In this document: positions 1 to 64,000 of the stretch, in pieces
How the letters are laid out: each line of letters opens with the position of its first letter
Position numbering within the stretch: position 1 is the first letter of the stretch
DNA from: Methylopila sp. M107
GTDB taxonomy: Bacteria; Pseudomonadota; Alphaproteobacteria; Rhizobiales; Methylopilaceae
DNA length: 64,000 nucleotides
Assembly: GCF_000384475.1 (NCBI RefSeq)
Contig: NZ_ARWB01000001.1
Span: 2,770,176 to 2,834,175, forward strand
Reading direction: 5' to 3'
Translations under genes and position numbers: made by a program
The notes under the pieces: model-generated
The model's database searches: none
Seen by the model: the letters and a program-made list of their open reading frames with translations, nothing else
What the model was told of the DNA's origin: nothing

Positions 1-86
1 AACTGCTCGACTGGGCGACCGGCGGCCCTCTGCCGGAGCCGCTCGCAGGGCTCGGGTTCGAGCGCCCGCGACAGGCGGCCGAATAA
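1..86 (+). CDS. C-terminal end of an unidentified gene (partial)
   Basis: An open frame enters from the left edge and stops at a TAA at 84-86. Only about 27 residues are visible (beginning LLDWATGG and ending RQAAE). The codons are GC-rich, as in the neighbouring genes. The fragment is too short for a family assignment, and it could be a chance open frame. Confidence 0.4.
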   Translation, partial: LLDWATGGPLPEPLAGLGFERPRQAAE

Positions 87-224
87 CCGGCCCCGCGCAT
101 TACGACGATTTCATTCGCGCGACATCTTTCCGACACCGCGGCGGCGTCCGATTTCGATCGCAGCGCCGCCACGGCGGAGGTTCGCGCCAACGGTCGGCGC
201 CAAGGGTTTCGGAAGGCCAACGTC

Positions 225-1007
225 ATGAACGATGCGGAACGCGACCTCATCTCAGGGCTCTTCAGCCGCATACGCGCGGTCGAGACCGCCCGGCGCGACC
301 CGGAGGCGGAGGCCTATATCGCCGACCAGGTGTCGGCGCAGCCGCATGCGCCCTACGCCATGGCCCAGACCCTCGTGGTCCAGGACCAGTCGCTTAAAGC
401 GGCGCAGGCGCGCATCGAGGAGCTGGAGCGCGAGCTCGCCGCCGCGCGTGAAGATGCGGAGCGGCCGGGCTCGTTCTCGGACGGGCTCGGGCAGCGCCCG
501 TCCGTCGCGGCGCCTTCGCCGTCGCCCTGGGGCCCGCGCGCGCAGGAGACCATGGCGCGCGCAGAGGCGACGCGGCCCGGCGGCGCGTGGGGGCGGCCGG
601 ACGAACCGCTGTCGCCGCCCTTCGGCGCCCCGCGGCCCGGCTATGGCCAGCAGGACGGCTATGGCGGCCAACCCGGATATGGCGCCCCGCAGCCGCGCTA
701 CGAGGAGCCCTCGCGCGGCGGCGGGTTCCTGTCCGGCGCGCTGCAAACGGCCGCCGGCGTCGCGGCGGGCGCGCTGATCTTCCAGGGCGCGAAATCGATC
801 TTCGGCGGCGGCGAGGAGAAGGCGCAAGGCGCAGGCGGCGAGGCCGCGCGGGCCGAAGGCGGCGGACAGGCCGCAGAAGCCGGCGACGCGGGCGGCGGGA
901 GCACCAACGAGATCGGCGACTGGTTCGGCGGACTGTTCGGCGGCGCGACCGGCGACAGCGCGGCTGACGACCGCGCGGACGGAGACGGCGACGGCGACTG
1001 GACGTGA
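225..1007 (+). CDS. DUF2076 domain-containing protein
   Basis: A 260-residue protein whose N-terminus (MNDAERDLISGLFSRIR) and following helix match the DUF2076 family, whose members are often annotated as putative periplasmic ligand-binding sensors. Residues 1-75 are helical and end in a coiled-coil-like Glu/Arg stretch. Residues 80-165 are Pro/Gly/Tyr-rich and probably disordered, and a Gly/Ala-rich hydrophobic stretch at about 167-195 could sit in a membrane. The C-terminus is Gly/Asp-rich and acidic. The biochemical role of the family is unknown. A perfect 8-bp hairpin lies just after the stop. Confidence 0.85.
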   Translation: MNDAERDLISGLFSRIRAVETARRDPEAEAYIADQVSAQPHAPYAMAQTLVVQDQSLKAAQARIEELERELAAAREDAERPGSFSDGLGQRPSVAAPSPSPWGPRAQETMARAEATRPGGAWGRPDEPLSPPFGAPRPGYGQQDGYGGQPGYGAPQPRYEEPSRGGGFLSGALQTAAGVAAGALIFQGAKSIFGGGEEKAQGAGGEAARAEGGGQAAEAGDAGGGSTNEIGDWFGGLFGGATGDSAADDRADGDGDGDWT

Positions 1008-1012
1008 TATCG

Positions 1013-1039
1013 ATCGCGCGAAACCGAATGGCGCGCGAT
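1013..1039 (+). terminator. hairpin after the DUF2076 gene, possible terminator
   Basis: A perfect 8-bp inverted repeat (ATCGCGCG at 1013-1020, CGCGCGAT at 1032-1039) with an 11-base loop starts 6 bases after the stop codon at 1007. No T-run follows, so intrinsic termination is uncertain. It may instead stabilise the 3' end of the transcript. Confidence 0.35.
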
Positions 1040-1106
1040 ACGTTGACCGAGATCAGGGGCGCAGTCGCGCCGTCATGGCGCGCATGTCTGAGGTTGGAGT
1101 TCCGCA

Positions 1107-1295
1107 ATGAACTCTGAACGCGAACGCAAGCTTTCGCTTTCCGACCCGGGCCGCGAGGCGGCCGGCGACGAGCTGGAGCGTATTCTCGAAGAGCAGGAAT
1201 TGGCCGAGGCGGGCGAACCCACGGAGGACGCCGGCTTCGGCTCCTTCCTCGAGCGCTTTCCGATCGCGGCGCGCCGTAGCGACGCGCCCGGCTGA
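1107..1295 (+). CDS. small acidic hypothetical protein
   Basis: A 62-residue protein, Glu-rich and probably helical at about residues 18-38, of unknown function. It follows the DUF2076 gene by about 100 bases on the same strand. The start is an ATG preceded by a weak purine-rich GGAG (GGTTGGAGTT). A frame on the opposite strand (1073-1414) is low-complexity and rejected. No domain is recognised. The call rests on codon usage and position only. Confidence 0.5.
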   Translation: MNSERERKLSLSDPGREAAGDELERILEEQELAEAGEPTEDAGFGSFLERFPIAARRSDAPG

Positions 1296-1456
1296 GGCGC
1301 GCCGGAGGATTGCCGGACGTCAGAGCATGCTTCGACTCGGGTTGAGCGCAGGCAGAGCATGCCTCGCGCCGCCCAGTTCAGTGTGGAGCTGCCCGATGAT
1401 GATGATGGGGACACGCCATCAGGCGCAGCTGGACCAGCCGTCCGGAGGCCCGATTC

Positions 1457-2914
1457 TCAGTTGACGATCATCATCAAAGGCGACGGTGGCGGGTCGCATG
1501 CGCGGGGCGCTGCCACCGTGCACTCTCGCTGCCGATCCTGGTTCGCGCCTTGCGCGAACCACATCAGGCGAGCCGTGACGGGGTTGTTGGCGCCTTTCGA
1601 AGACACGACGGTCGTGCGGATCTGGGCATTGTCCAAGCCCTCGTACAGCTTCCTGTCGATCTTGTAGTCGTTGTCCGACAAGGCTCCATCGCTGGCGGCG
1701 GCGTCCGCCTTCGGCGCGCCGCCGCCGTTCGGCGACTGGTCGCCGGCCGGCGTCTTGCCGACCACGAATTCTCGCGCCTTTTCAGATTTAAACCTGACCC
1801 GGCCGACGATGTCGTCGTTCCGGTCCACGACGGAGATAATCGGCAGACCCGGCATCGTTCCGCCGCCGCCGACCTCGAAGCGAGACCTCGACCGGGCGAC
1901 TTCCTTTTCGGACCACCCTTGGGCCGTGCGTTCGGCGACGAACGCGGCGTTCGTGTCTTCCGCGCCGTACTTTGAGTAGATCACGATCGGCTTTCCGTCG
2001 GAGCCAAGCCGAAGCACTATGCCATTGACGAGCCCACGGTTTTCGCCGACGTCTGAGATCGTTTCCATTGACGATCGAGTCATCGGCGACTTGACGTCGG
2101 CCGAGCCGTTGACAGACCAGTTGATGAAATCTTTCGTCGAGGCGTAAGTCAGCGCATAGTTGCTGCCGACGTCAGGCGTTTTTCGCCAGACGACCGCGAC
2201 ATGAAACGCGCCGTCCGGCCCGACCACGAAAGCGCTTGGGTAGGCGCTGGTTTTTTCCTTGCCATCGAGCTTTGAAAAAATCGGACCTATCCGCGCCCAG
2301 CCGCCGTTCTTCCATTCGTTCACCAGCCAGGCGCCGTTTCCGGACCCGCCGTCGCGATACATGAAGAAGTAACGGCCGTCGGGCGAAGAGATGAACTTTG
2401 GATATGTCACCCTTTTTTCTTCGCTGCCGATCATGTCCGCGCTTTTGACCGAAGCCAGGGTGCTGTCCGTACTTCGCGCATAGAACAGCGGCTTGGCGTG
2501 GACATTACCGGAGACGTGGATGATCCCGTCCGGGCTTTCGGAGACGGAGAGGAAATTGTGCGAATCCCAGCCGGAAAACCGGGAGTCCAGCCGCTTCCTG
2601 CAGAATGATCCCGTTTTCGGGTCGAATTCCGCCACCGTGACCCAACGGTCCGCGTCATAATAGGCGAGCAGAATCGCGCCGTTCGCGCGCACCGTCGAAC
2701 CGATCGAGGTCCTGACCCCTGACCACGTTTGGTCCAGGTCATAGACGTTTTTGCCGTTCGCCTCGGTCGGAGCCTCGCGTTTGCATGACGCTTCGGCCGA
2801 CGACGCGGCGCCGCTGTTCGTCTGGTCGAGGGATCTGGACGGCGTCGACAGCGACAGGGCGGCGAGGGCCGCGCCGCCGACGATCAAAAAGCGCAGCCTG
2901 GTTCCTTGCGTCAT
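1457..2914 (-). CDS. secreted BNR_4-type beta-propeller protein
   Basis: A 485-residue protein. The start at 2914 is chosen over an upstream in-frame ATG at 3046 because it has a good GGAGGG ribosome site about 9 bases upstream and opens directly into a signal peptide (MTQGTRLRFLIVGGAALAAL, cleavage near SRSLD). The mature protein carries the BNR_4 signature (DSHNFLSVSESPDG, then HVSGNVH and PLFYARS), repeated sheet-forming segments with PDG turns, and an SSPDGRYFFMYRDGG strand. Proteins with this domain are often polysaccharide-active or polysaccharide-binding; no catalytic residues can be assigned here. It lies alone, next to tRNA-Met and 1.1 kb from the glycan island, so a role at the cell surface is plausible. 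Confidence 0.75.
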   Translation of the reverse strand: MTQGTRLRFLIVGGAALAALSLSTPSRSLDQTNSGAASSAEASCKREAPTEANGKNVYDLDQTWSGVRTSIGSTVRANGAILLAYYDADRWVTVAEFDPKTGSFCRKRLDSRFSGWDSHNFLSVSESPDGIIHVSGNVHAKPLFYARSTDSTLASVKSADMIGSEEKRVTYPKFISSPDGRYFFMYRDGGSGNGAWLVNEWKNGGWARIGPIFSKLDGKEKTSAYPSAFVVGPDGAFHVAVVWRKTPDVGSNYALTYASTKDFINWSVNGSADVKSPMTRSSMETISDVGENRGLVNGIVLRLGSDGKPIVIYSKYGAEDTNAAFVAERTAQGWSEKEVARSRSRFEVGGGGTMPGLPIISVVDRNDDIVGRVRFKSEKAREFVVGKTPAGDQSPNGGGAPKADAAASDGALSDNDYKIDRKLYEGLDNAQIRTTVVSSKGANNPVTARLMWFAQGANQDRQRECTVAAPRACDPPPSPLMMIVN

Positions 2915-3330
2915 CGTCTTCGTCCCTCCGAACTCATTCGCAATATACCCCCCGCCCCGAGCGGCCAATGCGGGGGGCGGACCGGAGCGAACTCGAAGGC
3001 GCCGCGTTTTCCGCGGCGGAGCTGGACGGATCTTCAACATCGCCACCCATCAAGGCGCCCAACGCGGCCCAGCCGCGCCGCCCGAACGGCGCCTCCCTGA
3101 CGTGCTCGCTGCGTTGAAAAAGACTGGACAACGACGACCAGAGTGTGGCGGTCGGCCAAGGCGCGGTCCGCCGGTTCAGTCCGCGCTCGCGTCCGATCGA
3201 AGGAGACGCCCAGCTCCGCGGACGGCGTCTCGCCATGGTCACGGGTCCGCTGACGGCGCCTCGTGGCGCGTCACGACCTCCGGCACTTCCGCGGAAGGTA
3301 AGTCATTGATATGCATCGATTTTTGAGTCG
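2915..3330. other. intergenic region between BNR_4 gene and tRNA-Met
   Basis: About 415 bases. It holds the 5' region of the BNR_4 gene, with its ribosome site at 2924-2929. Several open frames cross it, but they are Arg/Pro-rich, mutually overlapping and match nothing I recognise. I see no repeat or terminator. Confidence 0.5.
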
Positions 3331-3407
3331 TGGTAGCGGAGGAGGGACTCGAACCCCCGACACGCGGATTATGATTCCGCTGCTCTAACCAGCTGAGCTA
3401 CTCCGCC
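3331..3407 (-). tRNA. tRNA-Met (anticodon CAT), elongator type
   Basis: A 77-nt cloverleaf read on the minus strand. The acceptor stem is GGCGGAG paired with CTCCGCT (first pair G-U). The D arm is GCTC/GAGC, the anticodon stem GCGGA/TCCGC has loop ATCATAA with anticodon CAT at 3371-3373, and the T arm contains GGTTCGAGT. The CCA end is encoded at 3331-3333. The G1-U72 pair and the single G-C pair at the base of the anticodon stem argue for elongator rather than initiator tRNA. The Ile2 (lysidine) type is not excluded but is less likely from the overall sequence. Confidence 0.95.
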
Positions 3408-4028
3408 TCGCGCGGTCCCCGGAAATAACAGGGGCGACGGCGCGCGGATATAAGGAGGCGCCGGCTGGAGTGTCAAGCAACGCGCGCAGCGACGCCATGG
3501 GCTCGTTCGAGGTCGGCGGCCGGCGTTCTGAACGAGTTTTCGACCCGGTCTGAATTTCAGTCCGTGCGCGTGCGTCGCGCCTCAAGGCTGTGTCGACGCC
3601 CTGAATTTCGGACGAGGTTCATCGCATTCGTGATCGATGATCGCCTCGTTTTCGCGCTCCCAGCCGGATCTGGGCCAGCAAGGTCGTCGTGGAAGGCGAC
3701 ATCGAGCGCCCCCTGTTCAGGCGGCGCCGGGAGTGTCGTTAGTTCCCGACCGCGTACGGGCCGAAGCGGGGTCAACGGGAAAGGCGTCGACATTCGTCTG
3801 GACGCGTTTGACGCAAATCTCGACCATGTCGGCAGAGACGCGAGCCGGAACGCCGCCCGAACGGGTGGCGGCGGTCGAAGCAGATCCGTTCGATCCCGTG
3901 TCGGCCGGGCGACGTTGGAAGGACCGGTCGTGGTGGCCGCCGGCTGCCTCGGCGCCGCGCTGCAACCTTGACAGGAGGCGTTGGCTGCACGCCTATTGAC
4001 GGTCTAAATTGTGACCGGGGGTCGATAG
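3408..4028. other. gene-free region upstream of the glycan island
   Basis: About 620 bases of GC-rich sequence with overlapping Arg/Ser/Gly-rich open frames on both strands and no recognisable protein. It marks the sharp change from the high-GC left flank to the AT-richer methyltransferase gene at 4029. A possible promoter for that gene lies at its right end. Confidence 0.5.
3968..3996 (+). promoter_or_regulatory. possible sigma70-type promoter for the island methyltransferase
   Basis: TTGACA at 3968-3973 matches the -35 consensus perfectly. A weak -10 (GCCTAT, 3991-3996) follows after a 17-base spacer. Transcription would begin about 25 bases before the ATG at 4029. The poor -10 makes this a tentative call. 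Confidence 0.25.
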
Positions 4029-4784
4029 ATGGTGTCGTCGCAAACTCTACCAGTCGTTCCGCGCGAACTGATTTTCATGGATAAAGATTTTGAGACCGGC
4101 GTAAATGCCGGCGCGGGAATGGTTCGGAGACTTAAGAGTTTAGGAGCCGACGTATCTACTGGAAATTTTCTTGATTTCGGGTGTGGGTGGGGGCGTTTAG
4201 CATACGGTTTGTTGAAGAATGATTTCAAAGGTCAATATGTCGGAATTGATATTGTTGTCCGTCGGCTGGCGTGGCTGAAGAACAATTTGACGCCGTCATT
4301 CCCCAATTTTCGCTTCATCCAATCAGTCTCCAAAAACGAGAGATATCGCGCCCACGGCGAAGACAAGAAACTGGTCGTGAAGAAGGTCGTCGGCGACACG
4401 AAGTTCGACACGGTTTTCATGGGCAGCATCTTCACCCACATGTGGACAGACGACATCGAGCATTATCTCAAAAGCATCTCTGATGTTTTGAGCGATAATG
4501 GCACCTTCATATTTACATGGTTTTCAGTCGATCAATTCTCAAGAGATTATCTTTCAGGTAAAGACAGCAAATATTCGATGAAATTCAAGCATTCCGAGGG
4601 GTGTTATTATTCTTCGGAAGAGCAGCCGCTTCTTGCGGTCGGCTATGACAGGGATTTCATGGATAAAATGATCGCTGATGCCGGCCTTGTCCCTGTTTCC
4701 ATACACTATGGCGTGTGGTCAGGCCGGCCGGGCAATGGCTTCCAGGATTGGTACGTCGTGAGGCGGCGCAACACGGGGAAATGA
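4029..4784 (+). CDS. class I SAM-dependent methyltransferase
   Basis: A 251-residue cytosolic enzyme with a Rossmann-type methyltransferase fold. Motif I is FLDFGCGWGRLAYG (about residues 46-59). The acidic strand-2 motif YVGIDIV follows, then FDTVFMGSIFTHMW (strand 4) and LSDNGTFIFTWFSVD (strand 5). The substrate is unknown. Heading a glycan gene group, it may methylate a sugar or a capping residue. The gene is clearly AT-richer than the left flank (for example the 4500-4600 stretch), which suggests horizontal acquisition. No strong ribosome site is visible; GGGGGT lies about 10 bases before the ATG. Confidence 0.8.
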   Translation: MVSSQTLPVVPRELIFMDKDFETGVNAGAGMVRRLKSLGADVSTGNFLDFGCGWGRLAYGLLKNDFKGQYVGIDIVVRRLAWLKNNLTPSFPNFRFIQSVSKNERYRAHGEDKKLVVKKVVGDTKFDTVFMGSIFTHMWTDDIEHYLKSISDVLSDNGTFIFTWFSVDQFSRDYLSGKDSKYSMKFKHSEGCYYSSEEQPLLAVGYDRDFMDKMIADAGLVPVSIHYGVWSGRPGNGFQDWYVVRRRNTGK

Positions 4785-4799
4785 GCGTCAGATTGACGC
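4785..4799 (+). terminator. small hairpin directly after the methyltransferase stop
   Basis: GCGTCA at 4785-4790 and TGACGC at 4794-4799 form a perfect 6-bp stem with a 3-base loop immediately after the stop codon. No T-run follows, so terminator function is doubtful. Confidence 0.25.
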
Positions 4800-5287
4800 G
4801 AGCATAAGCGCGGAAATGTCCCGCCGCCGTCAGGAGCTCATCCGCCTGGCGGCGGGGCGGTGGTGATCGTCAGGCGCGCGCTGACGCGGCGAAAGGTCTG
4901 CCCGCTTCAAAAAGCTTCCGTCCGCGCGCGCGATATGGCCGACGAAGAATGGCCACTCGGCCGCCACGTCACAATGCGCCGTCAACTCCCGGCGCTGTGT
5001 GTGGCGTCGTCCCGTCGCGTCGCGACGATTTCGGCGAAGGCCGCTGATCGGGCCGGCGTCGGCTGCGGCGAATGGCCCGTCGGCCAGACATCCTTCGCTC
5101 TCCTTCAACCCCGAACTCGTTGGAAACGCCCGCAGTCTCGGCGTGCGCCGCGAGGTCTAGCGGATGCGTTCGCCCTGTTTGCGCAGCCCTTCTTGGCCGT
5201 TCTTCTCGAGCAGCGTGCTTGCCGACGGCTCGACGTTCGGTCGCCCCGTAGGCTATGAGTATGCACGGATGCGGCAAGGACAAACGA
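4800..5287. other. gene-free GC-rich gap in the glycan island
   Basis: About 490 bases with only low-complexity Arg/Ala-rich frames on both strands. The composition is markedly more GC-rich than the genes on either side. The ribosome site of the next gene (AAGGA, 5276-5280) lies at the right end. I see no RNA gene or repeat. Confidence 0.45.
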
Positions 5288-7756
5288 ATGATCTCCACGA
5301 ACGACGTCTACAATGCCGACGCCGATGCTGCATTCTTTGAATGGCCGAGCGATCAGGACGCGATCTGCCGGAAGATCGCGGGCCGCAAGGCCCCCATGAA
5401 GGTCATGTTGAAAACAAAGAATGAAACCACCTTGCTCGAAAAGTGGGTGGAACACCATGCGCGCATTGTCGGCCACGAGAACCTTATCATTGCCGATAAC
5501 ATTTCCGATAACTCCGAAACTCTTGATCTTCTGCGCAGATTGCAGACGGAAACGACCGTGTTTCGATTTGCGGGCGAAAATGGCGTCCATGCTTCGATCC
5601 ATGATCGGCGTATCTTCCGTAAACTCTACAGCGCGTTGAGCGACTCGTGCGAGTTCTACATATTCCTGGACACGGATGAGCGCCTGGTCTGGATCGAAGA
5701 CGATCGTTGGACCGCTGATGAGAGCGTGGTTCAGAAGATCCAGGAGTCATTGCCATTCGGCATTCTGCCGACAGCGTGGCCGGCAAATTTTGCTCTCAGC
5801 GAAGATACGTTTTACTATGCCGCAACCAGAACGCATGACAAAAACATCATTTATTATGGAAAGCCGATAGTATCAACGAGCACAAAAAGCTATAATAAAG
5901 GAAATTTCATCCACAATTTAAGTTTCCCGACGGACATGAAGCCGAAGTTCGGTTCGGTCAATGCGTTCACGCTGCATCTGAAGCATCTCGACCCGGAGCA
6001 GCGTCTGAGGTCGAACAGAAATACGTTGATTTCGCATAAGCGGGTTCATCCGGATTCGAGTTTGGAAGACATCGCCGCGCAAAACGATGCGGAAGTGGCG
6101 AGCGGTCGCCGGCCCTTCGGGCACGCGCAGGAAATAGCCGACATTCTCGGCATGCTGAGCGGCGTGAAGAACAAGACGTGGGGGCCGTCCGATAAGTCCC
6201 ACTCCTTCACGCTGGAGCCGGATGGCGCGATACGTTACAGCAGCAAGCAGGTTCGGGACCGGTTCCGGGATTTCGTGCGTGACGGCGCTCGCCACTTCGG
6301 CGGTCTTGTCGCAGCGCATGAGGCGCAGGCTCTCGCCAGGCGGGCGCTGACGTCGCCTGACCTTCTGGAAGAGGCCGAAGCCAAACTGAGGCGCGGCATC
6401 CGGCAGTTCCCGCGGATTACGGATCAGTGGGGACATCCGACGTTCCGCAAGGAACTCATGCGCCTGCTGCTCACGGCAGGACGTATCGACGACGCGACGG
6501 CGTTGATCCCTGCGCCCGGCGGACCCGGCAAGGCCGGCTGGCATCATCACCTGTTCGGTCGCGCCTTCTACAATCTCGGCCGCCACGACGAGGCCCGCGC
6601 CCACTGGGAGGCCTTCATCGTCACACATCCAGGGCACACCGAAGCCCTGGCTGGCCTGAAAGCAATTGCGAACGATCCGGCCGCAGCGCCGCTTGACAGC
6701 GCCCGCAAGCCTGACGCCCCTAAGGCGGAAAGCGATGCGGTTCTGAGCATAGCTTCCTCCGACGTGAAGAAAGGCGTCTTCGTGCAGCCAGACAACGCGA
6801 CAGCAAATCACCAAACGGCCAGTCGTACATTGGCGTTGGCCAAGAAGACCGGCGATATCGAGGCTGGCCTGCGGCGGCTGATGGCTGAACAGCCTGATCT
6901 GCTCGATCAGCACGGTCATCCGACCTACCGCAAGGAGCTGATCCGCCTGCTGCTGGCCAAGGGCCGGATCGACGAGGCGCGCGCGGTGAGCCCGGGCCCC
7001 GACGATTTCGGTCATCCCGTGTGGCATCATATCCTTTTCGGCCGCGCGCTCGAAAAGGCCGGGGCGAAGGACGACGCCCGGCTCCATTGGGAGGCATGCC
7101 TCTCCTTGGATCCCGGCAATCGAGAAGCCCGGACCGCATTGAAGCCCGCCACGTCCTTCGTTCTCCCCGCCGAGTTCGATCCCGCGGCTCCCCTCTTGCC
7201 GCGGGTCAGCAAAGCCGAGCTGGCCTTGTTGGAGCTCGCTCTCGAGGGCGTGGAGAACTATCTGGAATTCGGCGCGGGCGGCTCGACGTCCGTGGCCGCG
7301 CAGATCGGCGTCAAGCGCATCGTTTCTGTCGAAAGCGACAAGGAATGGCTGGACATGCTGGCGAAGCGGCCGGAGGTCGCGGCGGTGGACTTCACTCCAA
7401 TCTACATCGACATCGGTCGGACCGGAAAGTGGGGCAAGCCGATAGAGCCGGACGCCGCCCCCAGATGGCCGGCGTATCATCAGGACGTCTGGAGCCGTCT
7501 CGCGTGGCATCCCGATCTCGTGTTCATCGATGGACGTTTTCGCGTCGCGTGCGCGTTGGCGACGCTGCTCAACTGCAGGCCCGGCACGCCGATCCTCATT
7601 CACGACTTCTGGAATCGGCCGCAGTATCACGAGGTTCTTAAATACCTCGACGTCCTCGATCGCGCCGACAGCTTGGGCTTGTTCCAGGCAAAGCCCGGAA
7701 TTTCGACCGAAGAGCTTCAGGCCGATCTGTCGAGATACGCTCAAGAGCCAAGCTGA
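5288..7756 (+). CDS. glycosyltransferase (GT-A) - tandem repeat - methyltransferase-like fusion
   Basis: An 822-residue protein. The start at 5288 is preferred to in-frame ATGs at 5255 and 5261 because AAGGA lies 7 bases upstream. Residues about 37-300 form a Glyco_tranf_2_4-like domain: MLKTKNE at the nucleotide-sugar site, and FLDTDE with a metal-binding D128-T-D130. Two similar segments of about 95 residues follow (about 366-460 and 521-618), each with a GHPT(F/Y)RKEL block and a TPR-like ARxHWEA helix. Residues about 638-818 are methyltransferase-like: YLEFGAGGS, then FIDGRFRVACAL, and IHDFW. The enzyme probably adds and modifies a sugar on a surface glycan. A paralogue lacking the middle repeats is encoded at 11242. 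Acceptor and donor are unknown. Confidence 0.75.
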   Translation: MISTNDVYNADADAAFFEWPSDQDAICRKIAGRKAPMKVMLKTKNETTLLEKWVEHHARIVGHENLIIADNISDNSETLDLLRRLQTETTVFRFAGENGVHASIHDRRIFRKLYSALSDSCEFYIFLDTDERLVWIEDDRWTADESVVQKIQESLPFGILPTAWPANFALSEDTFYYAATRTHDKNIIYYGKPIVSTSTKSYNKGNFIHNLSFPTDMKPKFGSVNAFTLHLKHLDPEQRLRSNRNTLISHKRVHPDSSLEDIAAQNDAEVASGRRPFGHAQEIADILGMLSGVKNKTWGPSDKSHSFTLEPDGAIRYSSKQVRDRFRDFVRDGARHFGGLVAAHEAQALARRALTSPDLLEEAEAKLRRGIRQFPRITDQWGHPTFRKELMRLLLTAGRIDDATALIPAPGGPGKAGWHHHLFGRAFYNLGRHDEARAHWEAFIVTHPGHTEALAGLKAIANDPAAAPLDSARKPDAPKAESDAVLSIASSDVKKGVFVQPDNATANHQTASRTLALAKKTGDIEAGLRRLMAEQPDLLDQHGHPTYRKELIRLLLAKGRIDEARAVSPGPDDFGHPVWHHILFGRALEKAGAKDDARLHWEACLSLDPGNREARTALKPATSFVLPAEFDPAAPLLPRVSKAELALLELALEGVENYLEFGAGGSTSVAAQIGVKRIVSVESDKEWLDMLAKRPEVAAVDFTPIYIDIGRTGKWGKPIEPDAAPRWPAYHQDVWSRLAWHPDLVFIDGRFRVACALATLLNCRPGTPILIHDFWNRPQYHEVLKYLDVLDRADSLGLFQAKPGISTEELQADLSRYAQEPS

Positions 7757-8729
7757 AACGCTCTGCGCCTGAGAATGCACAGTCCAACCGGCGACCACAG
7801 CAAGGCTGCGGTTCGTCGGTTGGCGGTCGCGGCCTCACTCCGGGCTGACGTCGGGGCCTGCGCGGCCGCGTCGTCGGTCCGCTTCGGCGGCTTAGTTGCG
7901 TCGAGCTAGGCTGGCGAAGACGGACGCTGGCTCGGCGCTTCATCGGCCAGAGCCTGCTCGCCGTCCCTTGCGCGCAGAGGCCCCTCGTCTGGCCGCCTTT
8001 TCTGCGCCACGCTCGATGCGTCGCCGCCGGACCGTGCTGCGGGGCATACAGATCGTCTTGGACCAGGCCGCTTGGGCGCAGCCGGAAGCTCACGGTCGTC
8101 GCCGGGGGAGGGGGCAGCTTCGTTGACGGATTGCAGGAAGCAGGCCCAACGCGCACCGTGCTGGCTCCGGCGCCGTTGTCATGCACGGGCGTCGCCGTCC
8201 GCATCGGCGCCGAACGTTCGATCTCCTGCAGCGTCCTCCTCGGTTGGCGGGTGCCCGCTCAGTTGAGGAAGCGACGTATCGGGAGGCGACACTTTTCGGA
8301 TGGAACGCCAACCAAATTGTGCGCGATGCGTCGAGGCGCGATTGATAGGCTCGCCTGGTGGGTGGTTGCACAGTACTGCGTGAGTGATGACCGGGGTCTG
8401 CGCCCCGCTACCGCCGCCATGTGCGGTCGACTGACGCAACCGGTGACGGCGCAACAGCGTCTCCTGTACGCGCTCGCAACATCGGCCGTCGAAAGGCTGC
8501 GTAACCCGCCAGGCTTCTCCCATCGCCCTCTTGCGCTCGCCATCGACGATGGCTCAAATCACGACAGAACTTTCATATCCATTGAACGAACAAGGGGTCA
8601 CGTTAACAATTACCATCACGAGGGCTGATCACAAATCCGAATAGCCTTGGCCTCGACGACAGAATACGTTGGTCGCCGCGTGTTTGAGTCGAATGCGGGT
8701 GGTTATCGTGCCTTTAATAAGGAAGTAAA
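7757..8729. other. long gap without recognisable genes
   Basis: About 970 bases. The left end carries a strong imperfect hairpin (7784-7823). Several open frames cross the middle (the longest at 7638-8204 minus and 8131-8628 plus), but they are Arg-rich, overlap each other and match no family I know. The last 100 bases are AT-richer and carry the ribosome site AAGGAAG (8719-8725) of the next gene. It may be decayed coding sequence or a regulatory leader. Confidence 0.45.
7784..7823 (+). terminator. strong imperfect hairpin after the GT-methyltransferase fusion gene
   Basis: The left arm at 7784-7801 and right arm at 7805-7823 pair over 18 positions with one A-C mismatch, one G-U pair and one bulged T, around a 3-base AAG loop. 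It lies 27 bases after the stop codon. No T-run follows on the plus strand. It is probably a terminator or 3'-end stabiliser, but without a U tract this is uncertain. Confidence 0.45.
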
Positions 8730-10721
8730 ATGTATAACTTTGCAACAAAAAAACAGACTGATAATTGCGAAATTCTAATAAGCGATTACTTTAATGAAGT
8801 GCGCCCCCTTACACCTGGGAAAAGCACCAATAATATAACTTCGGATTGGAAGCTATATATTAATAGCCCTAATGGGCCAGCTGACGATTGGGTCGCGCCG
8901 CTGCCGGGAGGAGGGATACGACTGTCGTGGGACGGGCATGTTCGAACGATTCGGCTCTTCAGATGGCTGGACCTGCCTGAAGGGACGTATTCGGAGGCGA
9001 CGTTTTATCTGGAAATTGTTTGCCCGTTTGGTTTCAATTTTGAACAATCCGTGCGATCGATTTCGATCGAGGAAGAGGTCGCAGATCAGAAGCTTCCGAT
9101 TATCCGGTTTTTATCTCTTGATATTGAGAATAAAGCCGACTCGTATGTGTTCTCGGCCAACGGATCGGTCGCTGATCTATCGTCCAACAAGCGATACAGG
9201 TTGGCGATCATGCTCCAGCCAACGGCTGGCGCGGTTGAGATCAACAACATCACGCTGAATTTCGTCGGCGAGAGTCAATCAGACTCCGTCACCGACGTCG
9301 GACCTGCCGGCGACGCGGGCCACGCGCTGGCGCAGCAGTCGACCGACGCTTTCGACGAACTGCCTGCCATTTCGGCTGAAGTCGAGGGATTCGCCGAAGC
9401 CGATGTTCGGGACGCGGCGGAAAATGCAGAGATCGCGGTTGATGACGGTTCCGAGCGTCCGACCATGCTCGTCGTGCCATGGGAGGTCAGCCATAATCCT
9501 CTGGGTCGAGCCTATGTGCTGGCGGATATGGCGAGGCGCGATTTCGACGTATCGATCGCCGGGCCGCATTTTCCCCAATATGGCAACGACGTCTGGCCTC
9601 CCCTGAGGAATGCCGAAATCGAGATTTCGACATTTCCAGGACGGCCATTTCCCCATTTTGCAGTCGATTGCTTACAGTTCGCGTGCAGCGTTTCTCCCGA
9701 CGTCGTCTATATAACGAAAGCGAGACTGCCTTCGCTATTGCTGGGTTCTGTCGTAAGTCTGCTTCACGGCAGCAGATTGGTGCTCGACATCGATGAGCAT
9801 GAGCTGGCGTTCTTCAGCAACGGTTCGCCTCTGACGATCCACGACGCGCTTGGGTCCGGCATTCTCGACGCGCCCGAGGCGACGAATCCGTGCGGAGAGG
9901 TATGGACGAGGATTGCGGAAAGTCTTGTCCCGTTGATCTCTGCACGGACCGTTGTAAACCAAGCCCTGCAGAAGAAGTTCGGTGGAACGCTCCTCAGGCA
10001 TGTTCGTGACGAGAAAGTGTTCGTTCCCGATGCGACCTTGCGCGATAAGGCGAGGTCGGACCTTGGCCTCTCGCCGACCGATGTAGCTGTTCTATTCATC
10101 GGCACGCCTCGCCGCCACAAGGGGTTGATCAACCTCCTCAAAGCGATTGAGAAGGCGGACAATAGTAATATTGTTCTTGTAATCGTCGGAACTTTTCAGA
10201 GCGCTGCAGACGCTGCCGACGTGAAGAAATTCAAGTCGATCCGAACCAAGTTGATTGAAGACCAGCCATGGGATCTCTTGAAATATTACATCACCGCCGC
10301 TGACCTCATTCCTGTGTTGCAGGACCCAACATCGAATATCGCCCAATCGCAAACCCCCGCCAAGATTAGTGAGGCGTTGGCGCTCGGAACGCCGATCGTC
10401 GCGACCAATGTCGGACCGCTGCAAGACTTGATCGAACGGGGTGCCGTGCACGCGATCAATTCAAACGACCGACTTGCAGAGTTTCTCACGACAGTGAAAC
10501 CCTTCGACGCGTCTCGTCGAGATCGGGCGACGGACAGTCGTCGGCGAATTTTTGGCGAGCAATTCAGTTATGCCGTCGGCATCAAGACGTTTCGAAACGT
10601 GATGAAGCAAGAAAATGATATGAAGAACAACAAGGCGCTCGCCAATGCCGTTAGCGCGATCATGCGTCATTATGGAGTTAATAGCATTATACTTGACCAC
10701 ATTGAGTCGAAGTTTCAGTGA
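8730..10721 (+). CDS. GT-B glycosyltransferase (family 1/4-like) with unknown N-terminal domain
   Basis: A 663-residue protein with AAGGAAG just upstream of the ATG. Residues 1-220 contain beta-rich sequence of no recognised family and are encoded by notably AT-rich DNA. The C-terminal two-thirds is a GT-B glycosyltransferase. TMLVVPWEVSHNPLGRAY opens the acceptor half. VLFIGTPRRHKGL begins the donor half, and KISEALALGTPIVATNVG contains the conserved Glu that contacts the sugar nucleotide. It would transfer a sugar from an NDP-sugar to a growing glycan in the cytosol. A weak stem plus T-run (10721-10748) follows the stop. Donor and acceptor cannot be read from sequence. Confidence 0.75.
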   Translation: MYNFATKKQTDNCEILISDYFNEVRPLTPGKSTNNITSDWKLYINSPNGPADDWVAPLPGGGIRLSWDGHVRTIRLFRWLDLPEGTYSEATFYLEIVCPFGFNFEQSVRSISIEEEVADQKLPIIRFLSLDIENKADSYVFSANGSVADLSSNKRYRLAIMLQPTAGAVEINNITLNFVGESQSDSVTDVGPAGDAGHALAQQSTDAFDELPAISAEVEGFAEADVRDAAENAEIAVDDGSERPTMLVVPWEVSHNPLGRAYVLADMARRDFDVSIAGPHFPQYGNDVWPPLRNAEIEISTFPGRPFPHFAVDCLQFACSVSPDVVYITKARLPSLLLGSVVSLLHGSRLVLDIDEHELAFFSNGSPLTIHDALGSGILDAPEATNPCGEVWTRIAESLVPLISARTVVNQALQKKFGGTLLRHVRDEKVFVPDATLRDKARSDLGLSPTDVAVLFIGTPRRHKGLINLLKAIEKADNSNIVLVIVGTFQSAADAADVKKFKSIRTKLIEDQPWDLLKYYITAADLIPVLQDPTSNIAQSQTPAKISEALALGTPIVATNVGPLQDLIERGAVHAINSNDRLAEFLTTVKPFDASRRDRATDSRRRIFGEQFSYAVGIKTFRNVMKQENDMKNNKALANAVSAIMRHYGVNSIILDHIESKFQ

Positions 10722-11241
10722 CAGTGTGGGTGCGCATGCGCTGTTTTTATCCGGGCGTCGATCCCGACTGTCGGAGTTAAGCGGCGGGTCAATGGCCCCC
10801 GACGCGAGAGGCCGAAACGTCGATCTGGAAGCAGCTCAACTTCGGTCGCGGCCGGGCTACGCGAACGCGGGCCGACGTTGAAACGCCCCAAGATAGCCGC
10901 CCTGGCGGCTCTGCTGTTTGGATCCAACCTTCGCCTGCTCCCATCCGTCGCTGACGGCCCCGTTCGGCTGACCTGCGGCCAGCAACTTCACTGACGCCGC
11001 CGACGGTCGGCGCGATGGCGGCTCGCGTTTGACGTGTTTCGACGCAGGTCGCCGTAAGTGTCAGGCTGAAGTTCAACTGCCGCGAAAGATGGGCAAGCGC
11101 CGCGGCCGGCGACGGGGCTTGGCCTCCGTCTCCGTTGGCGTCGTCATCGCCTGTGACCAAACGCTAAATATCCTTTTTTAATTGCGGTACGAGTTGAGCG
11201 GCGATAAAAGCCTAGAAGCGGCGCAAACGGGTCAATCACAA
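10722..11241. other. gene-free gap between glycosyltransferase genes
   Basis: About 520 bases. The left end has an imperfect stem around the palindrome GCGCATGCGC followed by TGTTTTTA, a weak terminator candidate for the upstream gene. The rest is GC-rich with only overlapping Arg/Ala-rich frames. An in-frame TTG at 11182 could extend the next gene, but it lacks a ribosome site. Confidence 0.4.
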
Positions 11242-12846
11242 ATGAATCAACCTTCTGCCAAATTACTGTCGTGGGAAGATGATAAAGATACAGTTTGTCG
11301 CACCTTAAAGAACACCAGCAAGCTACTAAAGTTGCTTTTGAAGACTAAAAATGACGACGTGTTCTTGCGTCGATGGTACGAACATCACAGCAAGATCGCT
11401 GGGGCTGACGGAATTATCATTTTCGATAATGGCTCCACGAAACCGGAAGTTCTTGAAATATATCGTGAGATTGCTGCGTCGACGCCGGTCATAGTGTTCA
11501 AGGGCTTGCATAATAATATTCACGACACGCGCCTGTTCAAAGAATTGTATGGCGCGTTGGCCGAATCCTGTAAGTACTTCTGTTTTTTGGACACAGACGA
11601 ATTTTTAACGATTTACGATGACGGCAAGTTGCAGCATGGAACTGCGATCTCGGAATTCCTGGAAACTGCCGAAGATCCCGTTTATCCAGCGCTTTGGCTT
11701 GAGAATAAACCCGGTAGCCTGGAGCTTTTCAATGCATCGCATGGCGCGTTGCGAAGCGGTAAGCACTGGGGAAAACCGGTTGTAAACTCTTCGGTTATTC
11801 CGATCGGGTATATTAATCACAACTGCCAAGTTCCTGTCGCGCACTATTCTGCGGAAATCGACGGGCGATTTGTCGTAAAGCATTTTTCCCGACTATATTC
11901 CGAGCAACGTATTGCTGTGAATATCTCAAAACTTGCGCAGCGTGAGTTCTTCAAGACCGATGATCACTTGAACGAAGTCAGGACCGCGGATGTCTCGCTG
12001 ATACAAAATCGGCAAATTCGCGCCTACGTCGTTGAAACCCAAGACGCGCTGCAGTCTCCTTATGAGGGGCGCATCGCAACTGAGCTTTCAGAAGATGAAG
12101 AAGACGGTACGATCCAGATTTCGGAGCAAAGTGGAGTTATCAAATTCGGTTCGCTTACTCAACGAGCGCAATTTGAGAGCTTTTTGTTCTATGGCGTGGC
12201 GGATGGACCTTCCCTGAGGGCGAAACAACAGGCGAAGCCAGTGAGTAAGGAAACGACTATGATCGAAACGGCGCCATTGTCATTCAAACCTCACATGACG
12301 TCCCAGGAGCTGGGCGTCTTTGAGAAACACATAAGCGGCGCCCACTGTCTTCTCGAGTTCGGGAGCGGTGGAAGCACGGTCTTTGCGGCCTCCAAAGGCG
12401 TTCCGCTCATCCATAGCGTGGATAGCGATCGCGCATGGCTGGATCGGATCCAGGCTGCGCCTGAAATATCGAACACGAAGTTTGTGGCCCATCACGTGGA
12501 TATTGGCCCGATTGGGAAGTGGGGGAACCCTGTCGGCGTGTCAGACGCGATCAAATGGCCGAACTACTATCGGGACGTCTGGCCCAAGCTTGCCCAGCGC
12601 CCGGATGTCATCCTCATCGACGGCCGGTTCCGCGTTGCGTGCACTTTGCTGACGATCCTGAACTGTGCGGCAGATTCGCGCATTATAGTGCACGATTTTT
12701 GGTCTAGAGACGAGTATCATGAGATTTTGAGATACTTGGATTGTATAGACAGGGCCGGTCAGATCGGGGTATTCGTCGCCAAGAAAGTAATCCCTTGGCA
12801 TAGTCTCGCAAATGCGGTATCGGAGTATGGCCTGGATTACAGGTGA
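11242..12846 (+). CDS. glycosyltransferase (GT-A) - methyltransferase-like fusion
   Basis: A 534-residue paralogue of the protein at 5288 without the middle repeats. The ATG at 11242 is chosen because it aligns with the start of the paralogue (LLSWEDDKDTVCRTL against FFEWPSDQDAICRKI). A TTG at 11182 would add 20 residues. Residues about 27-280 carry LLLKTKND and FCFLDTDEF, with D117 and D119 as the probable metal ligands. Residues about 350-530 are methyltransferase-like (LLEFGSGGSTVF, LIDGRFRVACTLLTILN, VHDFW). GC content is lower than in the flanks. It probably adds a sugar to the same glycan as its paralogue, with a different specificity. Confidence 0.75.
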   Translation: MNQPSAKLLSWEDDKDTVCRTLKNTSKLLKLLLKTKNDDVFLRRWYEHHSKIAGADGIIIFDNGSTKPEVLEIYREIAASTPVIVFKGLHNNIHDTRLFKELYGALAESCKYFCFLDTDEFLTIYDDGKLQHGTAISEFLETAEDPVYPALWLENKPGSLELFNASHGALRSGKHWGKPVVNSSVIPIGYINHNCQVPVAHYSAEIDGRFVVKHFSRLYSEQRIAVNISKLAQREFFKTDDHLNEVRTADVSLIQNRQIRAYVVETQDALQSPYEGRIATELSEDEEDGTIQISEQSGVIKFGSLTQRAQFESFLFYGVADGPSLRAKQQAKPVSKETTMIETAPLSFKPHMTSQELGVFEKHISGAHCLLEFGSGGSTVFAASKGVPLIHSVDSDRAWLDRIQAAPEISNTKFVAHHVDIGPIGKWGNPVGVSDAIKWPNYYRDVWPKLAQRPDVILIDGRFRVACTLLTILNCAADSRIIVHDFWSRDEYHEILRYLDCIDRAGQIGVFVAKKVIPWHSLANAVSEYGLDYR

Positions 12847-12948
12847 TACTTTTTTGATGGCTTATTGCGGGAGATCCATTTGTCGATGTCCTGATTGTGC
12901 GTGTGTGAGTAAGGCAACTGTGCGTTGCGACGATGCGGGGGTGTTGTG

Positions 12949-15900
12949 ATGGGGTTGGAGAGTAAGGTGCCTTTGGACGAATTGATCGTCGAGCCGCTGG
13001 GAGAATGCTTCCTCCAGTTCCGCGATTCAAAGGAGATTGGCGCCGTCGCTCTCACCCTCGACGCGGATAGCCCCGATCGTGTCACCCTCACTCCCGCGAG
13101 GCGGCATCGGCAGTATGTCAGGGTGTTGTGGCGTTGCCCGGCCCTTCAGGATGGTCTTCATACGGTCGCGCCGGGCGCACAGACGCTTGTCTCAATCCGC
13201 TTTAAGACTGAGGGGGGCGCGCCGGCATGGGTCGCCTTTCTCAGAAAGGGACGTGGCGACCAGAGCTACAAGCTGTTCAAGGATCTCTATCTCGATCCTT
13301 CGCAGGCTCTCGCCGGAGAAGAGCACAAGGTCCTATTGGACGGCCTCAGCCACACGGACGATCTGTTCTTCTGCGTACACTTCGCGCATCTGGCGAAGGA
13401 ATGTGTAATTTCTCGCCCGCATATCGAGTGGGCGCCGATACAGCGTCTGTGGGCGAACGCTGAGTTGTCGGACGGTCACGATCTCAGGGTGCGAGGTTGG
13501 GCCAGGCATGAGCGCTATCCCGGCCTTCCGCCCCGGGTCGAATTGATCGTCAACGGATCTGTCGTCGTCGAGCAGCTCGCGCGGGGCAAGGCGAAGGCGA
13601 CGGACGGCGCGGAGGCGCCCGACGGCGTCTACGGCTTCAACATCGGCTATATTCTTGCCAAGAGCGCACAAAAGCCGTCGCTCGAACTGCGCCTCAAAGA
13701 CAGCTCGCGTGGAATTCCGATCGAGTTGTCTCCCGCGGCCGTCGATCTGCCGCCGGAGATCGTTCCGGACGAGCAGCTTCTGCAAGGCGCGAAGGTCATA
13801 GGCAAGATCGAACGCTTCATCCCCTCCGCCGAAATTCTGGGGTGGGCGTTATGCCCTGAGCAGCCGGACGCGGTTATCGATCTCGTTCTGGAGGTCAATG
13901 GCAAGCCGATCGCCTACTCTCGGACCCGCCTGCTCCGCGAAGACGTCCGTGCGGTTCATGGCGGCCATGGCTATTCAGGGTTTTACTTCGAGCTGCCGCC
14001 CAACCTGTTCGTGTCGAGAACGCTGCAGTCCGCTTCCATCAAGGCGATCGGCGCGAACACCAACATCCGATTTGGCAATCAGGTCGTCGGCGACGATCCG
14101 CTGTTCGTCGAGTCGGTGACGCCGCTGGACAACCTTCGGGCCACGTCAAGCGACGCTGCGCCGGACAGGGGCCCGGTATCGGCTATCGTGTTGAACCGAA
14201 ACTGCGCGGACCTGCTGGTCGATTTGTTCGAGTCCGCCGATAAGCACGAGCCGGCGGATTCGATTGAATGGATAATCATCGATCATAACTCCACCGACCA
14301 TTCGGAGGAGGTGTGCCTCGCGGCGATCAATCGCGGCCAGGACGTGCGTTACATCAAGCGAAATGGCAATTTCAGTTTCAGCGATTCCAATAATTTTGGC
14401 GCGCGGCTTGCGAAGCACGACACTCTTCTCTTCGTGAACAACGATATTGTTTTCGGCGGCCCGTTTCTGGACAAGTTGTGCGCCCCGCTGGCCGACAGCA
14501 GCATCGGCGTGGTCGGCGTCAGCTTGCTCGACTACGTCGAGAACCCCGGGTGGTCCGGCCAGCCGATCATCCAGCATCTCGGCGTGTTTCTGAAGCCGCA
14601 GATGACCGGCAAGCATATTCGTCCATATGAGTCTCGGCTAACGCCCGAGACAGCCGACGATACGCAAGGATTGCTGCGCGCTCCCGCAGTCACTGGCGCG
14701 ATGTTCGCCATGCGGAGAGCGGATTTCGTCGCCGTCGGCGGGTTCGACGAGGAGTACATTTACGGTCTTGAGGATGTGGATCTTTGCTTTGCTGTGAAGC
14801 GAAAGCTCGATAAGCAAAGCATCATCGTCCAAGATCTGTCAGTTTTTCATCATCGTGGTTTTAGCCGAAAGAAAGAGAGCGACGTCGTCGTTCGTCAGCG
14901 CAACAATAACGACATCTTCAACAAGCGATGGGGCGCGTGGCTGCGCCACAACGCGAAGTCCCAGATGTTCAGCAATCCGGGATACTGGACTGGCGCTCGT
15001 CCTGTCGTCGGATTTGTCGTCGTCGACGGGGGCGACAGCACGACGGCCGGAGAATACTTCACCGCGCTCGAGTTCGGGCGGGCGCTCCAGAAGCGCATGT
15101 CGGTGCATCTTCGGTTTCTGAAAGAGGCCGAGTGGTACGATCTGACGGGGATCGACGTCCTGATCGTGATGGTCAATCGGTTCGATATCCGCCGGGCGAC
15201 CCATGTCAGCCCGTTCCTGATCACCGTCAATTGGATGCGACAGTGGTTCGATCGTTGGGCGGCCGACGATTCGATCCACGCCTATGATTACCTGTTCGCG
15301 TCGTCGCAGAAGGCTTGTGATTATCTCGAGGAACGCGTTGGACGCACGGTCCACCTGCTCCCTATCGCAAGCAATCTCGACACCATTGTGGACGGAGAGT
15401 TCAAGGTCGAGTACGCCTCCGACTATTGCCTCACGGGCAATAAAGTCGGCACGGTCCGCGAGATCGAATACCAGTTGTCGCCTCGTGAAATCGTCGGCGT
15501 CGGCGCGATATTCGGTCATAACTGGCAAGACACCAATCTGGCCTCGATCGCGCGCGGGCCGGTCGCCTATTCGGCCCTGAAAGACGTCTATGCGTCCACG
15601 AAGATCGTTCTGGACGATGCGAACATCGCGACGAAGGACTGGGGGAGCTGCAACAGCCGCGTATTCGACGCGATAGCCGCCGGCTGCCTTCTCGTCACGA
15701 ACGGTTCGGTGGGCGTGAAGGAACTCTTCGGCGATCTGGTTCCGACTTTCGACAATCGGGAGTCGCTGACCGATACCTTGAATTACTGGATCAAGAATGA
15801 CGCCGAGCGCAAAGAGCGCGTCGCGCAACTCAATCAGCTCCTGAAGGAGCGGCACCTCTACGGCAATCGCGCCGAGACGTTCGAGTCCGTCTTGAGCATG

Positions 15901-16827
15901 CCCCGCCCGATACGGGTGGCGATCAAGTGCGCCGCCAAATACAGCGAGCGCCAGATCTGGGGCGATTATCATTTCGCTCGAAGCCTGGCCGCGTCGCTTC
16001 GCAAGCACGGTTTGGTGGTTCGCGTCGACTGCGTCGAGTCATGGTACGGCGCATTGGCGAGCACGGACGACGCGGTGATCGTCCTTCGCGGTCGTCAGAA
16101 CTACAATCCGAGTCTCAACCAGTTGAATCTGCTCTGGCTGATCAGCCATCCGGACGCCGTCGCATATGGCGATTTCGAGAAATACGATCACGTATACGTC
16201 GCGTCGACGATTCATGCCGACATATTGAGACAGAACGCGCAGGTTCCCGTGAGCGTTCTGTTGCAATGCACCGACACGTCCATTTTCCAGTTCGACCCGG
16301 ATCGCGACGAGAACGAGACTGCGGAACTTCCGCTTTTCGTGGGCAACTCTCGGGGCGTGTTCCGGCAGGCGGTGCGCTGGTGCGTGGAACTCGAGGCTGA
16401 TTTTGAGCTGTATGGCCATGGCTGGGAGCAGTTTGTGGCGGACTCCCGCCTCAAGGGCCATAACGTCCCCAACCAGATCCTGGCTTCCTACTACAGCCGC
16501 GCGAAGGTCGTGCTCTGCGATCACTGGGAAGAAATGAAGCGGTTTGGATATCTGTCCAATAGGGCGTTCGACGTGCTGGCCTGCGGCGGGATACTTGCCG
16601 TCGATCACGTCGAAGGCATCGAGACAATTCTCCCCGGCGGATATTCGGTCTTCCGTTCAAGGGAAGAACTGGGCGAATTGTTGAAGGTCGAATGGGCGTC
16701 GGACCGAAGCGGCAGGGCCGAACGGGCCAAATGGGTCGCCGAGAACCACTCCTTCGACGCGAGGGCGAAGGTTCTCTCGGAAGAGATCCACGCCGCTATC
16801 GGCCTGGGAAGAGGACTCACGCACTGA
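12949..16827 (+). CDS. multi-domain glycosyltransferase: GT-A plus two CgeB-like GT-B modules
   Basis: A 1292-residue protein. An in-frame ATG at 12925 would add 8 residues. Residues 1-165 are of unknown type. Two related beta segments follow, RVRGWARH (about 180) and EILGWALC (about 295), which resemble accessory modules of large glycan enzymes. Residues about 407-650 are a family 2 GT-A domain: SAIVLNRN, WIIIDHNSTD, VNNDIVF at the metal site, and YGLEDVDLC. Two segments at about 684-984 and 988-1284 each end in a CgeB-like half (NSRVFDAIAAGCLLVTN and SNRAFDVLACGGILAVD). The protein may therefore assemble several linkages of a surface polysaccharide. It closes the island. Confidence 0.75.
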   Translation: MGLESKVPLDELIVEPLGECFLQFRDSKEIGAVALTLDADSPDRVTLTPARRHRQYVRVLWRCPALQDGLHTVAPGAQTLVSIRFKTEGGAPAWVAFLRKGRGDQSYKLFKDLYLDPSQALAGEEHKVLLDGLSHTDDLFFCVHFAHLAKECVISRPHIEWAPIQRLWANAELSDGHDLRVRGWARHERYPGLPPRVELIVNGSVVVEQLARGKAKATDGAEAPDGVYGFNIGYILAKSAQKPSLELRLKDSSRGIPIELSPAAVDLPPEIVPDEQLLQGAKVIGKIERFIPSAEILGWALCPEQPDAVIDLVLEVNGKPIAYSRTRLLREDVRAVHGGHGYSGFYFELPPNLFVSRTLQSASIKAIGANTNIRFGNQVVGDDPLFVESVTPLDNLRATSSDAAPDRGPVSAIVLNRNCADLLVDLFESADKHEPADSIEWIIIDHNSTDHSEEVCLAAINRGQDVRYIKRNGNFSFSDSNNFGARLAKHDTLLFVNNDIVFGGPFLDKLCAPLADSSIGVVGVSLLDYVENPGWSGQPIIQHLGVFLKPQMTGKHIRPYESRLTPETADDTQGLLRAPAVTGAMFAMRRADFVAVGGFDEEYIYGLEDVDLCFAVKRKLDKQSIIVQDLSVFHHRGFSRKKESDVVVRQRNNNDIFNKRWGAWLRHNAKSQMFSNPGYWTGARPVVGFVVVDGGDSTTAGEYFTALEFGRALQKRMSVHLRFLKEAEWYDLTGIDVLIVMVNRFDIRRATHVSPFLITVNWMRQWFDRWAADDSIHAYDYLFASSQKACDYLEERVGRTVHLLPIASNLDTIVDGEFKVEYASDYCLTGNKVGTVREIEYQLSPREIVGVGAIFGHNWQDTNLASIARGPVAYSALKDVYASTKIVLDDANIATKDWGSCNSRVFDAIAAGCLLVTNGSVGVKELFGDLVPTFDNRESLTDTLNYWIKNDAERKERVAQLNQLLKERHLYGNRAETFESVLSMPRPIRVAIKCAAKYSERQIWGDYHFARSLAASLRKHGLVVRVDCVESWYGALASTDDAVIVLRGRQNYNPSLNQLNLLWLISHPDAVAYGDFEKYDHVYVASTIHADILRQNAQVPVSVLLQCTDTSIFQFDPDRDENETAELPLFVGNSRGVFRQAVRWCVELEADFELYGHGWEQFVADSRLKGHNVPNQILASYYSRAKVVLCDHWEEMKRFGYLSNRAFDVLACGGILAVDHVEGIETILPGGYSVFRSREELGELLKVEWASDRSGRAERAKWVAENHSFDARAKVLSEEIHAAIGLGRGLTH

Positions 16828-17162
16828 CGCCAGAAGCGGGGCGCGTGGGTTGCAGGGTCTGCGTCCGCGGCGCGAGGCGGGCGGACAGCGTTGGATGATG
16901 CGTTGAGCCCGATCGTGGCGCGGGTCACGTGGAGTTCGTGGCGGGTTTCTCGCCTGGCCCTGAGGTTCTCAGCGCTCGTATTGGCCAAAGCTGGTGAGCG
17001 CTTCGGGGCGAGGTTCGCCGGTGGCCCGAACCGCTGGCCGAAAACCGCGTCCGATCGTCGAGCGCTGCTCTTCGTGCAATCGGACTTTGCGGGCCGCGCC
17101 CTAAAACCCTTGCCCGCCGGTCCCGATATCGCGGCCATCACGGTCGGGTCGGTGGGCAGTTC
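16828..17162. other. gap after the glycan island
   Basis: About 335 bases. A GTCCGC...GCGGAC inverted repeat occurs near 16862-16884 without a T-run. An open frame at 16891-17166 that touches the next start codon begins with TTG, has no family match and is not called. The composition returns to that of the high-GC flank. Confidence 0.4.
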
Positions 17163-18185
17163 ATGAAGAAGATCGGTTTCCTCTCGTTCGGGCACTGGTC
17201 GCCCTCGCAGCACTCCGAGACGCGCTCGGCGGGCGACACGCTGCTGCAGTCGATCGAGCTCGCGGTAGCCGCCGAAGAGCTCGGCGCGGACGGCGCGTAT
17301 TTCCGCGTCCATCACTTCGCGCGCCAACTCGCCTCGCCGTTCCCGCTGCTCGCGGCCGTCGGCGCGAGGACGAGCCGCATCGAGATCGGGACCGGCGTCA
17401 TCGACATGCGCTACGAGAATCCGCTCTACATGGCCGAGGACGCCGGCTCCGCCGACCTCATCGCCGGAGGGCGGCTGCAACTTGGCGTCAGCCGAGGGTC
17501 GCCCGAACAGGTCATCGAAGGTTGGCGCCATTTCGGCTACGCGCCGGCGGAAGGCGAGAGCGACGCCGACATGGGCCGTCGCCACACGGAAGTCTTCCTC
17601 GACGTGCTGAAGGGGGAGGGCTTTGCCCAACCGCATCCGCGCCCGATGTTTCCGAACCCTCCGGGACTTCTGCGCATCGAGCCGCATTCCGAAGGCCTGC
17701 GCGAGCGCATCTGGTGGGGGTCGGCGTCGAACGACACCGCCGTCTGGGCCGCCAGGCAGGGCATGAACCTGCAGAGTTCGACATTGAAAAAGGACGAGAG
17801 CGGCGAGCCGTTCCACGTCCAGCAAGCGAAGCAGATCCGCCTCTATCGCGACGCCTGGAAAGAGGCCGGCCACGCGCGCGAGCCGCGCGTTTCGGTCTCA
17901 CGGTCGATCTTCGCCCTCGTGGATGATCGCGACCGGGCCTATTTCGGCCGCGGCGACGGCGACGGCGACGATCAGGTCGGCGTCATCGACAACATGCGTG
18001 CGATCTTCGGCCGGTCCTACGCCGCCGAGCCCGACAGGCTCGTCGAGGAATTGAAGGCTGACGAGGCCGTCGCGGAGGCCGACACGCTGCTCCTCACCGT
18101 CCCGAACCAGCTCGGCGTCGCGTACAACGCCCATGTGATCGAGGCCATTCTGAAGCACGTCGCGCCGTCGCTCGGCTGGCGCTGA
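17163..18185 (+). CDS. LLM class flavin-dependent oxidoreductase (luciferase-like monooxygenase)
   Basis: A 340-residue cytosolic flavoenzyme of the bacterial luciferase-like family. Supporting segments are the N-terminal strand KKIGFLSFGHW, the YFRVHHFARQLASPFPLLAA block, IEIGTGVIDMRYENPL, and the flavin-phosphate region DLIAGGRLQLGVSRGSPEQV. A WWGSASNDTAVWAARQGMNL strand follows at about residue 180. These enzymes use reduced FMN to oxygenate or reduce varied substrates; the substrate here is unknown. The gene stands alone between the glycan island and the cold-shock gene. The ATG at 17163 has a GGTGGG site 8 bases upstream. Confidence 0.85.
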   Translation: MKKIGFLSFGHWSPSQHSETRSAGDTLLQSIELAVAAEELGADGAYFRVHHFARQLASPFPLLAAVGARTSRIEIGTGVIDMRYENPLYMAEDAGSADLIAGGRLQLGVSRGSPEQVIEGWRHFGYAPAEGESDADMGRRHTEVFLDVLKGEGFAQPHPRPMFPNPPGLLRIEPHSEGLRERIWWGSASNDTAVWAARQGMNLQSSTLKKDESGEPFHVQQAKQIRLYRDAWKEAGHAREPRVSVSRSIFALVDDRDRAYFGRGDGDGDDQVGVIDNMRAIFGRSYAAEPDRLVEELKADEAVAEADTLLLTVPNQLGVAYNAHVIEAILKHVAPSLGWR

Positions 18186-18290
18186 CCACGGCTACGCGTC
18201 GAACGTTCGAATAGCGCTGGCTCGCTCAGGGCGCAGCCTCGGCTTCGCGGTTCAGCGCGGCGCGCGCCATACACTGTCAAAGGCCAGATC

Positions 18291-18329
18291 CAAAAAGCAC
18301 GACCCCGCCGCCATGATGGCGACGGGGTC
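18291..18329 (-). terminator. rho-independent terminator of the cold-shock gene
   Basis: On the minus strand a stem of GACCCCGTCGCCAT against ATGGCGGCGGGGTC (18301-18329, one mismatch) is followed by a T-run (GCTTTTTG). It lies about 50 bases after the stop of the cold-shock gene. The T-run occurs only on the minus strand, so the terminator serves that gene and not the oxidoreductase. Confidence 0.8.
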
Positions 18330-18381
18330 GAAAATCTCGGACTGCGCCGTGGCCGACCTGTCGGACAGGACGGCGGCTGGA

Positions 18382-18594
18382 TCAGTTTTGAAGCTGAAGC
18401 CGGTCGGCCGTCATCTTGCCGCTTTTGCGATCGGCGACGAGTTCGTAGGCGACCTTCTGGCCCTCGCGCAGATCGGAAATGCCGGCGCGCTCCATGGCGC
18501 TGATGTGCACGAACGCGTCCGCGCCGCCGTCGTCCGGGGCGATGAACCCGAAGCCCTTCTGGGCGTTAAACCATTTAACCGTTCCCGAAGACAT
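18382..18594 (-). CDS. cold-shock protein, CspA family
   Basis: A 70-residue single cold-shock domain (OB fold) that binds single-stranded RNA or DNA and melts mRNA structure. RNP1 is KGFGFI (residues 13-18) and RNP2 is AFVHIS (27-32), with the conserved SSGTVKWFN start and a GQKVAYEL strand. The length is typical of the family. GAAGGA lies 5-6 bases before the ATG, and a terminator follows. The leader is about 65 bases if the promoter at 18666-18694 is used. The paralogue type (cold-induced or constitutive) cannot be told from sequence. Confidence 0.93.
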   Translation of the reverse strand: MSSGTVKWFNAQKGFGFIAPDDGGADAFVHISAMERAGISDLREGQKVAYELVADRKSGKMTADRLQLQN

Positions 18595-18980
18595 GGGAAA
18601 TCCTTCTCAAAATTAAACGTCCGCGTCCCGAAGGATCACGAAACTGCTTGCGCGGTTTATACAAAAATAAAACTTGACGCTCGCCAAATCTCAATTTTGC
18701 GCAGACCAGCTGTTTTGTCACGCAAACAACGGTTTCAACATGCTCTTTTGCGTTGAATTTTGCAAGGAGGCCACCGTTTATTTCCGCGTGGGGGATTCTT
18801 CGCGGCCGATAATCGTGGCCGACGCCGAGCGGTGTCCGAAACGCTTTTGAGCGTCATGGTCGACATGACCGCCGGAGCGTGTCGCTCCAGACGAACTCTC
18901 GGCTTGCCGAGTTCCGTGATCCCAGACGCCGAGCGCAGACATCTCACAATGGAGACAAACGGCGGCGCGATTGCGGTCGG
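18595..18980. other. upstream region of the cold-shock gene
   Basis: About 385 bases, AT-rich between 18600 and 18770, holding the leader and probable promoter of the cold-shock gene. An AAGGAGG at 18763-18769 on the plus strand has no start codon at a suitable distance. The open frames to the right (18760-19254 plus) are shadows of the minus-strand small genes. Confidence 0.5.
18666..18694 (-). promoter_or_regulatory. probable promoter of the cold-shock gene
   Basis: On the minus strand TTGAGA (18694-18689) and TTTATT (18671-18666) are separated by exactly 17 bases in an AT-rich stretch. Each box matches four to five positions of the sigma70 consensus. A second AT-rich box (TATAAA) lies just downstream. 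Confidence 0.4.
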
Positions 18981-19163
18981 TCAGGCGTCGCCGGCCGCCG
19001 GCTCGTCTCCGAGCAACTCGTTCTGGACGGTGACGAGCTTTCGCAGCGACTCGATCATTCTGGCCGCATCCTGGAACAACTGCGCCGTTTCATCGGGCGT
19101 GAGGTCGTCGGTCATCAAGGCGGCTGCCCGCAGGATGTCGACGATGTCGAGCGGGGCGGTCAA
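18981..19163 (-). CDS. small hypothetical protein, second gene of a coupled pair
   Basis: A 60-residue, mostly helical, soluble protein (for example PLDIVDILRAAALMTDDLTP) of unknown function. Its TTG start overlaps the stop of the upstream gene (TTGA, 19160-19163), which points to translational coupling. The acidic helical sequence has normal codon usage for this genome. The TTG start and coupling are inferences. Confidence 0.6.
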   Translation of the reverse strand: MTAPLDIVDILRAAALMTDDLTPDETAQLFQDAARMIESLRKLVTVQNELLGDEPAAGDA

Positions 19164-19405
19164 GCTTCGAACTCCGCTGGCGTCCGGCCGGACCGGAAAA
19201 GCACCACCGGGTTTTCGTCCGCCTGTTCGGTGTCGACGTCGTAGCCCTGGCTGAGCGCCACGACGGCGGCGAACCGGCCGGCCGACCGCTCGGCCCGTCC
19301 CCTGGCTTCCAGAGCGGTCTTGAATTTCATGGGCGTCTCGGCCCGCAGCTTGCCGCGTTTGTCGGCGCTCCAGGTCAGAACGATATGAATCACTTCGGTC
19401 GCCAT
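19160..19405 (-). CDS. small hypothetical protein, first gene of a coupled pair
   Basis: An 81-residue soluble protein with beta-strand character at its N-terminus (TEVIHIVLTWSADKRGKL) and an Arg/Ala-rich helix (ALEARGRAERSAGRFAAV). It has no recognised domain. It is co-oriented with and overlaps the 60-residue gene downstream, so the two probably form a small operon. The function is unknown. Confidence 0.6.
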   Translation of the reverse strand: MATEVIHIVLTWSADKRGKLRAETPMKFKTALEARGRAERSAGRFAAVVALSQGYDVDTEQADENPVVLFRSGRTPAEFEA

Positions 19406-19532
19406 AAGCCGAGATAGCAGCAGCGCCGACCGCTTGTCGCGGCCGTCCTGCGCGGCGCGCTCGATTTCCGGAGCGGCCAGGCCTTGGCCGTTCGGGCCGA
19501 GCCGGAGCGCTCGACCCGCGACGGGATGACGC

Positions 19533-20684
19533 CTACGGCTTGCCTGCGAGCGCCTTTTGCCATTGCAGGATGAAGTCGCGATAGTTCTGGTTGTTGAGAT
19601 AGCCGATCAGGGCCGGCCCTATCGACACCGGGCGCTCGCTCGCGCCAAGCGTCTGTTTCAGATGCGCGGCCGTCGCCTCGCCTTCCACATCCTCCCGGAT
19701 CGAGAACAAATTGACCTTGTTGGCGATGATCGTCTGCCCGCGCTTCGACAGGATGTAATCTATCCAGAGCTTCGCGGCGTTGGGATGCGCGGCGTTCTTG
19801 TTGGCGATGAGGATGCGCGACAGAACGATCGTGTAGTCGCTGGGGTAGACGTAGCCGATCGACGGGTTTTCCCGTGCGAGCTTGGCGACGTATGCGCCGA
19901 GCACATTGTAGCCGATGATGGTTCTGCCGCCGACCAGATCGCGCGCCATGGCGCCGGTGGTGAGCTCGAGCTGTGTTTCGGTTCGCCCCAACGCCTTGGC
20001 GAGGTTCCAGAAGTCGGGAGAGATCGCTGCGTCCTGCGCGGCCAGGAAGAAGCCGAGCCCGGATTTCTCGATGTTGTAGCTCGAGACCTTGCCCTTGAAC
20101 CGCTCCGGCTCCTCGGACAGCAGGCGGACGAGATCCGCGCGCGTCTTGGGGACCTTGTCCTTCGGCAGCAGGTCCTTGTTGTAGGCGAACACCACAGGCT
20201 CGTAGGTCGTGCCGAAGGCCTGATGCTTCCAGTTCGACCAGCTCGGCAGTTTGTCGTCTTCTGGAGAATCGTAGGCCATCGCATAGCCGTCGCTGACCAG
20301 CGCGGCCTGCTGGTCCATGGCCGAGCTCCACAGCACGTCGGCCGTGCCCGAGCGCAGCTGGGTCTCGGCCACGAAGCGGTGGTAGAGCTCGGTGCTGTTG
20401 ATGTCCTCGTACGAGACGTCGATGCGGGGATACATCGACCGGAAATCGTCGACCAGCGGTTGGGCCAGCTTGGCGTCGGTGTTCGAGTAGATCACCAGAC
20501 GGCCTTCGTTCTCCGCGGCCCGGACCGTGTTCACATAGGCCGCGGGATAGCCCGGCGGCGGCTCGGCGGGCCGGGCGTAAGTCAGCAACTCCTCCGAACT
20601 CTGGGCGCCGGCCGGCATGACCGCGGCGATCGCCGCGCCGAAAGCGATCAGGATCGCGGTGGTCGTGGTCCTGGCGTTCAACAT
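19533..20684 (-). CDS. periplasmic solute-binding protein, ABC iron/phosphonate-type fold, no ABC partner
   Basis: A 383-residue exported protein with a signal peptide (AILIAFGAAIAAVMPAGAQS). The mature part begins with the family pattern EGRLVIYSNTD and continues with DVLWSSAMDQQ and IIGYNVLGAY, typical of cluster 1 (AfuA/FbpA-like) binding proteins. No permease or ATPase is nearby. Instead it is the last gene after a CitMHS transporter and a universal stress protein, and its start overlaps the stress-protein stop. It is clearly paralogous to the protein at 33812 (shared NW..QAFG, Y.IEKSG.G, IGYN.LG.Y and P.DYT..LSR blocks). I infer a role in substrate capture or sensing rather than classical ABC import. 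The ligand is unknown. Confidence 0.85.
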   Translation of the reverse strand: MLNARTTTTAILIAFGAAIAAVMPAGAQSSEELLTYARPAEPPPGYPAAYVNTVRAAENEGRLVIYSNTDAKLAQPLVDDFRSMYPRIDVSYEDINSTELYHRFVAETQLRSGTADVLWSSAMDQQAALVSDGYAMAYDSPEDDKLPSWSNWKHQAFGTTYEPVVFAYNKDLLPKDKVPKTRADLVRLLSEEPERFKGKVSSYNIEKSGLGFFLAAQDAAISPDFWNLAKALGRTETQLELTTGAMARDLVGGRTIIGYNVLGAYVAKLARENPSIGYVYPSDYTIVLSRILIANKNAAHPNAAKLWIDYILSKRGQTIIANKVNLFSIREDVEGEATAAHLKQTLGASERPVSIGPALIGYLNNQNYRDFILQWQKALAGKP

Positions 20685-21175
20685 GGCTTCATCGCCTCCG
20701 CCGGCACCAGGAGGACAGGAACGTGGGAGTTGCGGATGATGCCCTGCGCCGCCGACCTGAAGAGGATGCCGGCGATGATGCTCCCGCCACGCGAACCCAG
20801 AATAATGAGATCCGCAGCGGTCGCCTTGGCTTCGGCCAGGACCCGGTCGGCGACGTCGTCGTCCTCCCGCACCGCGATTTCGGTTATGGGGTGAGCGGGC
20901 GTCTGACTCGAGCGGAGCACGTAGAACGCATTGATCTGCGCCTCGATATGCTCCCTCGCGCGCTGCAGTCGCTCTTCATGATATTCGTCAAGCTTCTCCT
21001 GAGGGATGAAGTTGTCGATCTCGATGAGCGATTTCTCGCGCAGGTCGGGGATGACCTTCAGCACGTGAAGGTTCGCTCCCAGCCTGTTGGCGAGGTCGAT
21101 GCCGTAGGCGAGCGCCACGTCGCTGCCCTCTTCTAGATCGGCGGCGTAGAGGATGCTCTTGATGGTGTGCGTCAT
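20678..21175 (-). CDS. universal stress protein, UspA family
   Basis: A 165-residue cytosolic protein. The start at 21175 is preferred to an in-frame ATG at 21205 because a GAGGAG ribosome site lies just upstream. The Usp fold is visible: IKSILYAADLEEGSD at the N-terminus, LHVLKVIPD after strand 2, and ADLIILGSRGGS before the C-terminal VPVLLVPAE strand. The usual nucleotide motif G-2x-G-9x-G-S/T is altered: after GSRGG the expected second Gly-Ser is FRS, so ATP binding may be weakened. It lies 10 bases after the CitMHS gene in the same operon and overlaps the solute-binding protein gene. Usp proteins linked to transporters often modulate them, but this is inference here. Confidence 0.88.
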   Translation of the reverse strand: MTHTIKSILYAADLEEGSDVALAYGIDLANRLGANLHVLKVIPDLREKSLIEIDNFIPQEKLDEYHEERLQRAREHIEAQINAFYVLRSSQTPAHPITEIAVREDDDVADRVLAEAKATAADLIILGSRGGSIIAGILFRSAAQGIIRNSHVPVLLVPAEAMKPC

Positions 21176-21185
21176 GACGCTCTCC

Positions 21186-22499
21186 TCAGACCGGGCTGCC
21201 GACAAGGGGAACCACGCCGAACACGACGGTTGCGATCAGCATCACCAGCGCCGCGGACAAGGCCCATAGCAGCGTGTAGCGTTGGTGGTCGCCGAACTCG
21301 ACCTTGGCCAGTCCCACCAGCAGATAGGTCGAGGCCACAAGCGGACTGAGCAGGTGGACCTGCTGGCCGACGAGCGAGGCGCGCGCGATCTCGGCGGGCG
21401 AGAAGCCGTAAACGGCCGCCGTTTTCGCCAGGATCGGCAGGATGCCGAAGTAAAAGGCGTCGTTCGAGATGAAGAAGGTGAACGGCACGCTCAGCACGGC
21501 CGTCACGATCGCCATATAGGGGCCCATCCACTGCGGCACGGCTGCGATCACGCTCGCGGCGATCGCGTCGACCATCTTGGTGCCCGACAGGATACCGACG
21601 AAGACGCCGGCCGCAAAGATCAGCGCCGCGACGGGAAGCACGTTCGGCGCGTGCGCCTCGGTGCGCTCTTTCGCCTGCTGCAGGCCGGGATAGTTCACCG
21701 TGATGGCGATCGCGAAAGCCACCATGAACAGGATCGGCAGCGGCGCGAGGCCCATGATCAAGGTGACAAGCAGCGCGATGGTGAGCAGCGCGTTGAACCA
21801 CAGCAGCTTGGGCCGCACGAGTGACATGTCGCGCTGTTCGCCCGACTCGACCGCGAGATCGCTCGTGCTCTCCAACGTGATGACGCCGAGCCTGCGCCGC
21901 TCGCGCATGCCGAGGATGTAGGCGACGAAGAGGATCCAGATCCCGGTCACGACCATGGCCGGGATGAGCGGCACGAAAACATGGCCGATGTCGAGACCGA
22001 GCGAACTCGTGGCGCGCGCCGTCGGGCCGCCCCAGGGCAGCAGGTTCATGTTGCCGCCGGCCATGATGACCACGCAGGCGAAGATCAGCTTGTTGATCCC
22101 GAGCCTCTCGTAAAGCGGAAGCATCGCGGCGGCCGAGACCATGTAGGTGGTCGACCCGTCGCCGTCGAGACTGACGAACATCGCGAGCGCGGCGGTGCCG
22201 ACCACGATCTTCATCGGATCCCCGCCGACGAATTTGAGGATGACCTTGACGATCGGATCGAACAGGCCCGCATCGATCATGATGCCGAAATACAGAATGG
22301 CGAAGGTGAGCATCACGCCGGTCGGCGCGAGCTTCGTCACGCCCTGCAGCATCATGGGCCCGAGCGCGTCCGGGCTGAAGCCCGCGAGCAGTCCGAAGAT
22401 GATCGGAATGATGATAAGCGCGACCACGGCCGGCAGTCGCTTCGTCATGATCAGCGTCATGAAGACGATGATCATCAAATAGGCTAGAATCGTTAGCAT
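21186..22499 (-). CDS. CitMHS family citrate (metal-citrate):H+ symporter
   Basis: A 437-residue inner-membrane protein with about 11-12 hydrophobic segments. The family signature is present: TFAILYFGIMIDAGLFDP, then SLDGDGSTTYMVSAAAMLPL, and MNLLPWGGPTARA. These match CitM/CitN-type transporters that import citrate complexed with a divalent metal. It heads a three-gene unit with the stress protein and a solute-binding protein. An imperfect inverted repeat 48-80 bases before its start may be a regulator site. The paralogous binding protein next to a TctD/TctE-like two-component system at 31.7-34.8 kb suggests the transporter is controlled by carboxylate sensing. The exact substrate is not provable from sequence. 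Confidence 0.88.
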   Translation of the reverse strand: MLTILAYLMIIVFMTLIMTKRLPAVVALIIIPIIFGLLAGFSPDALGPMMLQGVTKLAPTGVMLTFAILYFGIMIDAGLFDPIVKVILKFVGGDPMKIVVGTAALAMFVSLDGDGSTTYMVSAAAMLPLYERLGINKLIFACVVIMAGGNMNLLPWGGPTARATSSLGLDIGHVFVPLIPAMVVTGIWILFVAYILGMRERRRLGVITLESTSDLAVESGEQRDMSLVRPKLLWFNALLTIALLVTLIMGLAPLPILFMVAFAIAITVNYPGLQQAKERTEAHAPNVLPVAALIFAAGVFVGILSGTKMVDAIAASVIAAVPQWMGPYMAIVTAVLSVPFTFFISNDAFYFGILPILAKTAAVYGFSPAEIARASLVGQQVHLLSPLVASTYLLVGLAKVEFGDHQRYTLLWALSAALVMLIATVVFGVVPLVGSPV

Positions 22500-22546
22500 T
22501 TTGAATGCCTTATTGTTGCGTTTGCTTCCCCTTGATCCGGGTTCGA

Positions 22547-22579
22547 AGCCTCAATTCGCCCAATGCGCGAACTGAGGCT
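22547..22579. promoter_or_regulatory. inverted repeat upstream of the citrate transporter gene, possible operator
   Basis: Arms at 22547-22559 and 22567-22579 match over 12 of 13 positions (AGCCTCAATTCGC against AGCCTCAGTTCGC) around a 7-base spacer. It lies 48-80 bases before the transporter ATG and 108-140 bases after the hydrolase gene. No T-run adjoins it on the minus strand, which argues for an operator rather than a terminator. Confidence 0.35.
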
Positions 22580-22686
22580 CCTTCGACCGGCGGCAGTGCG
22601 TTCATCGTGCCTGGGCGCCTGGCGGCGCGTGGCTGTTCGAAGCGTTCATCTCCATCCCTCGGCGACAGGCGTTCTGGGGCTGGGCG

Positions 22687-23610
22687 CTAGGCGCTCTTCT
22701 GTCTGGGCCCCAGAAACTCGGTGACGACTTCCGTCTGCGGCGGCTCGAAAAGCGGAGGAACATGGCCGCAGTCGGAAAAGTGGCGAATGGCGGCGTTGGC
22801 GTTGCGCGCCGCCATTTCTTCGGTCAGGTCGTGGGTCAGCAGGTCGGACTGCTCGCCATGCAGCACCAATATCTCCGCGGAGATCTTGTCCCAGTAATGC
22901 CAAAGATTGAGCGGCGAGAACCAGGAGGTGCGAAATGCATTTGAGATGTTCTTGTCGCACAGGGCCGCGAACGCGTTCAGCTCATTGTCCCATTCGACGC
23001 TGTGAACGGTGATGTGCCGCCACTGATCGTCCGTGAGGTCTCCGTAGGGCGACAGAATTTCCCGGTAATAGACTTCCGCCTCTCCCAGGGAGGGGAAGGT
23101 CTCCGGCATGTCGCGGAGATATCGACCGATCCGTCCCAGACCCACGGACGAGACGTACGGACCGATGTCGTTGATCACGAGCCGCTTGATCTGGGAGCCC
23201 GGCATCCCGGCGAGCACGATCCCGATCAGGCCGCCGAGCGAGGTTCCGACCCAATCCACCTCGTCAACGCCGAGCCGGGCAATCAGCGCGTTCATCGCGG
23301 CGCAGTATTCTGGAAGCGCATATTCGTTCGGATCGAGCAACCATTCGCTGTGTCCGCGGCCCGGCAGGTCGGGGCAGACGACCCGCCGACCCTGCCTCGC
23401 CAGCCTGTCGGCCAGGAAATCGAAATCGCGGCCTTGCCGGGTCAGGCCATGGACGCACACCACGGGGCGCGCGTCCGTCTCCGGACCCCATTCGACATAG
23501 GAAATTCGATGGAACTCGGTTTTCGAAAGGCTCATGACGGCGCCGCGACGAGCCGGCTCGAGTTCGCTTGCGACCGCGAGGGACACTTTTGAAGTTTGTG
23601 ATCTGCTCAT
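22687..23610 (-). CDS. alpha/beta hydrolase
   Basis: A 307-residue protein (282 if the ATG at 23535 is the true start; neither has a clear ribosome site). It has the alpha/beta-hydrolase fold: the oxyanion region VCVHGLTRQGRDFD, PDLPGRGHSEW, and a nucleophile elbow VGTSLGG with Ser124. The acid is probably in EILVLHGEQSD, and the catalytic His is in FSDCGHVPPLF. The first member of the pair could be an esterase, thioesterase or oligomer hydrolase. It is the last gene of the PHA group and may release or trim hydroxyacyl products. This substrate assignment is inference. Confidence 0.8.
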   Translation of the reverse strand: MSRSQTSKVSLAVASELEPARRGAVMSLSKTEFHRISYVEWGPETDARPVVCVHGLTRQGRDFDFLADRLARQGRRVVCPDLPGRGHSEWLLDPNEYALPEYCAAMNALIARLGVDEVDWVGTSLGGLIGIVLAGMPGSQIKRLVINDIGPYVSSVGLGRIGRYLRDMPETFPSLGEAEVYYREILSPYGDLTDDQWRHITVHSVEWDNELNAFAALCDKNISNAFRTSWFSPLNLWHYWDKISAEILVLHGEQSDLLTHDLTEEMAARNANAAIRHFSDCGHVPPLFEPPQTEVVTEFLGPRQKSA

Positions 23611-23678
23611 CAGCGCGTCTTCACGTCGTGGGTCTCACATCAACCGGCCGAACGTCTCGGCCAAAGTCGTCTCGCGGT

Positions 23679-24086
23679 CTATTTCGTCGGCTTTCGGAAC
23701 TGGGCGAGACCTTCGGTCATTCGGTCCTGCGCTACGGCGAACGTCGCTTCGCTCGCCTTGGCGACGAGATCGGTGACTTCGCGCGTTCCGACGAACGCCC
23801 TTTCCAGCGTCATCTTGACGAGTTCCGCTCGTTCCTGCGACGTGAGTTCAGCTTCCGAGAACATCCTCAAGAGCCGCTCCGAGGTGTCTCGAAAAAGCTC
23901 GAACTGTCGTTGCAGCACTGCGTGGGCGCCGTTACTGGCGATCTGAGAGGCAAGAAACATCGCCTCGATGTTCTTCTTTTGCTCCATAAGCATCGCACCG
24001 GCGTCGTGGTCGGTAGAATTGAGTTTGATGAGGGCTTCTCTGAGCTGGTCGGTTATTCTCTGAAGGTCCGGCGGAGCGTCTGCCAT
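23679..24086 (-). CDS. phasin family protein (PHA granule-associated)
   Basis: A 135-residue, highly helical, amphipathic protein without a signal peptide, matching the phasin type: EQKKNIEAMFLASQIASNGA, then VLQRQFELFRDTSERLLR and VTDLVAKASEATFAVAQDRM. Phasins coat polyhydroxyalkanoate granules and control their size and number. The gene follows the CoA-transferase by 57 bases and is two genes after phaC, which supports the call. Confidence 0.78.
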   Translation of the reverse strand: MADAPPDLQRITDQLREALIKLNSTDHDAGAMLMEQKKNIEAMFLASQIASNGAHAVLQRQFELFRDTSERLLRMFSEAELTSQERAELVKMTLERAFVGTREVTDLVAKASEATFAVAQDRMTEGLAQFRKPTK

Positions 24087-24143
24087 TGAGGCTGTTCTTT
24101 CTGTTGGCGAGCGGCATGCGTAGGTTGTGGCGGGAGAAGAAGG

Positions 24144-26099
24144 TCAGTGCGGATGCCGCGCGGCGTCCTCGTGCTGTCGGAGAACGTAGCCGGCGGCGTC
24201 GATCTGCTTCTCGAAGACGTGAGGAGCGTCCTCGCGCCGGCCAAGCGCCGCGCCCAGCTTGAGGCGCAGAAACGCGCTCGTCGTGTAACGCGAGACGTGA
24301 TCGTAACAACGCCGCTCGACGTCGTTCGCCATCGCGAACCAATCGTCGCTCATATACGGCGCGATGTTGATTGCGTCGTAGTTGATGACCGCCGACAACC
24401 TCTTGCCGACGCGCTCGTGCAGCGCGAACACCGCCTCGCGCACGGCATCGACGTCTGCGCTGTTGTGAACGCGATAGCCCTCGAGATTGAGGAACAGCGT
24501 GTTGCGGGCCTCGTCGAACTGCATGCGCTGCGCGATCGGCCGGTTCAGCAGAAGGTCGTCGAGCCCCATCGTCTGCTTTGCGAAGATTTCAGCCACCATC
24601 GTCCTGGGCGAGCGGATGATCGGCCGGAAGTTCATCTGGGCGAGGATATCCCGCTCGACGTCGACGCCGGGCGCGACTTCCGTGAGCTCGATGCCGTCGG
24701 GTCCGAGCGAGAACACGCAGCGCTCGGTCACGAACAGCACGCTCTGGCCGGTCTCCCGCGCGAGATCGCCCGAGAAGGTGATGTGCTCGACCTCACCGAC
24801 GAACTTCTGCTGCCGCCCCTCCTTGAGGATACGCAGCTCGCCGTCCTTGATCTCGGTCTTCAGGCCCCCAGCCGTAAACGTTCCGCAGAACACGAGACGC
24901 TGCGCGTTCTGCGAGATGTTGATGAAGCCGCCGGCGCCCGCGAGCCGGTCGCCGAACTTGCTGACATTGACGTTGCCCGCGGCGTCGACCTGCGCCAGAC
25001 CCAGGCAGGCGAGGTCTAGGCCGCCGCCGTCGTAGAAGTCGAACATTTGGTTCTGGTCGATGATGGCCTCGGCGTTCACCGCCGCGCCGAAATCGAGGCC
25101 GCTCTGCGGGATGCCGCCGATGATCCCGGGCTCCGCCGTCAACGTGACGAGATCGATGATCTTCTCTTCGGCGGCGACCGTCGCGACGCCTTCCGGCATG
25201 CCGATGCCGAGATTGACCACGCCGCCCATCGGAAGCTCGAACGCGCAGCGCCGCGCGATGACCTTGCGGTCGTCAAGCGCCATGACGCCCGCCCGGTCGG
25301 ACGGCACGCGCAGCTCGCCCGAAAAGGCGCCGCTGTAGTGCGTCGCATAGGTCTGCGCATGATGCTCGGTGCTGGCCACCACCACGCAGTCGACCAGCGC
25401 GCCGGGTATGCGCACATGGCGCGGATTGAGCGATCCGGCGGCGGCGATGCGCTCGACCTGGACGATGACGAACCCCTTGCAGTTCTTGGCCGCCGTCGCG
25501 AGCGAGAGATTGTCGAGGGTGAGCGCTTCCTTCTCCATCGTGACGTTGCCGTAGGGATCGGCCGTCGTGCCGCGCAGGATCGCGACGTGGATCGGAAACG
25601 CCTTGTAGAACAGCCATGTCTCGCCGCCGATCTCCATCAGTTCGACGAGGTCTTCGGTCGTTCTGGCGTTCAGCTTTCCGCCGCCGTTGCGCGGGTCGAC
25701 GAAGGTCTGCAGGCCGACCTTCGAGAGCAGGCCGGCCTTGCGGCCCGCGATCTCCCGGAACAGGTGGGAGACGCAGCCGAGCGGCAGGTTGTAGGCTTCG
25801 CAGTCGCCGCTGACCGCCTTGCTCGCGAGCTTTGGCACCAGCCCAAAATGCCCGCCGACCAGCCGCCGGACCAAACCTTCATGGGCGAGCCGGTTCAGCC
25901 CCTTCTCGCCGCCGTCGCCCGGCGCCGCGGCGAAGACCAGGCTGAGGTCGCGAGGCTCCCCGCCGTCGAGAAAGCGCTGTTCGAGCGCTTTCAGGACCTC
26001 GTCGGGCGTCCCCACGCCGACGAAGCCCGACGCCGCGACGGTGTCTCCGGAACGGATGATCGCGACAGCCTCGGCTGCGGAGACGATCTTGTTGCGCAT
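24144..26099 (-). CDS. family I CoA-transferase (propionate/acetate CoA-transferase-like)
   Basis: A 651-residue protein, longer than the usual 520 or so because of about 120 extra C-terminal residues. It has the two fused CoA-transferase halves: the N-terminal GDTVAASGFVGVGTP and AGLLSKVGLQTFVDPRNGGG, and the C-terminal half beginning MGGVVNLGIGMPEGV. The catalytic Glu is E323 in LTAEPGIIGG, close to the equivalent Glu of propionate CoA-transferase. Such enzymes move CoA from acetyl- or propionyl-CoA to organic acids, including hydroxyacids. Placed 7 bases after phaC, it probably makes hydroxyacyl-CoA for the PHA synthase. The extra C-terminal region is unexplained. Confidence 0.85.
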   Translation of the reverse strand: MRNKIVSAAEAVAIIRSGDTVAASGFVGVGTPDEVLKALEQRFLDGGEPRDLSLVFAAAPGDGGEKGLNRLAHEGLVRRLVGGHFGLVPKLASKAVSGDCEAYNLPLGCVSHLFREIAGRKAGLLSKVGLQTFVDPRNGGGKLNARTTEDLVELMEIGGETWLFYKAFPIHVAILRGTTADPYGNVTMEKEALTLDNLSLATAAKNCKGFVIVQVERIAAAGSLNPRHVRIPGALVDCVVVASTEHHAQTYATHYSGAFSGELRVPSDRAGVMALDDRKVIARRCAFELPMGGVVNLGIGMPEGVATVAAEEKIIDLVTLTAEPGIIGGIPQSGLDFGAAVNAEAIIDQNQMFDFYDGGGLDLACLGLAQVDAAGNVNVSKFGDRLAGAGGFINISQNAQRLVFCGTFTAGGLKTEIKDGELRILKEGRQQKFVGEVEHITFSGDLARETGQSVLFVTERCVFSLGPDGIELTEVAPGVDVERDILAQMNFRPIIRSPRTMVAEIFAKQTMGLDDLLLNRPIAQRMQFDEARNTLFLNLEGYRVHNSADVDAVREAVFALHERVGKRLSAVINYDAINIAPYMSDDWFAMANDVERRCYDHVSRYTTSAFLRLKLGAALGRREDAPHVFEKQIDAAGYVLRQHEDAARHPH

Positions 26100-26106
26100 A
26101 TTCGCC

Positions 26107-27210
26107 TCAGCGATCCCGCGCCTGAAGCCAGTCGGCGATGTTTTCGGTCAGCTTTCCCTGTGACCGGCTGGAGACGAACAGGCCGACATGGCCGCCCGGC
26201 AGCGGAATTTCCGTGTAATCGTCGCTGCCGACCTTCTGCACCAAAGCCTTGGAGGAGCCCGGCGGGATGATGTGATCGTCGAGCGCATAGACGTTCAACA
26301 CCGGCACATCGATATCGGCGAGATCGACGGTGCGTCCGGACAAAGCGAACTTGCCCTCGAACAGCTGGTTCTCCTGATAGAGCTCCTTCAGCCACTGCCG
26401 GCCGGCGGCGCCCGGATGGTCCGGCCGGTCGGCCAGCCATTTCTCCATGCGCAGGAAGTTCATCATCTTGTCTTTGTCGTCGATGATGTCGATCAGATCG
26501 AGATTGTACTTGGTGAGCGAGCGCATCGGCGTCATGAGCGAGAAGATCGAGCTCATGAACTCGCCCGGAATGACGCCGAGCGCGTCGACCATCTTGTCGA
26601 TGTCTTCCGGCGCCAGGCTGCGCGTCCAGACGTTGAGGAAGCCATGGTGCTGGGCCGCCGAGTCGATCTCGGCGTGGAAGTCGATCGGCGTGATGGTGAG
26701 AACGAGGTTCTTCACGCGCTCCTTGTGGAGCGCCGTGTAGCAGGTCGTGAACACGCCGCCCTCGCAGATGCCGAGCAGGGTGATCTTGTCGTGGCCGGTC
26801 TCGGCGCAGATCCGCGAGACCGCTGAGTCGATGTAGTCGTCGACATAGTCGTCGATCGTGAGCCAGCGCTCCGCCCGCCCCGGCTGGCCCCAGTCGATCA
26901 GCCACAGGTCGAGACCCTTGCCGAGCAGGCTGCGCACCAGCGAGCGGTCGGGCTGGAGGTCGGCCATCGTGTAGCGGCCGATCAGCCCGTAGACGATGAG
27001 CACCGGCGTGCCGATCTTCGCCTCGGCAAGCGCGTCGTAGCGGAACAGCTCCACCTTGTCGCGCCGCTCGATCAGCGTCTTGGGAGTGGCCCCGACGTCG
27101 ATGTCGGCGTCCCGGATGCCGCCGAGAACTTCGGCCCCTTTCTGCATCTTCCCGAGGTTCGCGGCGAACTCCTTCAAGAACCCGTCGAACCCGGCGGCGG
27201 TCTCCGTCAT
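26107..27210 (-). CDS. phaC: class III poly(3-hydroxyalkanoate) synthase, catalytic subunit PhaC
   Basis: A 367-residue cytosolic enzyme, the size typical of class III PhaC. It polymerises hydroxyacyl-CoA into polyester at the granule surface. The lipase-like box is LLGICEGG with nucleophile C149, the general acid/base pair is D312 in ALDDHIIPP and H341 in PGGHVG, and LWLIDWGQPGRAER is the conserved PhaC block. Its ATG overlaps the phaE stop (ATGA, 27207-27210), as expected for a 1:1 complex. No phaA or phaB is in the window; a CoA-transferase follows instead. Confidence 0.93.
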   Translation of the reverse strand: MTETAAGFDGFLKEFAANLGKMQKGAEVLGGIRDADIDVGATPKTLIERRDKVELFRYDALAEAKIGTPVLIVYGLIGRYTMADLQPDRSLVRSLLGKGLDLWLIDWGQPGRAERWLTIDDYVDDYIDSAVSRICAETGHDKITLLGICEGGVFTTCYTALHKERVKNLVLTITPIDFHAEIDSAAQHHGFLNVWTRSLAPEDIDKMVDALGVIPGEFMSSIFSLMTPMRSLTKYNLDLIDIIDDKDKMMNFLRMEKWLADRPDHPGAAGRQWLKELYQENQLFEGKFALSGRTVDLADIDVPVLNVYALDDHIIPPGSSKALVQKVGSDDYTEIPLPGGHVGLFVSSRSQGKLTENIADWLQARDR

Positions 27211-27998
27211 GGCTTTCTCCTCCGCACAGTGCTCGCGGCCGAACGCCGGGAGGCGGCTATAGGCGCGCGTCCGCTTTTTCCGATCGCAGGCGGGGGAGGG
27301 GACTGACCGTCTTCGGGCGGCTGCGCGGGCGTCGCAGCGGCTGCGCGCTGGCTGCGGACATGGGCTCGCAGCTCCCGCTTCAACTCGGTGAACTGGCGGG
27401 TCAGTTCGTCGAAATCCTGCTGGGTCGGGAAGCCGAACAGCTTGCCGACGGAGTCGGCGACAGCCTGCTGACGCGTCCGCAATTCCAGCGCCGAGCGCAG
27501 CAGGTCGCGCTGCGCCGTCAGGAACGCCTCGGAGCGCTGGTTGCGGAGCAGTTCCTCATTGGCGATCTCGCTCCAGGCGGCGAACGCCTTGCGCCAGTCG
27601 AACTCCTTGTCGCCCCCCTGCGCGCCGCTCGCCGCGACCGCGGCGCCGTACCGCTCGAAAGCCTTGTTCCACGGCACGGACGCGTTGGCCTGATAGGCCG
27701 CCATCCGCTGGCGAAGTTCGAGCCAGGCGGCCATAACGGCGTAAAGTTCCCGGTCGAAGTGCTGCATGTCGGCAAGACGCGGACCCTCCACCATGCGCTT
27801 GATGGCTTCGGTGATCTCGCCGCCCTGCGCCGCTGCGAACAGGCTTCCGTCGGCCGATCGCGCGCCGAGAAACGGCATCGAGGACTCCGACCAGAGCTTT
27901 CCGATCTCCCCGCTCTTCTCCATCGTGGTGCGCCACTGCTCCGTCATGAGAAGGAACAGCTGCGAGAAATCAGGCTGATTGTCGTGCGGGTCGGACAT
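27207..27998 (-). CDS. phaE: class III PHA synthase subunit PhaE
   Basis: A 263-residue protein. The ATG at 27998 is preferred to one at 28019 because GGAG lies about 8 bases upstream. It matches PhaE: QLFLLMTEQWRTTMEKSG at the N-terminus, an AVMAAWLELRQRMAAYQ helix, LLRSALELRTRQQAVADSV, and FGFPTQQDFDELTRQFTELK before a Pro/Ala/Arg-rich tail. PhaE has no catalytic site but is required for PhaC activity in class III enzymes. It is coupled to phaC and lies 22 bases after the dehydrogenase gene. Confidence 0.9.
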   Translation of the reverse strand: MSDPHDNQPDFSQLFLLMTEQWRTTMEKSGEIGKLWSESSMPFLGARSADGSLFAAAQGGEITEAIKRMVEGPRLADMQHFDRELYAVMAAWLELRQRMAAYQANASVPWNKAFERYGAAVAASGAQGGDKEFDWRKAFAAWSEIANEELLRNQRSEAFLTAQRDLLRSALELRTRQQAVADSVGKLFGFPTQQDFDELTRQFTELKRELRAHVRSQRAAAATPAQPPEDGQSPPPPAIGKSGRAPIAASRRSAASTVRRRKP

Positions 27999-28020
27999 GG
28001 CCTGCTCCGGTCTGCTCATC

Positions 28021-29199
28021 TCAAGCCGCGACAGGGCTGCGGCCCGCGAGCGCCGCGCCGTAGATCGCGAGCGTTTCCTCGTAGGTGAGCTCGCGCGGAT
28101 TGTTGACGAGCAGCCGGGTCTGCTTCATCGCGTCCTCGGCGAGTTTGGGAAGATCGCCCTCGGCGATCCCGACGGCCGTCAGCGTCGTCGGCACCCCGCA
28201 GTCGCGGCAGAGCGCGGTGACTTCCGCGATGAAGGCGTCGGCGGCCGCCTTGCTCGAATTGGCGCGGTGTCCCGGCGCCACGATGTCGGCGAGGTCCGCA
28301 TAGAGCGGCTCGGCGGCCTGCCGGTTGAAGTCGAGCACATGCGGCAGCACGAGCGCGTTCGACAGCCCGTGCGGGACATGAAAAATCGCGCCGATCGGAT
28401 AGGCGAGCGCATGGACTGCGGCGACCGGGGCGTTCGCGAACGCCATGCCGGCCAGCATCGAGCCGAGCAGCATCTCCGAGCGGGCCTCGATGTCGGAACC
28501 GTCCGCGCAGACGCGCCGCAGATTCGACGACAACAGTTTCAGCGCCTGCCGCGCGAGCTGGTCCGAGATCGGGTTCTTCTTGATCTTGCTCGTATAGGCC
28601 TCGATCGCGTGGACCATAGCGTCGATGCCCGTCGCCGCCGTGACATGCGCCGGCAGGCCGATCGTCAGCTCCGGATCGAGGATCGCCCAATCCGGGATCA
28701 GGACCGGCGAGACCACGCCCTTCTTTTCCGTCGTCGGCGTTGTGACGATCGAGATCGGCGTGACCTCGGAACCGGTGCCGGCCGTCGTCGGGACCAGGAT
28801 GAGCGGCAGTCGCTCCCCCTTGGCGAGGCCGACGCCGTAAATGTCCGCGAGCCTATCGGACGACTTGGCGAGATAGGCCACGAGTTTCGCGGTATCGAGC
28901 GCGCTGCCGCCGCCGATCGAGACGACGACGTCGACGTCTTGCTCGCGACAGAGCGCCGCCGCGGATTCGATGACATGCGACGGCGGGTCGGCGACCACGT
29001 CCTCGAACACGGTCAGTTCGAAGCCTGCGGCGGTCAGCGCGGCCTCGGCGTCGCGCGTCAGCCCGGCGCCGCGGACGCCTCTGTCGGTCACGAGCATCAC
29101 GCGCCAGGCGTGATACTCCGCGACGCGCTCGGCGAGTTTTTTCGAGGCGCCGGCCTCGAACAGGATGTTTGACGGCGCCTGGAAGGTGAAAGGGGTCAT
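28021..29199 (-). CDS. iron-containing alcohol dehydrogenase
   Basis: A 392-residue cytosolic NAD(P)-dependent dehydrogenase of the group III metal-containing family. The dinucleotide site is VSIGGGSALDTAKLV, with PTTAGTGSEVTP. Metal ligands are expected in ATGIDAMVHAIEAY and ALAYPIGAIFHVPHG. It probably interconverts a short-chain aldehyde or keto compound and an alcohol or hydroxyacid. Between an acetolactate synthase-like gene and phaE, it may supply a hydroxyacid for PHA, for instance 4-hydroxybutyrate from succinate semialdehyde. The substrate is inference. Confidence 0.9.
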   Translation of the reverse strand: MTPFTFQAPSNILFEAGASKKLAERVAEYHAWRVMLVTDRGVRGAGLTRDAEAALTAAGFELTVFEDVVADPPSHVIESAAALCREQDVDVVVSIGGGSALDTAKLVAYLAKSSDRLADIYGVGLAKGERLPLILVPTTAGTGSEVTPISIVTTPTTEKKGVVSPVLIPDWAILDPELTIGLPAHVTAATGIDAMVHAIEAYTSKIKKNPISDQLARQALKLLSSNLRRVCADGSDIEARSEMLLGSMLAGMAFANAPVAAVHALAYPIGAIFHVPHGLSNALVLPHVLDFNRQAAEPLYADLADIVAPGHRANSSKAAADAFIAEVTALCRDCGVPTTLTAVGIAEGDLPKLAEDAMKQTRLLVNNPRELTYEETLAIYGAALAGRSPVAA

Positions 29200-29215
29200 T
29201 GCGCGTATCCTCTCG

Positions 29216-29257
29216 GCCTTGCGGTCCGCTCTCTCGAGAGCGTTACGTCCGCAAGGC
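29216..29257. repeat. nested inverted repeat between acetolactate synthase and dehydrogenase genes
   Basis: An outer perfect 9-bp repeat (GCCTTGCGG at 29216-29224, CCGCAAGGC at 29249-29257) encloses an inner 7-bp repeat (CGCTCTC at 29227-29233, GAGAGCG at 29236-29242) with a 2-base spacer. It fills most of the 71-base gap between two genes read in the same direction. No T-run follows. It may separate or tune expression of the two genes. Confidence 0.5.
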
Positions 29258-29270
29258 GATCATCTTCTCT

Positions 29271-30923
<1,653 letters not shown>

Positions 30924-31747
30924 GCTGTGCTTAGTCCGATTCTCGTGTGGCCGGAGGGTCGCCTTCGGCAGTTTGTCGGTCATGGAAGTCGCCGCGTTCT
31001 GTCCGGACAAGCTGTCCAAGTGATTTCTTCTGGCCGATGCGACGCCGGCCCTCGGGGGTCGGCGTCGCGACGCGAAAACTGCGGAAAACTTGCCGCTCCC
31101 AGTTTCGCCGGCGGACACTTCATCGAATGCGAACGTCGAGAGAGCCCGGTCGAGCCGCGTCTCAAAGCCGCCTGGGGACGGGAAAAAACGTGCTCCGCTT
31201 CTTTCATCGTCAGATCGGACCGGAAGTCGGAGACGTCGATCGCGCAGGCCATGAGAGCGCCCTTGAATCCATGCCGGTCGAACCCTCGACCTTCAAAGGA
31301 AGCTCCAGTGCCGATCACGTTCAATCTAGACTTGCGAAAGGGGGTGCGCGGCGGCTCAGTCCGCAAACCCGATCCGAAGCCGGTCGACTCAAGGCATCGA
31401 CGGCGCTTCTGTAAGCATACGTTTCCCGCAGACGTGTTTGCTCGAGCCGCATTCTCGGTGCGGCTTGATAAATGTCCGGAAAATGTCAATAAAATTACAC
31501 GCATTGCATGCATAGGCATGCTGGAGCATCGCGTGTTGCTGCGCCTATCAACCCACTCCCTACTTTCGTTTTATAGACAACCGGCATTTTGCGGCTGATC
31601 TCTTTTATTGTTGATCAATAGAACACGCGAAGCTGTCGAGCGCCTGTCATCGGGGCACGGGAACACCGTCCTCAATTCGAGGGGAGGGCGCGGGCGCCGA
31701 GACGCCGGGCGCCGAACAGAACGCCGGGATGGGTGCGCAGTGGACGA
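30924..31747. other. divergent control region between acetolactate synthase and response regulator
   Basis: About 820 bases between two diverging operons. The left part is GC-rich with rejected Arg-rich frames. Bases 31460-31620 are AT-rich and carry a good promoter candidate at 31465-31493 and an inverted repeat GCATGC-ATAG-GCATGC (31506-31521). The position suits control of both operons by the neighbouring two-component system. Confidence 0.5.
31465..31493 (+). promoter_or_regulatory. candidate promoter for the two-component system operon
   Basis: TTGATA (31465-31470) and AATAAA (31488-31493) are separated by exactly 17 bases in AT-rich DNA. If used, the leader would be about 245 bases before the ATG at 31748. 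Confidence 0.35.
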
Positions 31748-32422
31748 ATGAGAATTCTGCTTGTCGAAGACTCGAAAGATCAGGCGACCGCGGCGACGTC
31801 CTATCTGCGTCGGGCCGGGTATGCGGTCGATTGGGCCGCCGACGCCGAAACCGCCGAGGTTCATCTGGCGGACGGCAGCCACGATCTCATCTTGCTGGAT
31901 CTGAGCTTGCCCAAGATCGACGGGGAACTGTTCCTGCTGCGCCTACGCGACGGAGGCTCGGTGGTTCCGGTGCTCGTCATGTCGGGTCGCGGAAGGCTCG
32001 ACGACAAGATCAGGGTGCTCGACCTTGGCGCAGACGACTTCCTTACAAAACCGTTCGACTTGAGCGAGCTTGAGGCGCGAATGAGGGCGCTGTTGCGGCG
32101 CCCGCATGGTCACGCGACGAGCGTCCTGTGCGTCGGCAATCTGAAGTTCGACGTCGCCCGGCGTCGTGTAGAAATCGAAGGTCGAAACATCCAGATGGGT
32201 CAGAGGGAATTCCGGCTTCTGGAGTTGTTCCTGTCCAACATGCATCGTCTGCTGACCAAGGACGCTCTGCTCAACCATCTTTTCTCATTCGACGACGAAG
32301 TCGCTCCAAATGTGATTGAACTCTATGTATCGCGACTTCGGAAGAAACTCGCCGAAACATCGATTGAAATCCGAACGGTTTGGGGGGAGGGCTACGTCGC
32401 TGAACCAAAACGCGTCGCTTAA
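31748..32422 (+). CDS. response regulator, OmpR/TctD type
   Basis: A 224-residue two-domain transcription factor. The receiver has the acidic pocket E7-D8, phosphoacceptor D51 (LILLDLSLPKIDG) and K101 in FLTKPFD. The C-terminal winged helix ends with VIELYVSRLRKKL and VWGEGYV, typical of OmpR. An upstream GTG at 31733 would add 5 residues. It is followed by its kinase with overlapping reading frames. It probably controls carboxylate uptake and perhaps the diverging PHA operon. Confidence 0.92.
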   Translation: MRILLVEDSKDQATAATSYLRRAGYAVDWAADAETAEVHLADGSHDLILLDLSLPKIDGELFLLRLRDGGSVVPVLVMSGRGRLDDKIRVLDLGADDFLTKPFDLSELEARMRALLRRPHGHATSVLCVGNLKFDVARRRVEIEGRNIQMGQREFRLLELFLSNMHRLLTKDALLNHLFSFDDEVAPNVIELYVSRLRKKLAETSIEIRTVWGEGYVAEPKRVA

Positions 32423-33815
32423 GAGATATTCGATACGGAAGCGACTCCTCTTACGTCTGTTGCCGGCGTTGTTGGGTTTTTCACTCGTACTGTATCTTGT
32501 TATCGATAACTATACTAAAAATGCAACTGAACAATCTTACGACAATCTGCTAACCGCCGCCGCGCTGTCGATCGCGGATGCAGTGCAGAACGAAAGCGGC
32601 GGGTTGACGGTCGAGATTCCCTACGCTTCGCACGCAATCCTCGCCTATCGGATGAACGGGCGCGTTTTCTACCGGGTCAGCGCTCCAGACGGCGCATTGA
32701 TCACGGGATATGAAGGCTTGGCCGCGGGCCTGAGCCCGGCGCGCTCCCAGACGCCCCGTTTCGACTACGGCGATTTCCTGGGCGCCCGCGTCCGCATCGT
32801 CACACTGGGCCGGTTCGTGTCGGGCGGTCTGACGGACGGTTGGGTGACCGTGGCGGTGGCGCAATCGACCGAGGATCGAGAGCAGTTCGCATCCGAGCTC
32901 CGGCGCTATGCGTTCGGGCCGACGCTCGCGATGATGGCGCTCGCCGCCGGGCTGATCTGGATCGCCATCCGGCAGGCGCTCCGGCCTTTGGACGACATCG
33001 AGCGCGCAATCGCGGAAAGCGACGTGAACCGGCTGCAGCTGCCCGATTTTCCCGTGCCCTGGGAGGTCCGCCATCTCGTCGGCGCGGTGAATTCGCTGAT
33101 GTCGCGGCTCCAAGCTCTGCTCATGCACATGCAGGACTTCATCGCGGAATCCGCACATCAGCTTCGATCGCCGCTTGCAAGCTTGCGAACACAGCTCGAG
33201 CTTGCGCTTGACGAGCCAGATCAGACGACGGCCCGTGCGCATCTCGCCATCGTGCGGCGCAACGCCATGCTTGTGAGCAATTTGGCCAACCAATTGCTCG
33301 CCGACACCATGATCGTGCACAGGGGCGAAATGGCGCAATTCACGCCGGTCGACCTTTTCGAACTCGTCGAAACGGTCACGGAAGAGTTTGCCGAGAGGGC
33401 GGGCGCGAAGATCGACCTCGACGTAACGTCGCTCAACGAGGCGCCGATGATCGAAGGCGACGCGCTCATGCTGCGGGAGGCGATCAACAATCTGCTGGAC
33501 AACGCCGTCAAATACGCTGGCGCCGTGAGCCCGATCGACGTCGCGATGGCGCTCTCCGCCGAGAGCGATTGGGTCGTCCTCACGGTCGCGGATCGGGGGC
33601 CGGGACTTCCCGCGCACGAGCGGGCGGCGGCGCTCGGCCGGTTCTTCAGGGGCGAGAATGCAGGCGAAAGCGTGGGAAGCGGGCTGGGGCTCGCCATCGT
33701 CGCGAAGGTCGTAGACCGCCATGGCGGAGAGATCGAGCTCTCCGAGCGACAAGGAGGCGGGTTGAAGGCGACGATGACGTTTCGAGCCCTCCCCACCGCG
33801 ACGGCTGGCCTATGA
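32400..33815 (+). CDS. sensor histidine kinase, TctE-like
   Basis: A 471-residue inner-membrane kinase. The frame is open from a TTG at 32316, but that would overlap the regulator gene by over 100 bases. A CTG at 32400 preceded by GGAGG (9 bases) gives MNQNASLKRYSIRKRLLL, an ordinary kinase N-terminus, so a CTG start is proposed. TM1 is LPALLGFSLVLYLVI, and a periplasmic 2CSK_N-type sensor of about 120 residues follows. TM2 is near TLAMMALAAGLIWIAI, with a HAMP-like linker after it. The H box AESAHQLRSPL contains H253, the N box is INNLLDNAVKYAG and the G boxes are DRGPGLP and GSGLGLAIV. Its stop overlaps the start of a solute-binding protein gene. Confidence 0.9.
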   Translation: MNQNASLKRYSIRKRLLLRLLPALLGFSLVLYLVIDNYTKNATEQSYDNLLTAAALSIADAVQNESGGLTVEIPYASHAILAYRMNGRVFYRVSAPDGALITGYEGLAAGLSPARSQTPRFDYGDFLGARVRIVTLGRFVSGGLTDGWVTVAVAQSTEDREQFASELRRYAFGPTLAMMALAAGLIWIAIRQALRPLDDIERAIAESDVNRLQLPDFPVPWEVRHLVGAVNSLMSRLQALLMHMQDFIAESAHQLRSPLASLRTQLELALDEPDQTTARAHLAIVRRNAMLVSNLANQLLADTMIVHRGEMAQFTPVDLFELVETVTEEFAERAGAKIDLDVTSLNEAPMIEGDALMLREAINNLLDNAVKYAGAVSPIDVAMALSAESDWVVLTVADRGPGLPAHERAAALGRFFRGENAGESVGSGLGLAIVAKVVDRHGGEIELSERQGGGLKATMTFRALPTATAGL

Positions 33816-34840
33816 TGATGTTGCGGACGCTTCTTGCAGCGGTGATCTTGGCGGCGCTGGCGGGCCCCTGCTCGGCGCAGACGACGCTGTTCGGCGACAA
33901 AGGCGCCGCGGACAAGCTGACGATCTGGGCCTCCACCGATCCCGAAAGCGTCGACGCCCTGATCGAGGCGTACCTGTTGGAGCGCCCAAATCTCGCGATC
34001 ATCTACAGGAACATGCAATCCAGCGAGATCTACGAGGAAATCAAGAAAGAGGGCGCAAGCGCGCCGGACATCGTCATCAGTTCGGCCGCCGATCTCCAAG
34101 TTAAGCTGGTCAATGACGGCTACGCGTTGACGCATCGTCCGCCTGACGGCGTTGACCTTCCCGAATGGGCGAACTGGCGCAATCAGGCCTTCGGCATCAC
34201 CGCGGAGCCGGCGGTCATCGTCTACAATCGACAGCTGGCGACGCTCGGTCCGCTTCCCAGAACCCGGCTCGATCTCGCCGCGATGATCTCGGAACACGTG
34301 GATCGCTTGTCCGGCAAGGTAGCAACTTACGACATCGAGAAAAGCGGGATCGGCTATCTATTCGCGACAAAGGACTCTTTGTATTCAAGCACCTTTACGA
34401 TGCTGACACAGGCCTTTGGGCGCGCCAGAGCTAAGACCTACTGCTGCAGCCGAGACATGCTTGATCTTCTGGCCAAGGGAGACATGCTTGTCGGATACAA
34501 CATCCTTGGCTCATACGCGTTGGCGCATCGGCGTCGCGGCAGCCCGATAGAAATCATTCTGCCGCAGGATTACACCCTCATCCTCTCGCGCGTCGCAATC
34601 CTGCCCGTCGCCGCCAAGCGGCCGGATCTGGGCGCGTCCTTTTTGGACTTTCTATTGTCGCCTCGCGCACGGGCGCTGGACCCTAAGCTCGCGGAATACG
34701 CCGAGGCCTCTCCGCAGGGGCAGTCCAACTTCACCTTGCATCCGATACCTCTCGGCCCTTCGCTCCTGGTTTTCCTTGATCGCCTGAAGCATGACCGGTT
34801 CATTCGAACCTGGCGCAACCTTATGTCGGCGGAGAATTGA
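33812..34840 (+). CDS. periplasmic solute-binding protein coupled to the two-component system
   Basis: A 342-residue exported protein (signal peptide LRTLLAAVILAALAGPCSA). Its ATG overlaps the kinase stop (ATGA, 33812-33815), so it is translationally coupled. It is a paralogue of the protein at 19533-20684, sharing EWANWRNQAFGI, ATYDIEKSGIGY, LVGYNILGSYA and LPQDYTLILSR. No ABC permease or ATPase is present. By analogy with TctD/TctE-type systems that work with a periplasmic binding protein, it probably presents a carboxylate ligand to the kinase. The ligand is unknown. Confidence 0.85.
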   Translation: MMMLRTLLAAVILAALAGPCSAQTTLFGDKGAADKLTIWASTDPESVDALIEAYLLERPNLAIIYRNMQSSEIYEEIKKEGASAPDIVISSAADLQVKLVNDGYALTHRPPDGVDLPEWANWRNQAFGITAEPAVIVYNRQLATLGPLPRTRLDLAAMISEHVDRLSGKVATYDIEKSGIGYLFATKDSLYSSTFTMLTQAFGRARAKTYCCSRDMLDLLAKGDMLVGYNILGSYALAHRRRGSPIEIILPQDYTLILSRVAILPVAAKRPDLGASFLDFLLSPRARALDPKLAEYAEASPQGQSNFTLHPIPLGPSLLVFLDRLKHDRFIRTWRNLMSAEN

Positions 34841-35080
34841 GCGGCCAATCTCGGCCTCGCCCGTCTCGGCGTCAAATGCTCGAAGCGGCCGATGATCGAG
34901 CCGTCGGCTCGCGGACTGGGTGTGGCGGCTGCGGCGCAGCGGCTTCGATCCGCCGCCCTGACGGACATCGGATCGGCGGCGCGCCCGAACCGGGCATACG
35001 TACAATTCCCAAGATTGACTCATCTGACTGGCCAAGATCGAAGTTGCAGCTTGATGAGTTGCAGGCAGTCGGGGCGGCGC

Positions 35081-38000
35081 ATGTCGGTTGCAGCGGGGTG
35101 GCGTGGTCTTGTCGTGCCGGCGCTGCTCGGGGGGCTGTTCGGCGCCGCGGCCCCTGACATCGCCGCCGCCGCCGCCGCGCAGCTTCCAGCCCCCACAACC
35201 TTCGCCGCGGAGGCCGAAAGGGAGGCTCCGAGCGCCGAGTGGTGCAAGACATCGACGTCGGTTGCGTCCAGCGCGGGACGACGGCTGGTCTGCGCCGACA
35301 TCGCCGCGCTCGACCAGATCCTCGTCTACAATCGGTTCGGCTCGTTCAATCCTTTCGGGATGATTTTCGCCCTGACGCGCGACGTGGTCAGCAGCGTCGA
35401 CGGCTCGAAGACGAGAAAGGCCGGCGAGGTGCGTCTGGCCGACGGGAAGCGGCCGCGGCCGCTCACGCTGCGCGCCAACGCCGGCGACGTGCTGCTGCTG
35501 CGGGTGCGCAATCTGCTGAGGGATAAGCAGCCGGGGCTATCGGAGAGCTTTTGCAGGAACGGCGGATGGGAAGACGACAAGCAGCGCGTCGCCGTTCGGA
35601 AGGCGGTTTCGGAGGGCCCCGAAAAGGATCACACGGTCGTGGACCACGGCGAAGCGCTCTGTAAGAGCGGCTCAGCGGCAGAAAAGAGCGTAGACGCCGA
35701 AAAAAACGATCTCGACTGGCCCAGGACGCGCGACCTCGCTTTCTCGATCGACGGCCTCGTAGCAGTCGCCGGCCGGGAGAACGGCGTGGGCGAGGAGACC
35801 GGCGCCGCGCTCAGAATGTGTCGCGGCTTGGCCTCGATCAAGCCGGGCAGTTTTGTGGAGTGCCAGTTCGAGGTCGATCGCGAGGGGACCTACTTCCTCG
35901 CCTCCGACGCGTCGCCCGCCGGCGGCGAGGGCGACGGCGGGTCGATCACGCACGGCCTGTTCGGCGCCGTGGTGGCCGAACAGCGTTACACGCGGTGGTA
36001 TCGCAGCCAGGTGACTGAGGCCGATTTCGACACCGCGTGGCCTAAGGCGGCGGCCGAAGCTGGACTGCCGCGGCACGCGCGCGTTGGCGGCATCGATTAT
36101 GAGACGACGAAAGACGAAAAGACCGTGGACGGCGTCGTCACGCCCGGCGTCCCGTATCTGAACATCGCCCGGCCGGTCGACGGCAAGGCCACGCAAGCGG
36201 ACTTCGCTAAGGCGACGAAGATCGAGATCGTGCATTCCGATCTCAACGCCATCATCTTTCGGCCGGCGGGCGAATATTCGCTCGACCCCGATCCCTCAAA
36301 TCCGAACAAGTATCCAAAAAACCTGAGCGATTCAGGCCGCGGGGCTTGCGCGGCCGGCAACGCGCCGGAGAGCCAGTGGGAGTTCTGCGAGGTCAAGTTC
36401 CGCGAGTTCTCGGTGTTCTTCCACGACGAGTTGAAGGCGTTCTACACCCGCAACTTCGATGAACTCGGCAAGTTCGGCCAGCTCGCCGGCGTGCGCGACG
36501 GGTTCGGGATCAATTACGGCGCGTCCGGCATGGGCGCGGCGCTGCTCGCCAACCGCAAGAACATCGGCCCGGCGGCCGATTGCGCGGAATGCCTCTACGA
36601 GGAATTCTTCCTCGCCTCATGGGCGAACGGCGACCCGGCGCTGCTCGAAAACTTCGCGGACGATCCCTCGAACGTCCACCATTCCTATCTCAACGACCCG
36701 GTCACCTATCGAAACTTCCACGCCGGGCCGAAGGAGACGCATGTCTTCCACCTGCACGCGCATCAGTGGTTCGCGGGCAACGATCCAGGTCGCGGCAGCT
36801 ATCTCGACAGCCAGACCGTCGCGCCGCGCCAGGGCTTTTCCTACGACATCTACCACGGCGGCCTGAATCCTCACGCGCCCGGCAAGGACCCCAGTGGCAA
36901 GGGCTGGTGGGAAACGATGGGCTCCGGCAACCGCAACCGGACGATCGGCGACTCGATCTTCCACTGCCACCTTTACCCGCATTTCGCGCAAGGCATGTGG
37001 GAGCTCTGGCGCGTGCACGACGTGCTGGAAGACGGCACGCGCCGCCTGCCGGACGGGCAGGAGACGCCGGGACTGTCGCTCGGCGAGCGCAGCCTCATGG
37101 GGATCAAGCGCCGGCCGGGCAGCGTGCAGCCCTGGACCGGCGCATGGGTCGAGCAGGAGGCTGGCAAGGAGAACCTTGTCGGAACGCCCATCCCGGCGCT
37201 GGTGCCTTTGCCGAACCATCCGCTGCCGCTGCTGCCGACCTACGAGGGCGCGCCGACGACGCTGGCGGCGGCTCAGAGCGCCAAGCCGCCGAAGCCTGAT
37301 AAAGAGCAGCCGGTTGTGAGGGCGATGCCCGGATATCCATTCACCATCGCAGGCCGTCCCGGCCACCGTCCGCCGCAGGCCCCGATGGATATCGCGCGCA
37401 AGCGCGTGGGCGACCCTTCGGACAAGAGCAAACAGAACCCGCCGGAGCTGGACGACCCGGCGAACGACGTTCTGACCAATGAATATCTCGATGCCGGCCT
37501 GCCGCGCCACGTTGTGCAGGACGGAGCGACGCGAAAATTCGGGATCGGCGAGCTGCCGGCTGAGCTGAAGCAGGCAGGTGGGTTGCCGCTCCCCAATCCG
37601 GCCGAAGCCACGCCCGCTTGGGAATCGGATCAACGCAAACGCGAGCTCGGCTGGTCGCAGGTCGTCGCCAAGATGCTCGCGCTTGGCGACATGACGGCGC
37701 ATCTCGAAAAGGCGACGTTCGAGCTGCTGCCCTATGAAGGAACGCCCCTCGAGCGCGCTGCGATGGGGTTCCATTTCGACGGCAAAGTGTGGAACGACGG
37801 TGCGAAGCTCACTCTTCGAAAGGCTGACGGCGAAGAAACCAAGCCAGAGACAGCGCCCGGCGACGATCTGACTGAAAAGACCGGCAACGTTCCGTCTCCC
37901 GAGAGAAAAATAGATATCGCGCAAGGCGCCTATAAGACGCTTGTCTCGCCGCCATTAGGCTCGAACTTTGTTCCGGCCGACAGGTTCACCGTCAACGGCG

Positions 38001-41000
38001 CGCCGCCGAAGCCGGGCGCTCCGTTCGCAGACCCCTGCGGCGGCGTGGCCGGCGGCGTCAAGGCCGACGGCGTCGTTGTGGCGCGGGGAGAAGATCCACT
38101 GCTCGCCGGCGCGCCCTACGCCAAGGACCAGACTGACTTTCCGCGTGATCGCCTGCTTTCCGGCTTCCGCCGTTTCGAGGCATCGGCGGTTCAGCTCGAC
38201 CTCGTGACCAACCGCGCCGGCTGGCACGACCCGCAGGCGCGCATCGCGGTGCTGACGAAGGACTCGGACCGGTTCAAGGACGGCAAGACGCAATCGTTCC
38301 CATACGCGAAGCTGTCGCCGCTGATCAGCGCCCGTGAAGAACCCTTCTTCTTCCGCGCGCTTTCTGGGGAATGCATCGAGTTCCGCCACACCAACGAGCT
38401 GCCGAAGGAGACCGAGCTCGACGACTTCCAGGTGAAGACCCCGACCGACACGATCGGCCAGCACATCCACCTGGTGAAGTTTGACGTCACCTCGTCGGAC
38501 GGGTCCGGCAACGGCTTCAACTACGAGGACGGCACGTTTGCGCCGGACGAAGTGGCGAGCCGCCTCTGCGCCGCTGAAAAGGGCGGCGCGACGCTGGATG
38601 CGGGGCGGAAGCCCGGCGACCTCGCGCTCGCCGCCCCAAAGGATTTTTGCAGGGACGAACGCACCGAGCACCATTCTTGGTGGCGCGCGAAGCGCTCCGC
38701 CAACGCTGACCGGTTCCAGACCACCGTCCAGCGCTGGTACGCCGATCCGATCCTGTCCAACGACGGAAACTCCGCCGATGGAAAGGGCCAACTGGTCGAT
38801 CGCACCATGCGGACGGTGTTCAGCCACGACCATTTCGGTCCATCGTCGATCCAGCAACACGGCTACTACACCGCTCTGGTGATCGAGCCGGCCGGGAGCA
38901 AATGGATGACGCCGGACGGCAAGGATGAAAGCAGACCGCGCTTGCCGCGGCTGCCCGACGAACCCGGCAAAGCCGACAAGTATTCCGGTGACACATCGCT
39001 CTTCAACGGACGGAACGAAGACGTCGGCACGCGCAAGCGCGTGGTCAATGCGTTCGACAAAACCCATCCGGAATACAAAGCGCTTGTGGCCGCGGGGTAT
39101 GACGACAGGACCCATCCGGACTTTCGCGAGTTCGCCATCGCGATCGCCGATTTCGCGACGCTCTACGACCCGCGCGACCGGAAATCGAAGAAAGACGTCT
39201 TTCCAGGCCCGGACCCGATCTCCGATCGCCCTGCTTATGAAGACCGTTACCAGCGCGACGGGCGTCGCGTGAGCGAGGCGGGCATGGCGACGCTGGCCTG
39301 CGAGTTGACCTTCCGCGAGAAGCCAGCTGACTCGAAGAGGTTCTGCGGCTCGGCGATGAAGGAGGAGGGTAGGCCCGGCTCGGCCGACTGGTTCGCCGAC
39401 GAGAACGTGTCGCCGGCATGGCACGCGGCGGGACGCAAGGACGACAGCCACTCGGGCGCGTATCTGAAGTCGCTCCTCGCCTCGGGCGACAGCGGTCCCA
39501 CGATGAAAATGGCCGACCACCTGCTTCGCTATCGGCTGGCCGCCGCGGGTCACGACCCGCTTTCGACGCCGGGCGGCGACGAAAGGAAGTACGCCTCTCC
39601 CGTCGCGCCGCCCGAGCGGCCGGAGTCGATCTCGGTCGACCATCACGACCCCTATCTCGTGAACTACCGCGGCGAGCCGATTCCGCTCCGGGTGGGCACG
39701 AAGGACTCTCGGAAAGGGAAGCCGGACGATTGCAGCCTCAAGCCTCTCGCCCAACAGCACCTTCTGCCATGGCGCGCCGGCGAGAATGAGGTGAAGCCTC
39801 CGCCTCCCGGCAGCGCCCCGATCGAGGCGTTCACGAAGGCCGAAGATATCGCTGCTTTCAAGGACTGCTCCATCGAGTATCAGCGTACGGACAACAGGGG
39901 CGACATGGCGGGCGTGTTCTCGTCGCTGCTGCATTTCGACCCGGCGACGCCGATCCTCGAAACCTATTCGGGCGAGCGCAACATCATCCGCCTGATCCAG
40001 GGCGCACAGGAGGTGCAGCACACCTTCAACCTCGAAGGCGTCGTCTGGCGGCGCAACATCGACCAGTCGTTCCCAGCGATGGGCAGGCAACTCGACTCGA
40101 TCTGGCGCGGGAACTGGCCGCTCGGCGTGAAATCCTGGTCGACGCTCCATCAGCGCTGCCAGGAGTTCGGCGCCGCTCGCCTGGGCCGGCCAAAGGAATA
40201 CGCGCAATGGTCGAAAAACGGCTGGCAATCTTTCCGCGACAACTCGCCGGAGCAAACATTCTGGCGCGACTACACGCACCGCATCGCCGAATGCGACAAT
40301 CAGGAAGGCGTCGTCACCGCGCAGGAGATCGGCATTTCCGAGCATTTCGAGTTCGGCGGCGCGGCGCGCGGGGGCTACAATGGAGGTTACCTCTCCGACA
40401 AAAGCAGGGCCGCCGGCCAGACGCGTCTAGAAATCACCGAAGGTCAAGCGTCGAGCCCAAGCGGACAGCTGGCGAGCGGCGACTATATTTACGACTTCGG
40501 CTCTCACGACGCCTTGTGGAATGGCGCCTGGGGATTGCTGCGCGTTTATGGAAAGAACGATTCAGACACAATTCCTGATCTGGAAAAAAGAGCGGAAGAT
40601 ACAACGGCTTGTATCCTGCAAAGAGACATCAGCGGCGCAGCGTTGAGCTACAACAATGAGTGTCTGCAGAAGGACTTGCAGGAAAATCAGCAAACAAAGT
40701 TGCTCAAGAGCCGTCTTGCGGCTCTGCCGTCAAAGGAAGACTCTGTCCCGGATGGGAAAGGCTCGACGGATCAGAAAGGAAATGAAGACAAGACGATTGC
40801 GTCCGCGAAGGCGGTGTTCTGTCCCGCCAATGCGCGGCACGTCTATTCGCTCGCGGTGGCCCGCGACGATACCGGCCGTCGGTACTCCAGAGACCTGAAA
40901 GATAAAGACGGGCTGCAGTTCACGCTCGTCAACCCCGCCAAAGTCTTCAAGTCAAAAGAGACTTTGGCGAATTTCATGGTCAAGTTCGCAGAGGCTTCGG

Positions 41001-43276
41001 CGGTTGGACAGACGGCCGCCGGGACCGACGACGACCGAGGGGTGAGGCCGCTCGGCGCGCCGCTGGAACTGCCGGCCGCCGCCGACAAGCCGTTCGTGCT
41101 CCGCGTCCGCGCGGGAGATTGCGTGCATCTCGCGATCGTCAATGCGCTGAAGAAGACCGACGGAGGCGACTTTCTCGCCGATGCGCTGGGCGACGCGCGC
41201 ATGCCGCCGATCACGCCGCTCAACGTCGACCCGGCCTGGGACGACAAGTCACGCGAGAACTGCCGCGCCGGCGACGCATTGTGCCTCAACCAGCCGGTCA
41301 GGTGGGAAGCGGACCTCTCCAAGCCCGAGATCAAATCTCACAAGCGGCTGCTGCGGCCGTCGGCCAATCTCTCGGTGCGGGTGCCGATCATGACGCTGAC
41401 GCCGAACGAGAAACTCTCCCTCCCGTTCGGCGCGGAAATGAACCCGCCGCTCCCGCCGCAGGATGAGAGCGCGCTCGCCAAAAAGTCCGGACCGGACGCG
41501 GAGTTCGTCACGTTCTATGCCGGTCGCGGGGCGCTTCCGGAACTGTCTCGGGACGAAGCGGAGGAAGTCGCTACTATGCTCATTGCGAACGCGCTTCCTG
41601 GAGGAATTCCCCAGGGTTTTGCGGTCGTGTCCACATCATCGCAAGGACTGGCCGATGTAGGTGGCTTCAGGTTCTCGCTGGCGCCAGAGGCATTGTCTCG
41701 CCAAGCCTCGCGCGATCAGGTTCTTGTGGATGTATTGAGCGCTCCAGATGCCGTGTTGAGTAAAATTGATCGGCAGAAGATCTCTGCGAACGTTCTCAAA
41801 CGCTCCGCAGTAGAAGACACGCCGTCGCTGAAAGAAAAACCAGCGGGCCAATCGCAACAAGAATTAGCTATAGAAGCCTTCATTCAAAAGCAGGGTGCGA
41901 CAAACGATGACGTAAGAGGGGTGCTTGCAGAGTCCGACCCGGCGATGAGCGTAAGAATTTCAAAACAAAAATCTTCGGATGACGTCAGTTATCTCCGCAA
42001 TCTACTTGTACAGATTGATCGAAAAAAAACGATCGAGGATCAGTACACGGCGAATCCGCTCGTCAATACGAGCAAGCTCGGCTGCGAGCTTCTCGGCGGC
42101 CGGGACCGGGACGGCAGGGAGGACGTCGATCAGGTCGCGACCTGCATTCCGTATGCGTTCGGCGCGCTGCCTATTAAGTCCTTCGGCGACGTGATCGGCC
42201 ATGGCGCGCATGGTCTGCTCGGCGCGCTCGTCGTCGAGCCGTCGAACTGGCACGCGCAGTCGGGCGACCATGCGTTCGACCTGGTCGATAACGTCCGTAA
42301 TGGCGCGACCGCCCAAGCGATCGAGACACGCAGGAAAGCCTGGTTCGATGCGGCGATGGCCGCCGCCAACAAGATCGACGACGGCGCGGCGAGGGCCAAA
42401 GCTCAAGCTGATGTGCAGGAAAGAGCGTCATCCGAATTCCAGAGCGCGGCTCGCGCCGAGATCGGCGCCGCGCCCGTCCTGCTGGCGCCCGGCGAGGCGG
42501 AGTTTTCGGTCAAACATTCCGGCCACCTTCCAGGAACGTCGTTCTCCGCGGTCTTCGAGGGCGGCACGCATCGGGTGCGGGAGCACGTCGTGTTCTGGCG
42601 AGACGGCATGAACCTCTGGGACAGGAAGTCGCGAGACCGTTGGGTGTCGAGCAACGGGTCCTACCTCGCGGGCTCTCCATCCAAAATGCACGACGTGCCC
42701 TTCAGCGGCCCCGTCGCCGACTGCCACATCTGCACCGACAGCTACGACCATGGCGACAAGGGCGTGAACTATCAGTCGGCGCCGTTCAACATCCGGCTCA
42801 GGGGGCAGGGTCAGCGGATGAAAGGGGCGCTCGAGTCCCATTACGACCTCAACGCCTTCGAGTTCCCGTCCGGCTTCTACCTCAGCCGCAATGCCGCCCT
42901 TGGAAGCGGAACCGATGAAGAGGAAGGCGTCGGCAAGAGGCCGGCCATGCCGATCCTGCGGGCCGAAGCGGGCGAGGAGGTGGTTATCCGGGTGCTGCAT
43001 CCTTCGGGTAGGGCGCGGCAACGAGCCTTCGTCACCACCGCGCTCGACTATGACGACCTGTTCCCCGGCTTCGGCTTCCCGCATTCCGCGCTGCTCGCGC
43101 CGGGCAAGGGGATCACCGCCTCGATCGCCCGTCCGGTCCGGGAAGGTTGCTACCTCTGGCAGGACGGCCCGGCCCAGCTTCGGGCCGGCGGAACCTGGGG
43201 GCTGCTGGACGTCGTCGCTCCGGGCAAGATCAAGGACGGGCAGGTTTCGCACTGCCGCCGGGCATCATCGAAATAG
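35081..43276 (+). CDS. giant secreted multicopper oxidase-like protein with multiple cupredoxin domains
   Basis: About 2731 residues. The start at 35081 is preferred to in-frame ATGs at 34892 and 35054 because GGGGCGG precedes it and a signal peptide (GLVVPALLGGLFGAAA) follows. One complete copper centre is visible: H557-L-H559 in HLHAHQW, and H628-C629-H630-x3-H634-x4-M639, the classical T1/T3 multicopper oxidase motif. Further His pairs lie at QHIHLV (1128/1130) and SHDHFG (1249/1251), where Asp replaces Cys. Degenerate copies are near 1647 (VQHTFNLEGVVW), 1809 (GSHDALWNGAWG) and 2374 (GHGAHGLLGALVVEP). A C2548-H-I-C2551 cluster is near the C-terminus. It probably oxidises a metal ion or phenolic outside the inner membrane. 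Downstream genes encode a copper chaperone and a cytochrome. The length is far above common oxidases. Confidence 0.85.
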   Translation: MSVAAGWRGLVVPALLGGLFGAAAPDIAAAAAAQLPAPTTFAAEAEREAPSAEWCKTSTSVASSAGRRLVCADIAALDQILVYNRFGSFNPFGMIFALTRDVVSSVDGSKTRKAGEVRLADGKRPRPLTLRANAGDVLLLRVRNLLRDKQPGLSESFCRNGGWEDDKQRVAVRKAVSEGPEKDHTVVDHGEALCKSGSAAEKSVDAEKNDLDWPRTRDLAFSIDGLVAVAGRENGVGEETGAALRMCRGLASIKPGSFVECQFEVDREGTYFLASDASPAGGEGDGGSITHGLFGAVVAEQRYTRWYRSQVTEADFDTAWPKAAAEAGLPRHARVGGIDYETTKDEKTVDGVVTPGVPYLNIARPVDGKATQADFAKATKIEIVHSDLNAIIFRPAGEYSLDPDPSNPNKYPKNLSDSGRGACAAGNAPESQWEFCEVKFREFSVFFHDELKAFYTRNFDELGKFGQLAGVRDGFGINYGASGMGAALLANRKNIGPAADCAECLYEEFFLASWANGDPALLENFADDPSNVHHSYLNDPVTYRNFHAGPKETHVFHLHAHQWFAGNDPGRGSYLDSQTVAPRQGFSYDIYHGGLNPHAPGKDPSGKGWWETMGSGNRNRTIGDSIFHCHLYPHFAQGMWELWRVHDVLEDGTRRLPDGQETPGLSLGERSLMGIKRRPGSVQPWTGAWVEQEAGKENLVGTPIPALVPLPNHPLPLLPTYEGAPTTLAAAQSAKPPKPDKEQPVVRAMPGYPFTIAGRPGHRPPQAPMDIARKRVGDPSDKSKQNPPELDDPANDVLTNEYLDAGLPRHVVQDGATRKFGIGELPAELKQAGGLPLPNPAEATPAWESDQRKRELGWSQVVAKMLALGDMTAHLEKATFELLPYEGTPLERAAMGFHFDGKVWNDGAKLTLRKADGEETKPETAPGDDLTEKTGNVPSPERKIDIAQGAYKTLVSPPLGSNFVPADRFTVNGAPPKPGAPFADPCGGVAGGVKADGVVVARGEDPLLAGAPYAKDQTDFPRDRLLSGFRRFEASAVQLDLVTNRAGWHDPQARIAVLTKDSDRFKDGKTQSFPYAKLSPLISAREEPFFFRALSGECIEFRHTNELPKETELDDFQVKTPTDTIGQHIHLVKFDVTSSDGSGNGFNYEDGTFAPDEVASRLCAAEKGGATLDAGRKPGDLALAAPKDFCRDERTEHHSWWRAKRSANADRFQTTVQRWYADPILSNDGNSADGKGQLVDRTMRTVFSHDHFGPSSIQQHGYYTALVIEPAGSKWMTPDGKDESRPRLPRLPDEPGKADKYSGDTSLFNGRNEDVGTRKRVVNAFDKTHPEYKALVAAGYDDRTHPDFREFAIAIADFATLYDPRDRKSKKDVFPGPDPISDRPAYEDRYQRDGRRVSEAGMATLACELTFREKPADSKRFCGSAMKEEGRPGSADWFADENVSPAWHAAGRKDDSHSGAYLKSLLASGDSGPTMKMADHLLRYRLAAAGHDPLSTPGGDERKYASPVAPPERPESISVDHHDPYLVNYRGEPIPLRVGTKDSRKGKPDDCSLKPLAQQHLLPWRAGENEVKPPPPGSAPIEAFTKAEDIAAFKDCSIEYQRTDNRGDMAGVFSSLLHFDPATPILETYSGERNIIRLIQGAQEVQHTFNLEGVVWRRNIDQSFPAMGRQLDSIWRGNWPLGVKSWSTLHQRCQEFGAARLGRPKEYAQWSKNGWQSFRDNSPEQTFWRDYTHRIAECDNQEGVVTAQEIGISEHFEFGGAARGGYNGGYLSDKSRAAGQTRLEITEGQASSPSGQLASGDYIYDFGSHDALWNGAWGLLRVYGKNDSDTIPDLEKRAEDTTACILQRDISGAALSYNNECLQKDLQENQQTKLLKSRLAALPSKEDSVPDGKGSTDQKGNEDKTIASAKAVFCPANARHVYSLAVARDDTGRRYSRDLKDKDGLQFTLVNPAKVFKSKETLANFMVKFAEASAVGQTAAGTDDDRGVRPLGAPLELPAAADKPFVLRVRAGDCVHLAIVNALKKTDGGDFLADALGDARMPPITPLNVDPAWDDKSRENCRAGDALCLNQPVRWEADLSKPEIKSHKRLLRPSANLSVRVPIMTLTPNEKLSLPFGAEMNPPLPPQDESALAKKSGPDAEFVTFYAGRGALPELSRDEAEEVATMLIANALPGGIPQGFAVVSTSSQGLADVGGFRFSLAPEALSRQASRDQVLVDVLSAPDAVLSKIDRQKISANVLKRSAVEDTPSLKEKPAGQSQQELAIEAFIQKQGATNDDVRGVLAESDPAMSVRISKQKSSDDVSYLRNLLVQIDRKKTIEDQYTANPLVNTSKLGCELLGGRDRDGREDVDQVATCIPYAFGALPIKSFGDVIGHGAHGLLGALVVEPSNWHAQSGDHAFDLVDNVRNGATAQAIETRRKAWFDAAMAAANKIDDGAARAKAQADVQERASSEFQSAARAEIGAAPVLLAPGEAEFSVKHSGHLPGTSFSAVFEGGTHRVREHVVFWRDGMNLWDRKSRDRWVSSNGSYLAGSPSKMHDVPFSGPVADCHICTDSYDHGDKGVNYQSAPFNIRLRGQGQRMKGALESHYDLNAFEFPSGFYLSRNAALGSGTDEEEGVGKRPAMPILRAEAGEEVVIRVLHPSGRARQRAFVTTALDYDDLFPGFGFPHSALLAPGKGITASIARPVREGCYLWQDGPAQLRAGGTWGLLDVVAPGKIKDGQVSHCRRASSK

Positions 43277-43300
43277 CGCGGGGCGGCGAGGGCGGGCGCG

Positions 43301-45214
43301 ATGCGGAGGCCGAAACAGCGGATGGCGGCCTTGGCGCTCGCCGCCGCGACGCTGGCGGGGCTTTCGACCTACTTCGGCTCCGGTCCGGCGGGTGCGCAAG
43401 CCGGCGGGCCCGACGCCGCGCCTGGGCGCGTGCGCGACCTGCAGGCCGGGCTCGCGATCAAGCTGCGCCTGACGCGGGCCGACGGCGCGCCGATCGACCG
43501 GCCGGAGCCCGGAGCGGCGTTCCGCATCGCGTTCGAACTCGGCGACGTCGCAACCGGCGCGCCGGCTGCCGGCCTCCATCCGGCCGTCTGGCTGCGCCCG
43601 CGCGAGGCCACCAATGCGTCATGCGACGAAGCCGGCCGCGCCTGGCGGGCGACGGGGCGGCTCCCGCTCGGCGCGATCGACCTCAACGGCGTCATCATCG
43701 CCACCCTCGATGATGACGACAGGCTGGCCTTCGTCGATCCGCGCCTCGATCTTGCGACCAGCAACATGCTGTCGGTCGGCCACGCCAAGGGGCCATGGCT
43801 TGAACTCGCGGCCGACCGCGACGGCCAGCGCGTCCTGCTGCGCGGCGTCGAGGGGGTTCGCGCGCGGCGGGCGGACGGCGCCGAAGAGAGCCTCACGCCG
43901 CCGGGGCGGCCGCGGAGCCGCATCCTTGCTTTGCCCAGCGCAGGGCTCTGGACAGCATCGGACGGAGTTCTGGCCCGGATCGACGCCGCGCAAGGACAGG
44001 GGCCGGCCGAAATCGCCCTCGGCGGACCGATCTCGATCCTGCGTGACGCGCGGCCGGCAGGAGGCCGGCCCGCGCGTCAGGACGTGGCCGCGCAGCCGGA
44101 ACTGTTCGCGGCGACGTCGGCCGGGTCGGCCGTGCTGGTGCATGCGGATGGCGCGGAGGAGCGGATCGCGCTCGGGCCAGTGCGCGACGCGGTCTTCGCC
44201 CCGACCGCGGCCGCCATGCTCGCGCTCGGCCAGGACCGCAGGCTGAGCTTCGTCGGCCTTGCGGGCGGGTCGCAAACGTCCGTCGCGCTGCCAGCCGAGG
44301 CCGACCGGCTGGAGCTCGCGCCCGGAGAGCGGCTTGCGGTCGCCTGGTCGCCGGCGAACAGCGCGCTTAGTTTCGTCGAGGTCTCGACCATGCGGCTCGC
44401 CGGGGCGCTGTCCTTCAACCGGCCGGTCCGCGAGATCGCCTTTGCGGGCGGCTACGCCTTCGCGCTGCTGGACGATCTAAGCTCGGTGATCGCGATCGAC
44501 CTCGGGTCCGTCACGCCGGGGAGCGCGCCGAAGCTGCACTCGATCCCGCTCGGACCTTCGACGATCGTCCCGCCGGGATCGGGACCCTATCTCGCGACGC
44601 TCGCGCCGCAGCCCAGAGTGATGGCCCTGCACCGGCCGACCCAGACCGTCTTCATCGTCTCGGCGGATGGCGGCGAGCGCATGCCGCCGATGACCGCCTT
44701 CCGGCTGAAGGGCGGCGCGCCGCGCGCGATCCTCACGCTCGACCGCTCGCTTCTGGAGACGTCGCCGGGTCGATACACGACATCGGCGATCGGTCCGCAG
44801 GCGGGCCCGTGGGAGGTGGTGCTCACGACCGGAACAGGCGGCCTTACGACCTGCTTCACGATCGACGTCGGCGACGGCAAGCTCGCCCGGAACGACGATC
44901 GCATCCGCGTCGCGGTGACGGTCGATCCCGTCCGGCTGCCACGCTCGGGCGGTTCCGGCGAGGCCGAACTGTCGATCCATGTCGACGCCGGCGCGCATGG
45001 CGCGGCGCTCGCCGACAGGCTGCCGTTCTCGGTCATGGCGCTCGATCGGCCGTGGCGCGCGGAGGTGACGGCCGAGCGCATGGAGGCGGGCCGCTACCGC
45101 GCGCGTCTGCGCCTGCCGGGACCCGGCCAGTATCCAATCGTTCCCGCCTTCGCGCTACCGCGCTTGAGCGAGGCGAAGCCGGGGCTCATCCAGGTCGAGC
45201 TGTCGTCGGAGTGA
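43301..45214 (+). CDS. secreted propeller-like protein of the multicopper oxidase operon
   Basis: A 637-residue exported protein (signal peptide RMAALALAAATLAGLSTY). Residues about 50-110 form a small domain (IKLRLTRADGAPI, LHPAVWLRPRE). The middle has repeated short strands typical of a beta-propeller (VIIATLDDDDRLAFVDPR, VAWSPANSALSFVEV, AFALLDDLSSVIAIDLGS). The C-terminal 120 residues resemble an immunoglobulin-like or FixH/CopC-like sandwich (ELSIHVDAGAHG, AERMEAGRYRARLRLPGPGQ). There is no catalytic motif. It starts 24 bases after the oxidase gene and its stop overlaps the SCO1 gene start. I infer a partner or scaffold for the oxidase. The family is not recognised with certainty. Confidence 0.7.
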   Translation: MRRPKQRMAALALAAATLAGLSTYFGSGPAGAQAGGPDAAPGRVRDLQAGLAIKLRLTRADGAPIDRPEPGAAFRIAFELGDVATGAPAAGLHPAVWLRPREATNASCDEAGRAWRATGRLPLGAIDLNGVIIATLDDDDRLAFVDPRLDLATSNMLSVGHAKGPWLELAADRDGQRVLLRGVEGVRARRADGAEESLTPPGRPRSRILALPSAGLWTASDGVLARIDAAQGQGPAEIALGGPISILRDARPAGGRPARQDVAAQPELFAATSAGSAVLVHADGAEERIALGPVRDAVFAPTAAAMLALGQDRRLSFVGLAGGSQTSVALPAEADRLELAPGERLAVAWSPANSALSFVEVSTMRLAGALSFNRPVREIAFAGGYAFALLDDLSSVIAIDLGSVTPGSAPKLHSIPLGPSTIVPPGSGPYLATLAPQPRVMALHRPTQTVFIVSADGGERMPPMTAFRLKGGAPRAILTLDRSLLETSPGRYTTSAIGPQAGPWEVVLTTGTGGLTTCFTIDVGDGKLARNDDRIRVAVTVDPVRLPRSGGSGEAELSIHVDAGAHGAALADRLPFSVMALDRPWRAEVTAERMEAGRYRARLRLPGPGQYPIVPAFALPRLSEAKPGLIQVELSSE

Positions 45215-45834
45215 CCCTGTTGCGCCATGCGCTCCTCGCTTTCGCCTTCTTGTCGATTCTGTCCGTCGCCGCAGTCGGGGCGAGCGCGCATGACCGCGCA
45301 CATCACGATGTGGCGCACCACGCGCAGACGCGAACCAATGTGGTGTCGGAACAGGATATTCCCCACGTCGCGATCGACCTCGCCGACCATGAGGGGCGTC
45401 GGGTCTCGTTCGCCGACCTGCTCGGGCGCGGTCCGTTCATCCTGTCCTTCTCCTATCTCAACTGCCCGAGCCAGTGCCCGACATCGGACCTTGTCATGGG
45501 GCAGGCCTCCCAAGCGGCGGCGGCGCGGCGGCCGGAGCTGCGCTTCGTCACGCTGACCCTTGACCCCGAGCGCGACGATGTCGCCGCGCTCGGAAAGCAG
45601 CACGAAGCGCTCGGATCGCCTGCGAACTGGCTGTGGGCGACGGGCGATCCAGGACCGATGCGCCGCCTGCTCAGAACGCTCGGGGTGGAGCCAGGGCCGC
45701 TCGAGGCGCATGGCGTGCAGTTTCTGGTCGGAAGCGGCGCAAGCGGAAAGATGACCCGCACGACGGGCCTCCCCGACGACGCTGTTGATCTTTTGGCGTT
45801 GGCGGAACGCTATGACGCGCCCCTTCCACGGTGA
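45211..45834 (+). CDS. SCO1/SenC family copper chaperone/thiol oxidoreductase
   Basis: A 207-residue exported or membrane-anchored protein. The start is the GTG at 45211, overlapping the upstream stop; a TTG at 45220 with GGAG at better spacing is an alternative. After a signal-like segment (HALLAFAFLSILSVAAVG) comes a His-rich stretch (AHDRAHHDVAHH). The thioredoxin-like domain then carries the Sco CxxxC copper motif (C85-PSQ-C89) and the conserved His (H167 in EAHGVQFLVG). Sco proteins deliver copper to cuproenzymes such as cytochrome oxidase. Here the neighbour implies loading of the giant multicopper oxidase. Confidence 0.9.
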   Translation: MTLLRHALLAFAFLSILSVAAVGASAHDRAHHDVAHHAQTRTNVVSEQDIPHVAIDLADHEGRRVSFADLLGRGPFILSFSYLNCPSQCPTSDLVMGQASQAAAARRPELRFVTLTLDPERDDVAALGKQHEALGSPANWLWATGDPGPMRRLLRTLGVEPGPLEAHGVQFLVGSGASGKMTRTTGLPDDAVDLLALAERYDAPLPR

Positions 45835-47125
45835 CGCGATCGCCGTCCTGAAACGCGGTCTGATTGCGCTTGTCGCGCTCGCCGCATGGACCGGCGCGGC
45901 TGCGGCGGGGATGCTCTATCCATTCGAGCGAGGGCGCGCGATCTACGAAGGGCGGGATCAAGGCGCGGCGACAGCCATCGTGGCGGGGATCAGCGCGCCG
46001 CTGTCGCGTTTCGCCTGCGCGCGCTGCCACGGCGCGGACGCCGAGGGCCGCCTGGAAGGCGGCGCCTATGCGCCGCCGCTCCGGCTGGACAGGTTGACGC
46101 GCGCGACCGTTGGATATGATGCCGCGAGCCTCGAAAAAGCGATTGCGGAAGGCGTCGCGCCGGACGGCCGGGTTCTGGCGCGGGCGATGCCCCGGTTCCG
46201 GTTCCGAGATCCCGAGGACGTCCAGGCGTTGCTCGTCTATCTCGCGGGCGTCGCGGCCGATCAGAGGCGCGGCTTCGGTCCCGACGCGATCGCGCTGCGG
46301 GTTCCGTCGGCCGAAGCCGACGTCAGGGCTTCGGCCTTCGCGAAGGGATTGAAGGACGCGTTGGCGACGGAACTGCCAAACGGCGCGTGGGGACTGCCGC
46401 TGTCGTTCGACCAAGCCGGCCCCGACGGAGACGCCAAAGGTCCATGTTTCGCGGCCGTCGGGACGGCGGCTCAGGGGTGCGCCATCACATTGTTTCCTCT
46501 GGAGGGCCTGACGGGCGGCGAAACTGGCGACGCCCGCGGCCTGTTCGCGAGCGATCTCGCGCAGCTTCAGGCGCTGGTCGCCCATCGCCCCGAGGGCGGC
46601 GTCATCTTGGTCGGGGGCCGTCCCCGGGACCGGATGCTGGCCGACCTGCTGGCGCCGCGGCTTGCTCGCGATCTAGACCCTGCGCGGACGCCGAAATGGC
46701 GCTTCGTGTCCTCCGTCGAAGTCGCGCCGTCGCGATCGGAGGCGGCGCTCATCGTCGGCGGGGTCGATGAACTGCCGATGCTGCTGCGGCGTCTTCAGGG
46801 CTTCCCGCGCCTGTTCGGAATGGACAAGACGTTTGCGCCATGGCGGCGCGCGCTTCGAAGCGCGGGATATGACGGCTTCATCGCCGACCCCCGCCCGCCG
46901 GGCGCGTCCGCGGATGCGGGCAGGGAAGGCTTCGTGGCCGGCCGGCTGATTGCTACGGTCGTCAAGCAATGCGGCGGGCGCTGCACGCGCGCGCGCTTCC
47001 TCGATCTGTTCGATCGTCAGAAGTCGACCTGGGACGACTGGCGCAGTCTGGACTATGCGAAAATTCCATTGTCCGGGACCGATGCGGTCGACATCCGGCC
47101 GCTTGGCGAAGACGTGCAGAACTGA
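45812..47125 (+). CDS. cytochrome c fused to a periplasmic-binding-protein-like domain
   Basis: A 437-residue exported protein. The ATG at 45812 overlaps the end of the SCO1 gene and has GGCGGA upstream. After the signal peptide (GLIALVALAAWTGAAAAG) a class I cytochrome c domain binds one heme through C69-AR-C72-H73, with M126 in RAMPRF as the probable sixth ligand. Residues about 150-420 resemble a type 1 ligand-binding protein: GVILVGGRPRDRMLADLL, RLFGMDKTFAPWRRALRSAG, and GFVAGRLIATVVKQCGG near the end. It may take electrons from the oxidase or its substrate. The fusion is unusual, and ligand binding is inferred from weak similarity. Confidence 0.75.
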   Translation: MTRPFHGDAIAVLKRGLIALVALAAWTGAAAAGMLYPFERGRAIYEGRDQGAATAIVAGISAPLSRFACARCHGADAEGRLEGGAYAPPLRLDRLTRATVGYDAASLEKAIAEGVAPDGRVLARAMPRFRFRDPEDVQALLVYLAGVAADQRRGFGPDAIALRVPSAEADVRASAFAKGLKDALATELPNGAWGLPLSFDQAGPDGDAKGPCFAAVGTAAQGCAITLFPLEGLTGGETGDARGLFASDLAQLQALVAHRPEGGVILVGGRPRDRMLADLLAPRLARDLDPARTPKWRFVSSVEVAPSRSEAALIVGGVDELPMLLRRLQGFPRLFGMDKTFAPWRRALRSAGYDGFIADPRPPGASADAGREGFVAGRLIATVVKQCGGRCTRARFLDLFDRQKSTWDDWRSLDYAKIPLSGTDAVDIRPLGEDVQN

Positions 47126-47309
47126 TCCCGATCACGACGGCTCTCGATGGCGGCCATCGGCGTGGACGGCGGAGATGACGGGGCGCTCGAAAATCACGTA
47201 AAAGCAATCGAGTGGGCTTGTCGCTCATCCGGGCTCCGGAGGATCGCCTTCGTCGCGTCGGTCGAACATCCGGCCGCCCGCGCCGAGCCTGCAATGCAAG
47301 AAGGACTGA

Positions 47310-49382
47310 ATGTCGGCGCGCGCTCATCCGTTCTATTCCGCCCGTCGTCACGGCTTCGTCCGCGTCGCGGTCGCGACGCCGGGCGTTTCGGTCGCCGATC
47401 CCGACCGCAACGCCGACGCGACGCTGTCGCTGATCGAACGGGCCGCGGCGCAGGACGCCGATCTCGTCATCTTCCCCGAACTCGGCGTTTCGGGCTACGC
47501 GATCGACGACCTCAATCTCCAGGACGCCCTGCTGGACAGGGTCGAGCTCGCCATCGCGCGGCTGGCCCAACGCAGCCGTGACTTCGCCTGCGTCGCGCTC
47601 GTCGGCGCGCCGCTCCGGCGCAACGGCCGGGTCTACAATTGCGCGGTCGCGCTTCATCGCGGCGCGGTGCTCGGCGTGGTCCCGAAGACGTATCTGCCGA
47701 ACTATCGGGAATATTACGAGAAGCGCTGGTTCGCCTCCGGCGCCGGCCTCGCCGGCCTCGAGATCCAAGTCGGCGGCCTGACGGCCCCGTTCGGGACCGA
47801 CCTCATCTTCCGCGCCGACGACCTTGCGGGCTTCGTGTTCCATGTCGAGATCTGCGAGGACTACTGGGCCCCGACGCCGCCCTCGACCGCAGGCGCGCTG
47901 GCCGGCGCGTTGATCCTGTGCAACCTCTCCGCCTCCAACATCACGGTCGGGAAAGCCGAGGACCGTTCGCTGCTTTCGGCCGCGCAATCCATGCGCTGCG
48001 TGGCGGCCTACGCCTACTCCGCGGCGGGCGCAGGCGAGAGCACGACCGACCTCGCCTGGGACGGGCAGGGCTCGATCCACGAACTCGGCGAGACGCTCGC
48101 CCAATCCGAGCGCTTCGCGACCGAACCCCAGGTGATCGTGGCCGACGTCGACGCCGATCGCCTTCGGCTCGAACGCATGCGCTTCGGCACCTTCAATGAC
48201 GCGGCGGTTCTCGCCGGCCATCCGGAGACGCGCTTTCGCGCCGTCTCCTTCAAGCGCGAGCCGAGCTTCGCGGATACGGACTTGAGGCGCAGGCTGAGAC
48301 GCTTCCCCTATGTTCCGGACGTGGCGGAACGCCTCGACCAGGACTGCTACGAGACCTTCAACATCCAGGTCCATGGCCTCGCCCAGCGCTTTCGCGCGAC
48401 CGCGGGCGAGACGATGGTGATCGGCGTTTCGGGCGGCCTCGATTCGACCCAGGCGCTGATCGTCGCGGCGAAGGCGTGCGACCAGCTCGGCGTGCCGCGC
48501 TCGCGCATCCTCGGGTTCACGATGCCGGGCTTCGCGACCGGCGAGGAAACGCGAGGCAACGCCTGGAAGCTGATGCGGGCGCTCGGCGTGACGGCCGCCG
48601 AGATTGATATCCGCCCCGCGGCGCGGCAGATGCTCGCCGACATGGACCATCCCTTCGCGCGTGGGGAGAAGGTCTACGACGTCACCTTCGAGAACGTGCA
48701 GGCGGGCCTGCGGACCGATTATCTCTTCCGGCTCGCGAACCAGCGCGGCGGCTTCGTGATCGGCACCGGCGACCTGTCCGAGCTCGCGCTCGGCTGGTGC
48801 ACCTACGGCGTCGGCGACCACATGAGCCACTATGCGGTAAACGCCGGGCTCGCCAAGACGCTGGTGCAGCACATGATCCGCTGGAGCGCAGCGTCCGGCC
48901 AGTTCGACGACCCGACATGCGACGTGCTCCGCGCCGTTCTGGACACCGAAATCTCGCCCGAACTCGTCCCCGCCGACGAAACAGGCGCGATCCAGAGCAC
49001 GCAGTCGAGGATCGGACCTTACGAGCTCCACGACTTCTTCCTGTTCCACATCCTGCGCTACGGCATGGCGCCGTCGAAGGTCGCCTATCTCGCCTGGCGC
49101 GCCTGGTCGGACGCCTCGGCCGGATCCTGGCCGCCGAGCTTTCCGGAAGATGCGCGCAACGCCTACGACCTGCCGACCATCGTGCGATGGCTCGAGGGCT
49201 TTCTGTTTCGTTTTTTCCAGACAAGCCAGTTCAAGCGGAGCGCCATTCCGAACGGGCCGAAGATCTCGTCCGGCGGTGCGCTGTCGCCGCGCGGCGACTG
49301 GAGAGCCCCTTCGGACTCGCGGGCGGACGCCTGGCTCGCGGAACTCAGGGCCGCCATCCCGGAAAACGCCACGGGCGGGTGA
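47310..49382 (+). CDS. nadE: glutamine-dependent NAD(+) synthetase
   Basis: A 690-residue cytosolic enzyme that makes NAD from deamido-NAD, ATP and glutamine, the last step of NAD synthesis. The N-terminal nitrilase-type glutaminase has the Glu-Lys-Cys triad: E57 in IFPELGVSGY, K126 in VPKTYLPNYREYYEK, and C182 in EICEDYW. The C-terminal synthetase has the ATP pyrophosphatase P-loop SGGLDSTQAL and GTGDLSELALGWCTYG. The length is normal for the fused type. AAGGA lies just before the ATG. It is not evidently part of the oxidase operon (184-base gap). Confidence 0.95.
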   Translation: MSARAHPFYSARRHGFVRVAVATPGVSVADPDRNADATLSLIERAAAQDADLVIFPELGVSGYAIDDLNLQDALLDRVELAIARLAQRSRDFACVALVGAPLRRNGRVYNCAVALHRGAVLGVVPKTYLPNYREYYEKRWFASGAGLAGLEIQVGGLTAPFGTDLIFRADDLAGFVFHVEICEDYWAPTPPSTAGALAGALILCNLSASNITVGKAEDRSLLSAAQSMRCVAAYAYSAAGAGESTTDLAWDGQGSIHELGETLAQSERFATEPQVIVADVDADRLRLERMRFGTFNDAAVLAGHPETRFRAVSFKREPSFADTDLRRRLRRFPYVPDVAERLDQDCYETFNIQVHGLAQRFRATAGETMVIGVSGGLDSTQALIVAAKACDQLGVPRSRILGFTMPGFATGEETRGNAWKLMRALGVTAAEIDIRPAARQMLADMDHPFARGEKVYDVTFENVQAGLRTDYLFRLANQRGGFVIGTGDLSELALGWCTYGVGDHMSHYAVNAGLAKTLVQHMIRWSAASGQFDDPTCDVLRAVLDTEISPELVPADETGAIQSTQSRIGPYELHDFFLFHILRYGMAPSKVAYLAWRAWSDASAGSWPPSFPEDARNAYDLPTIVRWLEGFLFRFFQTSQFKRSAIPNGPKISSGGALSPRGDWRAPSDSRADAWLAELRAAIPENATGG

Positions 49383-49536
49383 CCAGACGTCGGGGCACGT
49401 CGGAGCCGATTGCGTCTTCCGGACGTCGACTTGATTTCGGGCGGGGCCGTCGCGAGAAGTGATCCGCCCGGCAGACCGCGCAGGCTTCGCGACCGCCGGA
49501 GCCCCGCAAGCGCGCTCGCGATATCGAAGGCAGATC

Positions 49537-51792
49537 GTGTCCGACACACCCGCATGGCATTCTCTTTCCGGCGACTGCGCGGAACTGATCCATTCCTTCG
49601 ACTGGCCGGCCCACCCGCTCGGACCGGTCGAGACCTGGCCTCTGCGGCTGCAGGCCGCCGTCGAGACGCTGCTTCCCGCGGGCTTTCCCACAGTCGTGCT
49701 GTGGGGTCCCGATCTGCTGCAGATTTACAACGACAGCTATCGGAGGCTGATCGGCGACAGGCATCCGGGCGGCTTCGGCCGACCCAACCGGGACGGTTGG
49801 CCGGAAGCCTGGGCGATCAACGCGCCGATCTATGAGCGCGTCTTCCGCGGCGAGACCGTCACGTTCGAGGACGCGCTCTATCCGCTTGCCCGCTCGGGCG
49901 TCGTGGAGGACGTCTGGCTGACCATCAGCTATGGCCCGGTGAGGGACGACGCCGGCGAAATTGGCGGCGTGCTCGTCACCATGTTCGAGACGACGGGTCG
50001 CGCGCCGGCCGAGCGAGGCCGGGACGAGAGCGCGGCGCGCCTGGTCGAGAGCGAGGCGCGCTTCCGCGCCTCCGTCACCGCGAGTTCCGACGTCGTCTAT
50101 CGAATGAGCCCGGACTGGAGCGAAATGCGCCAGCTCGACGGCCGGGGTTTTCTCGCCGACACCGCGACCGTGTCCTCCGAGTGGCTCGGTCGGTACATCG
50201 ACGCCGAGGACCAGCCGGTGGTGCTCGCCGCCATCGACAAGGCGATCCGCGAGCGGAGCGTGTTCGAGCTGGAGCATCGGGTCAAAGCGGTCGACGGCGG
50301 GCTGCGCTGGACGCTTTCGCGCGCCGTACCGATCTTCGACGAAGCGGGAGAGCTGCGAGAGTGGATGGGCTCCGCCATCGACGTCACGGACCGGAAGCTT
50401 TCGCAAAAGGCGCTCGAAGACAGCGAGACCCGTTACAGAACGTTCGTGCTGGCCTCGAACCAGGTTCTCTATCGCCACAGCGCAGACTGGTCCGAGATGC
50501 GGCAGCTCTCCGGCGGGGGATTTCTCGCCGACACGGCGGCGCCCGACCCGGACTGGTTCGACGCCTACATACCGGCCGAGGACCAGCCGCATGTGTGGGA
50601 CGTCATCCAGCAGGCGATCCGCGCAAAGAGCGTCTTCGAGCTCGAACATCGTGTGCGGCGCGCCGACGGCGGCATCGGGTGGACGCTGTCCCGCTCGATC
50701 CCCGTGCTGGGTCCGGACGGCGAAATTCAGAGCTGGTTCGGCGCGGCGAGCGACGTGACCGATCGGCGCGAGGCGGAGACGCGCTTGCGCGACAGCGAGG
50801 AGCGGCTGCGCAGGTTCGCCGAGGCCTCCTCGGACATTTTGTGGATCCGGGACGTTGAGACCCTGTCGCTCGACTATGCGAGCTCCGCGTTCAAGGAGAT
50901 TTACGGGCGGCCGCGTGGGCGCAGCGCAGGCTTCGACGATTGGTTGGATATGGTCGATCCGCAGGATCGCCGGAAGGCGGAGAACGCCGTCCGGCGCGTC
51001 GTCGCGGGCGAGCGCGTCCAGATCGACTACCGGATCGTGCGGCCGGACGGCCAGGTCCGCTGGCTGCGGAGCACCGACTTCCCATTCGTCGACGACGACG
51101 GCGTCGTCAGGCGCATCGGGGGCGTCGCCCATGACATGACCGCGGAGAAGACGACGGCTGAGCGCATGGAGGTGCTGGTGGCGGAGCTGCAGCACCGAAC
51201 CCGCAACCTGCTGGGCGTGGTCAGCGCCCTGTTCGACCAGTCGCTGAAGACGAGCAAAAGCCTCCCCGACGCGCAGCAGAAGTTCCATGCGCGGCTCGGG
51301 GCGCTGGCGCGCGTCAACGGGCTGCTGTCGCGGCTCGACGGCAGCGAGCGGGTGTCCTTCGACGAGGTCCTGCACGCCGAACTGAACGCGATGGCCGGGA
51401 ACCGGCAGGGGCAGATCCGGCTTGAAGGACCAGGCGGCGTAAAGCTGCGGTCCGCGACCGTCCAGACCTTCGCGCTCGCCCTGCATGAGCTCGCCACCAA
51501 CGCGCTGAAGCACGGCGCGCTTTCGAACCCGAACGGCGCCCTGGAGGTGAAGTGGCGGACGACGCGCGACCCGGGAAAAGAAAGATGGCTGCACGTCGAA
51601 TGGCGGGAGTTCGGCGTTCCGGTCCCGGCCGAGGGCCCAAAGCCGGCCGGGAGCGGCGCCGGCCGTGTTCTGATCGAACGAGCTTTGCCGTATCAGCTGG
51701 GCGCGCGCGTCGAGTACCGGCTCGGCGCCGAGGGCCTGATGTGCGCCATCAGCCTCCCGACATCCTCGGAGCTGCAGCCTGATGGCCATTGA
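49537..51792 (+). CDS. PAS-containing HWE-type sensor histidine kinase
   Basis: A 751-residue cytosolic kinase. A GTG at 49537 with AAGG 6 bases upstream is preferred to the ATG at 49459. The N-terminal sensor (residues 1-150, SFDWPAHPLGPVETWPLRLQ) is the PAS-like type often found in such kinases. Three PAS/PAC repeats follow, two of them near-duplicates (SPDWSEMRQLDGRGFLADTA and SADWSEMRQLSGGGFLADTA). The C-terminal HWE kinase has phospho-acceptor H553 in LQHRTRNLLG, HELATNALKHGALS as N box, and the W-x-E motif in HVEWREFG. The gene overlaps its receiver gene. HWE kinases are concentrated in Alphaproteobacteria. The signal (light, redox or other) is unknown. Confidence 0.9.
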   Translation: MSDTPAWHSLSGDCAELIHSFDWPAHPLGPVETWPLRLQAAVETLLPAGFPTVVLWGPDLLQIYNDSYRRLIGDRHPGGFGRPNRDGWPEAWAINAPIYERVFRGETVTFEDALYPLARSGVVEDVWLTISYGPVRDDAGEIGGVLVTMFETTGRAPAERGRDESAARLVESEARFRASVTASSDVVYRMSPDWSEMRQLDGRGFLADTATVSSEWLGRYIDAEDQPVVLAAIDKAIRERSVFELEHRVKAVDGGLRWTLSRAVPIFDEAGELREWMGSAIDVTDRKLSQKALEDSETRYRTFVLASNQVLYRHSADWSEMRQLSGGGFLADTAAPDPDWFDAYIPAEDQPHVWDVIQQAIRAKSVFELEHRVRRADGGIGWTLSRSIPVLGPDGEIQSWFGAASDVTDRREAETRLRDSEERLRRFAEASSDILWIRDVETLSLDYASSAFKEIYGRPRGRSAGFDDWLDMVDPQDRRKAENAVRRVVAGERVQIDYRIVRPDGQVRWLRSTDFPFVDDDGVVRRIGGVAHDMTAEKTTAERMEVLVAELQHRTRNLLGVVSALFDQSLKTSKSLPDAQQKFHARLGALARVNGLLSRLDGSERVSFDEVLHAELNAMAGNRQGQIRLEGPGGVKLRSATVQTFALALHELATNALKHGALSNPNGALEVKWRTTRDPGKERWLHVEWREFGVPVPAEGPKPAGSGAGRVLIERALPYQLGARVEYRLGAEGLMCAISLPTSSELQPDGH

Positions 51793-52147
51793 GGCGTCTC
51801 CGTTCTCCGGCCGCCGCGTTCTTGTGGTCGAGGACGATTTCCTGCTCGCGCTCGACGTCTCGCAGATGCTGGAGGTTGCAGGCGCGACGGTTATCGGGCC
51901 GACCTCGACCGTCAAGGCGGGACTGGCCGAGCTCGAGCGCGAGGCGCCCGACATCGCTGTGCTCGACATCAATCTCGGCGACGGCACGTCCTTCCCGCTG
52001 GTCGACGTCCTGCAAGAGCGGGGTCTGCCGGTCATTCTGGCGACAGGCTACGACCTGTCGGCCATACCCGACCGTTACAGGGCCCTGCCGTGCTGCCAGA
52101 AGCCGATCGGGCTGCGCGATCTCGAACAGGCGATGACACGAAGCTGA
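51782..52147 (+). CDS. single-domain response regulator receiver
   Basis: A 121-residue CheY-like receiver without an output domain. It has the acidic pair in VLVVEDDF, phosphoacceptor D62 in AVLDINLGDG, and the conserved Lys in CCQKPIG. Its start overlaps the HWE kinase gene by 11 bases, so they are almost certainly partners. It may act as a phosphate sink or shuttle, or bind a target protein. Confidence 0.9.
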   Translation: MAIEASPFSGRRVLVVEDDFLLALDVSQMLEVAGATVIGPTSTVKAGLAELEREAPDIAVLDINLGDGTSFPLVDVLQERGLPVILATGYDLSAIPDRYRALPCCQKPIGLRDLEQAMTRS

Positions 52148-52242
52148 CCGGCCGGAACGCGATAGGGCTCGTCCCGATCGAGGGCCGATGATAAGGCCGA
52201 TATGGTTCGGGCCCGACGGGCGCGACGCGTGCGGAGGACGAC

Positions 52243-52623
52243 ATGGGCCCGACCAGATGGCCGCGAACCGAGCTCGTGGAGGATGACGGCCCGAAGAACC
52301 GCTGGTTCACGGAGCCCGCCGCCGGAGGATGGTCGCAGCCCGTCATCATGGAATGGGAGCTGACGGCGGAGTCCTGGACCGACGAACACGTCCATGACGA
52401 GTACGCCTATGTCCTGCAGGGCGTCCTGTTCGTCGAATGCGACGGGGTGACGGTCGAGGCCCGAACCGGAGACATGGTCCGGGTGCCGGGAGGGTCGGTC
52501 GGCCGTTACTGGGCTCCGGATCATGCCCGAATGCTTGGGATCTACGCGCCGAACCCGGACGGCGTCCCGATGACGAACGCGGTTTTCGAGAAGCTGCCGG
52601 CTTCGGCGCGGAAGTCGATCTGA
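52243..52623 (+). CDS. cupin domain-containing protein
   Basis: A 126-residue single-domain cupin with GGAGG 6 bases before the ATG. The first cupin motif with its metal ligands is visible (DEHVHDEYAYVLQG), followed by VTVEARTGDMVRVPGGSVG. Cupins range from enzymes to sugar or metal binders, and the function here is unknown. It lies between the receiver gene and the CYTH gene, 3 bases before the latter, so those two are probably cotranscribed. Confidence 0.8.
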   Translation: MGPTRWPRTELVEDDGPKNRWFTEPAAGGWSQPVIMEWELTAESWTDEHVHDEYAYVLQGVLFVECDGVTVEARTGDMVRVPGGSVGRYWAPDHARMLGIYAPNPDGVPMTNAVFEKLPASARKSI

Positions 52624-52626
52624 CCG

Positions 52627-53142
52627 ATGCGGTTTGAGATCGAGAGGAAGTTTCTGGTCGCGCATCAGGGCTGGCGATCGGCCGCGACCGGCGTCCGCCA
52701 TCTCAAGGACGGGCTGATCGGCCAGTCCGAGCGCGGCAAGGCGAGGGTGCGGCTCGAGCGCGACCGAGCGTGGCTCACGGTGAAGGGCGTTCGGAGCGGC
52801 GGCATCTCGCGCCCCGAATTCGAATATGAGATCCCGCCGGCCGACGCCCAGGCGATGCTCGGCCGGGTGTGCGTCGGCTGCCTGATCGAGAAAGCGCGCC
52901 ACAGCGTGCCGCATGACGGCCTCACCTGGGAGGTCGACGTGTTCGGCGGCGCGCTTGCGGGGATCGTGCTGGCCGAGATCGAACTGGAGGACGAGTCTCA
53001 GCCCTTCGCGCGGCCCGACTGGCTGGGCGAGGAGGTGACGGGCGATCCGCGCTTTCGGCTGTCGCGGCTGCTGCGTCTCTGCAACGGTTTCGAAGGGCAG
53101 ATCACCCTGGCCGACGTGCTGGCGGAGCAATCGGGCGACTGA
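52627..53142 (+). CDS. CYTH domain protein (triphosphate tunnel metalloenzyme)
   Basis: A 171-residue protein with the signature EIERKFLV at its N-terminus and alternating charged beta-strands (GKARVRLERDRAWLTVKG, PEFEYEIPPADA, LTWEVDVF, LAEIELEDES) that form the tunnel for a triphosphate and metal ions. Bacterial members mostly hydrolyse tripolyphosphate or related compounds. The length is normal for the family. It ends 26 bases from the converging kinase gene, without a visible terminator between them. Confidence 0.9.
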   Translation: MRFEIERKFLVAHQGWRSAATGVRHLKDGLIGQSERGKARVRLERDRAWLTVKGVRSGGISRPEFEYEIPPADAQAMLGRVCVGCLIEKARHSVPHDGLTWEVDVFGGALAGIVLAEIELEDESQPFARPDWLGEEVTGDPRFRLSRLLRLCNGFEGQITLADVLAEQSGD

Positions 53143-53168
53143 CGCCTCGTGACGCGCCCGACGGCGGT

Positions 53169-56100
53169 TCAAGCTGCGATCATTTCCCGGATGCGGGCTT
53201 CGAGCGCAGCCACGTCGAACGGTTTCGTGACGACCGACATGCCGGGCCCGATCGGTCCGTTCCCGAACACGGCGCTCTCCGCGTAGCCGGTGATGAACAT
53301 CACCTTGAGGCCCGGCCTCGCCGCGCGGGCGGCGTCGGCCACCTGGCGGCCGTTCATGCCGCCAGGCAGACCGACATCGGTGATGAGCAGGTCGATCCTC
53401 ACATCCGAGCCGAGGATTTTCATGGCGCTGGGACCATCGACGGCGTCGATCGCCGCATATCCGGAATCCTCGAGCACTTCGATGACCAGCAGGCGCACGG
53501 TCGGCTCGTCGTCGACGATCATGACGGTCTGCCCGGCCTCAGCGCGGTGCGACCGGATCGGCCGCGCGGGCGTCGAGGGCGCCGCGTCCTCGCCGTCGTG
53601 CCTCGGCAGATAGATCGAGATCGTCGCCCCTCTGCCGACTTCGGACTGGATCCGCGCCTGACCGCCCGACTGCCGCGTGAAACCATAGATCATCGAGAGG
53701 CCGAGACCCGTGCCCTGTCCGAGCGGCTTTGTCGTATAGAACGGCTCGAAGGCGCGTTCGATCACGGTCGGGGACATGCCCGTCCCGGTGTCCGCGACGC
53801 TGATCGAGAGGTACCGACCGGGTGGCAGTTCGCTCTCCCGGGCCTTGCGCTCGTCGAGCCAGACATTGGACGTCTCGATCGCGATCCGACCGCCGTCCGG
53901 CATGGCGTCCCGGGCGTTGATGACGAGATTCAGGATCGCGTTCTCGAGCTGGTGCGGGTCCACCAATGCTCCGAACAGGCCGGGGGCGGCGACGACGTCG
54001 AGCCTGATCTGCGGGCCGACCGTCCGTCTCAGAAGATCCTCCATCCCAGCGATCAGGCGGTTCACGTCGGTCGGCTGAGGGTCCAGCGTCTGGCGCCGCG
54101 AGAAGGCGAGCAGTCGGTGGGTCAGCGCCGCGGCGCGCTTCGCCGCGCCTTGGGCGACGTCGACATAGCGCTCGATCTCGCCGACGCGTCCCTGCCGGAT
54201 GCGTGTCAGCATCAGGTCGAGCGAGCCGGTGATGCCGGTGAGCAGATTGTTGAAGTCGTGCGCGATGCCGCCGGTCAGCTGGCCGACCGCCTCCATCTTC
54301 TGGGCCTGGCGTAGGGCGTCCTCGCTTTTGGCGAGCGCGTCCGCCGCTTCCTTCTCCGCGGAGAAATCGCGGCCGACGGCGTTGATCAGGCCCTTGCTCG
54401 GCGCGGACGACCAGGAAATCCAGCGGTATCCGCCATCCTTCGTCCGGTAGCGGTTGTCGAACCGCCTGAACGCCCGCCCTTTCGATGAGGCGCTCGCGCC
54501 TTCGGCAGTCTTCCCCACGTCGTCGGGGTGGATGAAGTCGAAGATCGAAGCGCCGACAAGCTCGCTCTCGTCCCAGCCGAGCATCTCGGTCCAGGCCGGA
54601 TTGACCGCGACGATGCGGCCGTCGAACGTGCAGCGGAGCATGATGTCGGCCGACATCCGCCAGAGTTCGTTCCGGTCGGCGGTGCGCTCGGCGACGAGGC
54701 GTTCGAGCTTCTCCGCGGCGCGCTTGGCGTCGTCGATATCGGTGTTGGCGCCGATCCAGCGCGCGATCTCGTTGTCCGCGCCCCGCACGGGCTCCGCGCG
54801 GACGAGGAACCAGCGATAGGCGCCGTCGCGCCGGCGTATCCTAAACTCGGTCTCGTAGACCTCTCCGCTCACGAGCGAACGCGCCCATGCTTCGCCCGCC
54901 GCGGCCATGTCGTCCGGATGGACGACGTGCTCCCAACCCGAGGCGCCGTGCAGATCGCCGGGCGAGGTTCCGGTGTAGGCGTAGACCTGCGAGTTGAACC
55001 AGTAGAGCTCGCCATTCGACAGCGCGGCCCAGATCTGGCTGGGCATCGCCTGCGCGAACACGCGGAACTGCTCCTCGCTCTCCCTCAGGGCGTTCTCCGA
55101 GCGCAGCCGCTCGGAGGCGGCGCGAACGCGTTCGGCGAACTGCCTCATCAGCGTCAGCTCGCCGTCGCTCCATCCGCGCGCCGCGGCGTGGTTTGCGTAG
55201 AGCAGGGCGACGGACTGGCCTTGCTCCACAAGCGGCATGTTGACGAACGCCTGCGCGCTGATCGCCTTGAGCGCGGCGGCTGTCGGGGCGGTCCGCGGAT
55301 CTCGCGTCGCGTCGGCGATCGCAACGACGTCGCCGCGCTTCAGGTCTTCGATATACGTGCCGTAATCGCGGAAGCTCAGCGTGCCGGCGAGCGTGCTCAC
55401 GCCGGGCGCGTTCCAGTCGCGGTCGATCTCGATCGTCTCGCGGCGCTTGTCGATGACGCCATAGCCGACCCGGCTGACCCCGAGCGTCGTCCCGAGGATT
55501 TCGCAGGCCGCGAAGGCGATCTCGGCAGGGTCGCGAAGCTCGCGCAGACGATCGGAGAGCTCGAGCAGCGCGGCCTGATGCAGCTCGGTCTCGCGGCGCT
55601 GGGTGATGTCGGCGAAGAACACTGCGACGGTGCGCGCCGCAGGGTCGCCAATGCGCACCGCCCTTACGTCGAACCAGCGGCCGAACACGTCGGCCCGGTT
55701 CTCGAAATGCGCAGGCTCACCGGTCAGCGCGACAGCGCCATAGGTGTCGAACCAGTGTCGTTCGAGCCCGGGCGCGAACTCGCTGACCCATTTGCCGACG
55801 ACGTCGGCTCCCGTCTGGCGGACGAAGGCGGGATTCGCCTCGGCGATCCGGTAGTCGACCGCGCGGCCCGCCCCGTCGAACTTCATCTCGAGAATGCAGA
55901 ATCCGACGTCGATCGTCTCGAACAGTGTGCGGTAGCGCTCTTCGCTCGCCGCGAGCGCCGTGGCGGCCGACATGCGTTCAGTGACGTCGACGCCCTCGAC
56001 GAAGACGCCCGACACGGCGCCCTGGGCGTCGCGGATCGGCTGGTAGACGAAATCGACAAAACGTTCGTCGATCGCGCCGCCCTCGACCGCCTGGACGGCG

Positions 56101-57122
56101 TATTTGTACCCTGTCGCCGTGAACGCCCTTCCGCTGCGGTAGACCTCGTCGAGCAGGCCGAGATAGCCTTGCGCGACCGCGTCCGGCAGGGCCTCCGCCA
56201 CCGTTCTGCCGACGACGTCCCGGCCGCCGACAAGGCGCGTGTATCCGGGATTGACGCGCTCGATCCGATGGCCGGGCCCGCGCAGCATCGCCATGAATGT
56301 CGGCGCCTGTTCGAACATGGCGGCGAGCTGCTCGCGCTCGGCGGCGATCTCGCGGTCCCGCAGCACATCGCTGGTGATGTCCCGCGACGCGCCGGCGAAG
56401 CGCACGGACCGTCCCCCGTCGCTCTCGAACTCGCCCTTGCGCGAGATCCAGCGGATCTCGCCGTCATTGGCGCGGCGGATACGATAGACCACGTCGGTTG
56501 GAGAGAGACCCCGGCGGCGCCCCTCCATGCTCGAGACCATGTCCTGGTCCTCTGGCAGGACCAGCCGCTCGAACTCGCCTGCGTCGAATGTCTCCCGCTC
56601 GGGCATGCCGTAAAGCCGGCAAAATTCTGGCGTCGCATGCAGCACGTTGTCGTCGACGCCGACCGAGAACAGACCGACGCCTCCAGCCTCCTGGGCGCGC
56701 CTGAGCCTGCGTTCCGCCCGCTGGAGCGCGGCTTCGTGCAGATGCTGCTCGGTCCGGTCCCGCAGGATCTTCACGAAGCCGATATGGGCGCCCTCGCTGC
56801 TCCTGAGCGGCGTCATCTCCCCGCTCGCCCAGAACCGCTCGCCGTTCTTACGCACGCGCCAGCACTCGTCGATGGCGCGCCCACGCGCCGCCGCGCGGCT
56901 CATCTGCCTGCGCAGGCGCCTGTTCGCCCTGTCTTCGGGCGTGAAGAAGTCTTCGACCGACCGGCCGGTCATCTCCTGGGCCGACCAGCCGAAGATGCGC
57001 TCGGCGCCGAAGTTCCAGTCCGTCACAAGGCCGGCAAGGTCGGTCGCTACGATGGCGACGTCCGTCACGCTTTCGAGGATCGCGCGCTGGCGCTGAAATG
57101 CGTCGTCGGCCTCGTCCGCCAT
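53169..57122 (-). CDS. multi-PAS/GAF hybrid sensor histidine kinase
   Basis: A 1317-residue cytosolic protein without membrane segments. PAS/PAC domains follow one another from residue 1 to about 510: [20 protein letters not shown] first, then [16 protein letters not shown], and others. A GAF domain lies at about 520-680 ([17 protein letters not shown]) and two more PAS domains at about 690-930. The kinase core has H955 in [31 protein letters not shown] and [16 protein letters not shown]-terminal receiver carries D1249 in [11 protein letters not shown] and K in VVTKPFD. It is probably a multi-signal sensor that passes phosphate to an unlinked partner. No regulator of its own lies nearby. Confidence 0.92.
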
Positions 57123-57334
57123 TCAGGAGATCATCCGATGAGCTGCCGGTGGCCGAAAGCCAGCGCGACGGGCGCAAAAACGCGGTCACGATCAATACGA
57201 ACGGATGGACGGGCGGCGCAACTCGTCTCGGTCGTCCATCATCGAAATGGATGAAAAAGCGGACAACGACCGCGATCGAAATTGCGGAGCCGCGCCCTAT
57301 ATTCATCACTCAATTGAATCCGAAGGAGAGCGAC

Positions 57335-57529
57335 ATGGCCGACGACAGGACGGAAATCGCCCAGGCTCCGGTCGGCGCGGCGAAATGGGCCGCAAAGCAC
57401 GAGGCGACCGCTCGCGCCGCGAAGGCGATCATTGAGAAGGAACGCGCCGAAAGGGACGCCCGGACGGCGCGCCTGAAGGCCGCAAGGCTTGCGCGGGACG
57501 CCGAACTCGCCGCCGCCGACCCGGCGTGA
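57335..57529 (+). CDS. small charged helical protein
   Basis: A 64-residue Ala/Arg/Lys/Glu-rich protein, probably one long helix (AKAIIEKERAERDARTARLK). The ATG at 57335 is chosen from a longer open frame (from 57098) because a perfect AAGGAGAG ribosome site lies 5-12 bases upstream. It diverges from the hybrid kinase gene. The function is unknown. Confidence 0.65.
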   Translation: MADDRTEIAQAPVGAAKWAAKHEATARAAKAIIEKERAERDARTARLKAARLARDAELAAADPA

Positions 57530-57817
57530 GCGTCACGGCGTCGTATCCGCGCTGGATCTAAACCGCCGAACAGGCGCAGGACCGACCGGTCGGTCTTCGC
57601 TCGATATACTCAAGCGGCGCGCTTTCGGTCATGGCGGCCGAGCGCGCCGATTTGTATCCAAATGTCCCAAGTCGCTGCAGCGTTACGTTTCGCGACTGTT
57701 CGGGCGTCCGCCTGACAGAACTCTGCGACAGGACGCAGGTATCACCATCGCCATCGCAAGGGGCGCTCCGGCGCCCCGACTTCGGGGAATCGAGACCCGA
57801 ACGATGGAGATGACACC

Positions 57818-58081
57818 ATGAAAACCGCACTTTGCACCGCCGTAGCCCTCATGATCGCGACCTCGGCGGCCAACGCCGCGAGCGCGGCGAGCGAGCGCGC
57901 CGGCGGTCAGACGGCGCCGACGGCTCAGGGCGAACGCGCCCCGCGAGACGCAATGGGATCCGCGTACTCCGTCGAGCCCGTGAGGCTGCAGCGCGAGATC
58001 GGCGATCTACACATCCCGCCGTCTCCGACCAACACGGGCGCGGTCTTCCGCACCTGGACCGCCAACGACAACGAAGGCTGA
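57818..58081 (+). CDS. small secreted hypothetical protein
   Basis: An 87-residue protein with a signal peptide (MKTALCTAVALMIATSAANA) and a short polar mature region ending VFRTWTANDNEG. A GGAG lies about 10 bases before the ATG. It has no recognised domain. It lies 135 bases before the efflux adaptor gene on the same strand but need not be part of that operon. Confidence 0.65.
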   Translation: MKTALCTAVALMIATSAANAASAASERAGGQTAPTAQGERAPRDAMGSAYSVEPVRLQREIGDLHIPPSPTNTGAVFRTWTANDNEG

Positions 58082-58216
58082 CGCCGCTCGGGCCTTGGTC
58101 TTGTCGCGCTGTCGGCGCGGCGAGCCCTGCGGCGACGAGATTGTGACCGCCGCGGCCATCCGCCCGCATTATGTTTGCTGCATTGCGGCATAAGCCGCCC
58201 TGACGGAGACGACTGC

Positions 58217-59389
58217 ATGAAGCCGAGACGCCTGATCGGCATCTTCTGCGCAGCGGCCGCCGTCGCGGGCGCCGGCGTCTTCCTCTGGGACAGAACCCTC
58301 GGCCCCTCCACGGCCCAGACCGCCCCGCCGCAGCCGCCGCTCGTTACCGTCGCCACCCCGCTCGTGAAGCAGGTCACCGATTTCGATGAGTTCACCGGAC
58401 GGTTCGAACCGACCGCGACCGTCGAGATCAGGCCGCGCGTCTCGGGCTATCTCACCGAGATCAATTTCTCCGACGGCCAGATCGTCGAGAGCGGACAGGC
58501 GCTGTTCGTGATCGACCGGCGCCCCTATGAGACCGCGCTCGCGCAGGCCGAGGCGCAGCTCTCCGGCGCGAAGGCGCAACTCACTTTCGCTGAGGCCGAC
58601 GAGCGGCGCAGCCAGCAGCTCGTGAAAACCTCCAACATCGCGGTCGCGACCCATGAGCAGCGGGTGCAGACGCGCCGCGCCGCGCAGGCCGCGCTTCAGT
58701 CCGCGGAAGCCGCGGTGAGCCGCGCCCGGCTCGACCTCGACTTCACCGAGGTGCGCTCGCCGGTGCGCGGGCGGGTTTCGAACCGCCGCGTCGACCTCGG
58801 CAACCTCGTGGTCGGCGACGGGGCCTCGACGGTGCTGACGACCGTGGTGGCGCAGGACCGGCTCTATTTCGTGTTCGACATCAGCGAGGGCGACCTGCTG
58901 GCGCGACGGCGGGCACCGGGCGCCTCGGCGCGCGACGCGCTCGGCCTCGGCGTGCAGGCGCGGCATGACGGGGAGAGCGACTGGCCGCGCGCCGGCAAGC
59001 TCGACTTCCTCGACAACCGCCTCCAGGCCGGCTCCGGCACCATCCGGGCGCGCGCGACCTTCGAGAACGCCGACGGGGCGCTGACGCCCGGCCAGTTCGG
59101 CCGCATCCGCCTGCCGCGTGGGCCAGCCTACGAGGCCGTCATGATCCCCGAGACCGCGGTGATGAACGACCAGTACAAGAAGGTCGCGCTGGTGCTCGAC
59201 GACAAGAACGTCGTGCGCCAGCGGCAGCTGACGCTTGGGCCGGTGCAGCCCGGCGGGCTGATCATCGTGCGCTCGGGCGTCGGGGCGGGCGACCGCGTCG
59301 TCGTCAACGGCCTGATGCAGGCGAAGCCCAACCAGCCGGCCCGTCCGCAGCCCGGCTCGATCGAAGCCGACGACAAGCCGCTGAGCTGA
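58217..59389 (+). CDS. RND efflux periplasmic adaptor (membrane fusion protein)
   Basis: A 390-residue adaptor. The ATG at 58217 is preferred to one at 58175 because of the GGAG 10 bases upstream and a following membrane anchor (RLIGIFCAAAAVAGAGVFLW). The order is typical: a lipoyl half (VEIRPRVSGYLTEINFSDGQ), a long hairpin (LAQAEAQLSGAKAQLTFAEA), then the second lipoyl half (LDFTEVRSPVRGRVSNRRVD) and barrel domains. It links the inner-membrane RND pump to an outer-membrane channel not encoded in this window. The pump gene follows 25 bases later. Confidence 0.93.
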   Translation: MKPRRLIGIFCAAAAVAGAGVFLWDRTLGPSTAQTAPPQPPLVTVATPLVKQVTDFDEFTGRFEPTATVEIRPRVSGYLTEINFSDGQIVESGQALFVIDRRPYETALAQAEAQLSGAKAQLTFAEADERRSQQLVKTSNIAVATHEQRVQTRRAAQAALQSAEAAVSRARLDLDFTEVRSPVRGRVSNRRVDLGNLVVGDGASTVLTTVVAQDRLYFVFDISEGDLLARRRAPGASARDALGLGVQARHDGESDWPRAGKLDFLDNRLQAGSGTIRARATFENADGALTPGQFGRIRLPRGPAYEAVMIPETAVMNDQYKKVALVLDDKNVVRQRQLTLGPVQPGGLIIVRSGVGAGDRVVVNGLMQAKPNQPARPQPGSIEADDKPLS

Positions 59390-59414
59390 CCTCGAACCGC
59401 ACGGAGCGCCGGCC

Positions 59415-62400
59415 ATGCGGCTCGCCCATTTCTGCATCGACCGGCCGATCTTCGCGGCCGTCATCTCGGTCCTGATCACGCTGCTCGGCGCCGCGAGCTT
59501 CTTCTCGCTTCCGGTCGCGCAATATCCGGAGATCGTGCCGCCGACGGTCGTCATCCGGGCGAATTATCCGGGCGCCTCGGCGCAGGTCGTCAGCGACACG
59601 GTGGCGACCCCGATCGAGCAGCAGATCAACGGCGTCGAGGACATGCTCTACATGTCCAGCCAGTCGACCGGCGACGGCCAGCTCACCACCACCATCACGT
59701 TCGAGCTCGGGACCGATCTCGACAAGGCGCAGGTGCTTGTCCAGAACCGGCTGTCGCTCGCGCTGCCGCGACTGCCGGAATCGGTCTCCCGTCAGGGGCT
59801 GACGGTGCGAAAATCCTCGCCCGACCTGCTGCTCGCGGTTCACATGAACTCGCCCGACAACAGCCGGGACCAGCTCTACATCTCGAACTATGTGAACCTC
59901 GCGATCCGCGACGTGCTGGCGCGCATCAAGGGCGTCGGGGACGTGCGCATGCTCGGCGCGCAGGACCTGTCGATGGTGGTCTGGCTCGACCCCGACAAGG
60001 CCGCCGCGCGGAACCTGACGGCCGGCGAGATCGTCTCGGCGCTGCGCTCCCAGAACGTGCAGATCTCGGCCGGCGTCGTGAACCAGCCGCCGGTCGCCTC
60101 GAGCCGCGCCTTCCAGCTCAATGTCGAGGCGCTCGGGCGGCTGGCCGAGCCGTCGCAGTTCGCCGACATCGTGCTGAAGACCGAAGACGGCCGGATCACG
60201 CGCGTGCGCGACGTCGGCCGCGTCGAGGTCGCGAGCCAGACCATCACGGACAAGACCTATATCGACGAGTTCCCGGGCATCGGCATCGGCGTGTTCCAGC
60301 TGCCGGGCGGCAACGCGCTCGCGACCGCCGACGAGGTGCGCTCGACCATGACGGAGCTAGCCAAGGGCTTTCCGCCGGGCGTCGAGTACCGCATCAATTT
60401 CGACCCGACGCGCTTCGTCTCGGCCTCGGTCAACGCGGTCTACATGACGATCATCGAGGCGATCGTGCTTGTCGCCTTCGTGGTGATCCTGTTCCTGCAG
60501 CGCTGGCGCGCCGCGATCGTGCCGATCGCGGCGATCCCGGTCTCGCTGATCGGCACCTTCGCCGTGATGGCGATGCTGGGCTACTCGCTAAACACGCTGT
60601 CGCTGCTCGGCCTCGTGCTCGCGATCGGCATCGTGGTCGACGACGCCATCATCGTGGTCGAGAATGTCGAGCGGAATCTGGCCGAGGGCATGACGCCCCG
60701 AGAGGCCGCGCACGTCACCATGGACGAGGTCGGCGTCGCGCTTATCGCGATTGCGCTCGTGCTGATGGCGGTGTTCATCCCGGCCGCCTTCCTGCCCGGC
60801 ATTCCAGGGCGGTTCTTCGAGCAGTTCGCGATCACGATTTCGGTCGCGACGCTGATCTCGGCCTTCGTGTCGCTGACGCTGTCGCCGGCGCTCTGCGCGA
60901 TCCTCCTGAAGCCGCATGACCATGGCGAGGCAAAGCCGAGCCGCTTCTGGCCGGCGCGCGCGCTCAACTGGTGCTTCGCCATGTTCAACCGCGGCTTCGA
61001 CGCGATGTCGGCGCGCTACGGGCGGATGACCGCGAAGCTGATCCGGATCTCGGGCGTCGCGCTCGTGGTCTATGTCGGTCTGGTGGCGCTCGCCGGCTGG
61101 CAGATCTGGCGCTCGCCGACCGGCTTCATCCCCGAGCAGGACCAGGCGCAGCTCGTCACGATCTTCCGGCTGCCGCCCGGCGCCGCGCTCGATCGCTCCG
61201 ACGCGGTCGTGCAGCAGATCGTCGAGCGGCTGAAGGGCGTGGAGGGCGTGCTCGTCACCGTGTCGTCGAGCGGCATCGATGGCGCGACCGGCACCAACGC
61301 CTCGAATGTCGGCCGCGTCTTCACCGTGCTGACGCCGCATGAGGAGCGCGCCAAGACGGGCCTGACGCTCCAGAAGATGGTGCGGACGGTCAACGAGCGG
61401 CTCGCCGACATCCAGGACGCGCAGATCGTGACCGTGCTGCCGCCCTCCGTGCGCGGCATCGGATCGACCGGCGGCTTCAAGATGATGCTGACCAACCAGT
61501 CGGGCGCGAGCGCCGAGGAGATCGGCAGGGTCGCGAACGATATCGTCGCGGCGGCGAACCGCTCGCCAGAGCTCAGCCGCGTCTTCACCCCGTTCAGCAC
61601 GGGCACGCCAAAAATCTTCGCCGACATCGACCGCGTGAAGTCGGAGATGATCGGCGTGCCGGCGGATCGGGTGTTCGAGGCGCTCGAGGTCTATCTCGGC
61701 TCGGCTTATGTCAATGATTTCAACATGCTAGGCCGAACCTACCGGGTCGCCGCGCAGGCCGACGCGCCGTTCCGCCAGGACGCCGAGGCGATCGGCCGGT
61801 TCAAGACGCGGAGCGATTCAGGCGAGATGGTCCCGCTGAGCTCGGTCGCCTCGTTCCGCGAGATGACCGGCGCCTATCGCGTGCCGCGCTACAATCTTTA
61901 TCCGGCGGCCGAGATTCAGGGCTCCGCGGCGCCCGGCGTCTCGTCTGGGCAGGCGATGGCCGCGATGGAGCGGATCGCGGGCGAAACGCTGCCGCCCGGT
62001 TACGGCTTCCAGTGGACCGAACTGTCCTTGCAGGAAAAGCTCGCGGGCAATGCCGGCATGCTGGTGTTCGCGGCCTCGGTGCTGCTCGTCTTCCTGCTGC
62101 TCGCCGCGCAATATGAGAGCTGGACGCTGCCGCTCGCCATCATCCTGATCGTGCCGATGTGCCTGCTCGCGGCCGTAACGGGGCTGCAGATCCGGGGTAT
62201 GCCGGTCGACATCCTGGCGCAGGCCGGCTTCGTGGTGCTGATCGGCCTCGCGGCCAAGAACGCCATCCTGATCGTCGAATTCGCCAAGCAGAACGAGGAG
62301 CGCGGATTTCCGCGCGCCCGCGCCGCGATCGACGCCGCAAAGATGCGGCTGCGGCCGATCCTGATGACCTCGCTCGCCTTCATCCTCGGCGTGCTGCCGC

Positions 62401-62585
62401 TGGTGATCGCGACCGGCGCCGGCGCCGAGATGCGGCAGGCGCTCGGCACCTCGGTGTTCTACGGCATGATCGGCGTGACGATCTTCGGCCTGATCTTCAC
62501 GCCGGTGTTCTACGTCGTCTGCCGCGCAATGGCGCAAAAGCCCGCCGTCCGAGCGCCGGCCGGCGCGACCGTCGCGGCCGAGTAA
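59415..62585 (+). CDS. RND multidrug efflux transporter, HAE1 family
   Basis: A 1056-residue inner-membrane pump driven by the proton gradient. It has the standard 12-segment RND plan: TM1 (FAAVISVLITLLGAASFFSL), a large periplasmic loop beginning YPEIVPPTVVIRANYPGASA, and the TM4 proton-relay pair in AIGIVVDDAIIVVENVERN. The second half repeats the pattern, with PEQDQAQLVTIFRLPPGA and a final membrane cluster (LAAKNAILIVEFAKQNEERG). The length is typical of AcrB/MexB-like pumps. It forms an operon with the adaptor; the likely regulator lies 0.4 kb downstream. Substrates cannot be inferred. Confidence 0.96.
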   Translation: MRLAHFCIDRPIFAAVISVLITLLGAASFFSLPVAQYPEIVPPTVVIRANYPGASAQVVSDTVATPIEQQINGVEDMLYMSSQSTGDGQLTTTITFELGTDLDKAQVLVQNRLSLALPRLPESVSRQGLTVRKSSPDLLLAVHMNSPDNSRDQLYISNYVNLAIRDVLARIKGVGDVRMLGAQDLSMVVWLDPDKAAARNLTAGEIVSALRSQNVQISAGVVNQPPVASSRAFQLNVEALGRLAEPSQFADIVLKTEDGRITRVRDVGRVEVASQTITDKTYIDEFPGIGIGVFQLPGGNALATADEVRSTMTELAKGFPPGVEYRINFDPTRFVSASVNAVYMTIIEAIVLVAFVVILFLQRWRAAIVPIAAIPVSLIGTFAVMAMLGYSLNTLSLLGLVLAIGIVVDDAIIVVENVERNLAEGMTPREAAHVTMDEVGVALIAIALVLMAVFIPAAFLPGIPGRFFEQFAITISVATLISAFVSLTLSPALCAILLKPHDHGEAKPSRFWPARALNWCFAMFNRGFDAMSARYGRMTAKLIRISGVALVVYVGLVALAGWQIWRSPTGFIPEQDQAQLVTIFRLPPGAALDRSDAVVQQIVERLKGVEGVLVTVSSSGIDGATGTNASNVGRVFTVLTPHEERAKTGLTLQKMVRTVNERLADIQDAQIVTVLPPSVRGIGSTGGFKMMLTNQSGASAEEIGRVANDIVAAANRSPELSRVFTPFSTGTPKIFADIDRVKSEMIGVPADRVFEALEVYLGSAYVNDFNMLGRTYRVAAQADAPFRQDAEAIGRFKTRSDSGEMVPLSSVASFREMTGAYRVPRYNLYPAAEIQGSAAPGVSSGQAMAAMERIAGETLPPGYGFQWTELSLQEKLAGNAGMLVFAASVLLVFLLLAAQYESWTLPLAIILIVPMCLLAAVTGLQIRGMPVDILAQAGFVVLIGLAAKNAILIVEFAKQNEERGFPRARAAIDAAKMRLRPILMTSLAFILGVLPLVIATGAGAEMRQALGTSVFYGMIGVTIFGLIFTPVFYVVCRAMAQKPAVRAPAGATVAAE

Positions 62586-62984
62586 CGCGCGGCTCGGTCG
62601 TGGAAGGTATTCATTTCCGCAACCGGCGCGAAACTGTGGATCTTGAGCGCAGTTGGCGCGGCTTGGGGCGCCAAATCCCAGTAAGCGTCAATGATCCGAG
62701 CGTCGTCTCTCGCAAAAGCGGGTTGCGTATCGAGCTTTCCAGCCGAATACGACGACGGGCCATCACGAATTCTGTGTGCCAAAACGGAACAATTTAAGAT
62801 TGTCTAAGAGGCGTAATGGCGCGTCGGGCGTTGCGCGACTTTGCGTCTTGCCACACGGGCCAAAACCGGTTCTCATGCCGGCGGCGGGGGAATGTGGGCT
62901 GGTTTTGGTCGGGCCAAAACCCCTCGATCTTTTCGCGCAGGGCGTATAACCAGAAGTCCCGATCGCGGCGACGAGCGAGGCGCC
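62586..62984. other. intergenic region between efflux pump and BTAD regulator
   Basis: About 400 bases. It contains three copies of the core GCCAAAAC (62778, 62859, 62914), an 8-bp hairpin around the third copy (62902-62922), and the GAGG ribosome site of the regulator. No T-rich terminator for the pump operon is seen. Open frames here are shadows. Confidence 0.5.
62857..62922 (+). promoter_or_regulatory. repeated GGGCCAAAACC motif with inverted half-site, possible operator
   Basis: GGGCCAAAACC occurs at 62857-62867 and 62912-62922, and the second copy pairs with GGTTTTGG at 62902-62909. A related TGCCAAAACGG lies at 62777-62787. They precede the ATG of a BTAD regulator by 60-210 bases. Regulators with this domain often bind direct repeats, so autoregulation is plausible. 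Confidence 0.35.
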
Positions 62985-63890
62985 ATGGCGACCCTTCCAG
63001 CGCCTATCGCTGAAATCAACCTGCTCGGAACCGTGGCCGTCCTCGACCGGGCGGGGGAGCGGGCGCCGCTTGGCATCGCCGGCCCGACGCTCGAGCTGTT
63101 CGCCTATCTCGTCAGCTTCCGGCCGCGCGCGATCCGGCGCGATCATCTGGCCGATCTCCTGTGGGAGGACCTCGACGCCGAGCGCTCCCGCGCCGCCCTC
63201 AACACGGCGCTCTGGCGCGTCCGGCAGGCGACGCGCCGGTTCAGGGGCGCCGCGCTCCGCTCCGACGCGACGGTCGTCCGGCTCGACATCGAAAAGGGCG
63301 TCGATGTCGACGTCGCCCGTCTGAAGAGCGTGCTCCACGACGCGGTCGCGGCCTTCTCGAAGGAGGACGGGCTTCCGGCCGCGCCGCGCGATCAGCTGCG
63401 CGCAGTGTTGTCCCGCTGCGACGGCGATTTCCTGGAGGGCGCGACCTCCAGTTGGGCGCTGGTGGAGCGCGAGGAGTGCCTGAACCTTCGGCTGCGCGGC
63501 CTCACCATGCTGATGCACGACGCCGGCATACGAGCGGTCTACGAGGATGCGCTCTCCTATGGCAGGCGCATCCTGGCGGCGGACCCGTTCCGCGAGGCGG
63601 TTCAGTGCGAAATGATGTGGCTCTACATGATGACTGGCCGTCGCGCCTTCGCGCTGCGCCATTATCGCGACTATGAGCGGATGCTGCGGCGGGAGCTCGG
63701 CATTGCGCCGATGGCCGAGACCCGCGCGGTGCATGACATGATCTGCGCCGACGACCATCAACCCCGCCACGCCCCGGCCCTGCTCATCGGCGCCGCGGCG
63801 CCGCGGCGGGCGGAATTCGGGGCGCTGCTCGGAGAGATCGAGCAGGACCGGCGCAGCTTTTACCGCTCGCACTTCTCGCAGGGCGCCTGA
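62985..63890 (+). CDS. BTAD (SARP-like) transcriptional regulator
   Basis: A 301-residue protein. The ATG at 62985, with GAGG 7 bases upstream, is preferred to one at 62841. Residues about 8-100 form an OmpR-like winged helix as in SARP proteins (INLLGTVAVLDRAGERA, FRPRAIRRDHLADLLW, LNTALWRVRQATRRFRG). Residues about 110-265 form the helical bacterial transcriptional activator domain (YEDALSYGRRILAADPFREA, RRAFALRHYRDYERMLRREL). There is no ATPase or TPR extension. It may control the adjacent RND pump or its own gene; the signal is unknown. Confidence 0.82.
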   Translation: MATLPAPIAEINLLGTVAVLDRAGERAPLGIAGPTLELFAYLVSFRPRAIRRDHLADLLWEDLDAERSRAALNTALWRVRQATRRFRGAALRSDATVVRLDIEKGVDVDVARLKSVLHDAVAAFSKEDGLPAAPRDQLRAVLSRCDGDFLEGATSSWALVEREECLNLRLRGLTMLMHDAGIRAVYEDALSYGRRILAADPFREAVQCEMMWLYMMTGRRAFALRHYRDYERMLRRELGIAPMAETRAVHDMICADDHQPRHAPALLIGAAAPRRAEFGALLGEIEQDRRSFYRSHFSQGA

Positions 63891-64000
63891 CGCGGCCTCA
63901 CGTCGCCGAATCCTCCCGTCCAATCAATGACAGCGACGCGGGCCGGCGGCCCCGGCGCGCGTTTTCGCGCGTGCTCCGCGGCTGTGAGAGCGCTGTGAGC

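Follow-up and report, generated by a model that had tools for sequence, protein, structure and literature searches.

The window, a stretch of 64,000 nucleotides from Methylopila sp. M107, carries a four-gene operon whose first product is almost certainly a multicopper oxidase (MCO) of the MnxG type, accompanied by the partner set of mnxG operons. We observed the homology, copper ligands, operon conservation, and phylogenetic place described below, and the gene set, which matches that for manganese oxidation in Pseudomonas in order and kind, belongs to a known broad type of system. The operon is probably an alphaproteobacterial Mn(II)-oxidase operon of the MnxG type, from a lineage beside Pseudomonas-type MnxG; judging from sequence, Mn(II) is the likely main substrate.

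Organization and conservation of the operon

The ORF list of the window contained four genes on the same strand in the order MCO, β-propeller, SCO1, and cytochrome c (Table 1). A 24-bp gap separates the MCO stop (43276) from the propeller ATG (43301), the SCO GTG (45211) overlaps the propeller stop (45214) by 4 bp (GTGA), and the cytochrome ATG (45812) overlaps the SCO stop (45834) by 23 bp. These positions, as given in a previous sequence-only reading, were confirmed by an ORF check, and the kinds of partner proposed there (propeller-like, copper-loading, and cytochrome c) agreed with profile matches and motifs.

Table 1. Features of the operon. Residue numbers of the copper sites count from the ORF start at 34892, and the letters A to D follow what we take to be the usual MCO naming.
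Feature	Position	Strand	Length or residues	Basis
MnxG-type giant multicopper oxidase	35081..43276	+	2,731 aa	phmmer, NCBIfam
Copper site C	36740..36763	+	617-624 (HVFHLHAH)	invariant His in alignment A1
Copper site D (T1/T3)	36962..36997	+	691-702 (HCHLYPHFAQGM)	90-row alignment
Copper site A	38462..38470	+	1191-1193 (HIH)	90/90 rows
Copper site B	38825..38833	+	1312-1314 (HDH)	90/90 rows
β-Propeller, C-terminal YtkA/FixH-like domain, signal-like N-terminus	43301..45214	+		profile A2
SCO1/SenC copper chaperone	45211..45834	+		Pfam PF02630, E=3.8e-14
Cytochrome c, then a periplasmic-binding-protein-like domain	45812..47125	+		Pfam Cytochrome_CBB3, profile A3

Among loci with at least 5 kb downstream of the MCO, the gene order was kept in 58 of 71 (window included), and this recurrence indicates that the order is more than chance; some or all partner genes were missing from 13. 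Eight of the 58 loci had seeded the HMMs, and one further locus (L014) was base-for-base identical to that of Jiella avicenniae (L013); without the seed loci and L014, the order was kept in 49 of 62. Searching patterns on genome contigs with P0001 alone found nothing, alignment A1 yielded 562 of 590 stretches, of which the 80 best were retained, and a pattern search of viral contigs found no relative of the MCO. The matches listed included Paracoccus, Roseovarius, Shinella, Methylobacterium, Nitrobacter, Jiella, and others. Of the first 13 plasmid records, 12 labelled the MCO "hypothetical protein", and the 13th carried no annotation.

A search of 60 further genomes (12 from the genus, 5 from the family, and 43 from the order) gave no match, which is in line with a horizontally acquired operon that is decaying or silent and has no function in this host. 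On the other hand, the four close-set frames are intact and retain all the copper ligands, CxxCH, and the SCO motif, and the core shares 89% identity with that of Jiella; we consider a decaying or silent operon extremely unlikely.

Upstream of the operon (31733-34840), a TctD/OmpR-type regulator, a 2CSK_N kinase, and a solute-binding protein are encoded. These were rejected as operon members because they were rarely matched in other loci: at E 1e-10, only two distant kinases were found among the loci compared outside the host genome, and no homologue of the three was present within 10 kb on each side of the Jiella avicenniae operon. The next recognizable downstream gene encodes NAD synthase, not SurA.

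Primary structure and copper sites of the multicopper oxidase

The longest ORF of the MCO (34892-43276) begins at an upstream ATG and encodes 2,794 aa, and the in-frame ATG at 35081 yields a hydrophobic, signal-like N-terminus (judged by eye). Since most of the first ~60 residues of the longest ORF had no counterpart in seven relatives (8-row alignment), 35081 was taken as the better start. The Jiella ORF, however, likewise extends further upstream.

All 12 copper ligands were found in 88 of the 90 aligned proteins, among them the MCO of the window; the 90-row set omits L014, L041, L061, L091, L037, and MCO frames shorter than 1,400 aa. The two exceptions were L063, lacking three ligands by truncation, and L118, with Phe in place of the axial Met. 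H617, H620, and H622 of site C were present in 89 rows; H691, C692, H693, and H697 of site D were invariant (90/90), and M702 was conserved in 89. Not only is the previously noted T1/T3 motif complete, but so are all four copper sites, and they run in the order of the broad MnxG-type family (C, D, then A, B) with every ligand present.

In length, the MCO exceeds the five MnxG proteins read by ~800 aa and Bacillus MnxG by ~1,500 aa. In the alignment, 966 residues fell in columns empty in at least six of seven shorter relatives, and the unusual length is largely due to many such scattered loop inserts, the largest of which (2259-2415; 157 aa) was modelled as helices and low-confidence stretches. 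Extra cupredoxin domains were provisionally rejected as the source of the size because the additional residues are scattered inserts. The sequence-only reading had regarded the size as unusual; this holds against the five MnxG proteins, but the length is near the range already on record, since MnxG-like proteins of 2,493 and 2,681 aa appear in a 2013 list (PMC3600357, in the part consulted) and the Jiella ORF encodes 2,906 aa.

Homology and phylogenetic relationship with MnxG

In a phmmer search of the PDB, Bacillus MnxG (9bxa) was the only strong match (E=4.7e-60; next, E=0.0064), and it was also the sole PDB match of both half profiles (E=1.6e-83 and 2.1e-53). No Pfam family, and hence no Cu-oxidase model, matched the MCO at E values up to 1. 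The NCBIfam MnxG equivalog NF041487 gave 491 bits (E=6.1e-147) against a cut-off of 3100, and the over-cut-off matches among those listed scored 3331-3927 bits. The catalytic core was 49-51% identical to five over-cut-off MnxG proteins.

Structural models of both halves were closest to 9bxa: Z 10.1, rmsd 4.1, and 539 aligned residues for the first (chain 14-608), and Z 14.5, rmsd 4.1, and 474 aligned residues for the second (chain 643-1187). Confidence was modest (mean pLDDT 61 and 59; much of the site C/D region <50), and small laccases trailed 9bxa by at most Z 1 (first half) and about Z 1.2 (second half), over ~200 residues. Half profiles and half models together show homology over almost the entire length of MnxG. 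The profile searches and structure predictions proposed earlier put both halves best on MnxG, the models at this modest confidence.

In a careful tree of 56 rows, chosen from the 90-row set and six fetched loci, the window MCO belonged to a supported lineage adjoining Pseudomonas-type MnxG but outside that group. This tree joined the MnxG side only at 89/72, with the root on a long Priestia branch. In a quick tree of all 90 rows, the 13-row MnxG side was not one clade, and several branches were very long.

Partner proteins

Profile A2 of the propeller (18 sequences) matched surface layer protein 1l0q in the PDB (E=2.8e-35), and also YncE (3vgz) and NirF (6tv2). Within the profile, YNCE was detected in four members, YtkA in three, and FixH in two; the window protein on its own matched no propeller family of Pfam. 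The SCO1 protein retains the CPSQC motif and the distal His on inspection of its sequence. In the cytochrome protein, CARCH is present and M126 is a candidate axial Met; Cytochrome_CBB3 matched just under its cut-off (E=5.7e-5). A cytochrome c was found in all 12 orthologues and Peripla_BP_6 in three of them, the latter being absent from the window protein, and profile A3 matched both a cytochrome (7w2j, E=4.1e-13) and a binding protein (3lop, E=7.8e-12). We found no experiment on the conserved propeller and cytochrome-binding-protein partners in the portion of the literature searched.

Comparison with known systems

In Pseudomonas putida GB-1, the mnxG operon encodes a propeller, SCO1, and a fusion of cytochrome c and a substrate-binding-protein domain (PMC11409713, Table 4; part of the same gene list is in PMC8218464, both as excerpted). 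All five over-cut-off MnxG loci read (L127-L131, presumed Pseudomonadaceae) carried MCO-propeller-SCO-SCO-cytochrome c, as detected with partner HMMs built from alphaproteobacterial operons. The claim of unusual partner content was, therefore, rejected. Order, strand, the cytochrome-binding-protein fusion, and the four copper sites are shared with the window. In contrast, the MCOs of the five loci are 1,920-1,947 aa (2,731 aa in the window), and two SCO genes and SurA belong to the Pseudomonas operon (one SCO and no SurA seen next in the window). Regulation in Pseudomonas is by MnxS1/S2 and a sigma54-type MnxR (PMC11409713, in part); an OmpR/TctD-like regulator and a 2CSK_N kinase neighbor the window operon.

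Bacillus MnxG (1,227 aa) shares sequence and predicted fold with the window MCO, and functions with two small subunits, MnxE and MnxF (PMC5622069, in part), for whose genes the four-gene run leaves no room. A Priestia plasmid relative (L117) showed ~38% core identity, and the closely similar Jiella operon has the same four genes and length class.

Another idea is an extracytoplasmic electron-transfer system of a novel kind, with the unusual size and partners noted in the sequence-only reading. The excess length and inserts speak for this, but the inserts are scattered, with the largest predicted to be helical or of low confidence, relatives of similar size were listed years ago, and the partners are common to Pseudomonas-type mnxG loci, by which this idea is already largely refuted; we consider it very unlikely. 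The other part of that reading, an MnxG-type metal-oxidase operon with a presumably many-domain enzyme, was supported at the sequence level by the 9bxa match, copper ligands, and partner set.

Alternatively, the same enzyme type and operon may act mainly on another substrate (a phenolic or organic reductant, Fe(II), Cu(I), or iodide), with the cytochrome and chaperone serving that reaction. The relatives (best 80 of 562 stretches) came from nitrifiers, methanotrophs, and varied heterotrophs, which to our knowledge share no Mn habit. In the literature searched, with subscription papers mostly outside its scope, no report of Mn activity and no experimental study of the alphaproteobacterial operon was recognized. 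Alphaproteobacterial Mn oxidation has been ascribed, in the sources as partly seen, to enzymes other than the MnxG type: Aurantimonas, Erythrobacter SD-21, and Roseobacter AzwK-3b use heme peroxidases, Georhizobium MAB10 uses a three-cupredoxin MCO, and Pedomicrobium uses MoxA (PMC8218464). A PF03098 (heme peroxidase) search of the host gave no match; control genomes were also silent, so this is uninformative. Furthermore, IoxA of Iodidimonas/Roseovarius, an alphaproteobacterial MCO with SCO1-family neighbors, oxidizes iodide (PMC9415286, in part). An Iox-type system, raised because of these neighbors, was set aside on size alone: by the published description, IoxA is 62 kDa and is accompanied by three SCO-family genes and IoxC. 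The core identity with Pseudomonas-type MnxG, MnxG as the sole strong PDB sequence match, the mnxG partner set, and the lack of a Pfam Cu-oxidase match also count against another main substrate, which we regard as possible but rather doubtful.

The Mn(II)-oxidase assignment is favored by the 9bxa match, complete ligands, half models, partner sets, conserved order, and core identity, together with published roles of P. putida MnxG as an Mn(II) oxidase and of cytochrome c maturation genes in Mn oxidation (PMC11409713, in part). Against it stand the NF041487 score, the position outside the MnxG group, the single SCO, the downstream NAD synthase, the adjacent non-MnxR regulator, the other alphaproteobacterial Mn enzymes, the incomplete loci, and the low-confidence models.

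Proposed function and implications

In the proposed mechanism, the large MCO, presumably exported, would take electrons from Mn(II) and then Mn(III) at type 1 copper, and these may pass to the trinuclear center formed by sites A-D, which would reduce O2 to water; Mn oxide would be deposited extracellularly. Copper would be loaded by SCO1, the propeller is probably a scaffold or partner in the envelope, and the fusion of cytochrome c and binding-protein domain probably serves in electron transport or exerts redox control over the system.

It is also conceivable, but improbable, that this lineage, part of which is carried on plasmids, represents a mobile module that links the respiratory chain to extracellular oxidation of Mn(II) or a different metal. 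Some of the electrons would then be accepted by the cytochrome c-binding-protein fusion, with the remainder reaching O2 at the copper cluster, and a transferable four-gene set would confer partial Mn lithotrophy.

These results broaden the range of mnxG-type operons to include a widespread lineage of Alphaproteobacteria, with the conserved propeller and cytochrome-binding-protein partners as obvious targets. If Mn(II) is oxidized, annotation would underestimate both the size and the mobility of the reservoir of enzymatic Mn oxidation.

Gene organization and identity of the multicopper oxidase

ORF reading of the window reproduced the four genes and the spacing claimed by the sequence-only reading. 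The frame of the multicopper oxidase (MCO) is open from 34892 (2,794 amino acids); starting from an ATG at 35081, in the same frame, yields a signal-like N-terminus, and an alignment with seven relatives left most of the initial ~60 residues of the longest frame without a counterpart. The preferred start excludes 63 of the 2,794 residues. This GC-rich stretch also contains long antisense ORFs (e.g., 37955-40345, minus strand).

No Pfam family was matched by the MCO. A phmmer search of PDB sequences found Bacillus MnxG (9bxa; E=4.7e-60), the second match having an E-value of only 0.0064, and MnxG was the sole match in a PDB search using profiles of both MCO halves. The NCBIfam MnxG model gave 491 bits (E=6.1e-147), far under its cut-off of 3100. 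In the phmmer alignment, the copper sites were in the same order (C, D, A, B) in Bacillus MnxG and the window MCO (see the table), and all twelve copper ligands were kept in 88 of 90 aligned proteins. Regarding size, 966 MCO residues aligned with gaps in six or more of seven shorter relatives. They make up many insertions scattered through the protein, with residues 2259-2415 as the longest; part of this content was common to other Alphaproteobacteria, and relatives of 2,493 and 2,681 amino acids are listed in an earlier report (PMC3600357).

AlphaFold models of residues 146-1345 and 1560-2759 showed mean pLDDT values of 61.3 and 59.1 and pTM values of 0.70 and 0.67, respectively. The top match of both was 9bxa: chain 14-608 for the first half (Z 10.1, rmsd 4.1, 539 aligned) and chain 643-1187 for the second (Z 14.5, rmsd 4.1, 474 aligned). 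Small laccases were close behind (within Z 1 and ~Z 1.2, respectively), but over ~200 residues only, and factor V matched the second-half model with Z 13.3-13.4, as expected of cupredoxin folds. Since the region of sites C and D was mostly below pLDDT 50, copper geometry cannot be read from these models.

Table. Features and loci (window positions unless stated; MCO residues counted from 34892; L-numbers, MCO loci)
Feature	Position or loci	Remark
Four-gene run	35081-47125	plus strand
Copper site C	617-622	MCO residues
Copper site D	691-702	MCO residues
Copper site A	1191-1193	MCO residues
Copper site B	1312-1314	MCO residues
Regulator, kinase, solute-binding protein	31733-34840	plus strand
tRNA-Met	3331-3407	
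Lower-GC stretch	4000-16800	
Host laccase/CueO-size MCO frames	G000:C1:2682684-2682998 and 542180-543436 (L001-L003)	PF07732; G000, host genome
Upstream protein, ~200-285 aa	L053, L054, L056, L057, L060, L062, L064-L066, L068-L072, L074, L075, L079, L081-L083, L085, L086, L009	
Divergent protease	L005, L006, L007, L015, L018, L025, L027, L028, L035-L038, L041, L047-L049, L051, L084, L089	

Partner proteins and comparison with the Pseudomonas-type operon

Searched alone, the second protein matched no propeller family. A profile of 18 orthologues matched surface layer protein 1l0q (E=2.8e-35), a YVTN propeller, together with YncE and NirF; a few of the 18 had YtkA- or FixH-like matches. The third protein is SCO1, and the fourth has a cytochrome c domain with CxxCH. 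The profile of 12 fourth-protein orthologues also matched a branched-chain-amino-acid-type binding protein (3lop; E=7.8e-12), a domain detected by Pfam in 3 of the 12 orthologues but not in the window protein.

PMC11409713 gives the P. putida GB-1 operon as mnxG, YVTN propeller, SCO1, SCO1, a binding protein with a cytochrome c domain, and SurA. Comparison loci were taken from the family of genome G211, presumed Pseudomonadaceae from a strong OprF match, in which MnxG exceeded the curated cut-off in 31 of 248 genomes: five over-cut-off MnxG and one below it, in genome G562. HMMs from the alphaproteobacterial partners detected a propeller, two SCO, and cytochrome c, in this order, at all five over-cut-off loci, and a propeller, one SCO, and cytochrome c in G562. 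The partner content, previously regarded as unusual, is therefore not so. The G562 operon grouped with Roseomonas and one further gammaproteobacterial relative and may have been acquired by transfer.

Distribution and phylogeny

Named genomes were scanned with an alignment, giving 562 relatives among 590 stretches, from which the best 80 were taken; 93 loci were examined, 71 with at least 5 kb downstream of the MCO. All three partners occurred in order at 58 of these 71, a number that includes eight loci used to seed the HMMs as well as L014, whose sequence exactly duplicates that of another locus. The 13 exceptions were four Nitrosomonas, three Nitrospira, Meiothermus, Methylomonas, Methylocaldum, a Desulfopila-labelled MAG, a Myxococcales MAG, and Indioceanicola. 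No propeller, SCO, or cytochrome was detected downstream in Nitrosomonas europaea, three other Nitrosomonas, and three Nitrospira (L053, L054, L057, L086, L065, L070, and L074; ~10 kb covered, ~5 kb at L074); Nitrosomonas mobilis had all three.

In a careful tree (56 rows, 406 columns), the window MCO paired with Jiella avicenniae (100/99) inside a 24-row alphaproteobacterial group (99/94), itself in a 41-row clade (98/94) adjoining a weaker 13-row group (89/72) that contains the five MnxG. Sphingobium, Roseomonas, and Indioceanicola, also Alphaproteobacteria, were placed elsewhere. None of 60 other genomes from the host genus, family, and order matched, and 30 plasmid records carried relatives of some degree (query covered at least 80% in 4), suggesting a sporadic, probably transferred trait. 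In J. avicenniae, the operon and its 10-kb flanks were present on two contigs (L013 and L014), identical over all 28,124 bases, by either recent duplication or assembly artefact.

Genomic context

Genes for an OmpR/TctD-like regulator, a 2CSK_N sensor kinase, and a solute-binding protein directly precede the operon on the same strand; this trio was not seen beside relatives' operons. Upstream of the MCO at 23 loci that lie outside the 24-row clade of the window MCO (Nitrosomonas, Nitrospira, methanotrophs, sphingomonads, and others), a protein of ~200-285 amino acids was encoded on the same strand, mostly within a few dozen bases; the three members tried had no Pfam match. A divergent upstream protease, absent from the window, was found near the MCO at 19 of the 87 loci that were compared, chiefly in Rhodobacterales (three members tried: Trypsin_2 in all three, papain-type Peptidase_C1 in two). 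Elsewhere in the window, GC is mostly lower (0.53-0.59, but 0.64 in one bin) across a stretch that carries TPR and glycosyltransferase genes and lies close to tRNA-Met; this stretch is a possible island. The PF07732 search of the host genome found two ordinary laccase/CueO-size MCO frames (526 and 543 amino acids) and not the giant MCO.

Potential physiological role

By homology, the window MCO is expected to oxidize Mn(II): oxidation would occur at the T1 copper, electrons would then pass internally to the trinuclear center, and O2 would be reduced at the end of this path, with SCO1 as the putative copper donor. This role is short of certain because the MCO falls outside the curated MnxG equivalogs and because alphaproteobacterial Mn oxidation has been ascribed to other enzymes: haem peroxidases (PMC6247904), a three-cupredoxin MCO in Georhizobium (PMC11708043), and MoxA in Pedomicrobium (PMC8218464). 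A literature search of limited coverage recognized no experiment on this alphaproteobacterial lineage. The four-gene run is real, conserved, and well explained as an added member of the MnxG-type operon family, and belongs to an enlarged lineage neighboring MnxG; what merits testing is this alphaproteobacterial lineage, which is mobile and poorly annotated.
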